From the NCBI GenBank assembly GCA_029204225.1, contig CM055094.1, positions 20,323,489 through 20,387,488 of the forward strand: a DNA stretch of 64,000 nt. Direction: 5' to 3'. Source of the DNA: Diphasiastrum complanatum (lineage: Eukaryota; Streptophyta; Lycopodiopsida; Lycopodiales; Lycopodiaceae). Positions 1 through 64,000 of the stretch are shown here, in pieces. Position 1 is the first letter of the stretch, and the number at the start of each line of letters is the position of its first letter. A program made the translations under genes and the position numbers. A model generated the notes under the pieces. The model saw only the letters and a list, made by a program, of their open reading frames with translations, did not search any database and was not told the origin of the DNA.

Positions 1-1
1 G

Positions 2-81
2 GAAGTTATGGAAAAACTACATGATTCTAAGTATGAGCTTTTTCATCTTCTTTTGAAATCTCGTATGCATTGTGATGTGAA
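2..81. repeat. 80-bp fragment also present at 52,927-53,008
   Basis: This stretch is nearly identical, in the same orientation, to 52,927-53,008. It abuts the broken Copia pol remnant that starts at about 88. It may be coding (one frame is open in the other copy), but the product is not recognised. Confidence 0.7.
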
Positions 82-87
82 TGGGGA

Positions 88-1924
88 AGTCGACCAGTGT
101 CCAGGTCTGGTTCGTCAAAAGTGAGTTGTACTCGCTTTCCATAGCATCCTCGGAGTTAATTGCTTCGGCTAGGCTCTTTGGTTCTTTTGATGAAGTCCAA
201 AATGATTGAGGTGTATACCTCTCAGAAACGGTCCGAGTCCATGAGGATCTGCGGACGTTTGGTTGACTAGGATGCGATGATGCTTCTTCTTGAATTTCTC
301 CAGATCTGCTCGAGCTAGCTTGGTCTGGTCTGATGACAGTAACTGTCGGCTACTGGGCTTCTGTTGTTGTAGCTGCAGGTTCTGTAGAAGGAATATCAAC
401 GTTGGAAGAATCCATGCTACGTAAAATTGAATAAATGACATAGCATCATTTATCGATGGCTGTTTAAAATCATAGTATGTATGTTCTTGAAATATTACAT
501 CCCTAGAGACAAATACTACATTGGTGGATGGATCATAAACTTTATAAGCTTTATGTTCATCAAGATAGCCAATGAAAATACATTTATTTGTCTTATGATC
601 TAGCTTCTTCCTAAGCTGTTTAGGAATGTGAACAAAACATATACAACCAAATATTTTTAAATGGCTGACACTAGGCTCGTGTCCATGCCAAACTTCATAA
701 GGAGTTTTGTTGTTGACGACTTTGGTGCTAGATTTGTTCTATAAGTACCAAGCTGTGGCAGTAGCTTCTGCCCAGAACTTCGCAGGTAGATGTGATTGAT
801 GTAGCATGGATCTGGCTGAGTTGAGAAGAGTTCGATTCTTCCTTTCTGCAATCCCGTTCTGTTGAGGTGAATAGGAAGTGGTGAACCATGTAGTCGGACA
901 TCTCGTTAGAGAGATATTCGACACCACCATCAGTTCGGAGTGCCTTCACTTTTGTAGATGTTTGGGTCTCAGCCATCGCCTTGAATCTTTTGAAGCATTC
1001 AAAGGCTTCAGATTTGTGCTTAATGATCATGATTGTAGACCATCTAGAATAATCATCTATGAAAGTGATAAAATAAATTGCATCTCCTAAGGACAAAGTT
1101 AGCATTGGACCACAAAGATTGCTATGTACAAGATCCAATACATGCTTTGTTTTGATGGAATGTGATTTGGGAGACTTGCTTCTAGAGTGTTTGCCATAGA
1201 CGCATGATTCACAAAAGAAATATTTCCTATCTAATGAAGAAGGGAAATACAATCCATCAACTAAGTTATTACAACACATATAGAAAAGTGATCTTGTATT
1301 CACGTGTCCAAATTGACTATGCCACAAAATAGCATTATTGTTTACATTTTCATTAGAGATGCTAGCTAATGAAACTGAATTAGAGAGTACGTAAAGATTT
1401 TTGACTCTAGTGCATGTAGTCAGAGTGATATCTTCATCGAAGATTGTACACTGCTCAGAGGAGAAAGTAACATTGTAGCCCTCATCATTTAACTTAGATA
1501 TTGATAACAGGTTCTTTGATAGCCGAGGAACGTGGTCTTTGTTGCCATTGTTGTAAGCCATTAACAAATGTGTATCTTGCTCCTTGAATTCCGTCGCATT
1601 GGAGGAGTCTGGCTGATGCTGTTGTTGCTTCTTTGCCTTGTTGTAGATGTGAATGTGACACTCCTTGATGTTGTGATTGGCACTATTGCGCTATCTACAG
1701 AAAAGCTTCTTGCGCGATCCACTATTCTCACCTTGAGTGTGAGGCTTCTGTTGTTGCTGTTGCACTTGATTCTTGCCCTTGGAATAGTCTTTCTTCTTGG
1801 TGTACAGGGTCATGGATTTGTCTTTGATGGACAGGCCATTGGTCTTTCTTCGCATTTCTTCCTGAAGAAGATGACCGATCAGCTTTTGAAGAGTGAGGCC
1901 GGGTTGTGTGGAGATCATCACCCC
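88..1924 (-). pseudogene. Ty1/Copia gag-pol remnant A (gag tail, pre-integrase, integrase, start of reverse transcriptase)
   Basis: Read on the minus strand, a gag tail with a Gln-rich stretch and a damaged zinc-knuckle-like region lies at about 1,924-1,600. The protease segment is missing, and the next codons run into the Leu-Ser-Lys-Asn-Leu-Leu-Ser pre-integrase start (about 1,540). The His-His-Cys-Cys pre-integrase motif (H-x-H...CESC) and the integrase core with F-I-D-D-Y-S-R and R-T-D-G-G-V-E follow. The first catalytic Asp of the usual H-S-D-L-C-G-P is Asn here. A frameshift near 900 moves the P-Q-Q-N-G-I-A-E-R-K segment into another frame. The linker and the first residues of the reverse transcriptase (M-E-S-E-Y-N...W-T-L-V) end near 88, where an unrelated repeat begins. 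No LTR is attached. This is a dead fragment. The Copia assignment is firm; the exact ends are not. Confidence 0.88.
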
Positions 1925-3179
1925 TTTAGCAATCATCTTGCCATCCTTCTTGATGTTACATGTATTTGTGGCAAACTCCACAATCAAAACATTGTCAAGC
2001 AATTGCCCTACACTAAGCAAGTTCTTAGTGATACTGAAAATGTAAAGCACTCCATCAATCTTGATCTTCCTTGAAGATCCCAAGCATAAAGGTATGGATC
2101 CTATTCCTTCTATCTTATAAGCATAATTATTTGCTGTAAAAATTTATGTGATAGGTCCTTCATAGGTAGATAAGGTTGAAAAATACTCCCTCTTACTTGC
2201 CATGTGGGAGATAGCTCAACTATCTATCCACCAAGGGTCTTCACCTCTTATGCTTGAAGATGAGAAACTTGACATCATGATGAAATCTTCATGAGAGCTC
2301 TCCTCTTCCTCTTGACCAAGGTTTGCTTGACTTTGAGTTTGCTTCTTCTTGAAGCATTCCGAGGCATAGTGCCCCGTCTTGCCACAAAAGTAGCATTTGA
2401 TCTTCGACTTATCCTTCTTTGGCTTGCTCGATCTTTGACTTGGTTCTTCTTGAATGCAACACCTTTGCCTTTGGATTTTCTCTTGATCTTGATGAGAAGA
2501 GCCTTGTCATCTCCATCATTGAGGGAGAGCTTCTCCATCCTTGACTTGATGTGAGTTCTCCTACTCTCCTCGGCCATGAGGACTCCTTGGAGATCTTCAA
2601 GTGAAGGCAACTTTCTCATGATTGCATAGCCTTGCACCAAGTTAGCAAAATCCATACTTAAACCATTCAAGATTGGTTGAACAAGCTCACTTTCCTTAAT
2701 GGAATCTCCTATGTAAGCAAGCTCTTTGTTTAAGTCCTTAACTCTCAGCACATATGGATTTGATTCTTCAAGGATAGCAAACTTGAAGTATTCTTTGATT
2801 CATATATCTTTTGAAGAGTTTCCCATGATTCTTGAGCCAAGATGCAAGCACCTACCTCATTAAGAAGCTCATGAGCTACATTCATTTTATACAATGGAGA
2901 GCAACCTTGCACCTCCTTTTGTATTTTGTAGCTTCTTGAGGGTGAGTAGGCTCATCCTCTTCGCCACTCACTATATCCATTAGATCTTGTAACCCAACGG
3001 GGTTGGCTCAGTTGGTTGGCTTGGCATCCAAAGTTTCTTTGGTCCCAGGTTCGAGCCTCCCCTTGGAAACCAAGAAGCATTAGATCTTGTAAAATAAGGA
3101 TTGATTCCATTCTTAGCTTCAAAATCAAATAATTAGAAGCATTCAATCTATCATGTGAATCCAAAAGATATGCATTCAT
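1925..3179 (-). pseudogene. Ty1/Copia gag-protease remnant B
   Basis: This is a second Copia family, read on the minus strand. The N-terminal gag begins with ATG at 3,179 (R-L-N-A-S-N-Y). It is followed by the UBN2-type segment at 2,751-2,560 (L-N-G-L-S-M-D-F-A-N-L-V-Q-G-Y) and a CCHC zinc knuckle near 2,400. The latter sits in a shifted frame after a Lys-rich linker. The protease region (W-W-I-D-S) lies near 2,230; its catalytic D-S-G-A-S is ruined by a stop. The pre-integrase start (S-I-T-K-N-L-L-S-V-G-Q-L-L) is at 2,060-1,950. The sequence then passes directly into remnant A. Family B recurs at 20.4-21.9, 48.3-49.2, 51.9-52.2 and 55.4-56.8 kb. A SINE splits the gag at 2,993-3,077. Several stops and frameshifts show it is inactive. 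Confidence 0.88.
2993..3077 (+). mobile_element. tRNA-derived SINE-like insertion, 85 bp
   Basis: An 85-bp body is flanked by a 15-bp direct repeat CATTAGATCTTGTAA (2,978-2,992 and 3,078-3,092). It interrupts the Copia-B gag. The uninterrupted gag copy near 48,747-48,772 gives the empty site. The body contains a perfect RNA polymerase III A box, TGGCTCAGTTGG (3,004-3,015), and a B box GGTTCGAGCCT (3,048-3,058) that matches 10 of 11 consensus positions. The boxes are spaced as in a tRNA gene. No 3' poly(A) or simple-repeat tail is seen, so it is either a very short SINE or a 5' tRNA-like head without its body. It is not a functional tRNA because no acceptor-stem pairing is evident. Confidence 0.82.
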
Positions 3180-3182
3180 TGA

Positions 3183-3540
3183 TCTCGACTTAACAAGGAT
3201 ATAGGATTGACCTAACCTGAACCAAAAGGAATCATATGCACATAAATATGCCTCTTCAAATCATTCCTACAAGATCAGTTGAATCATCATGCAATAATCA
3301 ATCCAAATATCTCACAAATCAAGCAAAATTGAACACAATCTTGACTAGAATTGCATTCACTTGATGAGCACTTGTCAAAAACTTTGGGCTGACCCTAAAA
3401 TTTAATTTCTAAGATCTCAATAAGTCTAAGAACTAACTATTATAGTACCAAAGATGAGGATCTACCTTCCTTTTGATTGATTGAAAACTACGTTGCAGAC
3501 CTACGTGGTAGACCTATGTCCCTTTGTGTGAATATTTCCT
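3183..3540 (-). repeat. Copia-B upstream leader
   Basis: This noncoding stretch precedes the Copia-B gag on the minus strand. The same block occurs at 20,381-20,765 (+), 48,280-48,656 (+) and 56,480-56,830 (-), always upstream of family B. It is probably the untranslated leader between LTR and gag. No clear tRNA-primer site was found in it. Confidence 0.6.
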
Positions 3541-4140
3541 GGATCCAAACATCTAGTGTGTGGCTATTAGGCTAGAGATAGCATGATATATTAATCTCAA
3601 CATCAATTGGAGCGAGCTTCCGATCCACTTGAACACGAAACTTACAAGATTATTTGCTTCATGATGTAAATGTGAATCCAACTTATCAACAGTGTGATTC
3701 CCTAGTGCACAATGTACCACTATCATCACGTGGTAGAAAGTGATTCACTTTTGTGCATATGTTCCATAGAGATGTGAGACACTTTACCGCAAATAGGCTT
3801 GAAAAAATTGGAAGGTAATTTGGTTGTACAAGAAGCAAGCGTTAAAGATTGTGCTCTCTTTCTCTTACCTTATATGGTGCAAAAAAGCTACTAGAATATC
3901 GAACCAATAATATCACAAGCTACATTCATATGTGCTAAGATAACACAAAAGTGCAGCACAATTTGCTTATAATAGGCTACTTGCAAATGATCATAATCAT
4001 GGTGAGCTGCAAACTCGATCTTTGCCATTACAAATTAGCCTACACTTGGTATAAATAGCATCATTTCCACCAAAAAGAAGCTTTCAGAGGAAGTTGATTT
4101 GTAGAAAAACTAGAACTTCAACCTCATAAAACTCTTTAAG
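3541..4140 (+). promoter_or_regulatory. repeat block with TATA box upstream of the ORF-M module
   Basis: TATAAATA lies at 4,050-4,057 in the context CTTGGTATAAATAGCATC. The block recurs with its TATA box at 57,790-58,140 (+) and, inverted, at 47,700-48,300. Each time it precedes the same downstream block and ORF-M, which makes a transcription start just downstream plausible. Nothing coding is seen in it. Confidence 0.5.
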
Positions 4141-4578
4141 AATCTAGGTCCTTAATTTTCTCATTTGGTGTAGCTATGTATGTAAGCAAATGTTGCAGAA
4201 CATTACAAAAAGTCACAATATCATGCTTTACGACCATGCTGCCATGCATGCTTTTTAGGAAATGAAAACAAACTCTGATGGGAGAAGATTTGACGCTGGC
4301 ACTTTCTTCTTCAGGCATGGAAATGGAATTCAGAAACTTTGAAAAGCTATAGCTTCAAAGGATCGATTTTCCATCTTTTAGTGGCTATCTATCATTTGCT
4401 ACGACCGTGCTTGATTACTCCTTCGCATCCTTGGACACCATCTACATACATCCACCATGGATCCGGAGCGCCATCATCATCCATTTTCAAAAACCCTAAG
4501 CTGCCGAGATCTGCTACATTACACAAAAATCATCACATCTAGCACGAGCTAAATGCTGAGGGGTAGTGCTACTGGAGC
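4141..4578 (+). repeat. leader block upstream of ORF-M (block k)
   Basis: This moderately conserved block also occurs at 15,240-15,620, 18,120-18,510, 47,270-47,700 (inverted), 50,216-50,580, 52,228-52,460 and 58,141-58,520. Short open frames are present, but copies differ by stops, so I treat it as leader rather than gene. In this copy the segment that normally lies between block k and the C-terminal half of ORF-M is deleted. Confidence 0.6.
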
Positions 4579-5082
4579 TTGTCAAAACCACACATTCGCC
4601 ACCGACCTCGATTGCGAGACCACTTCATGCTAGCAGATAAAAGCGTGGGAGACTCCCTCAGAACCAGCCAAGAATACCAACTCTACTTCCAGGCCTATTG
4701 CAACAGATTCCATGCAAACGGCTTCTCAAAAGAGAAAGAGTTGCTTCTCTCCACAAGGGCCAACTACAAAGTCGGCCTAGTGAAGCTTACATCGAGAAAG
4801 ACACCCTCGATACAAGCGAAGCATCATGCTTCATCAGATGAAACAGACTCGAATGATATGGATTTTACATTCGAGGAGTTCCATGGCCCAAAAGGGCTGT
4901 CTAAGAAATGCCATGTAAGAGAGAGAAAATCGTCGAATTTTAAAACTCCGACCGAGTTTTTGGTCTGCCCGCACAACTCCGATGACTTGACCTCACTAGT
5001 AATGTATGTAGTTAACTGGAAGTTGGGTAGTCGCAACGCGTGGGATCCATACTTCAAGATTCTATTTTCTACCATTAACTAA
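4579..5082 (+). pseudogene. ORF-M, 5'-deleted copy (unrecognised repeat-borne protein)
   Basis: A 167-codon open frame begins inside the ORF-M sequence at the R-P-R-L-R-D-H motif. It carries the conserved Q-E-Y-Q-L-Y-F-Q-A-Y-C-N-R-F-H segment, then an acidic Ser/Asp-rich stretch. Compared with the 59.6-60.0 kb copy, the N-terminal two thirds are missing and about 120 bp are added at 4,862-4,984. I do not recognise the family: there is no transposase, RT or zinc-finger motif. Its recurrence in at least five places marks it as repeat-borne. Confidence 0.5.
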
Positions 5083-5555
5083 CATGACTTCTCATGTAAT
5101 TGCAAATTGTATTGCACATCAAAGTTTTCTTTCCATCTACTAAACCGTTTACCTCAAAGAAAAATAGTCTTATCGATCTGCAAATCATGGCAAGAAACTT
5201 TGAATATTTTGGAACACAATGAGCGCCAACATGAATCTAAATTTTTGAAATTCAGAAAATACGGAGTGTGTTGGATCAAATGGAGCAGCAAGGTTATCTC
5301 AAACTTTTGCAGTTCAAAAATTTGCAATTTCAACACACATCTATTGAAAAAATATTTTGCTTATTTTGCTCATAACTGCAAAGCTTTGATTTTGCATATA
5401 AAGCAAGAAACATGGAGTGTGATGGATCAAAAAGAGCGCCAAGGTCATTTCAAACTTTTCCAATTAATTTTTTTTTATAATTAAGACAAGTTTTAATAGC
5501 TTACAAGATATATAACAAGTGGGTTTTCTACTAGATTAATCTATCGATTGTTAAG
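5083..5555 (+). repeat. AT-rich block between ORF-M and gene G (block n)
   Basis: The same block lies at 60,001-60,517 (+) and 45,166-45,830 (-). It contains imperfect internal copies of a GGATCAAAxxGAGCGxCAAGG-like unit near 5,270 and 5,420. No supported gene. Confidence 0.5.
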
Positions 5556-7261
5556 ATGTCTAAATATCATCTCCATATTGATCTTCCCACAGAATATGCT
5601 CCACTGTCGAGAAAAAATCTGAAAGGATCCACCTTACCAGCTCACCAAAGGACGAAAGACAGGAAACAATGTGATCTATGAGTTGATGGAAGTTTGTATC
5701 CAATCGATCCAAGCTCAATGCAACATCCAAATTTTAGATCGGTCACACAACTCATACTGTTTTTGTGTGAAGGACACAATGGTCTATTGGGTTATTTTGA
5801 AAGATTGAAAAGTTATGGCATTAGTAATTCAATGAAAAAAATCCACTATTTGGAAAATATGTTGAATGGCTTGCTTACTGACTACCGAGAAAAAGAAACT
5901 TTTTTTTGCAAACAAAAAAAGAAAATGAAATCTTGAAGATAGATAATTCTCGTTTGCAAGATATTATATTAAACCTCAACCGAGGAACTGACAATATGAA
6001 ACTAATTGTACAAACATTGTGTACCTCATATTGTCAAATTAATGTAGAAGAAAACCCATTACGAAAGAAAATACTGAACAATAAGCGAAAAAGAGTTATT
6101 TTAAAAAGTATTGATGAGCTCTCAACAAGTGGGGGTCAACGGACAAAAAGAATATATCCTTTCAAGTAAGATTATGTTTTAAAATATTCATGTGTCTTGT
6201 TTCATCTAGCACATCAATGGTTGTGAATTGTTTTTTTTCTAAATCTTATTTTTGTTTTGCAGAGCAGCTTTAGTCACCAATGAAAATCCGAAAGACAAGG
6301 ACATGATTGGAAAGTCTTTGAGTGCAGTACTTATAGCCCAGTCAACGACGAGTCTACTTGGAAATCAACGATAGTCTCGAATCAAGTCCAAGATTGCAGA
6401 GGCCCCTATGGGCGAAGTCGGCAAGATCATTGACCGAAAATTGATACAAGGAGCATGTGATTATTCTGGTTTTAGCAGGGATGCATATGACACAATGTTT
6501 AAAATTATCAAAGAGGCATTTGGACAAGTACATATAAAACAATTTTCTATTCCTCGACCCTTTCAAATCAAATTAGAGAGGGATGTGTTAAACAGGGGTT
6601 TGCAAAACATCATTGGTATTTCTTACCATATCAATGAAATTTATAACTCAAAACATGGCACTTTGTCATATGATTCTACCAACAATATGTTTGTAGATCT
6701 GAATCATTTATAGAGATTTATTGTAAAGTTTTATTGAATCACAAACGAAATTGTTGAAAAATTGATATTAGTTCTCCAAGTTCGATGAATCAGAAGTAAT
6801 AAAGGGACAAAAGTTGGAAAATGTTAATGTTACACTTCTGAATGGAACATTAAGCAATACGATAAACTCGGAGAGTCTTAATTTCATTGTGCAGTCCGAA
6901 ATAATATTTGGTGGTTGGCAGCTTTCCAGGTTTAAATCTATTCTATTGAGTACTAGCAACTAATTCATTTCAAGAATTAACGGTTTTGTGTTTTAAGCTA
7001 AAATTGTTTTGTTATCATAGGTCTGAGTTCAATTCTCTTCAAATAGTTCATGATTTTGTGTTTCAAACATGTTTAAAAGAAGATCATGAAATTCAATTTT
7101 GGATTTTTAGTAAAATAGAATATCCACAGATAATTAAGAATCAGATGAGCGACACACCACTCAATGTTCCTAGAATAGGTGATTTTAAGGTGGAATGGTA
7201 TTTGGTTCACACACCAAGAGCTACATGGAGTGAAAATCCAAAACTTACCGAAATGTTTTAA
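5556..7261 (+). pseudogene. gene G, multi-exon gene of unknown function, decayed
   Basis: The most complete copy in the window. From ATG 5,556 the frame runs past an in-frame TGA (5,679-5,681) and then a one-base shift in a T8 run near 5,900. A Lys/Glu-rich, heptad-like segment follows to 6,167. A GT-AG intron is clear at 6,168-6,261 (TTCAAGTAAG ... TTTTGCAG). The next exon has a stop at the TAG near 6,373, then a 101-codon stretch to 6,712 with a D-Y-S-G-F-S-R-D-A-Y-D motif. A further pair of exons (about 6,760-6,930 and 7,021-7,261, separated by a possible GT-AG intron ending ATCATAG) encodes an acidic, then aromatic-rich C-terminus. Other copies keep only the last exon(s) (28.6, 35.1, 44.9 and 60.7 kb). 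No family recognised. Intron structure indicates an originally host-type nuclear gene carried inside the repeat. Confidence 0.55.
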
Positions 7262-7329
7262 CTGATCAAACAACATTTATATAGCTAAAACCAATAAAAC
7301 CCAAGCCGTACACTCGTCGATCCAACAGC

Positions 7330-7740
7330 GGATCAGATCTATGGCGCGTAATACAACCGTCCACACGTGTGAGACCTCACGTGCTACAATACATGTCAAT
7401 CTGCCATTCGGCCACGTGCCCACACGTGCGAGCTAAGACGTGCCAGAACACACGTCACCAAACCATTCGACCACATGGCCACATGTGCAAGTTTCACACA
7501 TGCGGATACAAAAGTGTGGTCCCACACGTCAAGTACTGATTGGGCCACGTGACCACACGTGCGAGCCGATACGTGCAAAAACACATGTCACTGATCCATT
7601 CGGCCACGTGTCCCCACATGGGATCCCACCCGTGTTGATCCAGACGTGCAGTTTCACACATGCGTATACAAACATGTGGTTCCACATGTCAGCTACTGAC
7701 TGGGCCACGTGTCACTGGGATTTACACGTGCCAACTTTTT
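7330..7740 (+). promoter_or_regulatory. G-box (CACGTG) array upstream of the H3-like gene
   Basis: Nine CACGTG palindromes occur in about 400 bp, together with many ACGTG/CATGTG variants in short, irregular repeats built on GGCCACGTGxCC and CACACGTG. CACGTG is the core recognised by plant bZIP (ABRE-type) and bHLH/PIF factors. The array ends just before TATATAAG at 7,746 and the H3-like ATG at 8,081. The same order is kept at 28.2, 34.7 and 44.7 kb (inverted). Confidence 0.65.
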
Positions 7741-8080
7741 TCTCCTATATAAGTCCATTCGCAAGGATTGTATAGGTTTTCGCGTAATTTGCTGTCATGT
7801 TTGACTGCTTCCATATGACCTACATTCGTGATATCGCCATCATGAGAGCGACCTCGTCCCCAGGCCTATTCCTTAAACCCTCTCACGTCGTAGCGATATC
7901 AGCCTGACTTTCCGAGTATCGCCATCATGCAAGTCCCTGCCTCTCCCCGCCTGTCTTTGCCACTCTCTCGCGTTGTAGCGATATCACTCTTAGAGTTCTT
8001 AGTGTCGCCATTACGCGATATAATTTAGCTCTCTCTTATGCTGTATCTTTGTCCTCGCATGGTATAGATATCCGGCCTCA
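7741..8080 (+). promoter_or_regulatory. TATA box and GATATC-repeat leader of the H3-like gene
   Basis: TATATAAG lies at 7,746-7,753. Downstream, about three units of a ~75-85-bp repeat contain GCGATATCA and TATCGCCATCATG motifs (about 7,830-8,030). The corresponding leader in the 27.9 kb copy has TATAAATA about 20 bp before the ATG; here that site is mutated to TATAGATA. Confidence 0.5.
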
Positions 8081-8537
8081 ATGGCTCGGACGAAGCAAAC
8101 TGCTAGGCTTACCCATTTTCTTCAACCGTCCCATCCCCAGACATCTGAACCCATACGTCTGCAAAGACACGGAAGACCTCGCCTCCATGGTTGAGGGACA
8201 TCAGGGCCTTACAGAGGTACACCAAACTTGTGATCCTGAAAGCAGCCTTGTACCGGGCTGTGAGGGAGGTTACAAAGATATGACCACGCATCTGCCCTAT
8301 GCAGTGAGGTGGAATATCACTACATTGGAGGCCCTCCATATTGCATACGAGGACTTCCAGACAAAATTGTTTGAGGATTCGATGCAGTGTTCCATTCATG
8401 GCAAGAGGGTGACACTGATGCCCAAGGACATGCTTCTTGTCATGAGGTTTCGAAACACCTATGACAGCGGTATGCCACATGGTAAATCATGCAGGCTTGA
8501 GGGTTGCCATGTGGCAAGCCATGTAGGCCTACCATAA
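8081..8537 (+). pseudogene. histone H3/CENH3-like gene, frameshifted copy
   Basis: It begins with M-A-R-T-K-Q-T-A-R, identical to the H3 N-terminus, then leaves the H3 tail (Leu-Thr instead of Lys9-Ser10). A one-base deletion near 8,190 gives a stop soon after. A second indel near 8,275 brings back the frame of the fold helices (Y-A-V-R-W...L-F-E-D-S-M...K-R-V-T-L-M-P-K-D). The tail after that is encoded by satellite sequence. It is a broken copy of the gene open at 27,419-27,877, with the same upstream G-box array. Confidence 0.85.
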
Positions 8538-9217
8538 CCTTGTATGTCAAGCCAACTGGGCCCTGTGCCACGTAGGCTTGAGTGGACCTATAGATCTATA
8601 TATATATATATAGGTGGGCTCAAAAATTGCCACTTGGCAACCCATACAGGCCTACTATAGGCTTGCATGGCAGGGCACATAGGCATGGCATATTTCTGAT
8701 GCTTCCCACGTAAGCATGTCACAGGCTACCGCATAGGCTTGCCATAGGCTTGTGTGGCAAGCAAACCAAGCTCTGCCATGTAGGCTTGAGTGGAGCTAGA
8801 GAGAGAGAGCTGGGGCTCCCAAGTTGCCATGTGGCAAGCCATGTAGGCATGTCATGAGATAAACCATAGGCTTGCATGGTAGGCCACATAGGCATGGCAT
8901 ATTTCTGATGCTTCCCACATAAGCATGTCGCAGGCTACCACATAGGCTTGCCATAGGCTTGTGTGGCAAGCCAGCCAAGCTCTGCCATGTAGGCTTGAGT
9001 GGAGCTAGAGAGAGAGAGCTGGGGCTCCCAAGTTGCCATGTGGCAAGCCATGTAGGCCTATCATAGGCTTTCGTGGTAGGTCATATAGGCATGACATAGG
9101 CTTGATGCTAGTATGTTCATGCTGGTATGTTGCAGTCTATCATATAGGCTTGACATAGGCTTGTGTGGCAAGCCAACTAAGCTATAACACGTGGGTCTGC
9201 CATGTAGGCTTGAGTGG

Positions 9218-9220
<3 letters not shown>
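8538..9220 (+). repeat. CATAGGCTTG/CCATGTAGGC-rich satellite, ~210-bp units
   Basis: Two near-perfect units of about 210 bp (landmark TAGGCTTGAGTGGAGCTAG at about 8,782 and 8,991) plus diverged partial units are built from short motifs such as GCCATAGGCTTGTGTGGCAAG. A short (TA)n tract lies near 8,595. The same satellite follows every H3-like copy (26.8-27.4, 33.2-33.9, 43.6-44.4 kb) and stands alone at 61.4-61.8 kb. Open frames through it are by-products of the repeat. Confidence 0.85.

Positions 9221-9265
<45 letters not shown>
9221..9265. repeat. (GA)n microsatellite, 45 bp
   Basis: Pure GA repeat. The orthologous tract in the other copies of the unit is 69, 160 and 75 bp long. Confidence 0.95.
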
Positions 9266-9267
<2 letters not shown>

Positions 9268-9816
9268 TTAGTGAGGAGTCACACATGAACTACTTCCCTG
9301 TGGTATGGCCTAGCATCAACGTTGAAAAAACTATCTGATGGAGATAAGAAGGGTCCCAAGCAAATTTCAAATGAGAATCTTGCAGAGAAAGTATAGAAAC
9401 CACAGTTGGCGAGGGATCCCAAAGAATCGAACTTGAGTGTACAAGCCCAACAAAAGTGCACACACCAACTCCCCTCACATGGGAAGATCGTTAAATTTGA
9501 ATTTGAATAAAAATCATTGAAATTTTTGTAGATCGATGTTTAATAAAATCATACATATTATAATCTTCACACGTGTGGAATCAAGATCTACAATTAAAAC
9601 AACATTCTACACATAGAAAACCAAGATAGAGAAAATCACATGAGATGGACATAAGAGATGAATTCTCCAGAAAGAAAGAAACTTTCATGATTATTTCTCC
9701 ACTTAGGTACAACTATTTATAGCTTCCAAAATGTCATTTGGCCACTTGCCCCAAACTTGACCTCATTTGGAAACTTCTAGATACTTTATCAAAAACCTAG
9801 AAAATCTAGTCTAGAT
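9266..9816 (-). repeat. block e with TATA-like site, outside the 240-bp array
   Basis: Minus-strand copy of the block at 26.13-26.69 kb. It contains one arm of the ~100-bp inverted repeat (about 9,412-9,520) and a CTATAAATAG-type TATA (reverse-complemented near 9,715). No supported ORF. Confidence 0.55.
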
Positions 9817-10535
9817 GCAATGTACCAAAATTAGCCAATTAGAATGGGTCCAAACTCGACCTCATCCACTAATCTACTTGCCAAAGGTAATTAAACCACT
9901 ATTTAGGCCCTTATTAACAAATATGAAACTAACTCGAAGTTGAGATTCATTTTGGCCTCCAAAATTGCCAAATGAAAAACCAAACTAGTTGACAATTTTT
10001 CACACCATGTCCTCTAGCATCTCCATTGATGAATACAATTATAAGTTTTTGAAAGCAATGTACCAAAATTTAGCCAATTAGAATGGGTCCAGACTCGACC
10101 TCATCCACTTATCTACTTGCCAGAGGTAGTTAAACCACTATTTAGGCCCTTATTAACAAATATGAAACTAACTCGAAGTTGAGATTCATTTTGGCCTCCA
10201 AAATTGCCAAATGAAAAACCAAACTAGTTGACAATTTTTCACACCATGTCCTCTAGCATCTCCATTGATGAATACAATTATAAGTTTTTGAAAGCAATGT
10301 ACCAAAATTAGCCAATTAGAATGGGTCCAAACTCGACCTCATCCACTTATCTACTTGCCAGAGGTAGTTAAACCACTATTTAGGCCCTTATTAACAAATA
10401 TGAAACTAACTCGAAGTTGAGATTCATTTTCGCCTCCAAAATTGCCAAATAAAAAACCAAACTAGTTGACAATTTTTCACACCATGTCCTCTAGACATCT
10501 CCATTGATGAATACAATTTATAAGTTTTTGAAAGC
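9817..10535 (-). repeat. tandem array, 3 copies of a ~239-bp unit
   Basis: Landmark GCAATGTACC/GCAATT occurs at 9,817, 10,055, 10,294 and about 10,532, a period of 238-239 bp. Units are nearly identical. The same unit is present in 5 copies at 24.9 kb and 2 copies at 31.95 and 37.07 kb, in inverse orientation. Confidence 0.95.
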
Positions 10536-11408
10536 AATTCCGAATGCAATCAGGGTCATGTTTTAGCTCAATGATCTCTCTTTCACATTACAAAAGTTTT
10601 TAAAATACATCGTTCTAGGATTCGAGAATGGATTTTGGAATGAATTATACTTCATTGAAGTTTGAACGAGCTTGGAAATTTGAAGATTGAATGAAGCTGT
10701 AATCTAGGATTTTCAAAACCCAAAGTTGTTCATGCAAATTAAGTCATTTTTGTTAATATATTAAAATGTTGTAATCTAGGGTTTCCAAAAACAAATTGGA
10801 AATTTGTTAAAAAAAATGCTTATTCCTTGTTACACGACTAAATAACATATAGTTAAAAAGCATATAATGAATCTATGCTATGTTCCAAACATATGCAAGT
10901 TACATTGCATTCATTCACACTTTACAAATCATTGAAATTTGAATTTGAACGGAATCATTGAAATGAGTAGATCAATGTTTAAATGAAGCGATAAATCTAA
11001 TAATCTCCCCATTTAATTCAATTATATTTATATATTATTGGTGCATTAATAGGATAAAAACTCATTATTATTATTTTCTTTGTTTCTATTGATTCAAGCA
11101 AGCACAGCTCGTCTAGATGATGACCAGAATGCCTCTAAGGAGAAATAGTTTTTCATTTTTTTTTAATTTTGATTTTTCCTCAAATTCAAATTTAATGATC
11201 TTCCCATGTGTGGTGAGTTGGTGTCTGCACTTTATTTGGGCTTGTACACTCAAGTTCGATTCTTTGCAATCCCCCCAAATTAATATAACCAGTAACATTA
11301 TTCTCAAAGCATGTACTATGAGCTGAAAACAACACTTGGAGAGTAAAGAGTCAGGAATATGTCAAACACTTTTACACCTAGTATTTGGCAAGATCGCTTT
11401 GCGATAAA
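10536..11408 (-). repeat. AT-rich block Z with the second inverted-repeat arm
   Basis: Counterpart of 24.1-24.93 kb. It holds the inner arm of the inverted repeat at about 11,160-11,275. No gene is supported; the short frames on both strands come from the arm. Confidence 0.55.
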
Positions 11409-11433
11409 CCCCCCCCCCCCCCCCCCCCCCCCC
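11409..11433. repeat. poly-C tract, 25 bp
   Basis: An uninterrupted run of about 25 C. In the orthologous positions the tract is a G-rich run of different length (23,952-23,979; about 31,079-31,091; 36,204-36,217). Confidence 0.9.
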
Positions 11434-12499
11434 AATTCTTAATATAACCAATAACATTATTCTCAAAGCATCTAGTATGAGCTACAAACAACACTTGGTA
11501 AGTCTTAAGACTTGGAGAGTAAAGAGTTATGCATTTGTCAAATACTTTTACACCTAGCATTTGGCAAGTTAGACACAATGATAGTAATTATAAGAATGAG
11601 TTAGACAAGCTTGTGAAGCCATCTAGAGGTGATTTGTTGTTTAGTTGCCTAGCTACATATCAAGCTACCCCAAGTTACCAAACAATTTACTGTTATTTTG
11701 AGTGACAACCATGAAGCTATCATGATTTGAAATGACATCGGTATATTAAGGTACTCCCAAGTTGACCCTTTTCCAGGAAGCCTCTCTCTTGAAACTATAG
11801 CAAAAAGCTCTTATTCAAAGGAACAATCAAGGGTCGAGTACTTACCATATGAGATGAAGACCAACAAGTAGGGCAAGGAAAGAAGATGTACGGTTTACTT
11901 TGCTATGTGCTTGGAGGTATGATGAGCATGCTTGGAATATGAAGAACATGTGTTTTCCAAAAATATTAGTAGTCTCACAAAAAGGCTTGGAGTAACATTA
12001 GAATTTGGAAGTGGTGCACCTACTTTGGATGGATGATCACTAACAAACAATTTCTGTCTAGTCCTTTTGCCTTGATATGTTCCCTCTTGTCGATATGATA
12101 TTTTCATTGTGTGTCCAAATATTTTTTGAACAGAATATGTGTAACCTAATTAATGTTGATTTTGATTTAATGAGCATTCAATGGTCATTTAATACATTAA
12201 ATCAAATATCAACGATGAGAACATATATATATACACAACGAGAAGAAGGTATATCTAGATCATAGATTATGAACTAAAGTGGACATTTCAAAAGCAGTGG
12301 AGAGATAGATTAGCATTTGAGTGCCATATACATTGGCCCTAGATGACTATAATGGTCAATCTTAAAAGCTCCAATCAACAAATGTTGATGTTTTCAATGT
12401 ACTCAATTCAAAAAATTGCGCCTAAAGGATTTTCTTCATAACATTTGTTCAGGAATAGTGGGCATCATGCTTATGATATTGCTCGTGCAGCCACTTGGA
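11434..12499 (-). repeat. block Y downstream of ORF-X
   Basis: Minus-strand copy of the 22.95-24.0 kb block. It contains a 70-codon frame at 11,895-12,107 that stays open in three copies (also 23,289-23,501 and 30,416-30,628). The surrounding sequence is equally conserved, so this need not mean selection. It is probably the 3' part of the ORF-X module. Confidence 0.45.
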
Positions 12500-14050
12500 T
12501 CAGGTTCGAGTCAGCATTTGTCTTCGACCAGCAAATACTTTTGATCTCTGGGTGTAAGCCTTATCAGCATTGATGATAAAGCCTGAAGTGCACATCTCAT
12601 CAAAGATTTGTATGGAGTCTGCAGGAAAGTATTGTATCCGTAAATAGATCCTGGTATCCTCCATGTAAAGCGCCGGTTTGTTGGGATTGATGAAAAATTG
12701 TGGATCCTGCTCAAACCTTCTGCCCATGACAGTCATCAGAAACTGGCAGAACTTGTGTTGTAGCTTGATTGTAGGATCGTCAGAATCGGAAGTTAATTTG
12801 CAAAAGTTCTTGATGGATGTATGACATTCGTTCTGAGAAGAGAACGAGCCATCTATTATCGCAAAGTTGCAAGGATATGCTGATATGTTGTCTTCCGATC
12901 TCCATGCTAGCGCTCGTCTTCTACAAAAACTTGGGTCGAAAGAAGGATCATTCTGAATTTGCTTTGGTGATTGATCAAGCATTTCATAGACGTACGTATC
13001 TTTGAGGAATGGAGCTCTCCAACCAGTCGACGCAATTAAATCGGGCTGAGAAGAGCTCCCGATCAAATTAGATGCTGTCGTTGGAACTAACTTGTCCCCG
13101 TCTTTTCGTACTATCAAAATCGAATTTCTGGCATGCTTATGATTTTGCTCACGTAGCCAGTTGAAGCAGGTTCGAGTCAGTATTTGTCTTCGAACAGTAA
13201 ATGCTTTTGATCTCTGGGTGTACATGTAACTCTCATCAGTATTGATGATAAATCCTGAAGTGCACATCTCTTCGAAGATATGTATGGAGTCTGCAGGAAA
13301 GTATTGAATCTGTCTATAGATCCTGGTATCCTCCATGTGAAGGACCGCTTTGTTGGGATTGATGGAAAATTGTGGATCTTGCTCAAACCTTTGGCCCATG
13401 ACAGTCATCAGAAACTGGGAGAACTTGTGTTGTAGCTGGATTGTAGGATCGCGAGAATCGGAACTCAGTTCCCATAAATTATTGATTGATGTATGACATT
13501 CCTTCTGAGAAGAGAACGAGCCATCTATTATCGCGAAGTTGCAAGGATATGCTGATATGTTGTCTTCCGATCTCCATGCTCGTCTTCTACGAAATCTTGG
13601 GTCGAAAGAAGGATCATTCTGGACTTGCTTTGGTGCTTGCTCAAGCCTTTCATTCACGTGCGTATCTTTGAGGACTGGAGCTCTCCAACCGGTAGACGCC
13701 ATTAATTCTGGCTGAGAAGAGCTTTCGATCAAATTAGATGCCGTCGTTGGAACTGACTTCTCCGCGTCTTTCCGTCCTACCATAATCGAATTACTGATAT
13801 CATGTGCCTCCAAATCTCTTCCGCATATAGATTTTGTAGTTTCTGATATTTTGGCCAAACGGATTTTCTCAGCCGCCGATACTATGTTCATTTCTAGGTC
13901 CTGCTCCATCTTCCTAAGCCGATGTTGGAGATCAACAATCCTTTTCTGAGCCTCTTCAGCCTCCTGTAAATGACGAAAATAAGAGGCGAAATCAGACGGA
14001 CAGAGAACATCGATAATGCAGAGAGAGAGAGAGAGAGATATTCCATGCAT
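12500..14050 (-). CDS. ORF-X, two-repeat protein of unknown function (516 codons)
   Basis: The longest copy of a recurrent ORF. The first ~30 residues, encoded by a (CT)n stretch, are probably intron: TTTACAG before G-A-G-G-C-T-G-A-A-G (about 13,965) looks like a 3' splice site. The real exon would then begin with a coiled-coil-like segment (E-E-A-Q-K-R-I-V-D-L-Q-H-R-L-R-K-M-E). The rest is two tandem copies of a ~222-residue repeat (668 bp period). Each has W-R-A-P-x-L-K-D-T, D-P-S-F-D-P, W-R-S-E-D-N-I-S-A-Y-P-C-N-F-A-I-I-D-G-S, and F-E-Q-D-P-Q-F-x-I-N-P-N-K. No catalytic motif or known domain is recognised. Other copies (16.2, 21.9, 29.1, 35.6 kb) are broken or partial. Confidence 0.5.
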   Translation of the reverse strand: MHGISLSLSLCIIDVLCPSDFASYFRHLQEAEEAQKRIVDLQHRLRKMEQDLEMNIVSAAEKIRLAKISETTKSICGRDLEAHDISNSIMVGRKDAEKSVPTTASNLIESSSQPELMASTGWRAPVLKDTHVNERLEQAPKQVQNDPSFDPRFRRRRAWRSEDNISAYPCNFAIIDGSFSSQKECHTSINNLWELSSDSRDPTIQLQHKFSQFLMTVMGQRFEQDPQFSINPNKAVLHMEDTRIYRQIQYFPADSIHIFEEMCTSGFIINTDESYMYTQRSKAFTVRRQILTRTCFNWLREQNHKHARNSILIVRKDGDKLVPTTASNLIGSSSQPDLIASTGWRAPFLKDTYVYEMLDQSPKQIQNDPSFDPSFCRRRALAWRSEDNISAYPCNFAIIDGSFSSQNECHTSIKNFCKLTSDSDDPTIKLQHKFCQFLMTVMGRRFEQDPQFFINPNKPALYMEDTRIYLRIQYFPADSIQIFDEMCTSGFIINADKAYTQRSKVFAGRRQMLTRT

Positions 14051-15239
14051 TGCATTCTATTTGTACTAAGTTGGTTTCGGGTTAGACGTTGAGGCATTGT
14101 AGTCATATGTATAGAGCATCCCATCCTTAAAGGAGAACTTGTGACCATTCTCTAGGTGACTTGAATAAGCCCGTCCCTTTCACACTCATAGCCATCTATA
14201 CTATACACCCCCCCCTTACAACAATCAAATTTTACTTGTCCAAGAATAGGAGAAAGATAGGCATGAGAAAAGGTCACAATTGTATCACATTTTAGTTGCC
14301 CAAGACAAAGGTAGTGCATGAGAAATTAAGGCAACAGGAAAGGCACATTCACAGGTTTGTTTGAAGGGAGCTTTTCATGTCACATAAGCACGAAGAGATG
14401 TGACGAAATAAAAGGTGAAAGTAGATTAATATTGATGTGTGATGTCCCTTTGTGTGAATATTTTCTAGATCCAAACATCTAGTGTGTGGCTGTTAGGCTA
14501 GAGATAGCATGATATATTAATCTCAACATCCATTGGAGCGAGCTTCCGATCCACTTGAACATGAAACTTACAAGACTATTTGCTTCATGATGTAAATGTG
14601 AATCCAACTTATCAACCATTACAAAAAATTTGAGGACAAAAAGGGCCTCTCAAAAACATACCTTTTATTTTTTTTCTCAAAAGTTTCTTCCACATGGTCC
14701 AATCAAAAGACTCAAATTTGAAATTTACGTAACGTAGCTCCTTCAAATTGATTTTCTTTTCTTTTTAAAAGAACTGTGATTTTGCGTCGGGGGCAACCCG
14801 TAAATAAGCCATTTTATTTGTAGTATAGTGTGCAACTCAGCAAAAAAATAGCGTAACTTTTGAACGGCAGCTCAGATAGAGATGATTACGGTGCCATTAG
14901 AAAGCCCTCGACGAGAGCTTTTCCAACGACACCCAACATGACCCAGTTCCGAGCTACGATGAAGAAGGGAGTAGCATTATGGTGCACTTAAGAGTAAAGG
15001 ATCAAGCAAATACTTATAAAACTGGTATATGGCAAGTTAGACACAATGATAAATTCATGAGAATAAGTTAGTGAAGCTCAAAAAGTCATATTGGAGTGAG
15101 TTCTTGCCAAGTCCCAATTTGTTACCTTGCTATTTGTGAACTTGCCCCAAGATAAGGTGAAAAACAACTTTTAATATTACGAATGACAACCACGAAGCTA
15201 TCATAGTTTCAATCGACATCGATATAATTAAACAACAAA
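14051..15239. repeat. block P, first copy of a 2.88-kb tandem duplication
   Basis: Noncoding, repeated at 16,896-18,120 and 49,165-50,215. Matching landmarks are 2,880 bp apart between the first two copies. It contains part of the TATA-block sequence at about 14,440-14,620. No gene seen. Confidence 0.7.
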
Positions 15240-15900
15240 AATCATCACATACATGGGAACATTACAAAAAATCACAATATCACGCTTTACTGCCATGCTG
15301 CCATGCTTGCCTTTTAGAAAATGAAAACAAACTCTGATGGGAGAAGATTTGATGCTGGCACTTCCTTCTTCAGGCATGGAAATGGAATTCAGAAGCTTTG
15401 AAAAGCTATAGCTTCAAAGGATCGATTTTCCATCTTTTAGTGGCGATCTATCATTCGCTACGACCGTGCTTGATTACTCCTTCGCATCCTTGGACACCAT
15501 CTACATACATCATCCACGGATCCGGAGGGCCATCATCATCCATTTTCAAAAACCCTAAGCTTTCGAGATCTGCTACATTACACAAAAATCATCACATCTA
15601 GCACTAGCCAAATGCTGAGGGGTAGTGCTACTGGAGCTTGTCAAAACCGCACATTCAACACCGATTTGGGTTGAAAGATCGCTACTAGTACGTTACTGCG
15701 AAGAAACATCATCGTTTCCACATCCTATCAGAACGACATTGCTCCAAATTTTTCCACAAATTTCTAGTCTCCATACACTGTCGAGCAATACTCTACATAC
15801 ACTGCTCATAGAGTCGAGCCCCCATACTCGCATTCACTGTGGACCGAATTGAGCGTCCATACTCTGCATACAAAGTTGACCGAGATGAGTCCATCAAAAG
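15240..15900 (+). repeat. blocks k and l (leader of ORF-M), ORF-M missing
   Basis: Corresponds to 18,121-18,780. Here it ends at about 15,900 in a fragment of block Z instead of continuing into ORF-M. Short frames (for example 15,625-15,852) are conserved in several copies but unrecognised. Confidence 0.55.
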
Positions 15901-16225
15901 TAAAATACATCGTTCTAGGATTCGAGAATGGATTTTGGAATGAATTATATTTCACTGAAGTTTGAACAAGCTTAGAAATTTGAAGATTGAATGAAGCTGT
16001 AATCTAGGATTTTCAAAACTGAAAGTTGTTCATGCAAATTAACTCATTTTTGTTAATATATTAAAATGTTGTAATCTAGGGTTTCCAAAAACAAATTGAA
16101 AATTTGTTAAAAAAAATGCTTATTCCTTGTTACACGACTAAATAACATATAGTTAAAAAGCATATAATGAATCTATGCTATGTTCCAAACATATGCAAGT
16201 TACATTGCATTCGTTCACACTTGCA
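15901..16225 (-). repeat. fragment of block Z
   Basis: Matches 10,606-10,930 closely and in the same orientation, joined abruptly to block l on one side and to ORF-X sequence on the other. Confidence 0.75.
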
Positions 16226-16811
16226 TTGTGTTGTAGCTGGATTGTAGGATCGTGAGAATCGGAACTCAGTTCCCAGAAATTATTGATTGATGTATGACAT
16301 TCCTTATGAGAAGAGAACGAGCCATCTATTATCGCAAAGTTGCAAGGATATGCTGATATGTTGTCTTCCGATCTCCATGCTCGTCTTCTACGAAATCTTG
16401 GGTCGAAAGAAGGATCATTCTGGACTTGCTTTGGTGCTTGCTCAAGCCTTTCATTCACGTGCGTATCTGTGAGGTTCTCCAACCGGTAGACGCCATTAAT
16501 TCTGGCTGAGAAGAGCTCCCGATCAAATTAGATGCCGTCGTTGGAACTGACTTGTCTGCGTCTTTGCGTCCTACTAGAATCGAATTACTGATATCATGTG
16601 CCTCCAAATCTCTTCCGCATATAGATTTCGTAGTTTTTGATATTTTGGCATACGGATTTTCTCAGCCGCCGATACTATGTTCATTTCTAGGTCCTACTCC
16701 ATCTTCCTAAGCCGATGTTGGAGATCAACAATCCTTCTCTGAGACTCTTCAGCCTCCTGTAAATGATGAAAATAGGAGGCGAAATCAGAAGGATAGAGAA
16801 CATCGACAATA

Positions 16812-16893
<82 letters not shown>

Positions 16894-16895
16894 TT
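16226..16895 (-). pseudogene. ORF-X, partial copy with (GA)n in its putative intron
   Basis: It carries the first repeat of ORF-X up to about I-Q-L-Q-H, then breaks. Small deletions near 16,475 and 16,648 disrupt the frame. The (GA)n tract at 16,815-16,890 is 76 bp, against about 19 bp in the 14.0 kb copy. Confidence 0.7.
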
Positions 16896-18120
16896 CCATG
16901 CATTGCGTTCTATTTGTACTATTTCGGGTTAGAAGTTGAGGCATTGTAGTCATATGTATAGAGCATCCCATCCTTAAAGGAGAACTTGTGACCATTCTCT
17001 AGGTGACTTGAATAAGCCCGCCCTCCATTATTTCAAAGTCAAGAATAATCCATGCCCCTTTCACACTCATAGCCATCTATATTATACACCCCTCCCTTAC
17101 AACAATCAAATTTTACTTGTCCAAGAATAGGAGAAAGATAAGCATGAGAAAAGTTCACAATTGTATCACATTTTAGTTGCCCAAGATAAAGGTAGTGCAT
17201 GAGAAATTAAGGCAATAGGAAAGGCACATTCACAGGTTTGTTTGAAGGGAGCTTTTCATGTCGCATAAGCACGAAGAGATGTGACGAAATAAAAGTTGAA
17301 AGTAGATTAATATTGATGTGTGATGTCCCTTTATGTGAATATTTTCTGGATCCAAACATCTAGTGTGTGGCTGTTAGGCTAGAGATAGCATGATATATTA
17401 ATCTCAACATCCATTGGGGCGAGCTTCCGATCCACTTGAACATGAAACTTACAAGACTATCTGCTTCATGACGTGAATGTGAATCCAACTTATCAACCAT
17501 TACAGAAAAATTGAGCACAAAAGGAGCCTTTCAAAAACATACCTTTTATTTTTTTCCTCAAAAGTTTCTTCCACATGGTCCAATCAAAACACTCAAATTT
17601 GAAATGTACGTAACATAGCTCCTTCAAATTGATTTTCTTTTCTTTTTAAAAGAACTGTGATTTTGCATCGGGGGCAGCCCGTAAGTAAGCCATTTTATTT
17701 GTAGTATAGTATGCAACTCAGCAAAAAAACAGTGTAACTTTTGAACGACAACTCGGATAGAGACGATTATGGTGCCATTAGAAAGCCCTCGACGAGAGCT
17801 TTTTCAACGACACCCAACATGACCCAGTTCCGAGCTACGATGAAGAAGTTATGGCCAGTAAGGGAGTAGCATTATGGTGCACTTAAGAGTAAAGGATCAA
17901 GCAATACTTATAAAACTGGTATATGGCAAGTTAGACACAATGATAAATTCATGAGAATAAGTTAGTGAAGCTCAAAAAGTCATTTGGAGTGAGTTCTTGC
18001 CGAGTCCCAATTTGTTACCTTGCTATTTGCGAACTTGCCCCAAGATAAGGTGAAAAAAAACTTTTAATATTACGAATGACAACCACGAAGCTGTCAACAT
18101 CGATATAATTAAACAACAAA
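16896..18120. repeat. block P, second tandem copy
   Basis: Copy of 14,051-15,239 with an offset of 2,880 bp. No gene seen. Confidence 0.7.
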
Positions 18121-18855
18121 AATCATCACGTACATGGGAACATTACAAAAAATCACAATATCACGCTTTACAGCCATGCTGCCATGCATGCTGTTTAGGA
18201 AATGGAAACAAACTCTGATGGGAGAAGATTTGATGCTGGCACTTCCTTCTTCAGGCATGGAAATGAAATTCAGAAGCCTTGAAAAGCTATAGCTTCAAAG
18301 GATCGATTTTCCATCTTTTAGTGGCGATCTATCATTCGCTATGACAGTGCTTGATTACTCCTTCGCATCTTTGGACACCATCTACATACATCCACCACGG
18401 ATCCGGAGCGCCATCATCATCCATTTTCAAAAACCCTAAGCGGCCGAGATCTACTACATTACACAAAAATCGTCACATCTAGCACGAGCCAAATGCTGAG
18501 GGGTAGTGCTCCTTGAGCTTTTCAAAACTGCACATTCAACAACGATTTGGGTTGAAAGCTCGCTACTAGTACGTTACTCCGAAGAAACATCATCGTTTCC
18601 ACATCCTATCAAAACGACATTGCTCCAAAATTTTCCACAAATTTCTAGTCTCCATACACTGCCGAGCAATACTCTACATACACTGCTGATAGAGCCGAGT
18701 CCCCATACTCTGCATTCACTGTGGACCGAGCTGAGTGTCCATACTCTGCATACAAAGTGACCGAGATGAGTCCATCAAAAGTTGACCGAGCCGAGACACC
18801 ACTTGTCTGTTACTAGAGCCGAACCTTCAACAGAGTCCTTCGCTGAGTCCAGAAC
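18121..18855 (+). repeat. blocks k and l, leader of ORF-M
   Basis: Leader block as at 58,141-58,929. It runs into the ORF-M ATG at 18,856. Block l is made of diverged repeats around CCGAGC...CATACTCTGCAT. Confidence 0.55.
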
Positions 18856-20310
18856 ATGTCTGCCACAACATCTTCCAGTTCTGATGACCCAATTCTAGAC
18901 AGAATTGACATCACCATGGAAATCCTCGATATCTCTGAGATGAACACTTGGTACCAGGAGACACACCAGTTCCTGAGCCACATAGAGTTCCAACTTTCTC
19001 TTTTGATCAGTGGCTACCAGAGCCCATTTTGATTGCATATTGCTTATAACCCCACCTACAGATTTTCCAGTTCATGTTACCTCCTAACCAAAATTTTGTT
19101 TATATTATCCCTATTTCTGGAGCTAGCCTCAATACATTTGGCTTCCCTAGGGGACCAAACACAGTTAGTAGGACCCTCAAAAAAATTGAATCCATAGCAT
19201 ACTTCAAATACATAGACCCCTCAGCGGACAAATGGAAAAAAAAGGATGGTTATCCTATTGAGGTCATAAACGATAAGCCCTTAGCTGCTCCGTGCGCCTA
19301 TCTAACGAAATATACATAGGGCTATAGGTCCAAGATCATGCGTATCACCATGAAACTATTCCACATGATGGTTGATTCTAGACTACATGATCAGAACCTT
19401 TATGACTGGGCCCAATTTCCTTCCAACTGCCTCCATGACTATATCAAGAACAAGCAAACCTCCATTTATTGGGCTATCTTTTGATGGATGTCACTTTAAA
19501 GCAGTTTAGGGTTTAGGACCTCGATTTTGAGACCACTTGATGCTAGCAGATAATATCTTGGGAGACTCCCTCAGAACCAGCCAAAGAATACCAACTCTAC
19601 TTCCAGGCCTATTGCAACAGATTCCACCCAAGCAGCATCTCAAAAGAGAAAGAGTTCCTCCTCTCAACAAGGGCCAACTACAAAGCACCAAAAGGTCGGC
19701 CTAGTAAAGCTTACATCGAGAAAGACACCCATGTCCTCTTTGTCACAGATGAAGGATCATTCTGCTGAAGAGTCTTTTGCTCAATATGAAGACACCACCA
19801 CACTGGTCCAATCACCACCAACACAACAATCCAGACAAAGGACCAAGATACAAGCGAAACGTCATGCTTCATCAGATGAAATAGACTCTGATGATATGGA
19901 GTCTGAAGGCGAGAAGCTCCTACGCAAGCCCAAATCCAAGAAAGTAGCCACACAATCTCCACAGGATACATATGGGTCAGAAGAATCACAAGACACGAGC
20001 TCTTGATTTTATATGGCATCACAACAACAATTATCACCGACTCATGCCATAGATGCTGCAGTTAGCACCTTCACTGATGACACAGTTGCGGATTCCCATA
20101 TTACTACATCGACACCTCCACGTTCGCCGACACTACACCGACACCTCCACGTTCACCATAGCCACAAGCAGTACAAGAAGACATGTTGACAACCATAGCA
20201 GACCAGCAAAGCGCAAGCACAACTTCAACAGAAGCAGAGGTGCAGCCCCTACCACAATCCCAACATGCAACATTTCTTTGCCTAGTGGGACGAGTTTGTG
20301 AAGAAACTTA
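18856..20310 (+). pseudogene. ORF-M, nearly full-length decayed copy
   Basis: It starts M-S-A-T-T-S-S-S and runs to a stop near 19,030. The conserved middle (F-G-F-P-R-G-P-N-T-V, A-Y-F-K-Y-I-D-P-S-A-D-K-W) continues in another frame at 19,074-19,319. Then come stops, the L-Y-D-W-A-Q-F motif, the H-A-S-S-D-E acidic stretch (about 19,860) and a Thr/Pro/Gln-rich tail to about 20,310. Copies at 45.8-46.9 (-), 51.0-51.7 and 58.9-60.0 kb share these motifs, each with different lesions. Family not recognised. Confidence 0.5.
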
Positions 20311-20380
20311 GCTCTCCCAATCCTACTTTCAATCTTGTTGAGAATCCTTTCCCTGAACAACCCACAAAGTTCACCTGACA

Positions 20381-21912
20381 TAGATGTTTGGATCCAGAAA
20401 ATATTCACACAAAGGGACATAGGTCTACCACGTAGGTCTGCCACGTAGTTTTCAATCAATCAAAGGGAAGGTAGATCCTTATCTTTGGTACTATAATAGT
20501 TAGTTCTTGGACTTATTGAGATCTTAGAAATTAAATTTTAGGGTCAGCTCAAAGTTTTTGACAAGTGCTCATCAAGTGAATGCATTTCTAGTCAAGAATG
20601 TGTTCAATTTTGCTTGATTTGTGATATAGTTTGGATTGATTATTGCTTGGTGATTCAACTGATCTTGTAAGAATGATTGGAAGAGGCATATTTATGTGCA
20701 TATGATTCCTTTTGATTCAGGTTAGGTGAATTCTATATCCTTGTGAAGTCGAGATAAAAGAGGAGGCAGTTCTATATCCAATTTTTATGCAAATTCAAGT
20801 AGTTTCCATTCTTGTTAACATTAATAGATATGATTTGGCTTAAGATTGGGTAGGTTCTTATTGAGAGGTCAAGTTTTGAGCTTTTTCAAGTCCCTAGGTA
20901 GTGGGATATCTAGTCTTTCAATCATTTCTATTTTGCATCTATTCAAGAAGAAGCAAACTCAAAGTCAAGCAAATCTTGGTCAAGAGGAAGAGGAGAGCTC
21001 TCATGAAGATTTCGTCATGATGTCAAGTTTCTCTTCTTCAAGCATAAGAGGTGAAGGCCCTTGGTGGATAGATAGTGGGGCTAGCTCCCACATGACAGGT
21101 AAGAGGGAGTATTTTTAAACCTTATCTAACTAAGAAGGACCCATCAAGTCAATTTTTACAGCAAATAATTATGCTTGTAAGATAGAAGGAATAGGATCCA
21201 TACCTTTATGCTTGGGATTTTCAAGGAAAATCAAGATTGATGGAGTCCTTTACATTTCTAGTATCACTGAGAACTTGCTTAGTGTAGGACAATTGCTTCA
21301 CAATGGTTTGATTGTGGAGTTTGCCACAAATACATGTAACATCAAGAAGGATGGCAAGATCATTGCTAAAGGCATAAGGTTTGGAAGATTGTTCAAACTA
21401 GATGCCTATGTGGATGCTAATGTTGTGATGCTAGCCAAGGAGACCAAGCTATCCAACCATATTCTACGGCACAAAAGACTTGGCCACATCAACTCAAAAT
21501 CCATGGAGATCATGTGCAAGGAGGAGCTTGCCTCAGGACTTCCAAGATCCTTGGCAAAGTATATATGATGTTCCAACTCTCTACAATGACAACATTTCAG
21601 TCCCACACCTTGCAACCAACCCAATCTTCCATGCAAGACCAAAACATATCGAGATCTCTCATCATTTTGTGTCAGAGAAGGTGCAATCTAAGGAGATATC
21701 TTTGGAGCATGTGGAAAGTAGTGCATGTGTTGCTGATATCCTCACTAGACCACTTCAAAGAGCTGCATTTGTGAAGTTAAGGTTAGCCCTAGGGTTGATA
21801 GCAATTCTATGTTATCTTCAAACTAGTTGTGAGGAGGAGTGTTAAATTTACACAAGCTAGTTTGCATAAATTCCACTTGTAAATGACTTTGAGGCCATGA
21901 TGTGGGATGTCA
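20381..21912 (+). pseudogene. internally deleted Copia-B element, 5' part to start of 3' LTR
   Basis: Leader (20,381-20,765), then a gag stub, then the protease with intact D-S-G-A-S (about 21,075), and the pre-integrase H-K-R-L-G-H-I-N (about 21,475). At about 21,570 the sequence jumps straight to the C-terminal RNase H region (H-A-R-P-K-H-I-E-I...A-D-I-L-T-R-P-L), so integrase and reverse transcriptase are missing. A polypurine tract GAGGAGGAG (21,831-21,839) is followed by the LTR start TGTTAAATTTACAC (about 21,840). The LTR is cut after about 73 bp, where ORF-X sequence begins. The copy at 55.4-56.8 kb shares both internal deletions. Confidence 0.85.
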
Positions 21913-22947
21913 CACGTGAATGAACATAGTATCGGCGGCTGAGAAAATCCGTTTGGCCAAAATATCAAAAACTACGAAATCTATATGCGGAAGAGATTTG
22001 GAGGCGGGCCAAAGGTTTGAGCAAGATCCACAATTTTCTATCAATCCCAACAAAGCGGTCCTTCACATGGAGGATACCAGGATCTATTTACGGATTCAAT
22101 ACTTTCCTGCAGACTCCATACATATCTTCAAAGAGATGTGCACTTCAGGATTTATCATCAATGCTGATGAGGGTTACATGTACACCCAGAGATCAAAAGA
22201 ATTTACTGGTCGAAGACAAATACTGACTCGAAACTGCTTCAACTGGCTACGTGAGCAAAATCATAAGCATGCCAGTAAGTCGACTCTGATAGGACGAAAA
22301 GACGGGGACAAGTCAGTTCCAACGACGACATCTAATTTGATCGGGAGCTCTTCTCAGCTAGATTTAATTGCGTCGACCGGTTGGAGAGCTCCATTCCTCA
22401 AAGATACGTACGTCTATGAAATGCTTGATCAATCACCAACGCAAATTCAGAATGATCCTTCTTTCGACCCAAGTTTTCGTAGAAGACGAGCGCTAGCATG
22501 GAGATCGGAAGACAACATATCAGCATAGCCTTACAACTTTGCGATAATAGATGGCTCGTTCTCTTCTCATAAGGAATGTCATACATCCATCAAGAATTTT
22601 TGCAAATTAACTTCTGATTCTGACGATCCTACAATCAAGCTACAACACAAGTTCTGCCAGTTTCTGATGACTGTCATGGGCCGAAGGTTTGAGCAGGATC
22701 CACAATTTTTCATCAATCCCAACAAACCGGCGCTTCACATGGAGGATACTAGGATCTATTAACAGATACAATACTTTCCTGCAAACTCCATACAAATCTT
22801 CGAAGAGATGTGCAGTTCATCATCAATGCTGATAAGGCTTACACCCAGAGATCAAAAGCATTTGCTGGTCGAAGACAAATGCTGACTCGAACCTGCTCCA
22901 AGTGGCTGCACGAGCAATATCATAAGCATGATGCCCACTATTCCTGA
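21913..22947 (+). pseudogene. ORF-X, decayed copy (tandem unit 1)
   Basis: Plus-strand copy of the 12.5-14.05 kb ORF. It starts at M-N-I-V-S-A-A-E-K, lacks most of the first repeat, and has a TAG at 22,526 plus an early stop near 22,760 in the second repeat. It ends at a TGA near 22,947. Confidence 0.7.
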
Positions 22948-24192
22948 ACAAATGTTATGAAGAAAATCATTTAGGCCCAATTTTTTGAATTGAGTACATT
23001 GAAAACATCAACATTTGTTGATTGGAGCTTTTAAGATTGACCATTATAGTCATCTAGGGCCAATGTATATGGCACTCAACTGCTGATCTATCTCTCCACT
23101 GCTTTTGAAATGTCCACTTTAGTTCATAATCTATGATCTAGATATACCTTCTTCTTGTTGTGTATATATATATGTTCTCATCGTTGATATTTGATTTAGT
23201 GTATTAAATGAACATTGAATGCTCATTAAATCAAAATCAACAATAATTAGGTTACACATATTCTGTTCAAAAAACATTTAGACACACAATGAAAATATCA
23301 TATCGACAAGAGGGAACATATCACGGCAAAAGGACTAGACAGAAATTGTTTGTTAGTGATCATCCATCCAAAGTAGGCGCACCACTTCCAAATTCTAATG
23401 TTACTCCAAGCCTTTTTGTGAGACTACTAATATTTTTGGAAAACACATGTTCTTCATATTCCAAGCATGCTCAGCATACCTCCAAGCACATAGCAAAGTA
23501 AACCGTACATCTTCTTTCCTTGCCTTACTTGTTGGTCTTCATCTCGTATGGTAACTACTCGACCCTTGATTGTTCCTTTGAATAAGAGCTTTTTGCTATA
23601 GTTTCAAGAGAGAAGCTTCCTGGGAAAGGGTCAACTTGGGAGTAGCTTAATATATTGATGTCATTTCAAATCATGATAGCTTCATGGTTGTCACTCAAAA
23701 TAATAGTAAATTGTTTCGTAGCTTGGGGTAGCTTGATATGTAGCTAGGCAACTAAACAACAAATCACCTCTAGATGGCTTCACAAGCTTGTCTAACTCAT
23801 TCTTATAATTACTACCATTGTGTCTAACTTGCCAAATGCTAGGTGTAAAAGTATTTGACAAATGCATAACTCTTTACTCTCCAAGTCTTAAGACTTACCA
23901 AGTGTTGTTTGTAGCTCATACTAGATGCTTTGAGAAGTTATATTAATAATTGGGGTGGGTGGGTGGGTGGGGGGGGGGGTTATCGAAAGAATCCCATCTT
24001 GTCAGCTACCCCAAGCTACCAAACAATTTACTATTATTTTGAGTGACAACCTTGAAGCTATCATGATTTGAAATGACATCAATATATTAAGCTACTCCCA
24101 AGTTGACCCTTTCCCAGGAAGCTTCCAAGTGTTGTTTTTAGCTCATAGTACATGCTTTGAGAATAATGTTACTAGTTATATTAATTTGGGGG
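22948..24192 (+). repeat. blocks Y and Z (tandem unit 1)
   Basis: Noncoding apart from the 70-codon frame at 23,289-23,501. It contains the G-rich tract at 23,952-23,979. Confidence 0.5.
23952..23979 (+). other. G-rich tract with G-quadruplex potential
   Basis: GGGG-T-GGG-T-GGG-T-GGG-T followed by a run of about ten G fits the G3+N1 quadruplex pattern. It lies where the inverted copy has a pure C run. Confidence 0.6.
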
Positions 24193-24293
24193 GATTGCAA
24201 AGAATCGTACTTGAGTGTACAAGCCCAACTCAAGTGCAGACACCAACTCAGCACACATGGGAAGATCATTAAATTTGAATCTGAAGAAAAATC
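24193..24293. repeat. left arm of ~100-bp inverted repeat (unit 1)
   Basis: Its reverse complement matches 26,436-26,536 (shared GTACACTCAAGTTCGATTCTTT and TTCCCATGTGTG-like motifs). The arms enclose the 241-bp tandem array. Equivalent pairs exist in the other units. Confidence 0.75.
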
Positions 24294-24930
24294 AAAATTA
24301 AAAAAAAATGAAAAACTATTTCTCCTTAGAGACATTGTGGTCATCATCTAGACGAGCTGTGCTTGCTTGAATCAATAGAAACAAGAAAAATAATAATAAC
24401 GAGTTTTTATCCTGTTAATGCACCACTAATATATAAATATAATTGAATTAAATGGGAAGATTATGATATTTATCGCTTCATTTAAACATTGATCTACTCA
24501 TTTCAATGATTTTGTTCAAATTCCATTTCCAATGATTTGTGAAGTGTGAATGAATGCAATGTAACTTGCATATGTTTGGAACATAGCATAGATTCATTAT
24601 ATGCTTTTTAACTATATGTTATTTAGTCGTGTAACAAGGAATAAGCATTTTTTTTAACAAATTTTCAATTTGTTTTTGGAAACCCTAGATTACAACATTT
24701 TAATATATTAACAAAAATGACTTAATTTGCATGAACAACTTTCAGTTTTGAAAATGCTAGATTACAGCTTCATTCAATCTTCAATTTTCCAACCTCGTTC
24801 AAACTTCAATGAAATATAATTCATTCCAAAATCCATTCTCGAATCCTAGAACGACGTATTTTAAAAACTTTTGTAATGTGAAAGAGAGATCACTAAGCTA
24901 AAACATGACCCTGATTGCATTCGGAATTGC
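24294..24930 (+). repeat. AT-rich block Z interior
   Basis: AT-rich noncoding sequence between the inverted-repeat arm and the tandem array. No gene seen. Confidence 0.5.
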
Positions 24931-26130
24931 TTTCAAAAACTTATAAATTGTATTCATCAATGGAGATGTCTAGAGGACATGGTGTGAAAAATTGTCAACT
25001 AGTTTGGTTTTTTATTTGGCAATTTTGGAGGCCAAAATGAATCTCAACTTCGAGTTAGTTTCATATTTGTTAATAAGGGCCTAAATAGTGGTTTAACTAC
25101 CTCTGGCAAGTAGATAAGTGGATGAGGTCAAGTTTGGACCTATTCTAATTGGCTAAATTTTGTTTCATTGCTTTCAAAAACTTATAAATTGTTTTCATCA
25201 ATGGAGATGTCTAGAGGACATGGTGTGAAAAATTGTCAACTAGTTTGGTTTTTCATTTGGCAATTTTGGAGGCCAAAATGAATCTCAACTTCGAGTTAGT
25301 TTCATATTTGTTAATAAGGGCCTAAATAGTGGTTTAACTACCTCTGGCAAGTAGATAAGTGGATGAGGTCGAGTTTGGACCCATTCTAATTGGCTAAATT
25401 TTGGTTCATTGCTTTCAAAAACTTATAAATTGTATTCATCAATGGAGATGTCTAGAGGACATGGTGTGAAAAATTGTCAACTAGTTTGGTTTTTCATTTG
25501 GCAATTTTGGAGGCCAAAATGAATCTCAACTTCAAGTTAGTTTCATATTTGTTAATAAGGGCCTAAATAGTGGTTTAACTACCTCTGGCAAGTAGATAAG
25601 TGGATGAGGTCGAGTTTGGACCCATTCTAATTGGCTAAATTTTGGTTCATTGCTTTCAAAAACTTATAAATTGTATTCATCAATGGAGATGTCTAGAGGA
25701 CATGGTGTGAAAAATTGTCAACTAGTTTGGTTTTTCATTTGGCAATTTTGGAGGCCAAAATGAATCTCAACTTCAAGTTAGTTTCATATTTGTTAATAAG
25801 GGCCTAAATAGTGGTTTAACTACCTCTGGCAAGTAGATAAGTGGATGAGGTCAAGTTTGGACCCATTCTAATTGGCTAAATTTTGGTTCATTGCTTTCAA
25901 AAACCTATAAATTGTTTTCATCAATGGAGATGTCTAGAGGACATGGTGTGAAAAATTGTCAACTAGTTTGGTTTTTCATTTGGCAATTTTGGAGGCCGAA
26001 ATGAATCTCAACTTAGCGCTAGTTTCATATTTGTTAATAAGGGCCTAAATAGTGGTTTAACTACGTCTGGCAAGTAGATCAGTGGATGAGGTCGAGTTTG
26101 GACCCATTCTAATTGGCTGCTTTTGGTACA
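24931..26130 (+). repeat. tandem array, 5 copies of a 241-bp unit
   Basis: Unit start CTTTCAAAAAC at 24,931, 25,171, 25,412, 25,653 and 25,894 (period 240-241). Copies differ by only a few bases. Copy number varies among the units (3, 5, 2, 2). Confidence 0.96.
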
Positions 26131-26681
26131 TTGCATCTAGACAGAATTTTCTAGGTTTTTGATAAAGTATCTAGAAGTTTCCAAATTAGGTGAAGTTTGG
26201 GGCAAGTGGCCAAATGACATTTTGGAAGCTATAAATAGTTGTACCTAATTGGAGAAATAATCATAAAAGTTTCTTTCTTTGTGGAGAATTCATCTCTTAT
26301 GTCCATCTCATGTGATTTTCTCTATCTTGGTTTTCTATGTGTAGAATGTTGATTTTCTTGTAGATCTTGATTCCACACGTGTGAAGATTATAATATATAT
26401 GATTTTGTTAAACATCGATCTACAAAAATTTCAACGATTTTTCTTCAAATTCAAATTTAACGATCTTCCCATGTGTGGTGAGTTGGTGTATGCGCTTTTG
26501 TTAGGCTTGTACACTCAAGTTCGATTCTTTGGGATCCCTCGCCAACTGTGGTTTCAATACTTTCTCTGCAAGATTCTCATTTGAAATTTGCTTGGGACCC
26601 TTCTTATCTTCATCAGATATTTTTTTCAACGTTGATGCTAGGCCATACCACAGGGAAGTAGTTCATGTGTGACTCCTCACT

Positions 26682-26685
<4 letters not shown>
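26131..26685 (+). repeat. block e with TATAAATA and right inverted-repeat arm
   Basis: TATAAATA at 26,230-26,237 precedes a possible leader. The right arm of the inverted repeat is at 26,436-26,536. The short frame 26,381-26,584 overlaps the arm and is not supported as a gene. Confidence 0.5.

Positions 26686-26754
<69 letters not shown>
26686..26754. repeat. (CT)n microsatellite, 69 bp
   Basis: Pure CT repeat at the junction of block e and the satellite. Confidence 0.95.
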
Positions 26755-26757
<3 letters not shown>

Positions 26758-27418
26758 CCACTCAACCCTACATGGCAGACCCACGTGGTATAGCTTAGTT
26801 GGCTTGCCACACAAGCCTATGTCAAACCTATATGGTAGACTGCAACATACCAGCATGAACATACTAGCATCAAGCCTATGTCATGCCTATATGACCTACC
26901 ACGCAAGCCTATGATAGGCCTACATGGCTTGCGACATGGCAAGTCCCAAGCCTGTGTGGTTTATCTCATGACATGCCTACATGGCTTGCCACATGGCAAC
27001 TTGGGAGCCCCAGATCTCTCTATCTAGCTCCACTCAAGCCTACATGGCAGAGCTTGGTTGGCTTGCCACACAAGCTTATGGCAAGCCTATGTGGTATCCT
27101 GCGACATGCTTATGTGGGAAGCATCAGAAATATGCCATGCGTATGTGGCCTGCCACGCAAGCCTATGGTTTATCTCATGACATGCCTACATGGCTTGCCA
27201 CATGGCAACTTGGGAGCCCCAGCTCTCTCTCTCTCTAGCTCCACTCAAGCCTACATGGCAGAGCTTGGTTTGCTTGCCACACAAGCCTATGGCAAGCCTA
27301 TGTGGTAGCCTGTGGCAAGCCTATGTGGTAGCCCACCTATATATATATATATATATATAGATCTCTAGGCGCACTCAAGCCTACGTGGCACAGGGCCCAG
27401 TTGGCTTGACATACAAGG
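26755..27418 (-). repeat. CATAGG/CCTACATGG satellite, unit 1
   Basis: Two ~211-bp units (landmark AGCTCCACTCAAGC at 27,026 and 27,237) and partial units, with a (TA)n tract near 27,340. It directly abuts the 3' end of the H3-like gene. Confidence 0.85.
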
Positions 27419-27877
27419 TTATGGTAGGCCCACATGGCTTGCCACATGGCAACCCTCAAGCCTGCATAATTTGCCATCTAGCATACCGCTGTCATAGGTC
27501 TTTCGAAACCTCATGACAAGAAGCATGTCCTTGGGCATCAGTGTCACCCTCTTGCCATGAATGGAACACAGCATCGAATCCTCAAACAATTTTGTCTGGA
27601 AGTCCTCGTATGCAATATGGAGGGCCTCCAATGCAGCGATATTCCACCTCACTGCATAGGGCAGATGGGTGGTCATATCTTGTGTAACCTCCCTCACAGC
27701 CCGGTACAAGGCTGCTTTCAGGATCACAAGTTTGGTGTACCTCTGCAAGGCTCTGATGTCCCTCAACCATGGATGGTGAGGTCTTCCACGTCTTTGCGGA
27801 CATATGGGTTCAGATGTCTGGGGACGAGACAGTTGAACAAAATGGGTAAGCCTAGCGGTTTGCTTCGTCCACGCCAT
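27419..27877 (-). CDS. histone H3/CENH3-like protein, open copy (152 codons)
   Basis: Histone fold protein; H3-family members pair with H4 in nucleosomes. The tail starts M-A-W-T-K-Q-T-A-R-L-T (Arg2 to Trp; Lys9-Ser10 replaced by Leu-Thr). The alphaN/alpha1 region has R-P...L-R-D-I-R-x-L-Q-R-x-T-K-L-x-I and V-R-E-V. The alpha2-alpha3 region has V-R-W...L-F-E-D-S-M-L-C-S-I-H-G-K-R-V-T-L-M-P-K-D. There are 32 residues between R-E-V and L-F-E-D, against 28 in canonical H3. A longer loop 1, the R-W pair, S-M-L-C and R-V-T-L-M are features of plant CENH3. The usual C-terminal A-R-R-I-R-G-E-R-A is replaced by M-R-F-R-K-T-Y-D-S-G and about 25 residues read from satellite. The frame extends 22 codons upstream of the chosen ATG, which was picked for the M-A-x-T-K start. 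It may be a young pseudogene rather than a working gene. Confidence 0.75.
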   Translation of the reverse strand: MAWTKQTARLTHFVQLSRPQTSEPICPQRRGRPHHPWLRDIRALQRYTKLVILKAALYRAVREVTQDMTTHLPYAVRWNIAALEALHIAYEDFQTKLFEDSMLCSIHGKRVTLMPKDMLLVMRFRKTYDSGMLDGKLCRLEGCHVASHVGLP

Positions 27878-28210
27878 TGAGGCCGGATATTTATACCACG
27901 TGAGGACAGAGATACAGCAGAAGAGAGCTAAATTATCTCGCATAATGGCGACACTGAGAACTCTAAAGGTGATATCGCTACTACGCGAGAGAGTGGCAGG
28001 GGCAGGCAGGGAGAGGCAGGGGTTTGCATGATGGCGATACTGGGAAAGTCAGGCTGATATCGCTACGACGTGAGAGGGTGTACGGAATAGGCCTAGGGAC
28101 AAGGTCGCTCGCATGATGGCGATATCATGAATGCAGGTCGTATGGAAGCAATCAAACATGACAGCAAATTACGCGAAAACCTATACAATCCCCGGGAATG
28201 GACTTATATA
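27878..28210 (-). promoter_or_regulatory. leader and TATA box of the open H3-like copy
   Basis: On the minus strand TATATAAG lies at 28,203-28,210. GATATC/ATGGCGAT repeats follow at about 27,940-28,130, and TATAAATA about 20 bp before the ATG. Counterpart of 7,741-8,080. Confidence 0.5.
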
Positions 28211-28610
28211 GGAGAAAAAAGTTGGCACGTGTGAATCCCAGTGACACATGGCCCAGTTAGTAGCTGACATGTGGAACCACACGTTTGTATACGCATGTGT
28301 GAAACTGCACGTCTGGATCAACACGTGTGGGATCCCATGTGGGGACACGTGGCCGAATGGACAGCGGCATGTGTTCTTGCACGTATCGGCTCGCACGTGT
28401 GGTTACGTGGCCCAATCAGTAACTGACGTGTGGGACCACACTTCTGTATCCGCACGTGTGAAACTTGCACATGTGGCCATGTGGTCGAATGGTCTGGTGA
28501 CATGTGTTCTGGCACATGTTAGCTCGCTCATGTGGGCACGTGGCCGAATGGCAGATTGACGTGTATTGTAGCACGTGTGGTCTCACACGTGTGGACGGTT
28601 GTATTACGCG
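28211..28610 (-). promoter_or_regulatory. G-box array (unit 1)
   Basis: Multiple CACGTG palindromes with CACGTGTGG and GGGCACGTGGCCGAATGG motifs, in the same relation to the H3-like gene as at 7,330-7,740. Confidence 0.65.
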
Positions 28611-28620
28611 CCATACATCT

Positions 28621-29110
28621 GATCCGCTGTTGGATCGACGAATGTACGGCTTGGGTTATATTGGTTTTAGCTATATAAATGTTGTTTGATCAGTTAAAAT
28701 TTTTCGCTAAGTTTTGGATTATCACTCCCTGTAGCTCTTGGAGTGTGAACCAAATACCATTTCGTCTTAAAATGACCTATTCTAGGAACACTGAGTGGTG
28801 TGTCGCTCATATGATTCTTAATTATCTTTGGATATTCTGTTCTACTAAAAATCCAAAATAAAATTTCATGATCTTCTTTAAAACCTGTTTGAAACACAAA
28901 ATCATGAACTATTTTAAGAGAATTGAACTGATACCTATAATAACAAAACAATATTAGCTTAAAACACAAAACCATTAATTCTTGAAATGAATTAGTTGCT
29001 AGTACTCAATAGAATAGATTTCAACCTGGGAAGCTGCCAAACACCAAATATTATTTTCGGACTGCACACTGAAATTAACACTCTTTGAGTTAATCGTATT
29101 GCTTAATGTT
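28621..29110 (-). pseudogene. gene G, 3' exons only (unit 1)
   Basis: Minus-strand counterpart of about 6,820-7,300. The last exon is open at 28,694-28,930 and the upstream exon remnant runs to about 29,100. There it is joined to ORF-X sequence (ATTCATAAG / TCATGGGCC). This is the tandem-unit breakpoint, found again at about 35,575. Confidence 0.6.
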
Positions 29111-29123
29111 CCATTCATAAGTC

Positions 29124-30074
29124 ATGGGCCAAAGGTTTGAGCAAGATCCACAATTTTCCATCAATCCCAACAAAGCGGTCCTTCACATGGAGGATACCAG
29201 GATCTATTTACGGATTCAATACTTTCTTGTAGACTCCATACATATCTTCGAAGAGATGTGCACTTCAGGATTTATCATCAATGCTGATGAGGGTTACATG
29301 TACACCCAAAGATCAAAAGCATTTACTGGTCGATGACAAATACTGACTCGAAACTGCTTCAATCGGCTACATGAGCAAAATCATAAGCATGCCAGTAATT
29401 CGACTCGGATAGGACGAAAAGACGGGGACAAGTCAGTTCCAACGACGTCATCTAATTCGATCAGGAGCTTTTCTCAGCCAGATTTAATTGCGTCGACCGG
29501 TTGGAGAGCTCCATTCCTCAAAGATACGTACGTCTATGAAATGCTTGATCAATCACCAAAGCAAATTCAGAATGATCCTTCTTTCGACCCAAGTTTTCGT
29601 AGAAGACGAGCGCTAGCATGGAGATCGGAAGACAACATATCAGCATATCCTTGCAACTTTGCGATAATAGATGGCTCGTTCTCTTCTCATAAGGAATGTC
29701 ATACATCCATCAAGAATTTTTGCAAATTAACTTCCGATTCTGACAATCTTACAATCAAGCTACAACACAAGTTTTGCCAGTTTCTGATGACTGTCATGGG
29801 CCGAAGGTTTGAGCAGGATCCACAATTTTTCATCAATCCCAACAAACCGGCGCTTCACATGGAGGATACCAGGATCTATTTACGGATAAAATACTTTCCT
29901 GTAGACTCCATACAAATCTTTGAAGAGATGTGCACTTCAGGCTTTATCATCAATGCTGATAAGGCTTACACCCAGAGATCAAAAGCATTTGCTGGTCGAA
30001 GACAAATGCTGACTCGAACCTGCTCCAAGTGGCTGCGCGAGCAATATCATAAGCATGATGCCCACCATTCCTGA
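29124..30074 (+). pseudogene. ORF-X, decayed copy (tandem unit 2)
   Basis: It starts within the first repeat (M-G-Q-R-F-E-Q-D-P). A TGA at 29,334 interrupts it after S-K-A-F-T-G-R. From 29,541 to 30,074 the second repeat is open for 177 codons. Confidence 0.7.
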
Positions 30075-31950
30075 ACAAAGGTTATGAAGAAAATCCTTTA
30101 GGCCCAATTTTTTGAATTGAGTACATTGAAAACATCAACATTTGTTGATTGGAGCTTTTAAGATTGACCATTATAGTCATCTAGGGCCAATGTATATGGC
30201 CTTCAACTGCTAATCTATCTCTCCACTGCTTCTGAAATGTCCACTTTAGTTCATAATCTATGATCTAGATATACCTTCTTCTCGTTGTGTATATATATAT
30301 GTTCTCATCGTTGATATTTGATTTAATGTATTAAATGACCATTGAATGCTCATTAAATCAAAATCAACATTAATTAGGTTACACATATTCTGTTCAAAAA
30401 ATATTTGGACACACAATGAAAATATCATATCGACAAGAGGGAACATATCAAGGCAAAAGGACTAGACAGAAATTGTTTGTTAGTGATCATCCATCCAAAG
30501 TAGGTGCACCACTTCCAAATTCTAATGTTACTCCAAGCCTTTTTGTGAGACTACTAATATTTTTGGAAAACACATGTTCTTCATATTCCAAGCATGCTCA
30601 GCATACCTCCAAACACATAGCAAAGTAAACCGTACATCTTCTTTCCTTGCCCTACTTGTTGGTCTTCATCTCGTATGGTAAGTACTCGACCCTTGATTGT
30701 TCCTTTGAAGAAGAGCTTTTTGCTATAGTTTCAAGAGAGAGGCTTCCTGGAAAAGGGTCAACTTGGGAGTAGCTTAATATACCAATGTCATTTCAAATCA
30801 TGATAGCTTCATGGTTGTCACTCAAAATAACAGTGAATTTTTTGGTCACTTGGGGTAGCTTGATATGTAGCTAGGCAACTAAACAACAAATCACCTCTAG
30901 ATGGCTTCACAAGCTTGCCTAACTCCTTCTTATAATTACTACCATTGTGTCTAACTTGCCAAATGCTAGGTGTAAAAGTATTTGACAAATGCATGACTCT
31001 TTACTCTCCAAGTCTTAAGACTTACCAAGTGTTGTTTGTAGCTCAACCTAGATGCTTTGAGAAGTTATATTAAGAAATGGGGGCGGGGGGGTTATCGCAA
31101 AGAATCCGATCTTGCCAAATACTGGGTGTAAAAGTGTTTGACATATTCCTAACTCTTTACTCTCCAAGTGTTGTTTTTAGCTCATAGTACATGCTTTGAG
31201 AATAATGTTACTGGTTATATTAATTTGGGGGGATTGCAAAGAATCGTACTTGAGTGTACAAGCCCAACTCAAGTGCAGATGGGAAGATCATTAAATTTGA
31301 ATCTGAAGAAAAATCAAAATTAAAAAAAAATGAAAAACTATTTCTCCTTAGAGGCATTGTGGTCATCATCTAGACGAGCTGTGCTTGTTTGAATCAATAG
31401 AAACAAGGAAAATAATTATAACGAGTTTTTATCCTGTTAATGCACCACTAATATATAAATATAATTGAATTAAATGGGAAGATTATGATATTTATCGCTT
31501 CATTTAAACATTGATCTACTCATTTCAATGATTTTGTCAAATTCCATTTCCAATGATTTGTGAAGTGTGAATGAATGCAATGTAACTTGCATATGTTTGG
31601 AACATAGCATAGATTCATTATATGCTTTTTAACTATATGTTATTTAGTCGTGTAACAAGGAATAAGCATTTTTTTAAACAAATTTTCAATTTGTTTTTGG
31701 AAACCCTAGATTACAACATTTTAATATATTAACAAAAATGACTTAATTTGCATGAACAACTTTCAGTTTTGAAAATGCTAGATTACAGCTTCATTCAATC
31801 TTCAATTTTCCAACCTCGTTCAAACTTCAATGAAATATAATTCATTCCAAAATCCATTCTCGAATCCTAGAACGACGTATTTTAAAAACTTTTGTAATGT
31901 GAAAGAGAGATCACTAAGCTAAAACATGACCCTGATTGCATTCGGAATTG
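30075..31950 (+). repeat. blocks Y and Z (tandem unit 2)
   Basis: Copy of 22,948-24,930, including the 70-codon frame 30,416-30,628 and an inverted-repeat arm near 31,220-31,320. A segment around the G tract is deleted relative to unit 1. Confidence 0.55.
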
Positions 31951-32420
31951 CTTTCAAAAACTTATAAATTGTATTCATCAATGGAGATGTCTAGAGGACA
32001 TGGTGTGAAAAATTGTCAACTAGTTTGGTTTTTTATTTGGCAATTTTGGAGGCCAAAATGAATCTCAACTTCGAGTTAGTTTCATATTTGTTAATAAGGG
32101 CCTAAATAGTGGTTTAACTACCTCTGGCAAGTAGATAAGTGGATGAGGTCAAGTTTGGACCCATTCTAATTGGCTAAATTTTGGTTCATTGCTTTCAAAA
32201 ACCTATAAATTGTTTTCATCAATGGAGATGTCTAGAGGACATGGTGTGAAAAATTGTCAACTAGTTTGGTTTTTCATTTGGCAATTTTGGAGGCCGAAAT
32301 GAATCTCAACTTCGAGTTAGTTTCATATTTGTTAATAAGGGCCTAAATAGTGGTTTAACTACCTCTGGCAAGTAGATCAGTGGATGAGGTCGAGTTTGGA
32401 CCCATTCTAATTGGCTACTT
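31951..32420 (+). repeat. tandem array, 2 copies of the 241-bp unit
   Basis: Units begin at 31,951 and 32,192. Confidence 0.95.
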
Positions 32421-33881
<1,461 letters not shown>

Positions 33882-34339
33882 TTATGGTAGGCCCACATGG
33901 CTTGCCACATGGCAACCCTTAAGCCTGCATAATTTGCCATCTGGCATACCGCTGTCATAGGTCTTTCGAAACCTCATGACAAGAAGCATGTCCTTGGGCA
34001 TCAGTGTCACCCTCTTGCCATGAATGGAACACAGCATCGAATCCTCAAACAATTTTGTCTGGAAGTCCTCGTATGCAATATGGAGGGCCTCCAATGCAGC
34101 GATATTCCACCTCACTGCATAGGGCAGATGGGTGGTCAATCTTGTGTAACCTCCCTCACAGCCCGGTACAAGGCTGCTATCAGGATCACAAGTTTGGTGT
34201 ACCTCTGCAAGGCTCTGATGTCCCTCAACCATGGATGGTGAGGTCTTCCGCGTCTTTGCGGACGTATGGGTTCAGATGTCTGGGAACAGGACAGTTGAAC
34301 AAAATGGGTAAGCCTAGCGGTTTGCTTCGTCCGAGCCAT
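33882..34339 (-). pseudogene. histone H3/CENH3-like gene, one-base frameshift
   Basis: ATG at 34,339 starts M-A-R-T-K-Q-T-A-R-L-T and is open through V-R-E-V-T-Q-D. A one-base deletion at about 34,137 then shifts the frame. The remaining helices (Y-A-V-R-W ... K-R-V-T-L-M-P-K-D) are intact in the other frame to the satellite-encoded tail. It lies 6,462 bp from the open copy and differs from it only slightly. Confidence 0.85.
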
Positions 34340-35085
34340 TGAGGCCGGATATCTATACCACGCGAGGACAGAGATACAACAGAAGAGAGAGCTTAATTAT
34401 CTCGCATAATGGCGACACTGAGAACTCTAAAGGTGATATCGCTACAACGCGAGAGAGTGGCAGAGACAGGCGGGGAGAGGCAGGGGCTTGCATGATGGCG
34501 ATACTGGGAAAGTCAGGTTGATATCGTTACAATGTGAGAGGGTGTAAGGAATAGGCCTAGGGACGAGGTCGCTCGCATGATGGCGATATCATGAATGCAG
34601 GTCATATGGAAGCAATCAAACATGACAACAAATTACGTGAAAACCTATACAATCCCCGGGAATGGACTTATATAGGAGAAAAAAGTTGGCACGTGTGAAT
34701 CCCAATGACACATGGCCCAGTCAGTAGCTGACATGTGGAAGCACACATTTGTATACGCATGTGTGAAACTGCACGTCTGGATCAACACGTGTGGGATCCC
34801 ATGTGGGGACACGTGGCCGAATGGACAACGGCATGTGTTCTTGCACATATCGGCTCGCACGTGTGGTTACGTGGCCCAATCAGTAACTGACGTGTGGGAC
34901 CACACTTCTGTATCCGCACGTGTGAAACTTGCACATGTGGCCATGTGGTCGAATGGTCTGGTGACATGTGTTCTGGCACATGTTAGCTCGCTCATGTGGG
35001 CACGTGGCCGAATGGCAGATTGACGTGTATTGTAGCACGTGTGGTCTCACACGTGTGGACGGTTGTATTACGCGCCATACATCTG
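34340..35085 (-). promoter_or_regulatory. leader, TATA and G-box array (unit 2)
   Basis: Copy of 27,878-28,610 shifted by 6,464 bp. It contains minus-strand TATATAAG near 34,667-34,674 and the CACGTG array at 34,685-35,065. Confidence 0.6.
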
Positions 35086-35575
35086 ATCCGCTGTTGGATC
35101 GACGAATGTACGGCTTGGGTTATATTGGTTTTAGCTATATAAATGTTGTTTGATCAGTTAAAATTTTTCGCTAAGTTTTGGATTATCACTCCCTGTAGCT
35201 CTTGGAGTGTGAACCAAATACCATTTCGTCTTAAAATGACCTATTCTAGGAACACTGAGTGGTGTGTCGCTCATATGATTCTTAATTATCTTTGGATATT
35301 CTGTTCTACTAAAAATCCAAAATAGAATTTCATGATCTTCTTTAAAACCTGTTTGAAACACAAAATCATGAACTATTTTAAGAGAATTGAACTGATACCT
35401 ATAATAACAAAACAATATTAGCTTAAAACACAAAACCATTAATTCTTGAAATGAATTAGTTGCTAGTACTCAATAGAATAGATTTCAACCTGGGAAGCTG
35501 CCAAACACCAAATATTATTTTCGGACTGCACACTGAAATTAACACTCTTTGAGTTAATCGTATTGCTTAATGTTC
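35086..35575 (-). pseudogene. gene G, 3' exons only (unit 2)
   Basis: Almost identical to 28,621-29,110. The last exon is open at 35,158-35,395. It ends at the same ORF-X junction. Confidence 0.6.
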
Positions 35576-35587
35576 CATTCATAAGTC

Positions 35588-35750
35588 ATGGGCCAAAGGT
35601 TTGAGCAAGATCCACAATTTTCCATCAATCCCAACAAAGCGGTCCTTCACATGGAGGATACCAGGATCTATTTACGGATTCAATACTTTCCTGTAGACTC
35701 CATACATATCTTCGAAGAGATGTGCACTTCAGGATTTATCATCAATGCTG
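35588..35750 (+). pseudogene. ORF-X, short remnant (tandem unit 3)
   Basis: It retains M-G-Q-R-F-E-Q-D-P to I-I-N-A-D-E. At about 35,751 it jumps into block Y, deleting about 1.34 kb relative to unit 2. Confidence 0.7.
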
Positions 35751-37070
35751 ATGAGCGTACATCTTTTTTCCTTGCCCTACTTGTTGGTCTTCATCTCGTA
35801 TGGTAAGTACTCGACCCTTGATTGTTCCTTTGAATAAGAGCTTTTTGCTGTAGTTTCAAGAGAGAGGCTTCCTGGAAAAGGGTCAACTTGGGAGTAGCTT
35901 AATATACCGATGTCATTTCAAATCATGATAGCTTCATGGTTGTCACTCAAAATAACAGTGAATTGTTTGGTCACTTGGGGTACCTTGATATGTAGCTAGG
36001 CAACTAAACAACAAATCACCTCTAGATGGCTTCACAAGCTTGCCTAACTCATTCTTATAATTACTACCATTGTGTCTAACTTGCCAAATGCTAGGTGTAA
36101 AAGTATTTGACAAATGCATGACTCTTTACTCTCCAAGTCTTAAGACTTACCAAGTGTTGTTTGTACCTCATACTAGATGCTTTGAGAAGTTATATTAAGA
36201 AATGGGGGCGGGGGGGTTATCGCAAAGAATCCGATCTTGCCAAATACTAGGTGTAAAAGTGTTTGACATATTCCTAACTCTTTACTCTCCAAGTGTTGTT
36301 TTTAGCTCATAGTACATGCTTTGAGAATAATGTTACTGGTTATATTAATTTGGGGGGATTGCAAAGAATCGTACTTGAGTGTACAAGCCCAACTCAAGTG
36401 CAGACACCAACTCAGCACACATGGGAAGATCATAAATTTGAATCTGAAGAAAAATCAAAATTAAAAAAAAATGAAAAACTATTTCTCCTTAGAGGCATTG
36501 TGGTCATCATCTAGACGAGTTGTGCTTGCTTCAATCAATAGAAACAAAGAAAATAATAATAATGAGTTTTTAACCTATTAATGCACCAATAATATATAAA
36601 TATAATTGAATTAAATGGGGAGATTATAAGATTTATCGTTTCATTTAAACATTGATCTACTCATTTCAATGATTCCGTTCAAATTCAAATTTCAATGATT
36701 TGTAAAGTGTGAATGAATGCAATGTAACTTGCATATGTTTGGAACATAGCATAGATTCATTATATGCTTTTTAACTATATGTTATTTAGTCGTGTAACAA
36801 GGAATAAGCATTTTTTTTAACAAATTTTCAATTTGTTTTTGGAAACCCTAGATTACAACATTTTAATATATTAACAAAAATGACTTAATTTGCATGAACA
36901 ACTTTCAGTTTTGAAAATCCTAGATTACAGCTTCATTCAATCTTCAATTTTCCAACCTCGTTCAAACTTCAATGAAATATAATTCATTCCAAAATCCATT
37001 TTCGAATCCTAGAACAAGGTATTTTAAAAACTTTTGTAATGTGAAAGAGAGATCACTGATTTCGGAATGG
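35751..37070 (+). repeat. blocks Y and Z (tandem unit 3)
   Basis: Contains a G-rich tract near 36,204 and an inverted-repeat arm near 36,360-36,460. No gene seen. Confidence 0.55.
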
Positions 37071-37540
37071 CTTTCACAAACTTATAAATTGTATTCATCA
37101 ATGGAGATGTCTAGAGGACATGGTGTGAAAAATTGTCAACTAGTTTGGTTTTTTATTTGGCAATTTTAGGGACCAAAATGATCTCAACTTCGAGTTAGTT
37201 ACATATTTGTTAATAAGGGCCTAAATAGTGGTTTAACTACCTCTGGCAAGTAGATAAGTGGATGAGGTCGAGTTTGGACCCATTCTAATTGGCTAATTTT
37301 GGTACATTGCTTTCAAAAAACTTATAAATTGTATTCATCAATGGAGATGTCTAGAGGAGATGGTGTGAAAAATTGTCAACTAGTTTGGTTTTTCATTTGG
37401 CAATTTTGGAGGCCAAAATGAATCTCAACTTCGAGTTAGTTTCATATTTGTTAATAAGGGCCTAAATGGTGGTTTGACTACCTCTGGCAAGTAGATCAGT
37501 GGATGAGGTCGAGTTTGGACCCATTCTAATTGGCTAATTT
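37071..37540 (+). repeat. tandem array, 2 copies of the 241-bp unit
   Basis: Units begin at 37,071 and 37,310. They are slightly more diverged than in unit 1. Confidence 0.93.
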
Positions 37541-37910
37541 ATGTACATGGCATCTAGACTAGATTTTCTAGGTGTCTGATAAAGTATCTAGTAGTTTCCA
37601 AATTAGGTCAAGTTTGGGGCAAGTGGCCAAATGACATTTTGGAAGCTATAAATAGTTGTACCTAAGTGGAGAAATAATCATCAAAGTTTCTTTCTTTGTG
37701 GAGAATTCATCTCTTATGTCCATCTCATGTGATATTTTTCTTCAAATTCAAATTTAACGATCTTCCCATGTGTGGTGAGTTGGTGTATGCGCTTTTGTTG
37801 GGCTTGTACACTCAAGTTCGATTCTTTGGGATCCCTCGCAAACTGTGGTTTGTATACTTTCTCCGCAAGATTCTCATTTGAAATTTGCTTGGGACCCTTC
37901 TTATCTCCAT
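37541..37910 (+). repeat. block e, left of the LTR element (unit 3)
   Basis: About 110 bp between CATGTGAT and ATTTTTCTTC (near 37,733) are missing relative to units 1 and 2. It ends with the target-site duplication TCCAT at 37,906-37,910. Confidence 0.65.
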
Positions 37911-38558
37911 TGTGAAAATTGTCAACATTTCCTTGTCTAGTTTTAGGCCAAAATTGCTAAAAATGGCACATAGTTTAGGATCTGACTTTTCACACGTGTG
38001 AAACAGGTCTAGATATTTTTAGTAAGTGTATTTTTTCAGTATGAAAAAGTGTCAAACTTCAAGACCTTCGAAATGAGTCCATTTTCATGTATTTTGGACA
38101 TATATGCCAATTTTACCTATATAGGGCATATTTTAGGTAAGGAGGGTCTAGAGAGAGGAGAGAGAGTCATCTCTCTCAGCTATATATAGCAGGTAGGCCG
38201 TGGAGAAACAGGTTGGAGCAGATCCATTGTATTCATTTGCTTAATGAGAGATTTTTCTATTGGGTTCTCCTTCCATTGTTGGCATTGTGTAGTGATTGAG
38301 TTCAAGCTTTGTGTGTATGATCTTAGGTGCTTTCCAAAAGTGGTAGGCTGATGTATTATGGACTGTATAATGCTATTTTGGGCCGCACTTGATGTTTATG
38401 GAAGTTTCCATTTGTGATAAATGCTTTTTGATCAAGTTCTTTGCATTCTAGGTAGCATAGAATGTGTTGCCAATTCCTAGCTTATGTAGTTTGGAGTGCA
38501 AGCATTCAAGCCAATGATCTTGGAGTTTAGATCCACTTAGGATCTGTATTTTTTCACA
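37911..38558 (+). repeat. 5' LTR
   Basis: Begins TGTGAAAATTG and ends TTTTTTCACA. It holds a 16-bp palindrome TTTCACACGTGTGAAA with a G-box core (37,988-38,003) and a TATA box TATATATA (38,181-38,188). Transcription should start about 30 bp after the TATA box. Confidence 0.95.
37988..38003. promoter_or_regulatory. palindromic G-box in the LTR U3 region
   Basis: TTTCACACGTGTGAAA is a perfect inverted repeat centred on CACGTG, about 180 bp upstream of the LTR TATA box. It is a candidate bZIP/bHLH site. Confidence 0.6.
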
Positions 38559-38570
38559 TGGTATCAGAGC
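38559..38570 (+). other. primer binding site (initiator tRNA-Met)
   Basis: TGGTATCAGAGC starts immediately after the 5' LTR. It is the classical plant Copia sequence complementary to the 3' end of initiator tRNA-Met. Confidence 0.95.
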
Positions 38571-39730
38571 TGGTTGGCTTCTATTTACAGTAAGTATTCC
38601 ATTTTTGGTGATATTTGGATGTTTGATCAAGTTCTAGCATGATTTTGCATTGCTTTGTTGATCAAATCTTACTAACCTTTGTTTTGTGAGTTGAACTTGT
38701 GGATCAAAAGCATATTTCAGGTCTATTGAAGATCAGAGGCTGAAAAGAAACTATTTTGGATCAGATCATAACACCTAATCATTTGTGATTGTGAGGCTTG
38801 TGCATATTCAATACTAACAATGTTCTTTTCAATCCTATTGTTGACAATCTCCATTCTTGGATGAACACTCTCCTTAAGTGGATGAAACTTCTCCTTAAGT
38901 GGATGACAAATGCTCTTTTGAGTGAGTTGTAATTCTCCTAAAGGCTGAGCAAAGCTCCCATTTGGATGAAAGATCCCCTTTTTTGGGTGAACATATTGTA
39001 AGCTCCATTGTGAAGAGCATATTGTAAAGATTGTCATCAATTTTGGCATAAATTTTGGTGTACTTTGTTGAGCATGTAAGTAACTCTCCTTATGTAATTT
39101 GATTGGAGCATTTGCTGGAAGGTGTTAACAATTATGCAAGTGTGTTTTCAGGTTCTTAACAGGTTGAGGAACATTCTCATGTGAAGTGATCTTAGATCTA
39201 CATCTAAACACCAAGATTTGACAAGATAGTAAAGCTAGTCTTGTGATTCACTAAGTGTGCTCATTCATTCACCTCTAAATCTTGTATTTATCACTTGCTG
39301 GAGTTTATAAACTTTTAGAAGTGTGGTTTACATGTGGTTTTACAGGTTGAATCAATATCTTAGTGTGTTGATCATATGTTGATCAAGTTTGTTCATTACT
39401 AGGTAATCTTGGCATCCTAGTTTTGGGTATTTTCTAAGAATGCAAGTAACTCTTCACACCATAACTTGATTTGGTCACTTGCTGGAAAGTTTGAGAGCTT
39501 AAGCAAGAGTGTGTTCAGGTTGGTTTGATTGTGTAATCCATTCTTAGTGTGTGCAAAGTGTTGCATGTGTTTCAATCTTCCTTTCTATGCTTGGAAACCA
39601 TCTAGGTTCAAGATAGAAGTGTTTTAGGGTCCTAAATCTTCATAGATCTCTTTATCTATCATTTGTTGAGAGAAAAGTGAGTGCTAAGTGCTTTAGGACA
39701 GAACCTAAAAGTTGAAGAAACATTAGAATC
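38571..39730 (+). other. long untranslated leader with internal repeats
   Basis: 1.16 kb separate the primer site and the ATG. Three diverged segments around TTGCTGGA...CAGGTT lie at about 39,112, 39,293 and 39,478 (spacing about 180-185 bp), and a CTCCTTAAGTGGATGA doublet lies near 38,871 and 38,891. It may contain packaging or dimerisation signals; that is inference. Confidence 0.5.
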
Positions 39731-42700
39731 ATGGCTTCCAATGGTGGGATCATGCTAGAGTCTAGTGAAAGGTTGAGTTCATCAAACTACTCTACTTGGA
39801 AAGTGAGGATGGAGTCCTTACTTGAGTTGAATGAACTCATGGACATAGTTGCAGAAATTGAAGAGAGACCTCTCACACTTCAAGAGCAACAAAGGTTTGA
39901 TAAGAAGGCCAAAAGGGCTCTTCATATCATTAAAATGAATGTTACAAATGAACTTCTCAAGGAGGCATGGAATGCCTTAAAGAAGCTCTTTGAATCAAAG
40001 TCCACATCTAGGGTATTGACCCTAAGGAGACAAATATTTTCTAGTAGGCAAAGAGAGGGTGAAAGTGCTCATGCATTTATCTTGAGAGTTAAGTCCCTAA
40101 GTGATGATTTAGCATGCATTGATGAGAACATAAAAGATGGTGAAATAGTCCAAGTTATGTTGAATGGTTTGCTAAATGAACATGCTAACCTTGTGCAAAG
40201 TTTTGCCATTCAAAGAGTCTTGCCAAGTGTGGTTGACTTGCAAGAAATCTTATTGGCTGAAGAACATAGGTTGCAATCAAAGCTTGATGGTGCATCCTTG
40301 CAAGGTGGAGGTGAAGAGGCTTTCTTCACAAAAGGCAAATTCAAGGGCAAAGGTAAAGGCAAAGGGAAATGGTCCAAAGGTGGTAACTTTGATCATGATG
40401 ATCACTCTTCCTCTTCCTCTTCTACTAAGAACAATAAGTCAAAGTTCAAGTGCTTTTATTGTGGGATAGAAGGACATTTTGCAAATGAATGCCATAAGAA
40501 ACAAAATTCTAGATCTAGGTTGAGATCTAATGTACTTCTTGGAGATGATAATTGTTGTGCTAACTTGGCAAGCTTTGGTGAATCTATGGTCAATTTTTTG
40601 GATCCATTGGATCTTGAAGATGCACTAGTGTTACCTACTAGTCATATGGAGTCATGTGGAGCTAAATTAGCATCATGTTTGTACTCTTCTACTCATGGAC
40701 TTCCAAGGCTTGGTGGTTCTTCAATGGTGCTAGATGGCAAGTGCAAAAATGGAAAAGGTAAGGAAGGAGCTAACTTCATCAATGGAGTTGATGAAGATTC
40801 TTCTTTGGAAATGATTGTTGCTAATGACTTGTTTGTTCATATGGAAAAAGATGGAGATGCTAAGTGTCATTCTTTGCAAGAAGATGGTTGTTCTTCTAAT
40901 TCTTTTCATATTGATGTATGTAATCATGTGGGAAAAGATGATGGTGCTTTGAGCATGCTTGAAGGAAATGGTTCTTTTACATCTTTTTGTGATAAAGTCA
41001 TTTGTGCAACAAGTGATGTCACATTTCTTCATAAAAAGAGTAGATCAAAGGTTTCTATCATGAGACTTGGTGAGGGAGATCACAAGTCAAAAGGAAGAGA
41101 AGTATGTGAAGTGTTCAAAGTAGGATGTACTTTGAATGATGTTTTTATGAACGATAGTGAGGAAGAATCATTATCATATGACTCATTACCTAAATCATTG
41201 AGTAGAAGTTCATGTTTGAAAAGAGAGAGTACTTCAATCACTCTTATGTTGAAGGTACTAAGGATTATTTTCTTGGCTTCTAATATTCAAGAGTCTTCTA
41301 CTTCTTATGGTGCAACTATCAAGAGGGAGGTTTCTAACTTTTGTGGTGCTAGCATTAAGAGGGAGTCTTGTGAAGGAAAGGGCAATGGAAGAGTGGTTCT
41401 TGGGAAGATCCAAAGCATGGATCTAACATCTCTTCATCAACTCAAAGCATTCTATGATTGTGGTGGATTGTTCATTCATGGTCAAGATGGCAAAAGGTTG
41501 GTTGAAGAAGACTACATGGAGCAACTCAAGTGGCAACTTCTTCAAGGCAAGGGAGATATCATTGGTGAGCTTATTGAGGTTTGTTATGAACTCAAGAGGG
41601 CTGTTTTGATTAGGTTTGATACTCATCTTCACCTACTCTACTTCATGTTAAATGGAAATGTTGGAATCTATCTTTTGGTTTATGATGGTGGCATTGTTTT
41701 CACTAACTATAGTGAAGGGTCAAATTTGAGCATTGATGAGATCTTGTGGGATCTTAATCATGTGTTTGAGAGGGAGTATCTTCAGAGTTTCAGATCTGAA
41801 GATGTTCACATATGCAAGATCTTTGATGTCTTATTGGAAGATCAAGAGGTTGATCTTGGATTGCTTCATCAACACCAAGAGACAAGTGGCAATTCGAAGC
41901 TAGTGAAAAGCATCAAAGAAGAGACAAATGGTCAAGGCATTTTGGATCTGTTTTTACAGGTTCTTGAAGGTTCAAGTAAGGTCTTTGGAGCTGCAAGGAA
42001 GTGTCTTCTTACTCTACCTCACTTGCCTAATCTCATGTATGAACATTGTTATGTCAATGTGTTGAAATTGTCAAATTTCAATAAAACTAGTTCCATAGTT
42101 TTGCATCCTTTGGATCTTGGAGATGGAATAGTTATCATTGCTGGTTTGTATGATCAAGTACATGAATTCATTCAGATCTTGAAAGGTATTGAAGTGGTCA
42201 ATATGTTTTCTTTTGAACAAAGTTCAAGATCTAGTATTCTAGTGTTGGCAAATTGGCAACTTGTTGACATTGTAGGATCAAGCGTTGTGTGCAAATCTTG
42301 TGGAGGTACTTCAAGTATTTCAAGTTCAGGTTTTGGTCATTCAAATGGAGTAGGGAACACATCTTTTTGGCATTCATTCACTCAAAGGCTTTCATGGATT
42401 GAAGATCTACAAAGGCAAGGTGGTGATGGAAGTTCATTCATGGAGATACATGTTGCATTCACTATATGTATAGTGAAACGTGGAGGAGGCATGCAAACAC
42501 TTGTTGATCACTTTCATTTACAACTTGTTTGCTGCTATTTTACAGAGAAACCAGAGATGGATACATGGAGGAATTCATTAATTGAGATTCTATGTTCTTT
42601 TACATGTACCATTTTTATGATTCTATGTAAAATTGATGTAAGAAATAGTGAAGCATCCTATATGGACACTATTATCTATATCAATTATGTTGTGTCCTAT

Positions 42701-42796
42701 TTTGTACATATTAGGATCCTTGAGAAGAGATCTATTCTGATGATGGAGATCATTCTTAAGTTGGAACAAAGTAGTGTTGTAAAACTAGCAAGTTAA
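39731..42796 (+). CDS. gag polyprotein fused to a ~750-residue unrecognised region (1,021 aa)
   Basis: The ATG at 39,731 is the first codon of an N-terminal gag with L-S-S-S-N-Y-S-T-W-K (Copia gag N-terminus), then the UBN2 region (about residues 50-180, L-N-G-L-L-N-E-H-A-N-L-V-Q-S-F). A Lys/Gly-rich linker (about 200-220) and one CCHC knuckle C-F-Y-C-G-I-E-G-H-F-A-N-E-C (about 240-254) follow. Gag packages element RNA into virus-like particles in the cytoplasm. The next ~320 residues are Ser/Asp/Cys-rich and probably disordered. Residues ~560-715 look like a folded alpha/beta region (F-Y-D-C-G-G-L-F-I-H-G). The end has hydrophobic stretches. There is no D-S-G protease, H-H-C-C or D-D-E integrase, or Y-V-D-D RT motif. 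The ORF ends four bases before the polypurine tract, so it uses the whole interior. The tail could be a captured host sequence or a pol region changed beyond recognition. Confidence 0.9.
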   Translation: MASNGGIMLESSERLSSSNYSTWKVRMESLLELNELMDIVAEIEERPLTLQEQQRFDKKAKRALHIIKMNVTNELLKEAWNALKKLFESKSTSRVLTLRRQIFSSRQREGESAHAFILRVKSLSDDLACIDENIKDGEIVQVMLNGLLNEHANLVQSFAIQRVLPSVVDLQEILLAEEHRLQSKLDGASLQGGGEEAFFTKGKFKGKGKGKGKWSKGGNFDHDDHSSSSSSTKNNKSKFKCFYCGIEGHFANECHKKQNSRSRLRSNVLLGDDNCCANLASFGESMVNFLDPLDLEDALVLPTSHMESCGAKLASCLYSSTHGLPRLGGSSMVLDGKCKNGKGKEGANFINGVDEDSSLEMIVANDLFVHMEKDGDAKCHSLQEDGCSSNSFHIDVCNHVGKDDGALSMLEGNGSFTSFCDKVICATSDVTFLHKKSRSKVSIMRLGEGDHKSKGREVCEVFKVGCTLNDVFMNDSEEESLSYDSLPKSLSRSSCLKRESTSITLMLKVLRIIFLASNIQESSTSYGATIKREVSNFCGASIKRESCEGKGNGRVVLGKIQSMDLTSLHQLKAFYDCGGLFIHGQDGKRLVEEDYMEQLKWQLLQGKGDIIGELIEVCYELKRAVLIRFDTHLHLLYFMLNGNVGIYLLVYDGGIVFTNYSEGSNLSIDEILWDLNHVFEREYLQSFRSEDVHICKIFDVLLEDQEVDLGLLHQHQETSGNSKLVKSIKEETNGQGILDLFLQVLEGSSKVFGAARKCLLTLPHLPNLMYEHCYVNVLKLSNFNKTSSIVLHPLDLGDGIVIIAGLYDQVHEFIQILKGIEVVNMFSFEQSSRSSILVLANWQLVDIVGSSVVCKSCGGTSSISSSGFGHSNGVGNTSFWHSFTQRLSWIEDLQRQGGDGSSFMEIHVAFTICIVKRGGGMQTLVDHFHLQLVCCYFTEKPEMDTWRNSLIEILCSFTCTIFMILCKIDVRNSEASYMDTIIYINYVVSYFVHIRILEKRSILMMEIILKLEQSSVVKLAS

Positions 42797-42799
42797 GTT

Positions 42800-42809
42800 G
42801 AAGAGGGAG
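42800..42809 (+). other. polypurine tract
   Basis: GAAGAGGGAG lies directly before the 3' LTR. It is the expected plus-strand priming site. Confidence 0.92.
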
Positions 42810-43456
42810 TGTGAAAATTGTCAACATTTCCTTGTCTAGTTTTAGGCCAAAATTGCTAAAAATGGCACATAGTTTAGGATCTGACTTTTCACACGTGTGA
42901 AACAGGTCTAGATATTTTTAGTAAGTGTATTTTTTCAGTATGAAGAAGTGTCAAACTTCAAGACCTTCGAAATGAGTCCATTTTCATGTATTTTGGACAT
43001 ATATGCCAATTTTACCTATATAGGGCATATTTTAGGTAAGGAGGGTCTAGAGAGAGGAGAGAGAGTCATCTCTCTCAGCTATATATAGCAGGTAGGCCGT
43101 GGAGAAACAGGTTGGAGCAGATCCATTGTATTCATTTGCTTAATGAGAGATTTTTCTATTGGGTTCTCCTTCCATTGTTGGCATTGTGTAGTGATTGAGT
43201 TCAAGCTTTGTGTGTATGATCTTAGGTGCTTTCCAAAAGTGGTAGGCTGATGTATTATGGACTGTATAATGCTATTTTGGGCCGCACTTGATGTTTATGG
43301 AAGTTTCCATTTGTGATAAATGCTTTTTGATCAAGTTCTTTGCATTCTAGGTAGCATAGAATGTGTTGCCAATTCCTAGCTTATGTAGTTTGGAGTGCAA
43401 GCATTCAAGCCAATGATCTTGGAGTTTAGATCCACTTAGGATCTGTATTTTTCACA
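42810..43456 (+). repeat. 3' LTR
   Basis: Matches the 5' LTR except for one A/G substitution (GAAGAAGTG for GAAAAAGTG) and one fewer T near its end. TATA box at about 43,080. Confidence 0.95.
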
Positions 43457-43529
43457 TCCATTAGATATTTTTTTCAACGTTGATGCTAGGCCATACCACA
43501 GGGAAGTAGTTCATGTGTGACTCCTCACT

Positions 43530-43533
<4 letters not shown>
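43457..43533 (+). repeat. block e, right of the LTR element
   Basis: Begins with the second TCCAT duplication and continues the sequence interrupted at 37,910. Confidence 0.85.

Positions 43534-43608
<75 letters not shown>
43534..43608. repeat. (CT)n microsatellite, 75 bp
   Basis: Pure CT repeat at the orthologous position of unit 3. Confidence 0.95.
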
Positions 43609-43611
<3 letters not shown>

Positions 43612-44395
43612 CCACTCAAGCCTACATGGCAGACCCACGTGGTATAGCTTAGTTGGCTTGCCACAAAAGCCTATGTCAAGCCTATATGGGAGACTGCAAC
43701 ATACCACCATGAACATACTAGCATCAAGCCTATGTCATGCCTATATGACCTACCATGCAAGCCTATGATAGGCCTACATGGCTTGCCACATGGCAAGTCC
43801 CAAGCCTGTGTGGTTTATCTCATGACATGCCTACATGGCTTGCCACATGGCAACTTGGGAGCCCCAGATCTCTCTCTCTAGCTCCACTCAAGCCTACATG
43901 GCAGAGCTTGGTTGGCTTGCCACACAAGCCTATGGCAAGCCTATGTGGTATCCTACGACATGCTTATGTGGGAAGCATCAGAAATATGCCATGTCTATGT
44001 GGCCTGCCACGCAAGCCTATGGTTTATCTCATGACATGCCTACATGGCTTGCCACATGGCAACTTGGGAGCCCCAGCTCTCTCTCTCTAGCTCCACTCAA
44101 GCCTACATGGCAGAGCTTGGTTTACTTGCCACACAAGCCTATGGCAAGCCTATGTGGTAGCCTACGACATGCTTACGTGGGAAGGATCAGAAGTATGCCA
44201 TGCCTATGTGGCCTGCCATGCAAGCCTATGGTAGGCCTGTGTGGTTTGCCAAGTGGCAACTTTTGCGCCCACCTATATATATATATATATAGATCTCTAG
44301 GTCCACTCAAGCCTACGTGGCACAGGGCCCAGTTGGCTTGACATACAAGGTTATGGTAGGCCCACATGGCTTGCCACATGGCAACCCTCAAGCCT
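43609..44395 (-). repeat. CATAGG/CCTACATGG satellite, unit 3
   Basis: Same satellite with ~210-bp units. It includes a (TA)n tract near 44,275. Confidence 0.85.
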
Positions 44396-44640
44396 TCATG
44401 ATTTGCCATGTGGCATACCGCTGTCATAGGTCCTCATGACAAGAAGCATGTCCTTGGGCATTAGTGTCACCCTCTTGCCATGAATGGAACACAGCATCGA
44501 ATCCTCAAACAATTTTGTCTGGAAGTCCTCGTATGCAATATGGAGGGCCTCCAATGCAGCGATATTCCACCTCATTGCATAGGGCAGATGCGTGGTCATA
44601 TCTTGTGTAACCTCTCTCATATCTTGTCTAACCTCCCTCA
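44396..44640 (-). pseudogene. histone H3/CENH3-like gene, 5'-truncated copy
   Basis: Only the part from V-R-E-V onward is present. R-E-V-x-Q-D-M is duplicated by a small tandem repeat, and three residues (F-R-K) are deleted after V-M-R. The N-terminal tail, leader and TATA box are gone; the G-box array follows directly. Confidence 0.85.
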
Positions 44641-44870
44641 CACGTGGCCGAATGGATCAGCGACATGTGTTCGTGCACGTATCGGCTCGCACGTGTGGTC
44701 ATGTGGCCCAATTAGTAACTGATGTGTGGGACCACACTTCTGTATCCGCACATGTGGCCATCTGGTCGAATGGTTTGGTGACATGTGTTCTGGCACGTAT
44801 TACCTTGCATGTGTGGGCACGTGTCCGAATGGCAGATTGACGTGTATTGTAGCACGTGTGGACGATTGTA
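44641..44870 (-). promoter_or_regulatory. shortened G-box array (unit 3)
   Basis: Contains several CACGTG/CACGTGTGG motifs, but about half the length of the other arrays. Confidence 0.55.
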
Positions 44871-45165
44871 TTACGTGCCATAGATCTGATCCGATGTTGG
44901 ATCGACGAGTGTACGGCTTGGGTTTTATTGGTTTTAGCTATATAAATGTTGTTTGATCAGTTAAAACATTTCGCTAAGTTTTGGATTTTCACTCCCTATA
45001 GCTCTTGGTGTGTGAACCAAATATCATTCTGTCTTAAAATGACCTATTCTAGGAACATTGAGTGGTGTGTCGCTCATATGATTCTTAATTATCTCTGGAT
45101 ATTCTGTTTTACTAAAAATCCAAAATAGAATTTCATGATCTTCTTTAAAACCTGTTTGAAACTTG
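44871..45165 (-). pseudogene. gene G, last exon only (unit 3)
   Basis: The last exon ends at GTTTGAAAC and is joined directly to the 5' part of gene G (at about 5,672 in the full copy), so the central exons are deleted. The identical junction occurs at about 60,626. Confidence 0.6.
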
Positions 45166-45830
45166 TTTCCTGTCTTTCGTCCTTTGGTGAGCTGGTAAGG
45201 TGGATCCTTTCAAATTTTTTCTCGACAGTGGAGCATATTCTGTGGAAAGATCAATATGGAGATGATATTTAGACATCTTAATAATCGATAGATTAATCTA
45301 GTAGAAAACCAACTTGTTATATATCTTGTAAGCTATTAAAACTCGTCTTAATTATAAAAAAAAATTAATTGGAAAAGTTTGAAATGACCTTGGCGCTCTT
45401 TTTGATCGATCACACTCCATGTTTCTTGCTTTATATGCAAAATCAAAGCTTTGCAATTATGAGCAAAATAAGCAAAATATTTTTTCAATAGATGTGTGTT
45501 GAAATTGCAAATTTTTGAATTGCAAAAGTTTGAAATAACCTTGTCGCTCTATTTAATCCAACCCACTCCGTATTTTCTGAATTTCAAAAATTTACATTCA
45601 CGTTGGCGCTCATTGTGATCCAAAATATTCAAAGTTTCTTGCCACGATTTTCAAATCGATAAGACTGTTTTTCTTTGATGTGAACGCTTTGAATAGATGG
45701 AAGAAAACTTTGATGTGCAATACGATTTGCATTTACATGAGAAGTTACGTTAGTTAATGGTAGAAAATAGAATCTTGAAGTATGGACCCCATGTGTTGCG
45801 GCTACCCAACTTACAGTTAACTACATACGT
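45166..45830 (-). repeat. gene G 5' stub and block n, inverted
   Basis: Reverse-oriented counterpart of 5,083-5,672 and 60,001-60,625. No intact gene. Confidence 0.6.
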
Positions 45831-46860
45831 CACTAGTGAGGTCAAGCTCCATATCATCTGAGTCTATTTCATCTGCTGAAGCATGACACTTCGCTTGTAT
45901 CTTGGTCCTTTGCCTGGATTGTTGTGTTGGTGGTGGTTGGACCAGTGTGGTGGTGTCTTCATGTTGAGCAAAAGACTCTTCAGCAGAATGATCCTTCGTC
46001 TGTGACATAGAGGACATGGGTGTCTTTCTCGATGTAAGCTTCACTAGGCCGACCGTTTGGTGCTTTGCAGTTGGCCCTTGTGGAGAGAAGGAACTCTTTC
46101 TCTTTTGAGAAGCCGCTTGCGTGGAATCTATTGCAATAGGCCTGGAAGTAGAGTTGGTATTCTTGGCTGGTTCCGAGGGAGTCTCCCAAGCTTTGATCTG
46201 CTAGCATCAAGTGGTCTCGAACTCGAGGTCGGTGGCTCAACTACTACAGTGACATCTATCAGAAGATAGCCCAATAACTGGAGGTTGGCTTGTTCTTGAT
46301 ATAGTCATGGAGGCAGTTGGAAGCAACTTGGGCCCAGTCATAAAGGTTCTAATCGTGTAGTCTAGAATCAGCCATCATGTGGAATAGTTTCATGGGGATA
46401 CGCATGATCTTGGACCTATAGCGCTATGTATATTTAGTTAGATAGGCGCATGGAGTAGCTAAGGGCTTATCATTTATGACCTCGATACGATAACCATCTT
46501 TTTTTCCATTTGTCCACTGAGGGGTCTATGTATTTGAAGTATGCTCCTGTTGACTGTGTTTGGTCCCCTAGGGAAGCCAAATGTATTGAGTTCAGCTCTA
46601 GAAATAGGAATAATATAAACAAAATTTTGGTTAGGAGATAACATGAACTGGAAAATCTGTCATTGTGGTTATAAGCAATAGGCATTAGAAATGGGCTCTG
46701 ATAGCCACTGAAAAGAGGAAGTTGGAACTCTATGTGGCTCAAGAACTAGTGTGCCTCCTAGTACCAAGTGTTCAACTCAGAGATATCGAGGCTTTCCATG
46801 GTGATGTCAATTCTGTTTTGAGTTGGATCATCAGAACTGGAAGATGTTGTGGCAGACATG
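45831..46860 (-). pseudogene. ORF-M, inverted decayed copy
   Basis: Read on the minus strand from the M-S-A-T-T-S-S-like start near 46,860 to the acidic tail at 45,831. The H-R-P-R-V-R-D-H ... H-V-L-Y-V-T-D-E-G-S-F-C part is open at 45,980-46,240. Frameshifts separate it from the upstream part. Confidence 0.5.
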
Positions 46861-47700
46861 TTCTGGACTCAACTGATGACTCTGTTGAAGGTTCAGCTCT
46901 GGTAACAGACAAGTGGAGTCTCGGCTCGATTAACTGTGGAGGGCTTCGAATCGGTCAACTTTTGATGGACTCGGTTCAGTCAACTTTGTATGCAGAGTAT
47001 GGACGGTGAGCTCATTCCATAGTGAATGCAGAGTATGTACGCTCGGCTCGGTCCACAATGATTACAGAGTATGGGAGCGCGGCTCTATGAGCAGTGTATG
47101 TAGAGTATTGCTCGATAGTGTATGGAGAATAGAAATTTGTGGAAAAATTTGGAGCAATGTTGCTCTAATAGGATGTGGAAAAGATGATGTTTCTTTGCGA
47201 TAACGTACTAGTAGAGAGCTTTCAACCCAAATTGGTGTTGAATGTGTGGTTTTGACAAGCTCCAGTAACACTACCCCTCAGCATTTGGCTCGTGCTAGAT
47301 GTGACGATTTTTGTGTAATGTAGCAGATCTCGACAGCTTAGGGTTTTTGAAAATGAATGATGATGGCACTCTGGATCCGTGGTGGATGTATGTAGATGAT
47401 GTCCAAGGATGCGAAGGAGTAATCAAGCACGGTCGTAGCGAATGATACATCGCCACTAAAAGATGGAAAATCGATCCTTTGAAGATATAGCTTTTCAAAG
47501 CTTCTGAATTCCATTTCCAAGCCTGAAGAAGGAAGTGCCAGCATCAAATCTTCTCCCATCAGAGTTCGTTTTCATTTCCTGAAAAGGATGCATGGCAGCA
47601 TCGCAGTAATGCGTGATATTGTGACTTTTTGTAATGTTCTGCAACATTTGCTTACATACATAGCTACACCAAATGAGAAAATTAAGGACCTAGATTCTTA
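46861..47700 (-). repeat. blocks l and k, inverted
   Basis: Inverted copy of 58,141-58,929. No supported gene. Confidence 0.55.
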
Positions 47701-48279
47701 AAGACTTTTCTGAGGTTGAAGTTCTAGTTTTTCTACAAATCAACTTCCTCTGAAAGTTTCTTTTTGGTGGAAATGATGCTATTTATATCAAGTGTAGGCT
47801 AATTTGTAATGGCAAAGATCGAGTTTGCAGCTCACCATGATTATGATCATTTGCAAGTAGCCTATTATAAGCAAATTATGCTGCACTTTCATGTTATCTT
47901 AGCACATTTGAATGTAGCTTGTGATATTATTGGTTCGATATTCTAGTAGCTTTTTTATGCCATTTAAGGTAAGAGAAAGAGAGCACAATCTTTAACGCTT
48001 GCTTCTTGTACAACCAAATTACCTTCCAATTTTTTCAAGCCTATTTGCAGTAAAGTGTCTCACATCTCTATGGAACATATGCACAAAAGTGAATCACTTT
48101 CTGCCACGTGATGATAGTGATACATTGTGCACTAGGGAATCACATTGTTGATAAGTTGGATTCACATTTACATCATGAAGCAAATAGTCTTGTAATTTTT
48201 GTGTTCAAGTGGATCGGAAGCTCACTCCAATTGATGTTGAGATTAAAATATCATGCTATCTCTAGCCTAATAGCCACAC
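47701..48279 (-). promoter_or_regulatory. TATA block, inverted
   Basis: Inverted copy of 3,541-4,140. The TATA context reads GCTATTTATATCAAG on the plus strand (near 47,777), mutated from TATAAATAGC. Confidence 0.45.
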
Positions 48280-49164
48280 ACTAGACGTTTGGATCCATAA
48301 AATATTCACACAAAGGGACATAGGTCTACCACGTAGGTCTGCCACGTAGTTTTCAATCAGTCAAAAGGAAGATAGATCCTTACTTTGGTACTGTAATAGT
48401 TAGTTCTTAGATTTATTGAGATCTTAGAAATTAAATTTTAGGGTCAGCCCAAAGTTTTTGACAAGTGCTCATCAAGTGAATGCAATTCTAGTCAAGATTG
48501 TGTTCAATTTTGCTTGATTTGTGAGATATTTGGATTGATTATTGCATGATGATTCAACTGATCTTGTAGGAATGATTTGAAGAGGCATATTTATGTGCAT
48601 ATGATTCCTTTTGGTTCAAGTTAGGTGAATCCTATATCCTTGTGAAGTCGAGATAAATGAATGCATATCTCTTGGATTCACATGATAGATTGAATGCTTC
48701 TAATTATTCGACTTGGAAGCTAAGAATGGAATCAATCCTTATTTTACAAGATCTAATGGATATAGTGAGTGGCAAAGAGGATGAGCCTATTCACCCTCAA
48801 GAAGCTACAAAATACGAAAGGAGGTGGAAGGTTGCTCTTGATTGTATAAAATGATTGTATAAAATGAAGGAGGTGCTTGCATCTTGGCTTGAGAATCATG
48901 GGAAACTCTTCAAAAGATATATGAATCAAAGAATACTTCAAGGTTGCTATCCTTGAATAATCAAATGCATATGTGCTGAGAGTTAAGGACTTAAACAAAG
49001 ACCTTGCTTACATAGGAGATTCCATTAAGGAAAGTGAACTTGTTAAACCAATCTTGAATGATTTAAGTATGGATTTTGCTAACTTGGTGCAAGGCTATGC
49101 AATCATGGGAAAGTTGCCTTCACTTGAAGATCTCCAAGGAGTCCTCATGGCCGAGGAGAGCACT
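48280..49164 (+). pseudogene. Copia-B leader and gag fragment
   Basis: The leader runs into ATG 48,657 and the N-terminal gag (S-N-Y-S-T-W-K-L-R-M-E-S), which stops near 48,851 and resumes from 48,973 (UBN2 part). It ends at A-E-E-S (49,164), where block P begins. It provides the SINE-free reference for 2,993-3,077. Confidence 0.82.
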
Positions 49165-50215
49165 TACAACAATCAAATTTTACTTGTCCAAGAATAGGAG
49201 AAAGATAAGCATGAGAAAAGGTCACAATTGTATCACATTTTAGTTGCCCAAGACAAAGGTAGTGCATGAGAAATCAAGGCAACAGGAAAGGCACATTCAC
49301 AGGTTTGTTTGAAGGGAGCTTTTCATGTCGCATAAGCACGAAGAGATGTGACGAAATAAAAGGTGAAAGTAGATTAATATTGATGTGTGATGTCCCTTCG
49401 TGTGAATATTTTCTAGATCCAAACATCTAGTGTGTGGCTGTTAGGCTAGAGATAACATAATATATTAATCTCAACATCCATTGGGGCGAGCTTCCGATCC
49501 ACTTGAACACAAAACTTACAAGACTATTTGCTTCATGATGTAAATGTGAATCCAACTTATCAACCATTACATATAATTTGAGCACAAAAGGGGCCTTTCA
49601 AAAACATACCTTTTATTTTTTTTCTCAAAAGTTTCTTCCACATGGTCCAATCAAAACATTCATATTTGAAATCTACGTAACGTAGCTCCTTCAAATTGAT
49701 TTTCTTTTCTTTTTAAAAGAACTGTAATTTTGCCTCGGGACAGCCCGTAAATAAGCCATTTTATTTGTAGTATAGTATGCAACTCGGCAAAAAAACAGTG
49801 TAACTTTTGAACGGCAACTCAAATAGAGACGATTACGGTGCCATTAGAAACCCCTCGACGAGAGCTTTTTCAACGACACCCAACATGACCCAGTTCCGAG
49901 CTACGGTGAAGAAAATATGGCCAGTAAGGGAGTAGCATTATGGTGCATTTAAGAGTAAAGGATCAAGCAAATACTTATAAAACTGGTATATGGCAAGTTA
50001 GACACAATGATAAATTCATGAGAATAAGTTAGTGAAGCTCAAAAAGTCATTTGGAGTGAGATCTTGCCGAGTCCCAATTTGTTACCTTGCTATTTGTGAA
50101 CTTGCCCCAAGATAAGGTGAAAAGAAACTTTTAATATTACGAATGACAACCACGAAGCTGTCATAGTTTCAATCAACATCGATATAATTAAACAACAAAA
50201 ATCATCACGTACATG
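49165..50215. repeat. block P, third copy
   Basis: Copy of 14,165-15,239 and 17,040-18,120. No gene seen. Confidence 0.7.
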
Positions 50216-50960
50216 GGAACATTACAAAAAATCACAATATCACGCTTTACAACCATGCTGCCATGCATGCTTTTTAGGAAATGGAAACAAACTTTGATGG
50301 GAGAAGATTTGATGCTGGCACTTCCTTCTTCAGGCATGGAAATGAAATTCAGAAGCCTTGAAAAGCTCTAGCTTCAAAGAATTGATTTTCCATCTTTTAG
50401 TGGCGATCTATCATTCACTACGACAGTGCTTGATTACTCCTTCGCATCCTTGGACACCATCTACATACATCCACCACGGATCCGGAGCGCCATCATCATC
50501 CATTTTCAAAAACCCTAAGCTGCCGAGATCTGCTACATTACACAAAAATCGTCACATCTAGCACGAGCCAAATGCTGAGGGGTAGTGCTCCTGGAGCTTG
50601 TCAAAACCCCACATTCAACACCGATTTGGGTTGAAAGCTCGCTACTAGTACGTTACTACGAAGAAACATCATCGTTTCCACATCCTATCAGAAAGACATT
50701 GCTCCAAATTTTTCCACAAATTTCTACTCTCCATACACTGCCGAGCAATACTCTACATACACTACTCATAGAGCCGAGCCCCCAAACTCTGCATTCCCTA
50801 TGGACCGAGCTGAGCGTCCATACTCTGCATACAAAGTTGACCGAGACGAGTCCATCAAAAGTTGACCGATCCGAAGCCCTCCATAGTTGACCAAGCCGAG
50901 ACTCCACTTTTCTGTTACCAGAGCCGGACCTTCAACAGAGTCCTCAGTCGAGTCCAGAAC
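50216..50960 (+). repeat. blocks k and l, leader of ORF-M
   Basis: As at 18,121-18,855. Confidence 0.55.
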
Positions 50961-51685
50961 ATGTCTGCCACAACATCTTCCAGTTTTGATGACCCAACTC
51001 TAGACAGAATTGACATCACCATGGAAAGCCTTGATATCTATGAAATGAACACTTGGTACCAGGAGGCACACTAGTTCCTAAGCCACATAGAGTTCCAACT
51101 TCCTCTTTTGATTAGTGGCTATCAGAGCCCATTTTGATTGCATATTGCTTATAACCCCACCGAGAGATTTTTCAGTTCATGTTACCTCCTAACCAAAATT
51201 TTGTTTATATTATCCCTATTTCTGGAGCTGACCTCAATACATTTGGCTTCCCTAGGGGACCAAACACAGTTAGTAGGACCCTCAAAAAAATTGAATCCAT
51301 AGCATACTTCAAATACATAGACCCCTCAGCGGACAAATGGAAAAAAAAGATGGTTACCGTATTGAGGTCATAAATGATAAGCCCTTAGGTCCTCCATGTG
51401 CCTATCTAGCAAAATATACACAACGCTATAGGTCCAAGGTCACGCGTATCCCCATGAAACTATTCCACATGATGGCTGATTCTAGACTACACAATGAGAA
51501 GCTTTATGACTGGGCCCAATTTGCTTCCAACTTCCTCCATGACTATATCAAGAACAAACAAACTTCCACGTTATTAGGCTATCTTCTGATAGATGTCACT
51601 TTGCAGCAGTTGAGCCACCGACCTCGAGTTCGAGACCAGTTGATACTAGCAGATAGAAGCTTGGGAGACTCCCTCGGAACCAGCG
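50961..51685 (+). pseudogene. ORF-M, 3'-truncated copy
   Basis: Start M-S-A-T-T-S-S-S-F-D-D. A TAG appears near 51,072. The F-G-F-P-R-G-P-N-T-V part (51,179-51,373) overlaps the next frame at 51,337-51,705, which runs to S-L-G-D-S-L-G-T-S. There it is cut by the Copia chimera. Confidence 0.5.
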
Positions 51686-52240
51686 ATCCACTATTCTCAC
51701 CTTGAGTGTGAGGCTTCTGCTGTTGCTGCTGCACTTGATTCTTGCCCTTGGAATAGTCTTTCTTCTTGGTGTAGAGGGCCATGGATTTGTCTTTGATGGA
51801 CAGGCCGTTGGTCTTTCTTCGCATTTCTTCCTGAAGAAGATGACCGATCACCTTTTGAAGAGTGAGGTCGGGTTGTGTGGAGATCATCACCCCTTTAGCA
51901 ATGCTCTTGTCGTCCTTCTTGATGTTACATGTATTTGTGGCAAACTCCACAATCAAACGATTGTCAAGCAATTGCCCCACACTAAGCAAGTTCTTAGTGA
52001 TACTGCAAATGTAAAGCACTCCATCAATCTTGATCTTCCTTGAAGATCCCAAGCATAAAGGTATGGATCCTATTCCTTCTATCTTATAAGCATAATTATT
52101 TGCTGTAAAAATTCACGTGATAGGTCCTTCATAGGTAGATAAGGTTGAAAAATACTCCCTCTTACTTGTCATGTGGGAGGTAGCCCCACTATCTATCCAC
52201 CAAGGGTCTTCACCTCTTATGCAAGAAGCTTTGAAAAGCT
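51686..52240 (-). pseudogene. Copia A/B chimera, second copy
   Basis: Minus-strand Copia-A gag tail fused to Copia-B protease/pre-integrase with the same fusion point (I-A-K-G-V-M-I-S-T-Q-P) as at 1,716-2,250. The protease catalytic region near 52,185 reads G-xx-S and is damaged. Confidence 0.8.
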
Positions 52241-52820
52241 ATAGCTTCAAAGGATCGATTTTCCATCTTTTAGTGGCGATCTATCATTCGCTACGACCAT
52301 GCTTGATTACTCCTTTGCATCCTTGGACACCATCTACATACATCCACCACGGATCTAGAGTGCCATCATCATCCATTTTGAAAAACCCTAAGCTGCCGAG
52401 ATCTGCTACATTACACAAAAATCGTCACATCTAGCACGAGCGAAATGCTGAGGGATAGAGCTACTGGAGCTTGTCAAAACCACACATTCAACACCGATTT
52501 GTGTTGAAAGCTCTCTACTAGTACGTTATCGTGAAGAAACATCATTGTTTCCACATCCTATCAGAGCGACATTGCTCCAATTTTTTCCACAAATTTCTAG
52601 TCTTCATACACTGCCGAGCAATACTCTACATACACTGCTCATAGAGCCGAGCCCCCATACTCTGCAATCACCGTGGACCGAGCCAAGCATCCATACTATG
52701 CATTCACTATGGACCAAGCTGAGCGTACATACTCTGCATACAAAGTTGACTGAGCCGAGTCCATCAAAAGTCGACCGATCCGAAGCCCTCCACAGTCGAT
52801 CGAGCTGACACTCCACTTGT
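52241..52820 (+). repeat. blocks k and l
   Basis: Joined directly to Copia-B at about 52,225. ORF-M does not follow. Confidence 0.55.
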
Positions 52821-53600
52821 AAATAGATTTTAAAAACCATACTATGGTATTTATAGATAAGTTTGACCAGATAGTCTCTATTTATGGGAGACTAATGTAC
52901 TCCCATCATCGACGGTTTGTTCGGCTGAAGTTATGGAAAAACTACATGATTCTAAGTATGAGCTTTTTCTTCTTGTTTGTAAATCTCGTATGCATTGTGA
53001 TGTGAATGATGATGTGAATGTGTTAACATGCTTTAACACCAAAAATTAGCATCAAGAACAGCCTTTAATGCAAGATTTAAAAGAAGAGTTCAATGATATT
53101 TTTCCTAAATAGGTAAGTTTTTCTGAGGTACATACTTCTAATTATATTGCAATCTGTTTTAAGCACATAATCAAATTTTTCCGAAATGAAATCTTTGAAA
53201 TGTTTCAGAAAAGAGCAAGAACATAAAGATAGATTTTCAATTTCAAAATTGCAGAAAACATCAAACAGAAAGTATCATTCACTTTTGATGTTAGGTCAGT
53301 ATGACCAAGCAAACATAATATGATGGAAGGACTTGTGTATATAAGGCTAAAGATCTGTAATAAAATACAAGTGTAAAAGTGTCTCACATGAATGGTCTCA
53401 AACATTCTATTATAGTAGCGTAAATGTAAAAATATCTTTGTCTTGTCCTTGCGCGTGTTGAGTTGTAGTCGATCCACCGTATTCCTTGTGAGAGTTCTTC
53501 TATACAGATCCTCAACATTTTGTGAGCCAGTTAATCCTTGTAAAAGTTTAGTCTTTTAGTCGGTAAGTCTTCTTTTGCACCACTCCCTTGTCCTTTCTTT
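52821..53600. other. low-repeat stretch containing the fragment shared with 2-81
   Basis: Apart from 52,927-53,008 no copy is seen elsewhere in the window. Frames are short and unrecognised. Confidence 0.3.
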
Positions 53601-54655
53601 CCTTTATATCATGTATACTTCTTTCTTTTTCCCATATTTTGTCCAAAAACCACCGAACTAGGGTTGTTTAGGTTGAAAGAACCAGGCCTTTCACTTGAGT
53701 TTTGGAAGAATTTATCTTGGACAGCGAAAAAATTTGGTCTTTTGAGGAGGCGTTCAATCTCTCTGATGTTTTCAGCATCTCCTAAGTTGGCAAGGAGTTT
53801 AGCAGAAGGGTTTGCAGCAAATCAATCATGTGCTGGCGTAAAAAGAGAAAAGTAGGTGTGACTTGACAACATCTCTGGCGAGCTTGTGTAGCCAAAAAAA
53901 AAAGCCATTCATCTGATTTTGGAAAAATGCACCAGGGAAGAATTTACTAAGATTGTTCATCATGAAACACGATGACCCAAAAAAAAAAATGACATGGAGA
54001 CCCATTTTTTTTTTGTCGCTTTTTTTTTTTGTTTTATAAAAGAAATATCCATATTTAAAATGCTTCAAATAAAGATATTATAATGCTAAAAAAAATGTTG
54101 TATTTTGCAAGAAAATTAATCAACCTACTAAAATTTTGTTAATAGATTTTTGTTAATAATTGCAAATTAGCTTATATGAAATAATGATACTATTCAAAAT
54201 AAAATCATTGGACACAACCATTAGAATAACTAAAAAAAACCTTTTTGCTTATTAAAACAAAAGTTTTCAATGTTTTTTTTTTAAATCTTAAAAGTGTTTT
54301 AAATTACAATACTTGTATCAAGAAAAATATTTTTTAAATTATGACAAAATTTAATCAGTATTTAAATCTTTACTTATATTTAAACATTAAATGATTGCAA
54401 ATGAAATTATTTCTAAAAACTTCTTATAAAAACATAACGAAAAATTAAAATATTAAAAACCTGACAGTTCGTTGCAATTTTAGTTTTGCTAATATTTAAA
54501 TCATTAAAAAACTGCTAAATCTATATTTTTAATACAAACAAATTTAAAAACATTAAATTAATCAAAAAGATTTCAATACACAATATTTCAAGAAATATAA
54601 ATGCAATTGTTTTTTAAAATAAAAGAGAATTTATTACTCCCAAAAATCATCAAGA
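53601..54655. other. very AT-rich intergenic stretch
   Basis: Largely poly-A/T-rich sequence without recurrence in the window. One 63-codon frame (53,664-53,855, +; rich in Ser, Leu, Arg) is unrecognised and could be an exon, but there is no independent support. Confidence 0.4.
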
Positions 54656-54659
54656 TCAT

Positions 54660-54875
54660 TTACATTTTTTGTTTTTTTGAAGGAGCCATTGCAGTGTCAA
54701 TTGGCACCTCTTCCACAATTTCCTTGACAGTTGTAACCACATTATAGTCCTGAACTAGGACATCAGCAAACTCCCCTTTATCACCCACTTTTCCACTAGT
54801 AGGAGTTTGGGGTTCTTTTTGAAAAGAATACAGCAAAATAAACCCATTTGTTTCTAGAAATGATGGAGAAAGCAC
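54660..54875 (-). CDS. possible C-terminal exon of an unknown protein
   Basis: A 71-codon minus-strand frame with an acidic stretch and a basic end (A-P-S-K-K-Q-K-M, stop). A plausible 3' splice site, TTTTCAAAAAG, lies within it near 54,822, so only the last ~50 residues may be exonic. It is single-copy in the window. No family recognised. Confidence 0.3.
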   Translation of the reverse strand: MLSPSFLETNGFILLYSFQKEPQTPTSGKVGDKGEFADVLVQDYNVVTTVKEIVEEVPIDTAMAPSKKQKM

Positions 54876-54889
54876 CTATTTAAAATTCA

Positions 54890-55491
54890 AACAAGATCTA
54901 GAAGCTAGATTACTAATCAATGCATTGATTCCTAGTTTATCTTGACTTGAACTCCATGAATTATCTCCAAAACTCTTTACACATGTGGATGTACGGCTTG
55001 CTGCTGCCTGCGTACTGTACCTGCAACTCCAATCTCATTCAATGATCATAAAAAATCATAAGCCAATAGCATTCATCAGTCAAATCATAGACTCAAACTA
55101 GTCAAGAAGGAAAATCTCAATTTTGCTCATAATTGGATGGAAATCCCATCACATATTTATACATGTAGAGCTCGAATTTGAGCATATTACGGCTTCTATG
55201 TAATCATCACAACCTAACCCTAACATCCAACCTAAGTTGATCCACCCTATCTAGGGTCGATACCTCGAGATCCAAAAACAATGCAAAAACTGCTATTTTA
55301 AGCTCCTACTTTTTTTCTACCCTATCTATGCACTCTTTGGACACATTCCAAAGGTACCATTCCAAAGCTAGGTTAATAATTTGACTTAGAATAAGGTATC
55401 CTATGCTTTTGGCATGTGTGACATCCCACATCATGGCCTCAAAGTCATTTACAAGTGGAATTTATGCAAACTAGCTTGTGTAAATTTAACA
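54890..55491 (-). repeat. probable Copia-B 3' LTR
   Basis: Minus-strand LTR starting TGTTAAATTTACACAAG at 55,491, directly after the polypurine tract (55,492-55,500). Its end is not defined; no terminal CA with a target duplication could be fixed. Confidence 0.5.
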
Positions 55492-56830
55492 CTCCTCCTC
55501 ACGACTAGTTTGAAGATAACATAAAATTGCTATCAACCCTAGGGCTGACCTTAACTTCACAAATGCAGCTCTTTGAAGTGGTTTAGTGACAACACATTCA
55601 CTACTTGCCACATGCTCCAAAGATATCTCCTTAGATTGCACCTTCTCTGACACAAAATGATGAGAGATCTCGATATGTTTTGGTATTGCATGGAAGATTG
55701 GGTTGGTTGCAAGGTGTTGGACTGAAATGTTGTCATTGTAGAGAGTTGGAACACCATATAAACTTTGCTAAGGATCTTGGAAGTCCTGAGGCAAGCTCCT
55801 CCTTGCACATGATCTCCATGGATTTTGAGTTGATGTGGCCAAGTCTTTTGTGCCGTAGAATATGGTTTGATAGCTTGGTCTCCTTGGCTAGCATCACAAT
55901 ATTAGCATCCACATAGGCATCTAGTTTGAACAATCTTCCAAACCTTATGCCTTTAGCAATGATCTTGCCATCCTTCTTGATGTTACATGTATTTGTGGTG
56001 AACTCCACAATCAAACCATTGTCAAGCAATTGTCCTACACTGAGCAAGTTCTTAGTGATACTAGAAATGTAAAGTACTCCATCAATCTTGATTTTCCTTG
56101 AAAATCCCAAGCATAAAGGTATGGATCCTATTCCTTCTATCTTACAAGCATAATTATTTGCTGTAAAAATTGACTTGATAGGTCCTTCTTATGCTTGAAG
56201 AAGAGAAACTTGGCATCATGACGAAATCTTAATGAGAGCTCTCCTCTTCCTCTTGACCAAGATTTGCTGGACTTTGAGTTTGCTTCTTCTTGAATAGATG
56301 CAAAATAGAAATGATTAAAAGACTAGATATCCCACTACCTAGGGACTTGAGAAAGCTCAAAACTTGACCTCTCAATAAGATCCTACCCGATCTTAAGCCA
56401 AATCATATCTATTAATGTTAACAAGAATGGAAACTAGCTTGAATTTGCATAAAAATTGGATGTAGAACTGCCTCCTCCTTGATCTCGACTTCACAAGGAT
56501 ATAGGATTCACCTAACCTGAACCAAAAGGAATCATATGCACATAAATATGCCTCTTCAAATAATTCCTACAAGATCAGTTGAATCATCAAGCAATAATCA
56601 ATCCAAACTATGTCACAAATCAAGCAAAATTGAACACAATATTGACTAGAATTGCATTCACTTGATGAGCAATTGGCAAGAACTTTGGGCTGACCCTTAA
56701 ATTTAATTTCTAAGATCTCAATAAGTCTAAGAACTAACTATTACAGTACCAAAGATAAGGATCTAGCTTCCTTTTGATTGATTGAAAACTATGTGGCAGA
56801 CCTACGTGGTAGACCTATGTCCCTTTGTGT
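55492..56830 (-). pseudogene. internally deleted Copia-B element, second copy
   Basis: Minus-strand element with leader, gag stub, pre-integrase (H-K-R-L-G-H-I-N) and the same direct jump to the RNase H C-terminus as at 21,570. The protease D-S-G-A-S segment is lost by a further deletion (near 56,190). Flanks differ from the 20.4 kb copy. Confidence 0.85.
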
Positions 56831-57790
56831 GAATATTTTATGGATACAAACATCTAGTGTGTGGCTATTAGGCTAGAGATAGCATGATATATTAATCTCA
56901 ACATCCATTGGAGTGAGCTTCCGATCCACTTGAACACGAAACTTACAAGACTATTTGCTTCATGATGTAAATGTGAATCCAACTTATCAACAATGTGATT
57001 CCCTAGTGCACAATGTATCACTATCATCACGTTTTAGAAAGTGATTCACTTTTGTGCATATGTTGATGTGAGACACTTTACCACAAATAGGCTTGAAAAA
57101 ATTGGAAGGTAATTTGGTTGTACAAGAAGCAAGCGTTAAAAAATGAAGGGGCCTAGACAAATTTTTTCAAGGCTATGTCCTTGGAGGTGGCCAATAATCA
57201 ACTCCAAGCATCTGCAATGAACTACAACAACACTTGGCTTAACACACAAGCTTCAAACTTTCAAGACTTATTCAGTAACTACAAAGAACATGTTTAAGCT
57301 TAAAGACAAGTGGATGCAAAAACATCAGTATGTCTTGAAAACTTCCATACATGTGTATACATTGTTAATTTTAGAGCTCTAGGACTATGGCACATGCAAA
57401 GGGGGGTAGCATTATGGTGCATTTAAGAGTAAAGGATCAAGCAAATACTTATAAAACTGGTATATGGCAAGTTAGACACAATGATAAATTCATGAGAATA
57501 AGTTAGTGAAGCTCAAAAAGTCATTTGGAGTGAGTTCTTGCCGAGTCCCAATTTGTTACCTTGCTATTTGTGAACTTGCCTTAATATTACGAATGACAAC
57601 CATGAAGCTATCATAGTTTCAATCGACATCGATATAATTAAACAACAAAAATCATCACATACATGCAAACAAGATGGCAAACACTCATCAATTTTTCTGT
57701 GCATGATTCGAGCCGGATTGTCTTCATGCCCAAATTCCTAGAAATTGGAGATACCGGAACAACAGATTTACATTTTTCTAGAACCTATTG
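56831..57790 (+). repeat. TATA-block fragment, unique insert and block P fragment
   Basis: 56,831-57,140 matches the upstream half of the TATA block. 57,141-57,400 is not repeated in the window. 57,401-57,660 is a fragment of block P. 57,661-57,790 is unique. No gene seen. Confidence 0.45.
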
Positions 57791-58929
57791 CATCATTATT
57801 TGATTGTGCTCTCTTTCTCTTACCTTAAATGGTGCAAAAAAGCTACTAGAATATCGAACCAATAATATCACAAGCTACATTCAAATGTCCTAAGATAACA
57901 CGAAAGTGCAGCACAATTTGCTTATAATAGGCTACTTGCAAATGATCATAATCATGGTGAGCTGTGAACTCGATCTTTCCCATTATAAAGTAGCCTACAC
58001 TTGGTATAAATAGCATCATTTCCACCAAAAAGAAACTCTCAGAGGAAGCTGATTTGTAGAAAAACTAGAACTTCAACCTCATAAAAGTCTTTAAGAATCC
58101 AGGTCCTTAATTTTCTCATTTGGTGTAGCTATGTATGTAAGCAAATGTTGCAGAACATTACAAAAATTCACAATATCACACTTTACTGCCATGCTGCCAT
58201 GCATGCTTTTTAGGAAATGAAAACAAACTCTGATGGGAGCAGATTTGATGCTGGCACTTCCTTCTTCAAGCATGGAAATGGAATTCAGAAGCCTTGAAAA
58301 GCTATAGCTTCAAAGGATAGATTTTCCATCTTTTAGTGGCGATCTATCATTCGCTACGACCGTGCTTGATTACTCCTTCGCATCCTTGGACACCATCTAC
58401 ATACATCCGCCACGGATCCAGAGTGCCATCATCATCCATTTTCAAAAACCCTAAGCTGCCGAGACATGCTACATTACACAAGAATCGTCACATCTAGCAC
58501 GAGAATGCTGAGGGGTAGTGCTACTGGAGCTTGTCAAAACCACACATTCAACACCGATTTGGGTTGAAAGCTCTCTACTAGTACTTTATTGCGAAGAAAG
58601 ATCATCGTTTCCACATCCTATCAGAGCGACATTGCTACAAAATTTTCCACAAATTTCTATTGTCCATACACTGCCGAGCAATACTCTACATACACTGCTC
58701 GTAGAGTCGCGCTCCCATATTCTGCAATCACTGTGGACCGAGCTGAGGGTACATACTCTGCATTCGCAGTGGAATGAGCTGAGCATCCATACTCTACATA
58801 AAAAGTTGACTGAGCCGAGTCCATCAAAAGTCGACCGATCCGAAGCCCTCCACAGTCGATCGAGCCGAGACTCCACTTGTCTGTTACCAGAGCCGAACCT
58901 TCAACAAAGTCATCAGCCGAGTCCAGAAC
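57791..58929 (+). promoter_or_regulatory. TATA block and leader of the best-preserved ORF-M copy
   Basis: TATAAATA at 58,005-58,012 is followed by blocks k and l and the ATG at 58,930. Confidence 0.5.
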
Positions 58930-60000
58930 ATGTCTGCCACAACATCTTCCAGTTATGATGACCCAACTCAAGACATAATTGACATCACCATGGAAAGCCT
59001 CAATATCTCTGAGATGAACACTTGGTACCAGGAGGCACACTAGTTTCTGAGCCACATAGAGTTCCAACTTCCTCTTTTCAGTGGCTATCAGAGTCCATTT
59101 CTATTGCATATTGCTATAACCACACTGACAGATTTTCCAGTTCATATTACCTCCTAGCCAAAATTTTGTTTATATTATCCCTATTTCTGGAGCTAATCTC
59201 AATACATTTGGCTTCCCTAGGAGACCAAACACAGTCAACAGGACCCTCAAAAAGATTGAATCCACAGCATACTTCAAATACATAGACCCCTCAGTGGACA
59301 AATGGAAAAAAAAAGATGGTTATCGTATCGAGGTCATAAATGATAAGCCCTTAGCTGCTCCATGCGCCTATCTAACGAAATATACATAGCGCTACAGGTC
59401 CAAGATCATTCGTATCCCCATGAAACTATTCCACATGATGGTTGATTCTAGACTATATGATCAGAACCTTTATGATTGGGCCCAGTTTGCTTCCAACTGC
59501 CTCCATGACTATATCAAGAACATGCAAACCTCCAGTTATTGGGCTATCTTCTGATAGATGTCACTGTAGCAGTTGAGCCACCGACCTCGAGTTCGAGACC
59601 ACTTGATGCTAGTAGATAAAAGCTTGGGAGACTCCCTCAGAAGCAGCCAAGAATACCAACTCTACTTCCAGGCCTATTGCAACAGATTCCACGCAAGCGG
59701 CTTCTCAAAAGAGAAAGAGTTCCTTCTTTTCACGAGGGCCAACTGCAAAGCACCAAATGGTCGGCCTACTGAAGCTTACATCGAGAAAGACACCCATGTC
59801 CTCTATGTCACAGACAAAGGATCATTCTGCTGAAGAGTCTTTTGCTCAACATGAAGACACCACCACACTGGTCCAACCACCACCAACACAACAGTCCAAG
59901 CAAAGGACCAAGATACGAGCAAAGCATCAAGCTTCATTAGATGAAACAGACTCAGATGATATGGAGCTTGACCTCACTAGTAGTGTATGTAGTTAACTGG
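58930..60000 (+). pseudogene. ORF-M, full-length decayed copy
   Basis: M-S-A-T-T-S-S-S at 58,930. The first frame stops near 59,041. The central motifs continue in shifted frames (59,150-59,390). Then H-R-P-R-V-R-D-H to T-D-K-G-S-F-C is open at 59,573-59,833, and the acidic tail (59,757-59,996) overlaps it in another frame. No recognised domain. Confidence 0.5.
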
Positions 60001-60833
60001 AAGTTGGATAGCCGCAACGCATGGGGTCCATACTTCAAGATTCTATTTTCTACCATTAACTAACATAACTTCTCATGTAAATGCAAATCGTATTGCACAT
60101 CAAAGTTTTCTTTCCATCTACTCAAAGCGTTCACATCAAAGAAAAACAGTCTTATCGATCAAAGAAACTTTGAATATTTTGGATCACAATGAGCGCCAAC
60201 GTGAATCTTGAAATTCAGAAAATAAGGAATGTGTTGGATCAAATGGAGCGGCAAGGTTATTTCAAAATTTTGCAATTCAGAAATATGCAATTTCAACACA
60301 CATGTATTGAAAAAATATTTTGCTTATTTTGCTCATAACTTCAAAGCTTTGATTTTGCATATAAAGCAAGAAACTTGGAGTGTGATGGATCAAAAAGAGC
60401 ACCAAGGTCATTTCAAACTTCTCCAATTATTGGTATTTATAATTAAGACGAGTTTTAATAGCTTACAAGATATATAACAAGTTGGTTTTCTACTAGATTA
60501 ATCTATCGATTATTAAGATGTCTAAATATCATCTCCATATTGATCTTTCCACTAAATATGCTCCACTGTCGAGAAAAAATCTGAAAGGATCCACCTTACC
60601 AGCTCCCCAAAGGACGAAATACAGGAAACAAGTTTCAAACAGGTTTTAAAGAAGATCATGAAATTCTATTTTGGATTTTTAGTAAAACAAAACATCCAGA
60701 GATAATTAAGAATGATATGAGCGACACACCACTCAATGTTCCTAGAATAGGTGATTTTAAGGTGGAATGGCATTTGGTTCACACACGAAGAGCTACCAGG
60801 AGTGAAAATCCAAAACTTAGCGAAATGTTTTAA
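60001..60833 (+). pseudogene. block n and gene G with central exons deleted
   Basis: Block n is followed by the gene G ATG at 60,518 and its first ~100 bp. At about 60,626 (AGGAAACA / AGTTTCAAAC) the sequence jumps to the last exon, which stays open to 60,833. About 1.39 kb present at 5,673-7,060 is missing. Confidence 0.6.
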
Positions 60834-60839
60834 CTGATC

Positions 60840-61340
60840 AAACAACATTTACATAGCTAAAACCAATAAAACCCAAGCCGTACACTCGTCGATCCAACAA
60901 CGGATCAGATCTATGGCGCGTAATACAACCGTCCACACGTGTGAGATCACACGTGCTACAATACACGTCAATCTGCGATTCGGCCACGTGCCCACACGTG
61001 CGAGCTAACACGTGCCAGAACACACGTCATCAAACCATTCGACCACATGGCCACATGTGCAAGTTTCACACATGCGGATACAAAAGTGTGGTCCCACACG
61101 TCAGGTACTAATTGGGCCACGTGACCACACGTGCGAGCCGATACGTGCAAGAACACATGTCGCTGATCCATTCGGCCACGTGTCCCCACGTGGGATCCCA
61201 CACGTGTTGATCCAGACATGCAATTTCATACATGCGTATACAAACGTGTGGTTCCACATGTCAGCTACTGACTGGGCCACGTGTCGCTGGGATTCACACG
61301 TGCCAACTTTTTTCTCCTATATAAGTCCATTCCCGAGGAT
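60840..61340 (+). promoter_or_regulatory. G-box array without an H3-like gene
   Basis: CACGTG-rich array with TATATAAG near 61,318, as at 7,330-7,753. The H3-like gene that should follow is absent; unrelated sequence and satellite take its place. Confidence 0.6.
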
Positions 61341-61850
61341 TGTACAATGGCCGGTGATTCCTGGGATTTCAGAAAGCTCAACATACGATGAGTTGAGGCT
61401 ACAACTACAACCACATAGTCCTACCATAGGCTTGTGTGGTTTACCGTATGGCCTACCATAGACTTGTGTAGCAGGCCACATAGTCCTGCGATTGACCAAG
61501 GCTGTTATAGGTGCCCACGTGTCAAGTCACGTACGGCTGCCAAGTGACAAATCATGCAGGCTTGGGGCTAGCCACGTGGCAAGCCACACAGGCCCATCTT
61601 AGGCTGGCAAGCCAACCAAGCTCTGCCTACGTGGTCTGCTATTTGCGAAGCCTATCGCACACTACCACATGGCAAGCCACGTAGGTCTACCACATGGCAA
61701 ATCATGCAGGCTTGAGGGTTGCCATGTGGCAAGCCATGTAGGCCTACCATTACCTTGTATGTCAAGTCAACTGGGCCCTGTGCCATGTAGGCTTGAGTGG
61801 ACCTAGAGATCTATATATATATATAGGTGGGCTCAAATCTCTTGCCATAA
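61341..61850 (+). repeat. satellite with H3-like gene deleted
   Basis: The CATAGGCTTG satellite resumes. Sequence equivalent to the tail of the H3-like gene (from AAATCATGCAGGCTTGAGGG) appears at about 61,698, but the histone fold is gone. Confidence 0.7.
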
Positions 61851-62049
61851 AAACCAGCCAAGAAGATGAACTTTTTCAAACCCTAAATTTGCCCTAAAAG
61901 ACACAAAAAATAGCAAGTATCAAATCTAAAAAATCAGCACCAAAATGTGTCGAAACCACACATTAGACGGATGCAGGAACTCTCCCTCCTACAAGCCTTG
62001 TGTGCTGAAAATTTCAGCCTGAAATTGCATTACAAACTCAAAAAACCAG
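61851..62049. other. short unassigned stretch
   Basis: No supported feature. Confidence 0.3.
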
Positions 62050-62780
62050 CAAGCAAAGAATTAGGTTATCCCCAAAAAAGCAATAATTTCTTTGAACGGG
62101 ATTGACGATTTGAAAACTATTATAACTAAAATGATTTGTTCGGCATTTAAAATTTCCAAAATCAAATTGCTCAAATACAAACGAATATTTGGAACCAATG
62201 ATTTTAAATGGGTTTCGAAAAATACAGGTTCATATAAATGGAGTACTATAGACCGAAAGAATACTTTATGCATTTGGAGTTCCTATTTGATAGACAATTG
62301 CATTATCAGACTTGGGGATCATACCTGGTGACAGGTCGGGAGAATACCAATGGGTTTTTCATATTCACCAATGTCTTGTAATTGGTACCTTTCTTTTTTT
62401 GAAATGCAGTTTATTAAGAGGCTTGCAAGATTAGGGGAAATTAAATTTATCAACGACTTCAAATATTCCTTCAGGTACATTGACGATATATGCTTTATCA
62501 ATAATCATACGGTTGGACGTTTCCTAGACAAGACTCAACCAAGAACACCTGACAATCCTTTTTGGATCTATCCCTTGGAATACCTTGAGATAGACAGAAA
62601 GGACAACACATGTAATTTGGTGAACTTTCTGAATATTACAATTACCTTTAACCCAATTACCGGTTGTACACATCTGTCCAAATATGATAAAAGGGGAGAC
62701 CTTCCTTTTCGCTTTTTGCAATATATACACCTTGCCTCATATAGACCCGTGTTTAACTCATATAATAGATCCGTGGTAAC
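62050..62780 (+). pseudogene. non-Copia reverse transcriptase fragment (YIDD type)
   Basis: In one frame, I-D-D-L-K-T-I-I at the start, then R-I-P-M-G-F-S-Y-S-P, F-R-Y-I-D-D-I-C-F-I-N-N (catalytic Asp pair near 62,485) and S-K-Y-D-K-R-G-D-L-P-F (about 62,680). This order fits the eukaryotic RT lineage with G-I-P-M-G...Y-I-D-D...Y-D-K-R-D, akin to Penelope-like or related non-LTR elements, not Copia or Ty3. A TGA at 62,329-62,331 breaks the frame just before the R-I-P-M-G motif. The 3' end is cut at about 62,776 by block Y. No endonuclease domain is in view. Confidence 0.7.
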
Positions 62781-63012
62781 TTTGGGTAGCTTGATATGTA
62801 TCTAGGCAACTAATAAAACAACAACACACCTCTGGATGGCTTCACAAGCTTCTCTAACTCATTCTTATGATACTATCATTATGTCTAACTTTCCAAATAC
62901 TAGATGCAAGAGTATTTGACAGATTCCTAATTCTTTACTCTCCAAGTGTTGTTTGTAGCTCATCGTAGATGCTTTGAGAATAATGTTACTAGTTATATTA
63001 ATTGGGGGGGGG
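62776..63012 (+). repeat. fragment of blocks Y and Z
   Basis: Matches about 30,850-31,220 (GGGTAGCTTGATATGTA... to the G-rich tract), truncating the RT. Confidence 0.7.
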
Positions 63013-63245
63013 GAGATTTTGGATTTTTTGCTCTTGAATAGGGATTTTGGAAGTTCTTTTATTGCATTCAGGTTTGCCATTACTTTTTCCCTATTTACTT
63101 TTTTGGGTTAAGGCAATTGAAAGCCTTAAAAAAAAAGCAATTTTTGTTGAGTACTTTGTAGACCTAGCAACCGTAACCTTTTAGAGGTGTATGCATTTTT
63201 TTCCATTTGAAAAAGGCTTCTAATAATCACTTAAGGGTCACTTGA
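63013..63245. other. unassigned stretch
   Basis: AT-rich, no supported feature. Confidence 0.3.
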
Positions 63246-63960
63246 TTGGAAGTTGGCACAGTGGCAATTCATAGTATGGATTATCAGCCGATTACCAAAA
63301 GGAGTGCAAATGGAATGTCCTCCATATTGAAACATGCTATCCGAGTAGCTAAAGCCTACGATAGCACCGTGATTGCCTCACGAAAGAGTATGCACAGCCA
63401 ATCAGCCCAAAAGCCTAAGAATGAAAAGCCAAAAAATAATAAGATAAAAAATCTATTTTTTGATGAACTAGAAGCTACTGCTTGCCAACAAACTTGGGCA
63501 TCATGCCAAACAGAGATCCGAGAGGGAAAATAAATCATCAAGTTTCATGGCGATGGATTTACCGACAGGTAAATTGAAAGTCGATTTGTTAAATGGTTGT
63601 GAATTGAAAGTTGATTTGTTAAATGGTTGTGAATATACTTGTAACTTCAGTACACTTTCTTTCAAGTCTAATCAATGGTTTCAAGTTAAAGGCAATATTC
63701 TAGGGAAAGACATAAGTATAATGTTTGATTTTGGAGATACTCACGACTTTTTGAATGTGCGGCTTGTATAGAAGCTTTGGGTCCCCACCATGGCCAGTGA
63801 TCAACATTATGTGGTCCTCTAGCCTCAGAGTCAGACACAGAAGTTTGGGATGTGAAAGTCCCTAATTTGGAGGTTCGGATGCAAGATCATGTTGTAATCT
63901 ATCTCGAAGTAATGAGATGGATGTATTTTGTCCTTAGTTCTTTAGTCTTTGGACCTAATG
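63246..63960 (+). pseudogene. Ty3-like gag-protease remnant
   Basis: A Lys-rich 95-codon frame (63,246-63,533) precedes a retropepsin-like segment at 63,547-63,771: W-F-Q-V-K-G-N-I-L-G-K-D-I-S-I-M-F-D-F-G-D-T-H-D-F. Compared with the usual D-S-G-A-T-H-N-F, Ser and Ala are altered, so the protease is probably dead. A 30-bp direct duplication (about 63,572-63,631) repeats ten codons (L-K-V-D-L-L-N-G-C-E). Satellite-like sequence begins at about 63,972. Confidence 0.55.
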
Positions 63961-64000
63961 ACCTTAAGTGCCAGGCTGGCAAGCTAACCAGGCTCTACCT

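What the first reader, a model, noticed from the sequence alone, without database searches (positions are those of the whole stretch)
27419..27877. CENH3-like histone gene carried and multiplied by a repeat; one open copy
Four copies (8,081; 27,877; 34,339; 44,640) of an H3-family gene sit at the same place in a composite repeat. The sequence has an H3-like M-A-R-T-K-Q-T-A-R start but CENH3-like core features: 32 residues instead of 28 between R-E-V and L-F-E-D (long loop 1), an R-W pair, S-M-L-C and R-V-T-L-M. One copy is open for 152 codons. A mobile or amplified centromeric-histone relative, if expressed, could act as a dominant variant or a decoy, or could seed small RNAs against the host gene. 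Function is inference.
Basis: partly seen in the sequence, partly recalled or inferred. Interest (0 to 1): 0.92.

Follow-up and report, generated by a model that had tools for sequence, protein, structure and literature searches.

The report
Transposons carrying their own histone H3
The histone-like gene in this plant-like window is a worn, shortened copy of a gene carried by a very large family of jumping DNA elements; in the lineages that jumped, its histone core stayed under selection, and its tail lacks the lysine that hosts normally mark to silence such elements.

Summary
The ORF is real: 152 codons with an H3 histone fold (Pfam Histone 1.9e-20). It is not a lone CENH3 duplicate but a truncated copy of a gene carried by ~10-kb DNA elements with terminal inverted repeats, scattered over this 1.74-Gb genome; one subfamily's 3' terminus occurs 1,462 times. 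Outside the local array the fold continues into a basic linker and a C-terminal region, and often lies ~3.2-4.2 kb downstream of a transposase-like gene. In 19 sampled copies, changes private to one copy look neutral, but shared changes show purifying selection on the H3 region (p=0.002); two copies of a related subfamily give dN/dS 0.07 in the fold. Nine array copies show no selection. CENH3 affinity is weak: the +4 loop and R-W are absent from the other subfamilies sampled, and trees give a separate clade. The tail keeps ARTKQTAR without K9: of 534 genome-wide ARTKQTAR-coding sites, 26 are followed by lysine, 24 of them at host H3 genes. Best reading: transposon-encoded H3 variants, perhaps anti-silencing (inferred). 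Fungal hAT elements with captured H3 are the closest precedent seen.

The parts
27419..27877 (-). H3-like ORF, open for 152 codons; codons 1-129 from the transposon, codons 130-152 read from the adjacent tandem repeat
33882..34339 (-). second full-length H3-like copy (MARTKQTAR start), one frameshift near 34139
8081..8537 (+). third full-length H3-like copy (MARTKQTAR start), frameshifted
44354..44620 (-). fragment of the H3-like gene from codon 61, with a gap and a stop; no start region
4868..7205 (+). 5' terminal part of the transposon (element positions -6045 to -3710 relative to the H3-like start codon), 93% identical to the C8 element
7205..8466 (+). element positions -847 to +387 (region upstream of the H3-like gene plus H3 fold), joined to -3710 by an internal deletion that removes most of the transposase-like gene
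27490..28750 (-). same -847 to +387 segment at the reported locus
28750..29120 (-). element positions -4081 to -3710, same deletion junction
33953..35214 (-). element positions -847 to +387, second unit
35214..35584 (-). element positions -4081 to -3710, second unit
44640..45846 (-). element pieces (-847 to -444; -3856 to -3710; -5928 to -5247)
59967..61346 (+). element pieces without the histone (-5928 to -5247; -3856 to -3710; -847 to -280)
24926..26134 (.). 241-bp tandem repeat next to the reported copy; further arrays at 31947-32432, 37070-37548 and 9817-10538

Best explanation
The window ORF is a truncated copy of a gene that belongs to a large family of ~10-kb DNA transposons with terminal inverted repeats. 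The gene encodes a divergent histone H3 variant: an H3 fold, an N-terminal tail starting ARTKQTAR but lacking lysine 9 and almost all other tail lysines, a basic linker and a C-terminal region. SHOWN: the element ends, the co-occurrence with a transposase-like gene, the copy number, purifying selection on the H3 region in the lineages that transposed, neutral decay of single copies, and absence of K9 in nearly all non-host copies that keep ARTKQTAR. Here one internally deleted derivative, cut off at the end of the H3 fold, was amplified in an array on C3 (and C14), where it evolves like dead sequence. INFERRED: the full protein pairs with host H4 and enters nucleosomes, on the element's DNA or more widely, giving chromatin that keeps the K4 face but cannot take H3K9 methylation, so the element escapes H3K9me-linked DNA methylation long enough to be transcribed and to transpose. 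The confidence given is for the family, its selection and an H3-variant role; for the anti-silencing step alone I would say 0.3.
For: Ends CATTA(T/C/G)AGGAGTT..CCAAAAGGGC / GCCCTTTTGGTGCTCAAAACTCCTCTAATG with unrelated flanks. 1,462 sites of the 3' end at up to 3 mismatches, 0 in the reversed control. 27 of 143 scored transposase-like places have a listed H3-like place within 12 kb, 25 on the same strand, 0.54 expected; same-strand links by transposase identity: 18 of 86 (above 80%), 7 of 31 (73-75%), 0 of 26 (70-72%). Selection: 19 dispersed copies, singletons N66 S23 stop3, close to the neutral mix, against shared by 3 or more copies N14 S19, Fisher p=0.0023; p=0.0025 without CpG sites; shifted frames p=0.39 and 0.79. 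L045 vs L046, a related lineage with the same fused C-terminal region (profile match 3.4e-11 and 2e-9; best of 200 shuffles 0.05): dN 0.043, dS 0.584, ratio 0.074 over 96 fold codons. Tail: 534 ARTKQTAR-coding sites genome-wide, 26 with Lys9, 256 with Leu/Phe, 14 followed by GT, 20 with Arg/Ser; Leu9 in 19 of 19 dispersed copies, and 1 Lys in the majority tail where H3 has 8. CpG-biased decay, as expected if copies were methylated.
Against: No transcript, protein or chromatin data. Within the recent subfamily the linker and C-terminal region show no selection (shared by 3 or more: N18 S5 stop3, p=0.80; by 2 or more: N38 S19 stop4, p=0.24), and shared stops suggest that this frame is broken or spliced out in some lineages. 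Tail lysines could be lost because the tail is unused; selection on codons 1-36 alone is borderline (p=0.03-0.09). The copies were apparently methylated in the end. The 19 copies came from the top of a score-ranked list. dN/dS 0.074 rests on one pair, whose place inside a transposon is inferred from the shared architecture, not from element ends. 26 of 26 transposase places at 70-72% identity have no listed H3-like neighbour (the lists are capped).
Confidence: 0.6

Rival explanations
1. Pure passenger: a host H3 was captured once and copied as cargo, with no benefit to the element, as described for fungal hAT elements.
For: Fungal hAT elements carry amplified H3 copies (PMC3538342 passages; PMC6710886 abstract and one section). 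Many copies here are broken, and nine array copies look neutral. The C-terminal region shows no selection within the recent subfamily.
Against: Purifying selection in transposing lineages, dN/dS 0.074 in a related lineage, linkage present also in a subfamily with 73-75% identical transposases (7 of 31 places), and ARTKQTAR kept at about 500 sites without K9.
Confidence: 0.15
2. A captured CENH3 that still acts at centromeres, as a dominant variant, decoy or element-targeting factor.
For: R-W, long loop 1 and RVTLM in the window's subfamily. TE+H3 against CENH3 is rejected at p about 0.04, and a TE+plant-CENH3 split is in the best tree with weak support 61-75/92-97. The truncated copies sit in dense blocks on C3 and C14.
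Against: Loop length and R-W vary between lineages; the TE proteins form their own clade (97/96 without L044); a separate candidate host CENH3 exon exists; no evidence that the C3 block is a centromere.
Confidence: 0.12
3. The H3 fold is an accessory transposition factor: it docks the element's proteins on chromatin, for example through host H4 or an H3-tail reader, to aim or protect integration, without changing silencing.
For: Fold under selection, ARTKQTAR reader site kept, basic linker and C-terminal region attached in the longer ORFs.
Against: Does not by itself explain the loss of K9 and the other tail lysines; no insertion-site preference was tested.
Confidence: 0.2
4. A fast-evolving family of ordinary host H3 variants that spread by segmental duplication, with transposons only nearby.
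For: The window is full of local duplications. Some linked places are probably the same locus held twice (for example C9/C3792, C4/C692, C5/C1254).
Against: Precise element ends with unrelated flanks, and repeated co-occurrence with the transposase-like gene at a similar spacing and strand on many contigs.
Confidence: 0.04

Closest known systems
H3L gene in a hAT transposon of Pyrenophora tritici-repentis (PMC3538342; passages seen)
   Same: Histone H3-like ORF between the inverted repeats of a DNA transposon, in 26 copies; ESTs reported for it there
   Different: Fungus; recent, very similar copies; hAT transposase. Here: a plant-like genome, well over a thousand element ends, diverged lineages, no recognised transposase family, a linker and C-terminal region attached, selection measured
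H3 captured by a ~9.5-kb hAT element in Pseudocercospora fijiensis and relatives (PMC6710886; abstract and one section seen)
   Same: Element of similar size with TIRs and an H3-like sequence, hundreds of copies
   Different: Copies there inactivated by RIP; 8-bp TSDs; housekeeping H3 origin. Here no TSD in 5 elements and purifying selection on the fold
Plant CENH3 / animal CENP-A
   Same: H3 fold; in the window's subfamily a lengthened loop 1 with a tryptophan
   Different: Other lineages lack these marks; own clade; RPGTVAL replaced by a W-L motif. Human CENP-A also has a W-L here, which the tree does not make a shared origin
Helentron of Culex with H4 and H15 fragments (PMC4067079; passages seen)
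   Same: Mobile element carrying histone sequence
   Different: Broken fragments, 8 copies, rolling-circle element

Membership tests
Histone H3 superfamily (histone fold) | Significant match to the core histone model with an H3-type alignment | tested here: met
   PF00125 1.9e-20; H3 chains best in PDB; 38-45% identity to canonical H3 for nearly full-length alignments of dispersed copies, about 54% over the fold for L044-L046
CENH3 / CENP-A | Groups with CENH3 in a tree | tested here: inconclusive
   Own clade; nearest side CENH3, weak support; TE+H3 rejected at p about 0.04 only when other lineages are included; plant CENH3 sequences were recalled, not fetched
CENH3 / CENP-A | Longer loop 1 with W, as a family trait | tested here: not met
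   +4 and R-W in the window's subfamily; +1 and R-F in L045/L046; +0 and R-V in L044
CENH3 / CENP-A | Centromeric localisation and kinetochore function | not testable with these tools
   No chromatin data
Replication-type or replacement H3 (H3.1/H3.3) | Tail with K9, K14, K18, K23, K27, K36 | tested here: not met
   One lysine in the majority tail of 19 copies against eight in H3
TIR DNA transposon | Terminal inverted repeats and repeated sharp ends | tested here: met
   About 30-bp imperfect TIR; 1,462 3' ends
TIR DNA transposon | Target-site duplication | tested here: not met
   None of 2-12 bp in 5 of 5 elements with both ends
TIR DNA transposon | Recognised DDE transposase | tested here: inconclusive
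hAT element with captured H3 | hAT transposase and 8-bp TSD | tested here: not met
   No hAT domain in the fragments scanned (the gene was scanned in pieces); no TSD
Pack-type transduplication | High identity to a parental host gene | tested here: not met
   H3-like places outside host H3 genes reach at most 57% identity to H3 in the scored list; 38-55% for fetched copies

The most novel reading that the evidence does not exclude
A superfamily of plant DNA transposons encodes its own H3 variant as a standing gene. The variant keeps the K4 end of the tail but cannot be methylated at K9 or K27, and is built into nucleosomes to block the H3K9me2/DNA-methylation loop: a transposon-encoded anti-silencing histone.
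Probability: 0.3. Interest if true: 0.96.

Novelty: new variant of a known kind. Interest (0 to 1): 0.82.

Why it matters
If the protein enters chromatin, a selfish element would be fighting silencing by changing the histone itself rather than the enzymes. That would make directly testable whether a histone that cannot be methylated at K9 is enough to protect a locus from H3K9-linked silencing in plants. It would also offer hundreds to thousands of natural tail and loop variants of H3. Even on the modest reading, it shows a histone kept as a transposon gene over long divergence, which the fungal capture cases, as far as I saw them, did not.

Tried and rejected
Tried without result: Rfam and tRNA scans of the window (none); Pfam on the other ORFs of the element (nothing credible); viral contigs for relatives of the H3-like protein and of the transposase (none confirmed), so no sign of viral origin there; target-site duplications (none in 5); the host CENH3 alpha-2/alpha-3 exon (not recognised, list filled by host H3 and transposon copies); structure prediction (switched off). 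Considered and rejected: the ORF as the host's own CENH3; ordinary segmental duplication of a host gene; active selection on the window's array copies (9 copies: singletons N23 S13, shared by two or more N12 S8, p=0.78; by three or more N7 S4, p=1.0; low power). Literature: searches listed no plant transposon with an H3 gene; only that library of open papers was searched, and preprints are not held. The guess that the host is a lycophyte (about 23 long contigs, 1.74 Gb) is recalled and was not tested (only looked a name up); that it is a plant at all is inferred from its repeats and histones.

Full report
WHAT IS AT THE COORDINATES. Window 27419-27877 on the minus strand is open for 152 codons and has a core-histone match at E=1.9e-20. 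Its best solved-structure matches are H3 chains, aligned over residues 11-125 with a 4-residue insert ahead of R-W in loop 1. Two more full-length copies (8081 plus strand, 34339 minus strand) are frameshifted, and the fourth (44354-44620) is a fragment with a gap and a stop. The open copy starts MAWTKQTAR; the frameshifted full-length copies start MARTKQTAR.

SCALE. The whole genome behind the window is held as G000 (1.745 Gb, 5,176 contigs; the window is C3:20323489-20387488). A protein search gave 6,743 first-look candidates, of which 150 were scored, all of those at E < 1e-64. Two classes appear among the 150. One clusters on C3 at 18.5-21.8 and 29.9-30.2 Mb and on C14 at 49.4-49.9 Mb, mostly with the window's C-terminal end (93 of the 150, 54 of them without an in-frame stop; counted by hand, recounted; the list is the best-scoring subset, so this is biased towards open copies). 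The other class is dispersed over many contigs and aligns over residues 1 to about 135.

THE PARENT ELEMENT. I fetched 20 places of 9.9 kb (19 dispersed copies and one C14 array copy), chosen from the top of the list, and 3 upstream stretches. In several dispersed copies the H3-like domain is the N-terminal part of a longer ORF, up to 357 residues from the start codon: H3 fold, a basic PPRKKRKQ linker, and a C-terminal region without a Pfam match. Two copies on C8 and C23 align from about -6045 to +3933 relative to the H3-like start codon of the C8 copy; others align over parts of it. The ends are imperfect inverted repeats of about 30 bp, CATTATAGGAGTTCC...CCAAAAGGGC against CATTAGAGGAGTTTT...CCAAAAGGGC, and flanks are unrelated beyond them. 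The C8 element is 9,979 bp. No target-site duplication of 2-12 bp was found in 5 of 5 elements with both ends. The 3' end alone occurs 1,462 times within 3 mismatches, 0 in the reversed control. Upstream of the histone lie an ORF that looks coiled-coil by eye and a transposase-like gene with motifs such as HLAGDLKSLK and CLYCMKTTHD; minus-strand ORFs lie on both sides of the histone gene. None has a credible Pfam match.

LINKAGE. A 268-residue transposase-like query gave 143 scored places at 70-100% identity out of 12,982 first-look candidates. Compared with 274 distinct H3-like places taken from the listings (array class left out), 27 of 143 have one within 12 kb, 25 on the same strand, 20 of these 2.5-9 kb downstream, most at 3.2-4.2 kb, against 0.54 expected from uniform placement. 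By transposase identity the same-strand links are 18 of 86 (above 80%), 7 of 31 (73-75%, spacing 3.5-3.9 kb) and 0 of 26 (70-72%). The H3-like lists hold only the top 150 each, so these are lower bounds; some linked places are probably one locus held twice in the assembly (C9/C3792, C4/C692, C5/C1254).

SELECTION. In 19 dispersed copies (88-96% identical in pairs) over codons 1-132, changes seen in one copy only are 66 nonsynonymous, 23 synonymous and 3 stops, close to the neutral mix 0.68/0.28/0.04 worked out from the same spectrum. Changes shared by three or more copies are 14 and 19 (Fisher p=0.0023). With two or more copies they are 35 and 33 and one stop (p=0.004); the two shifted frames give p=0.39 and 0.79. 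Leaving out CpG sites gives 6 and 13 shared (p=0.0025). Against my reading: the linker and C-terminal part shows no such effect (three or more copies: N18, S5, 3 stops, p=0.80; two or more: N38, S19, 4 stops, p=0.24), and its shared stops mean that this frame is broken, or not read as I read it, in some lineages. Nine array copies show none either (p=0.78; few sites), and the tail alone is borderline (p=0.03-0.09). In another lineage, L045 against L046 gives dS 0.584, dN 0.043, ratio 0.074 in 96 fold codons, and 0.34 in both the linker and the C-terminal region. L045 and L046 share the fused C-terminal region with the dispersed copies (profile built from four of them: E 3.4e-11 and 2e-9, best of 200 shuffles 0.05); that they lie in a transposon is inferred from this, since their ends were not fetched. 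Changes at CpG are 79 of 84 C>T/G>A, 2.3 per site against 0.74 at other C/G sites, as expected if the copies were methylated.

RELATION TO CENH3. Lineages differ in loop 1: +4 with R-W (window), +1 with R-F (L045/L046), +0 with R-V (L044, a single place not shown to be in a transposon). Trees with host H3, human and yeast H3, three plant CENH3 (recalled sequences), human CENP-A and yeast Cse4 (checked in PDB) put the H3-like proteins in one clade (86/90; 97/96 without L044), separate from the others. TE with H3 against CENH3 is rejected at p=0.037-0.039 when the other lineages are included and not with the window's subfamily alone (p=0.27); TE with CENP-A is not rejected (p=0.30-0.48). So an ancient tie to CENH3 is possible but not shown. 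A probable host CENH3 exon ([22 protein letters not shown]...PFARLV, followed by GTAAGT) lies at C3:74.79 Mb; I identified it by eye from one exon.

THE TAIL. All 19 dispersed copies have leucine at the H3K9 position, and the majority tail has one lysine (K4) where H3 has eight. Genome-wide, DNA that can encode A-R-T-K-Q-T-A-R (the pattern also lets serine stand for R) occurs 534 times, 0 in the control. Lysine follows in 26; 24 of these lie at or next to host H3 genes listed, the other two being C1:40570873 and C17:25721134. Leucine/phenylalanine follows in 256, GT in 14, arginine/serine in 20, other codons in the remaining 218. Since only 14 could be GT splice donors directly after R8, an intron at that point cannot hide K9 in most. 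In other subfamilies the ARTKQTAR site lies 0.77-0.94 kb upstream of a listed H3-fold place on the same strand (C2:563134 and 563920; C2:672558 and 673344; C2:40900838 and 40901661; C1:67358677 and 67359447; C11:7040656 and 7041600; C8:62812652 and 62813552), which suggests an intron in the tail. I counted patterns there and did not read these tails.

HOW THE WINDOW COPY AROSE. Mapping the C8 element onto the window shows units made of the 5' end (to -3710), then -847 to +387, cut at the end of the H3 fold and followed by local tandem repeats. The shared junction -3710/-847 suggests that one internally deleted derivative was amplified. The terminal part CRLEGCHVASHVGLP is read from the tandem repeat. 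This copy most likely has no function.

MECHANISM. Shown: mobile element, H3 region selected in transposing lineages, K9 absent. Inferred from established chromatin biology (recalled): plant transposons are silenced by a loop between H3K9me2 and DNA methylation, so an element-encoded H3 that keeps the K4 face but lacks K9 could blunt it. A chromatin-docking role in transposition is the main rival. No expression data were available.

COMPARISON. Fungal hAT elements with captured H3 are the nearest precedent seen (PMC3538342, passages; PMC6710886, abstract and one section): same idea of a histone between inverted repeats, but other transposases, recent or RIP-killed copies, and, in what I saw, no such selection result on the transposon-borne gene. 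I saw no plant case in the searches. Hence: new variant of a known kind.

On rechecking I corrected the linkage classes, the intron spacing and the fragment coordinates, added the shared stops and the homology test of the C-terminal region, and marked what is inferred for L044-L046.

Noticed in passing
window 37911-38559 and 42810-43457 with 39716-42796: Young LTR element: 649-bp LTRs 99.7% identical, with one 1,026-residue ORF that matches only Copia gag, DUF4219 and a zinc knuckle; no pol domain seen in that ORF, so perhaps a gag-only non-autonomous Copia relative.
   Followed up: partly
window 62332-62805: ORF that reads like a Penelope-type reverse transcriptase piece (YIDD motif; recalled, no Pfam match).
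   Followed up: no
G000:C3:18.5-21.8 Mb and 29.9-30.2 Mb; C14:49.4-49.9 Mb: Dense blocks of the deletion derivative, in the window mixed with 241-bp and 209-bp tandem repeats; whether the C3 block is a centromere or other heterochromatin is open.
   Followed up: partly
L016/L037, L026/L038, L014, L015, L018 element ends: Inverted-repeat element ends without any target-site duplication in 5 of 5; the transposase-like gene has no Pfam match, so its class is unassigned.
   Followed up: partly
G000:C1:40570873 and C17:25721134: Two ARTKQTAR-K sites away from recognised host H3 genes; could be K9-bearing transposon copies or H3 pseudogenes. Sequence not fetched.
   Followed up: no
L037 about 2050-6561: A second, diverged relative of the element (68% identity over about 1.45 kb) beside the C8 element, with its own minus-strand ORFs.
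   Followed up: no
L009-L027, H3-like tail versus human CENP-A: The transposon H3-like proteins replace RPGTVAL before the fold by a W-L motif, as human CENP-A does; the tree gives no support for a shared origin, so this may be convergence.
   Followed up: partly
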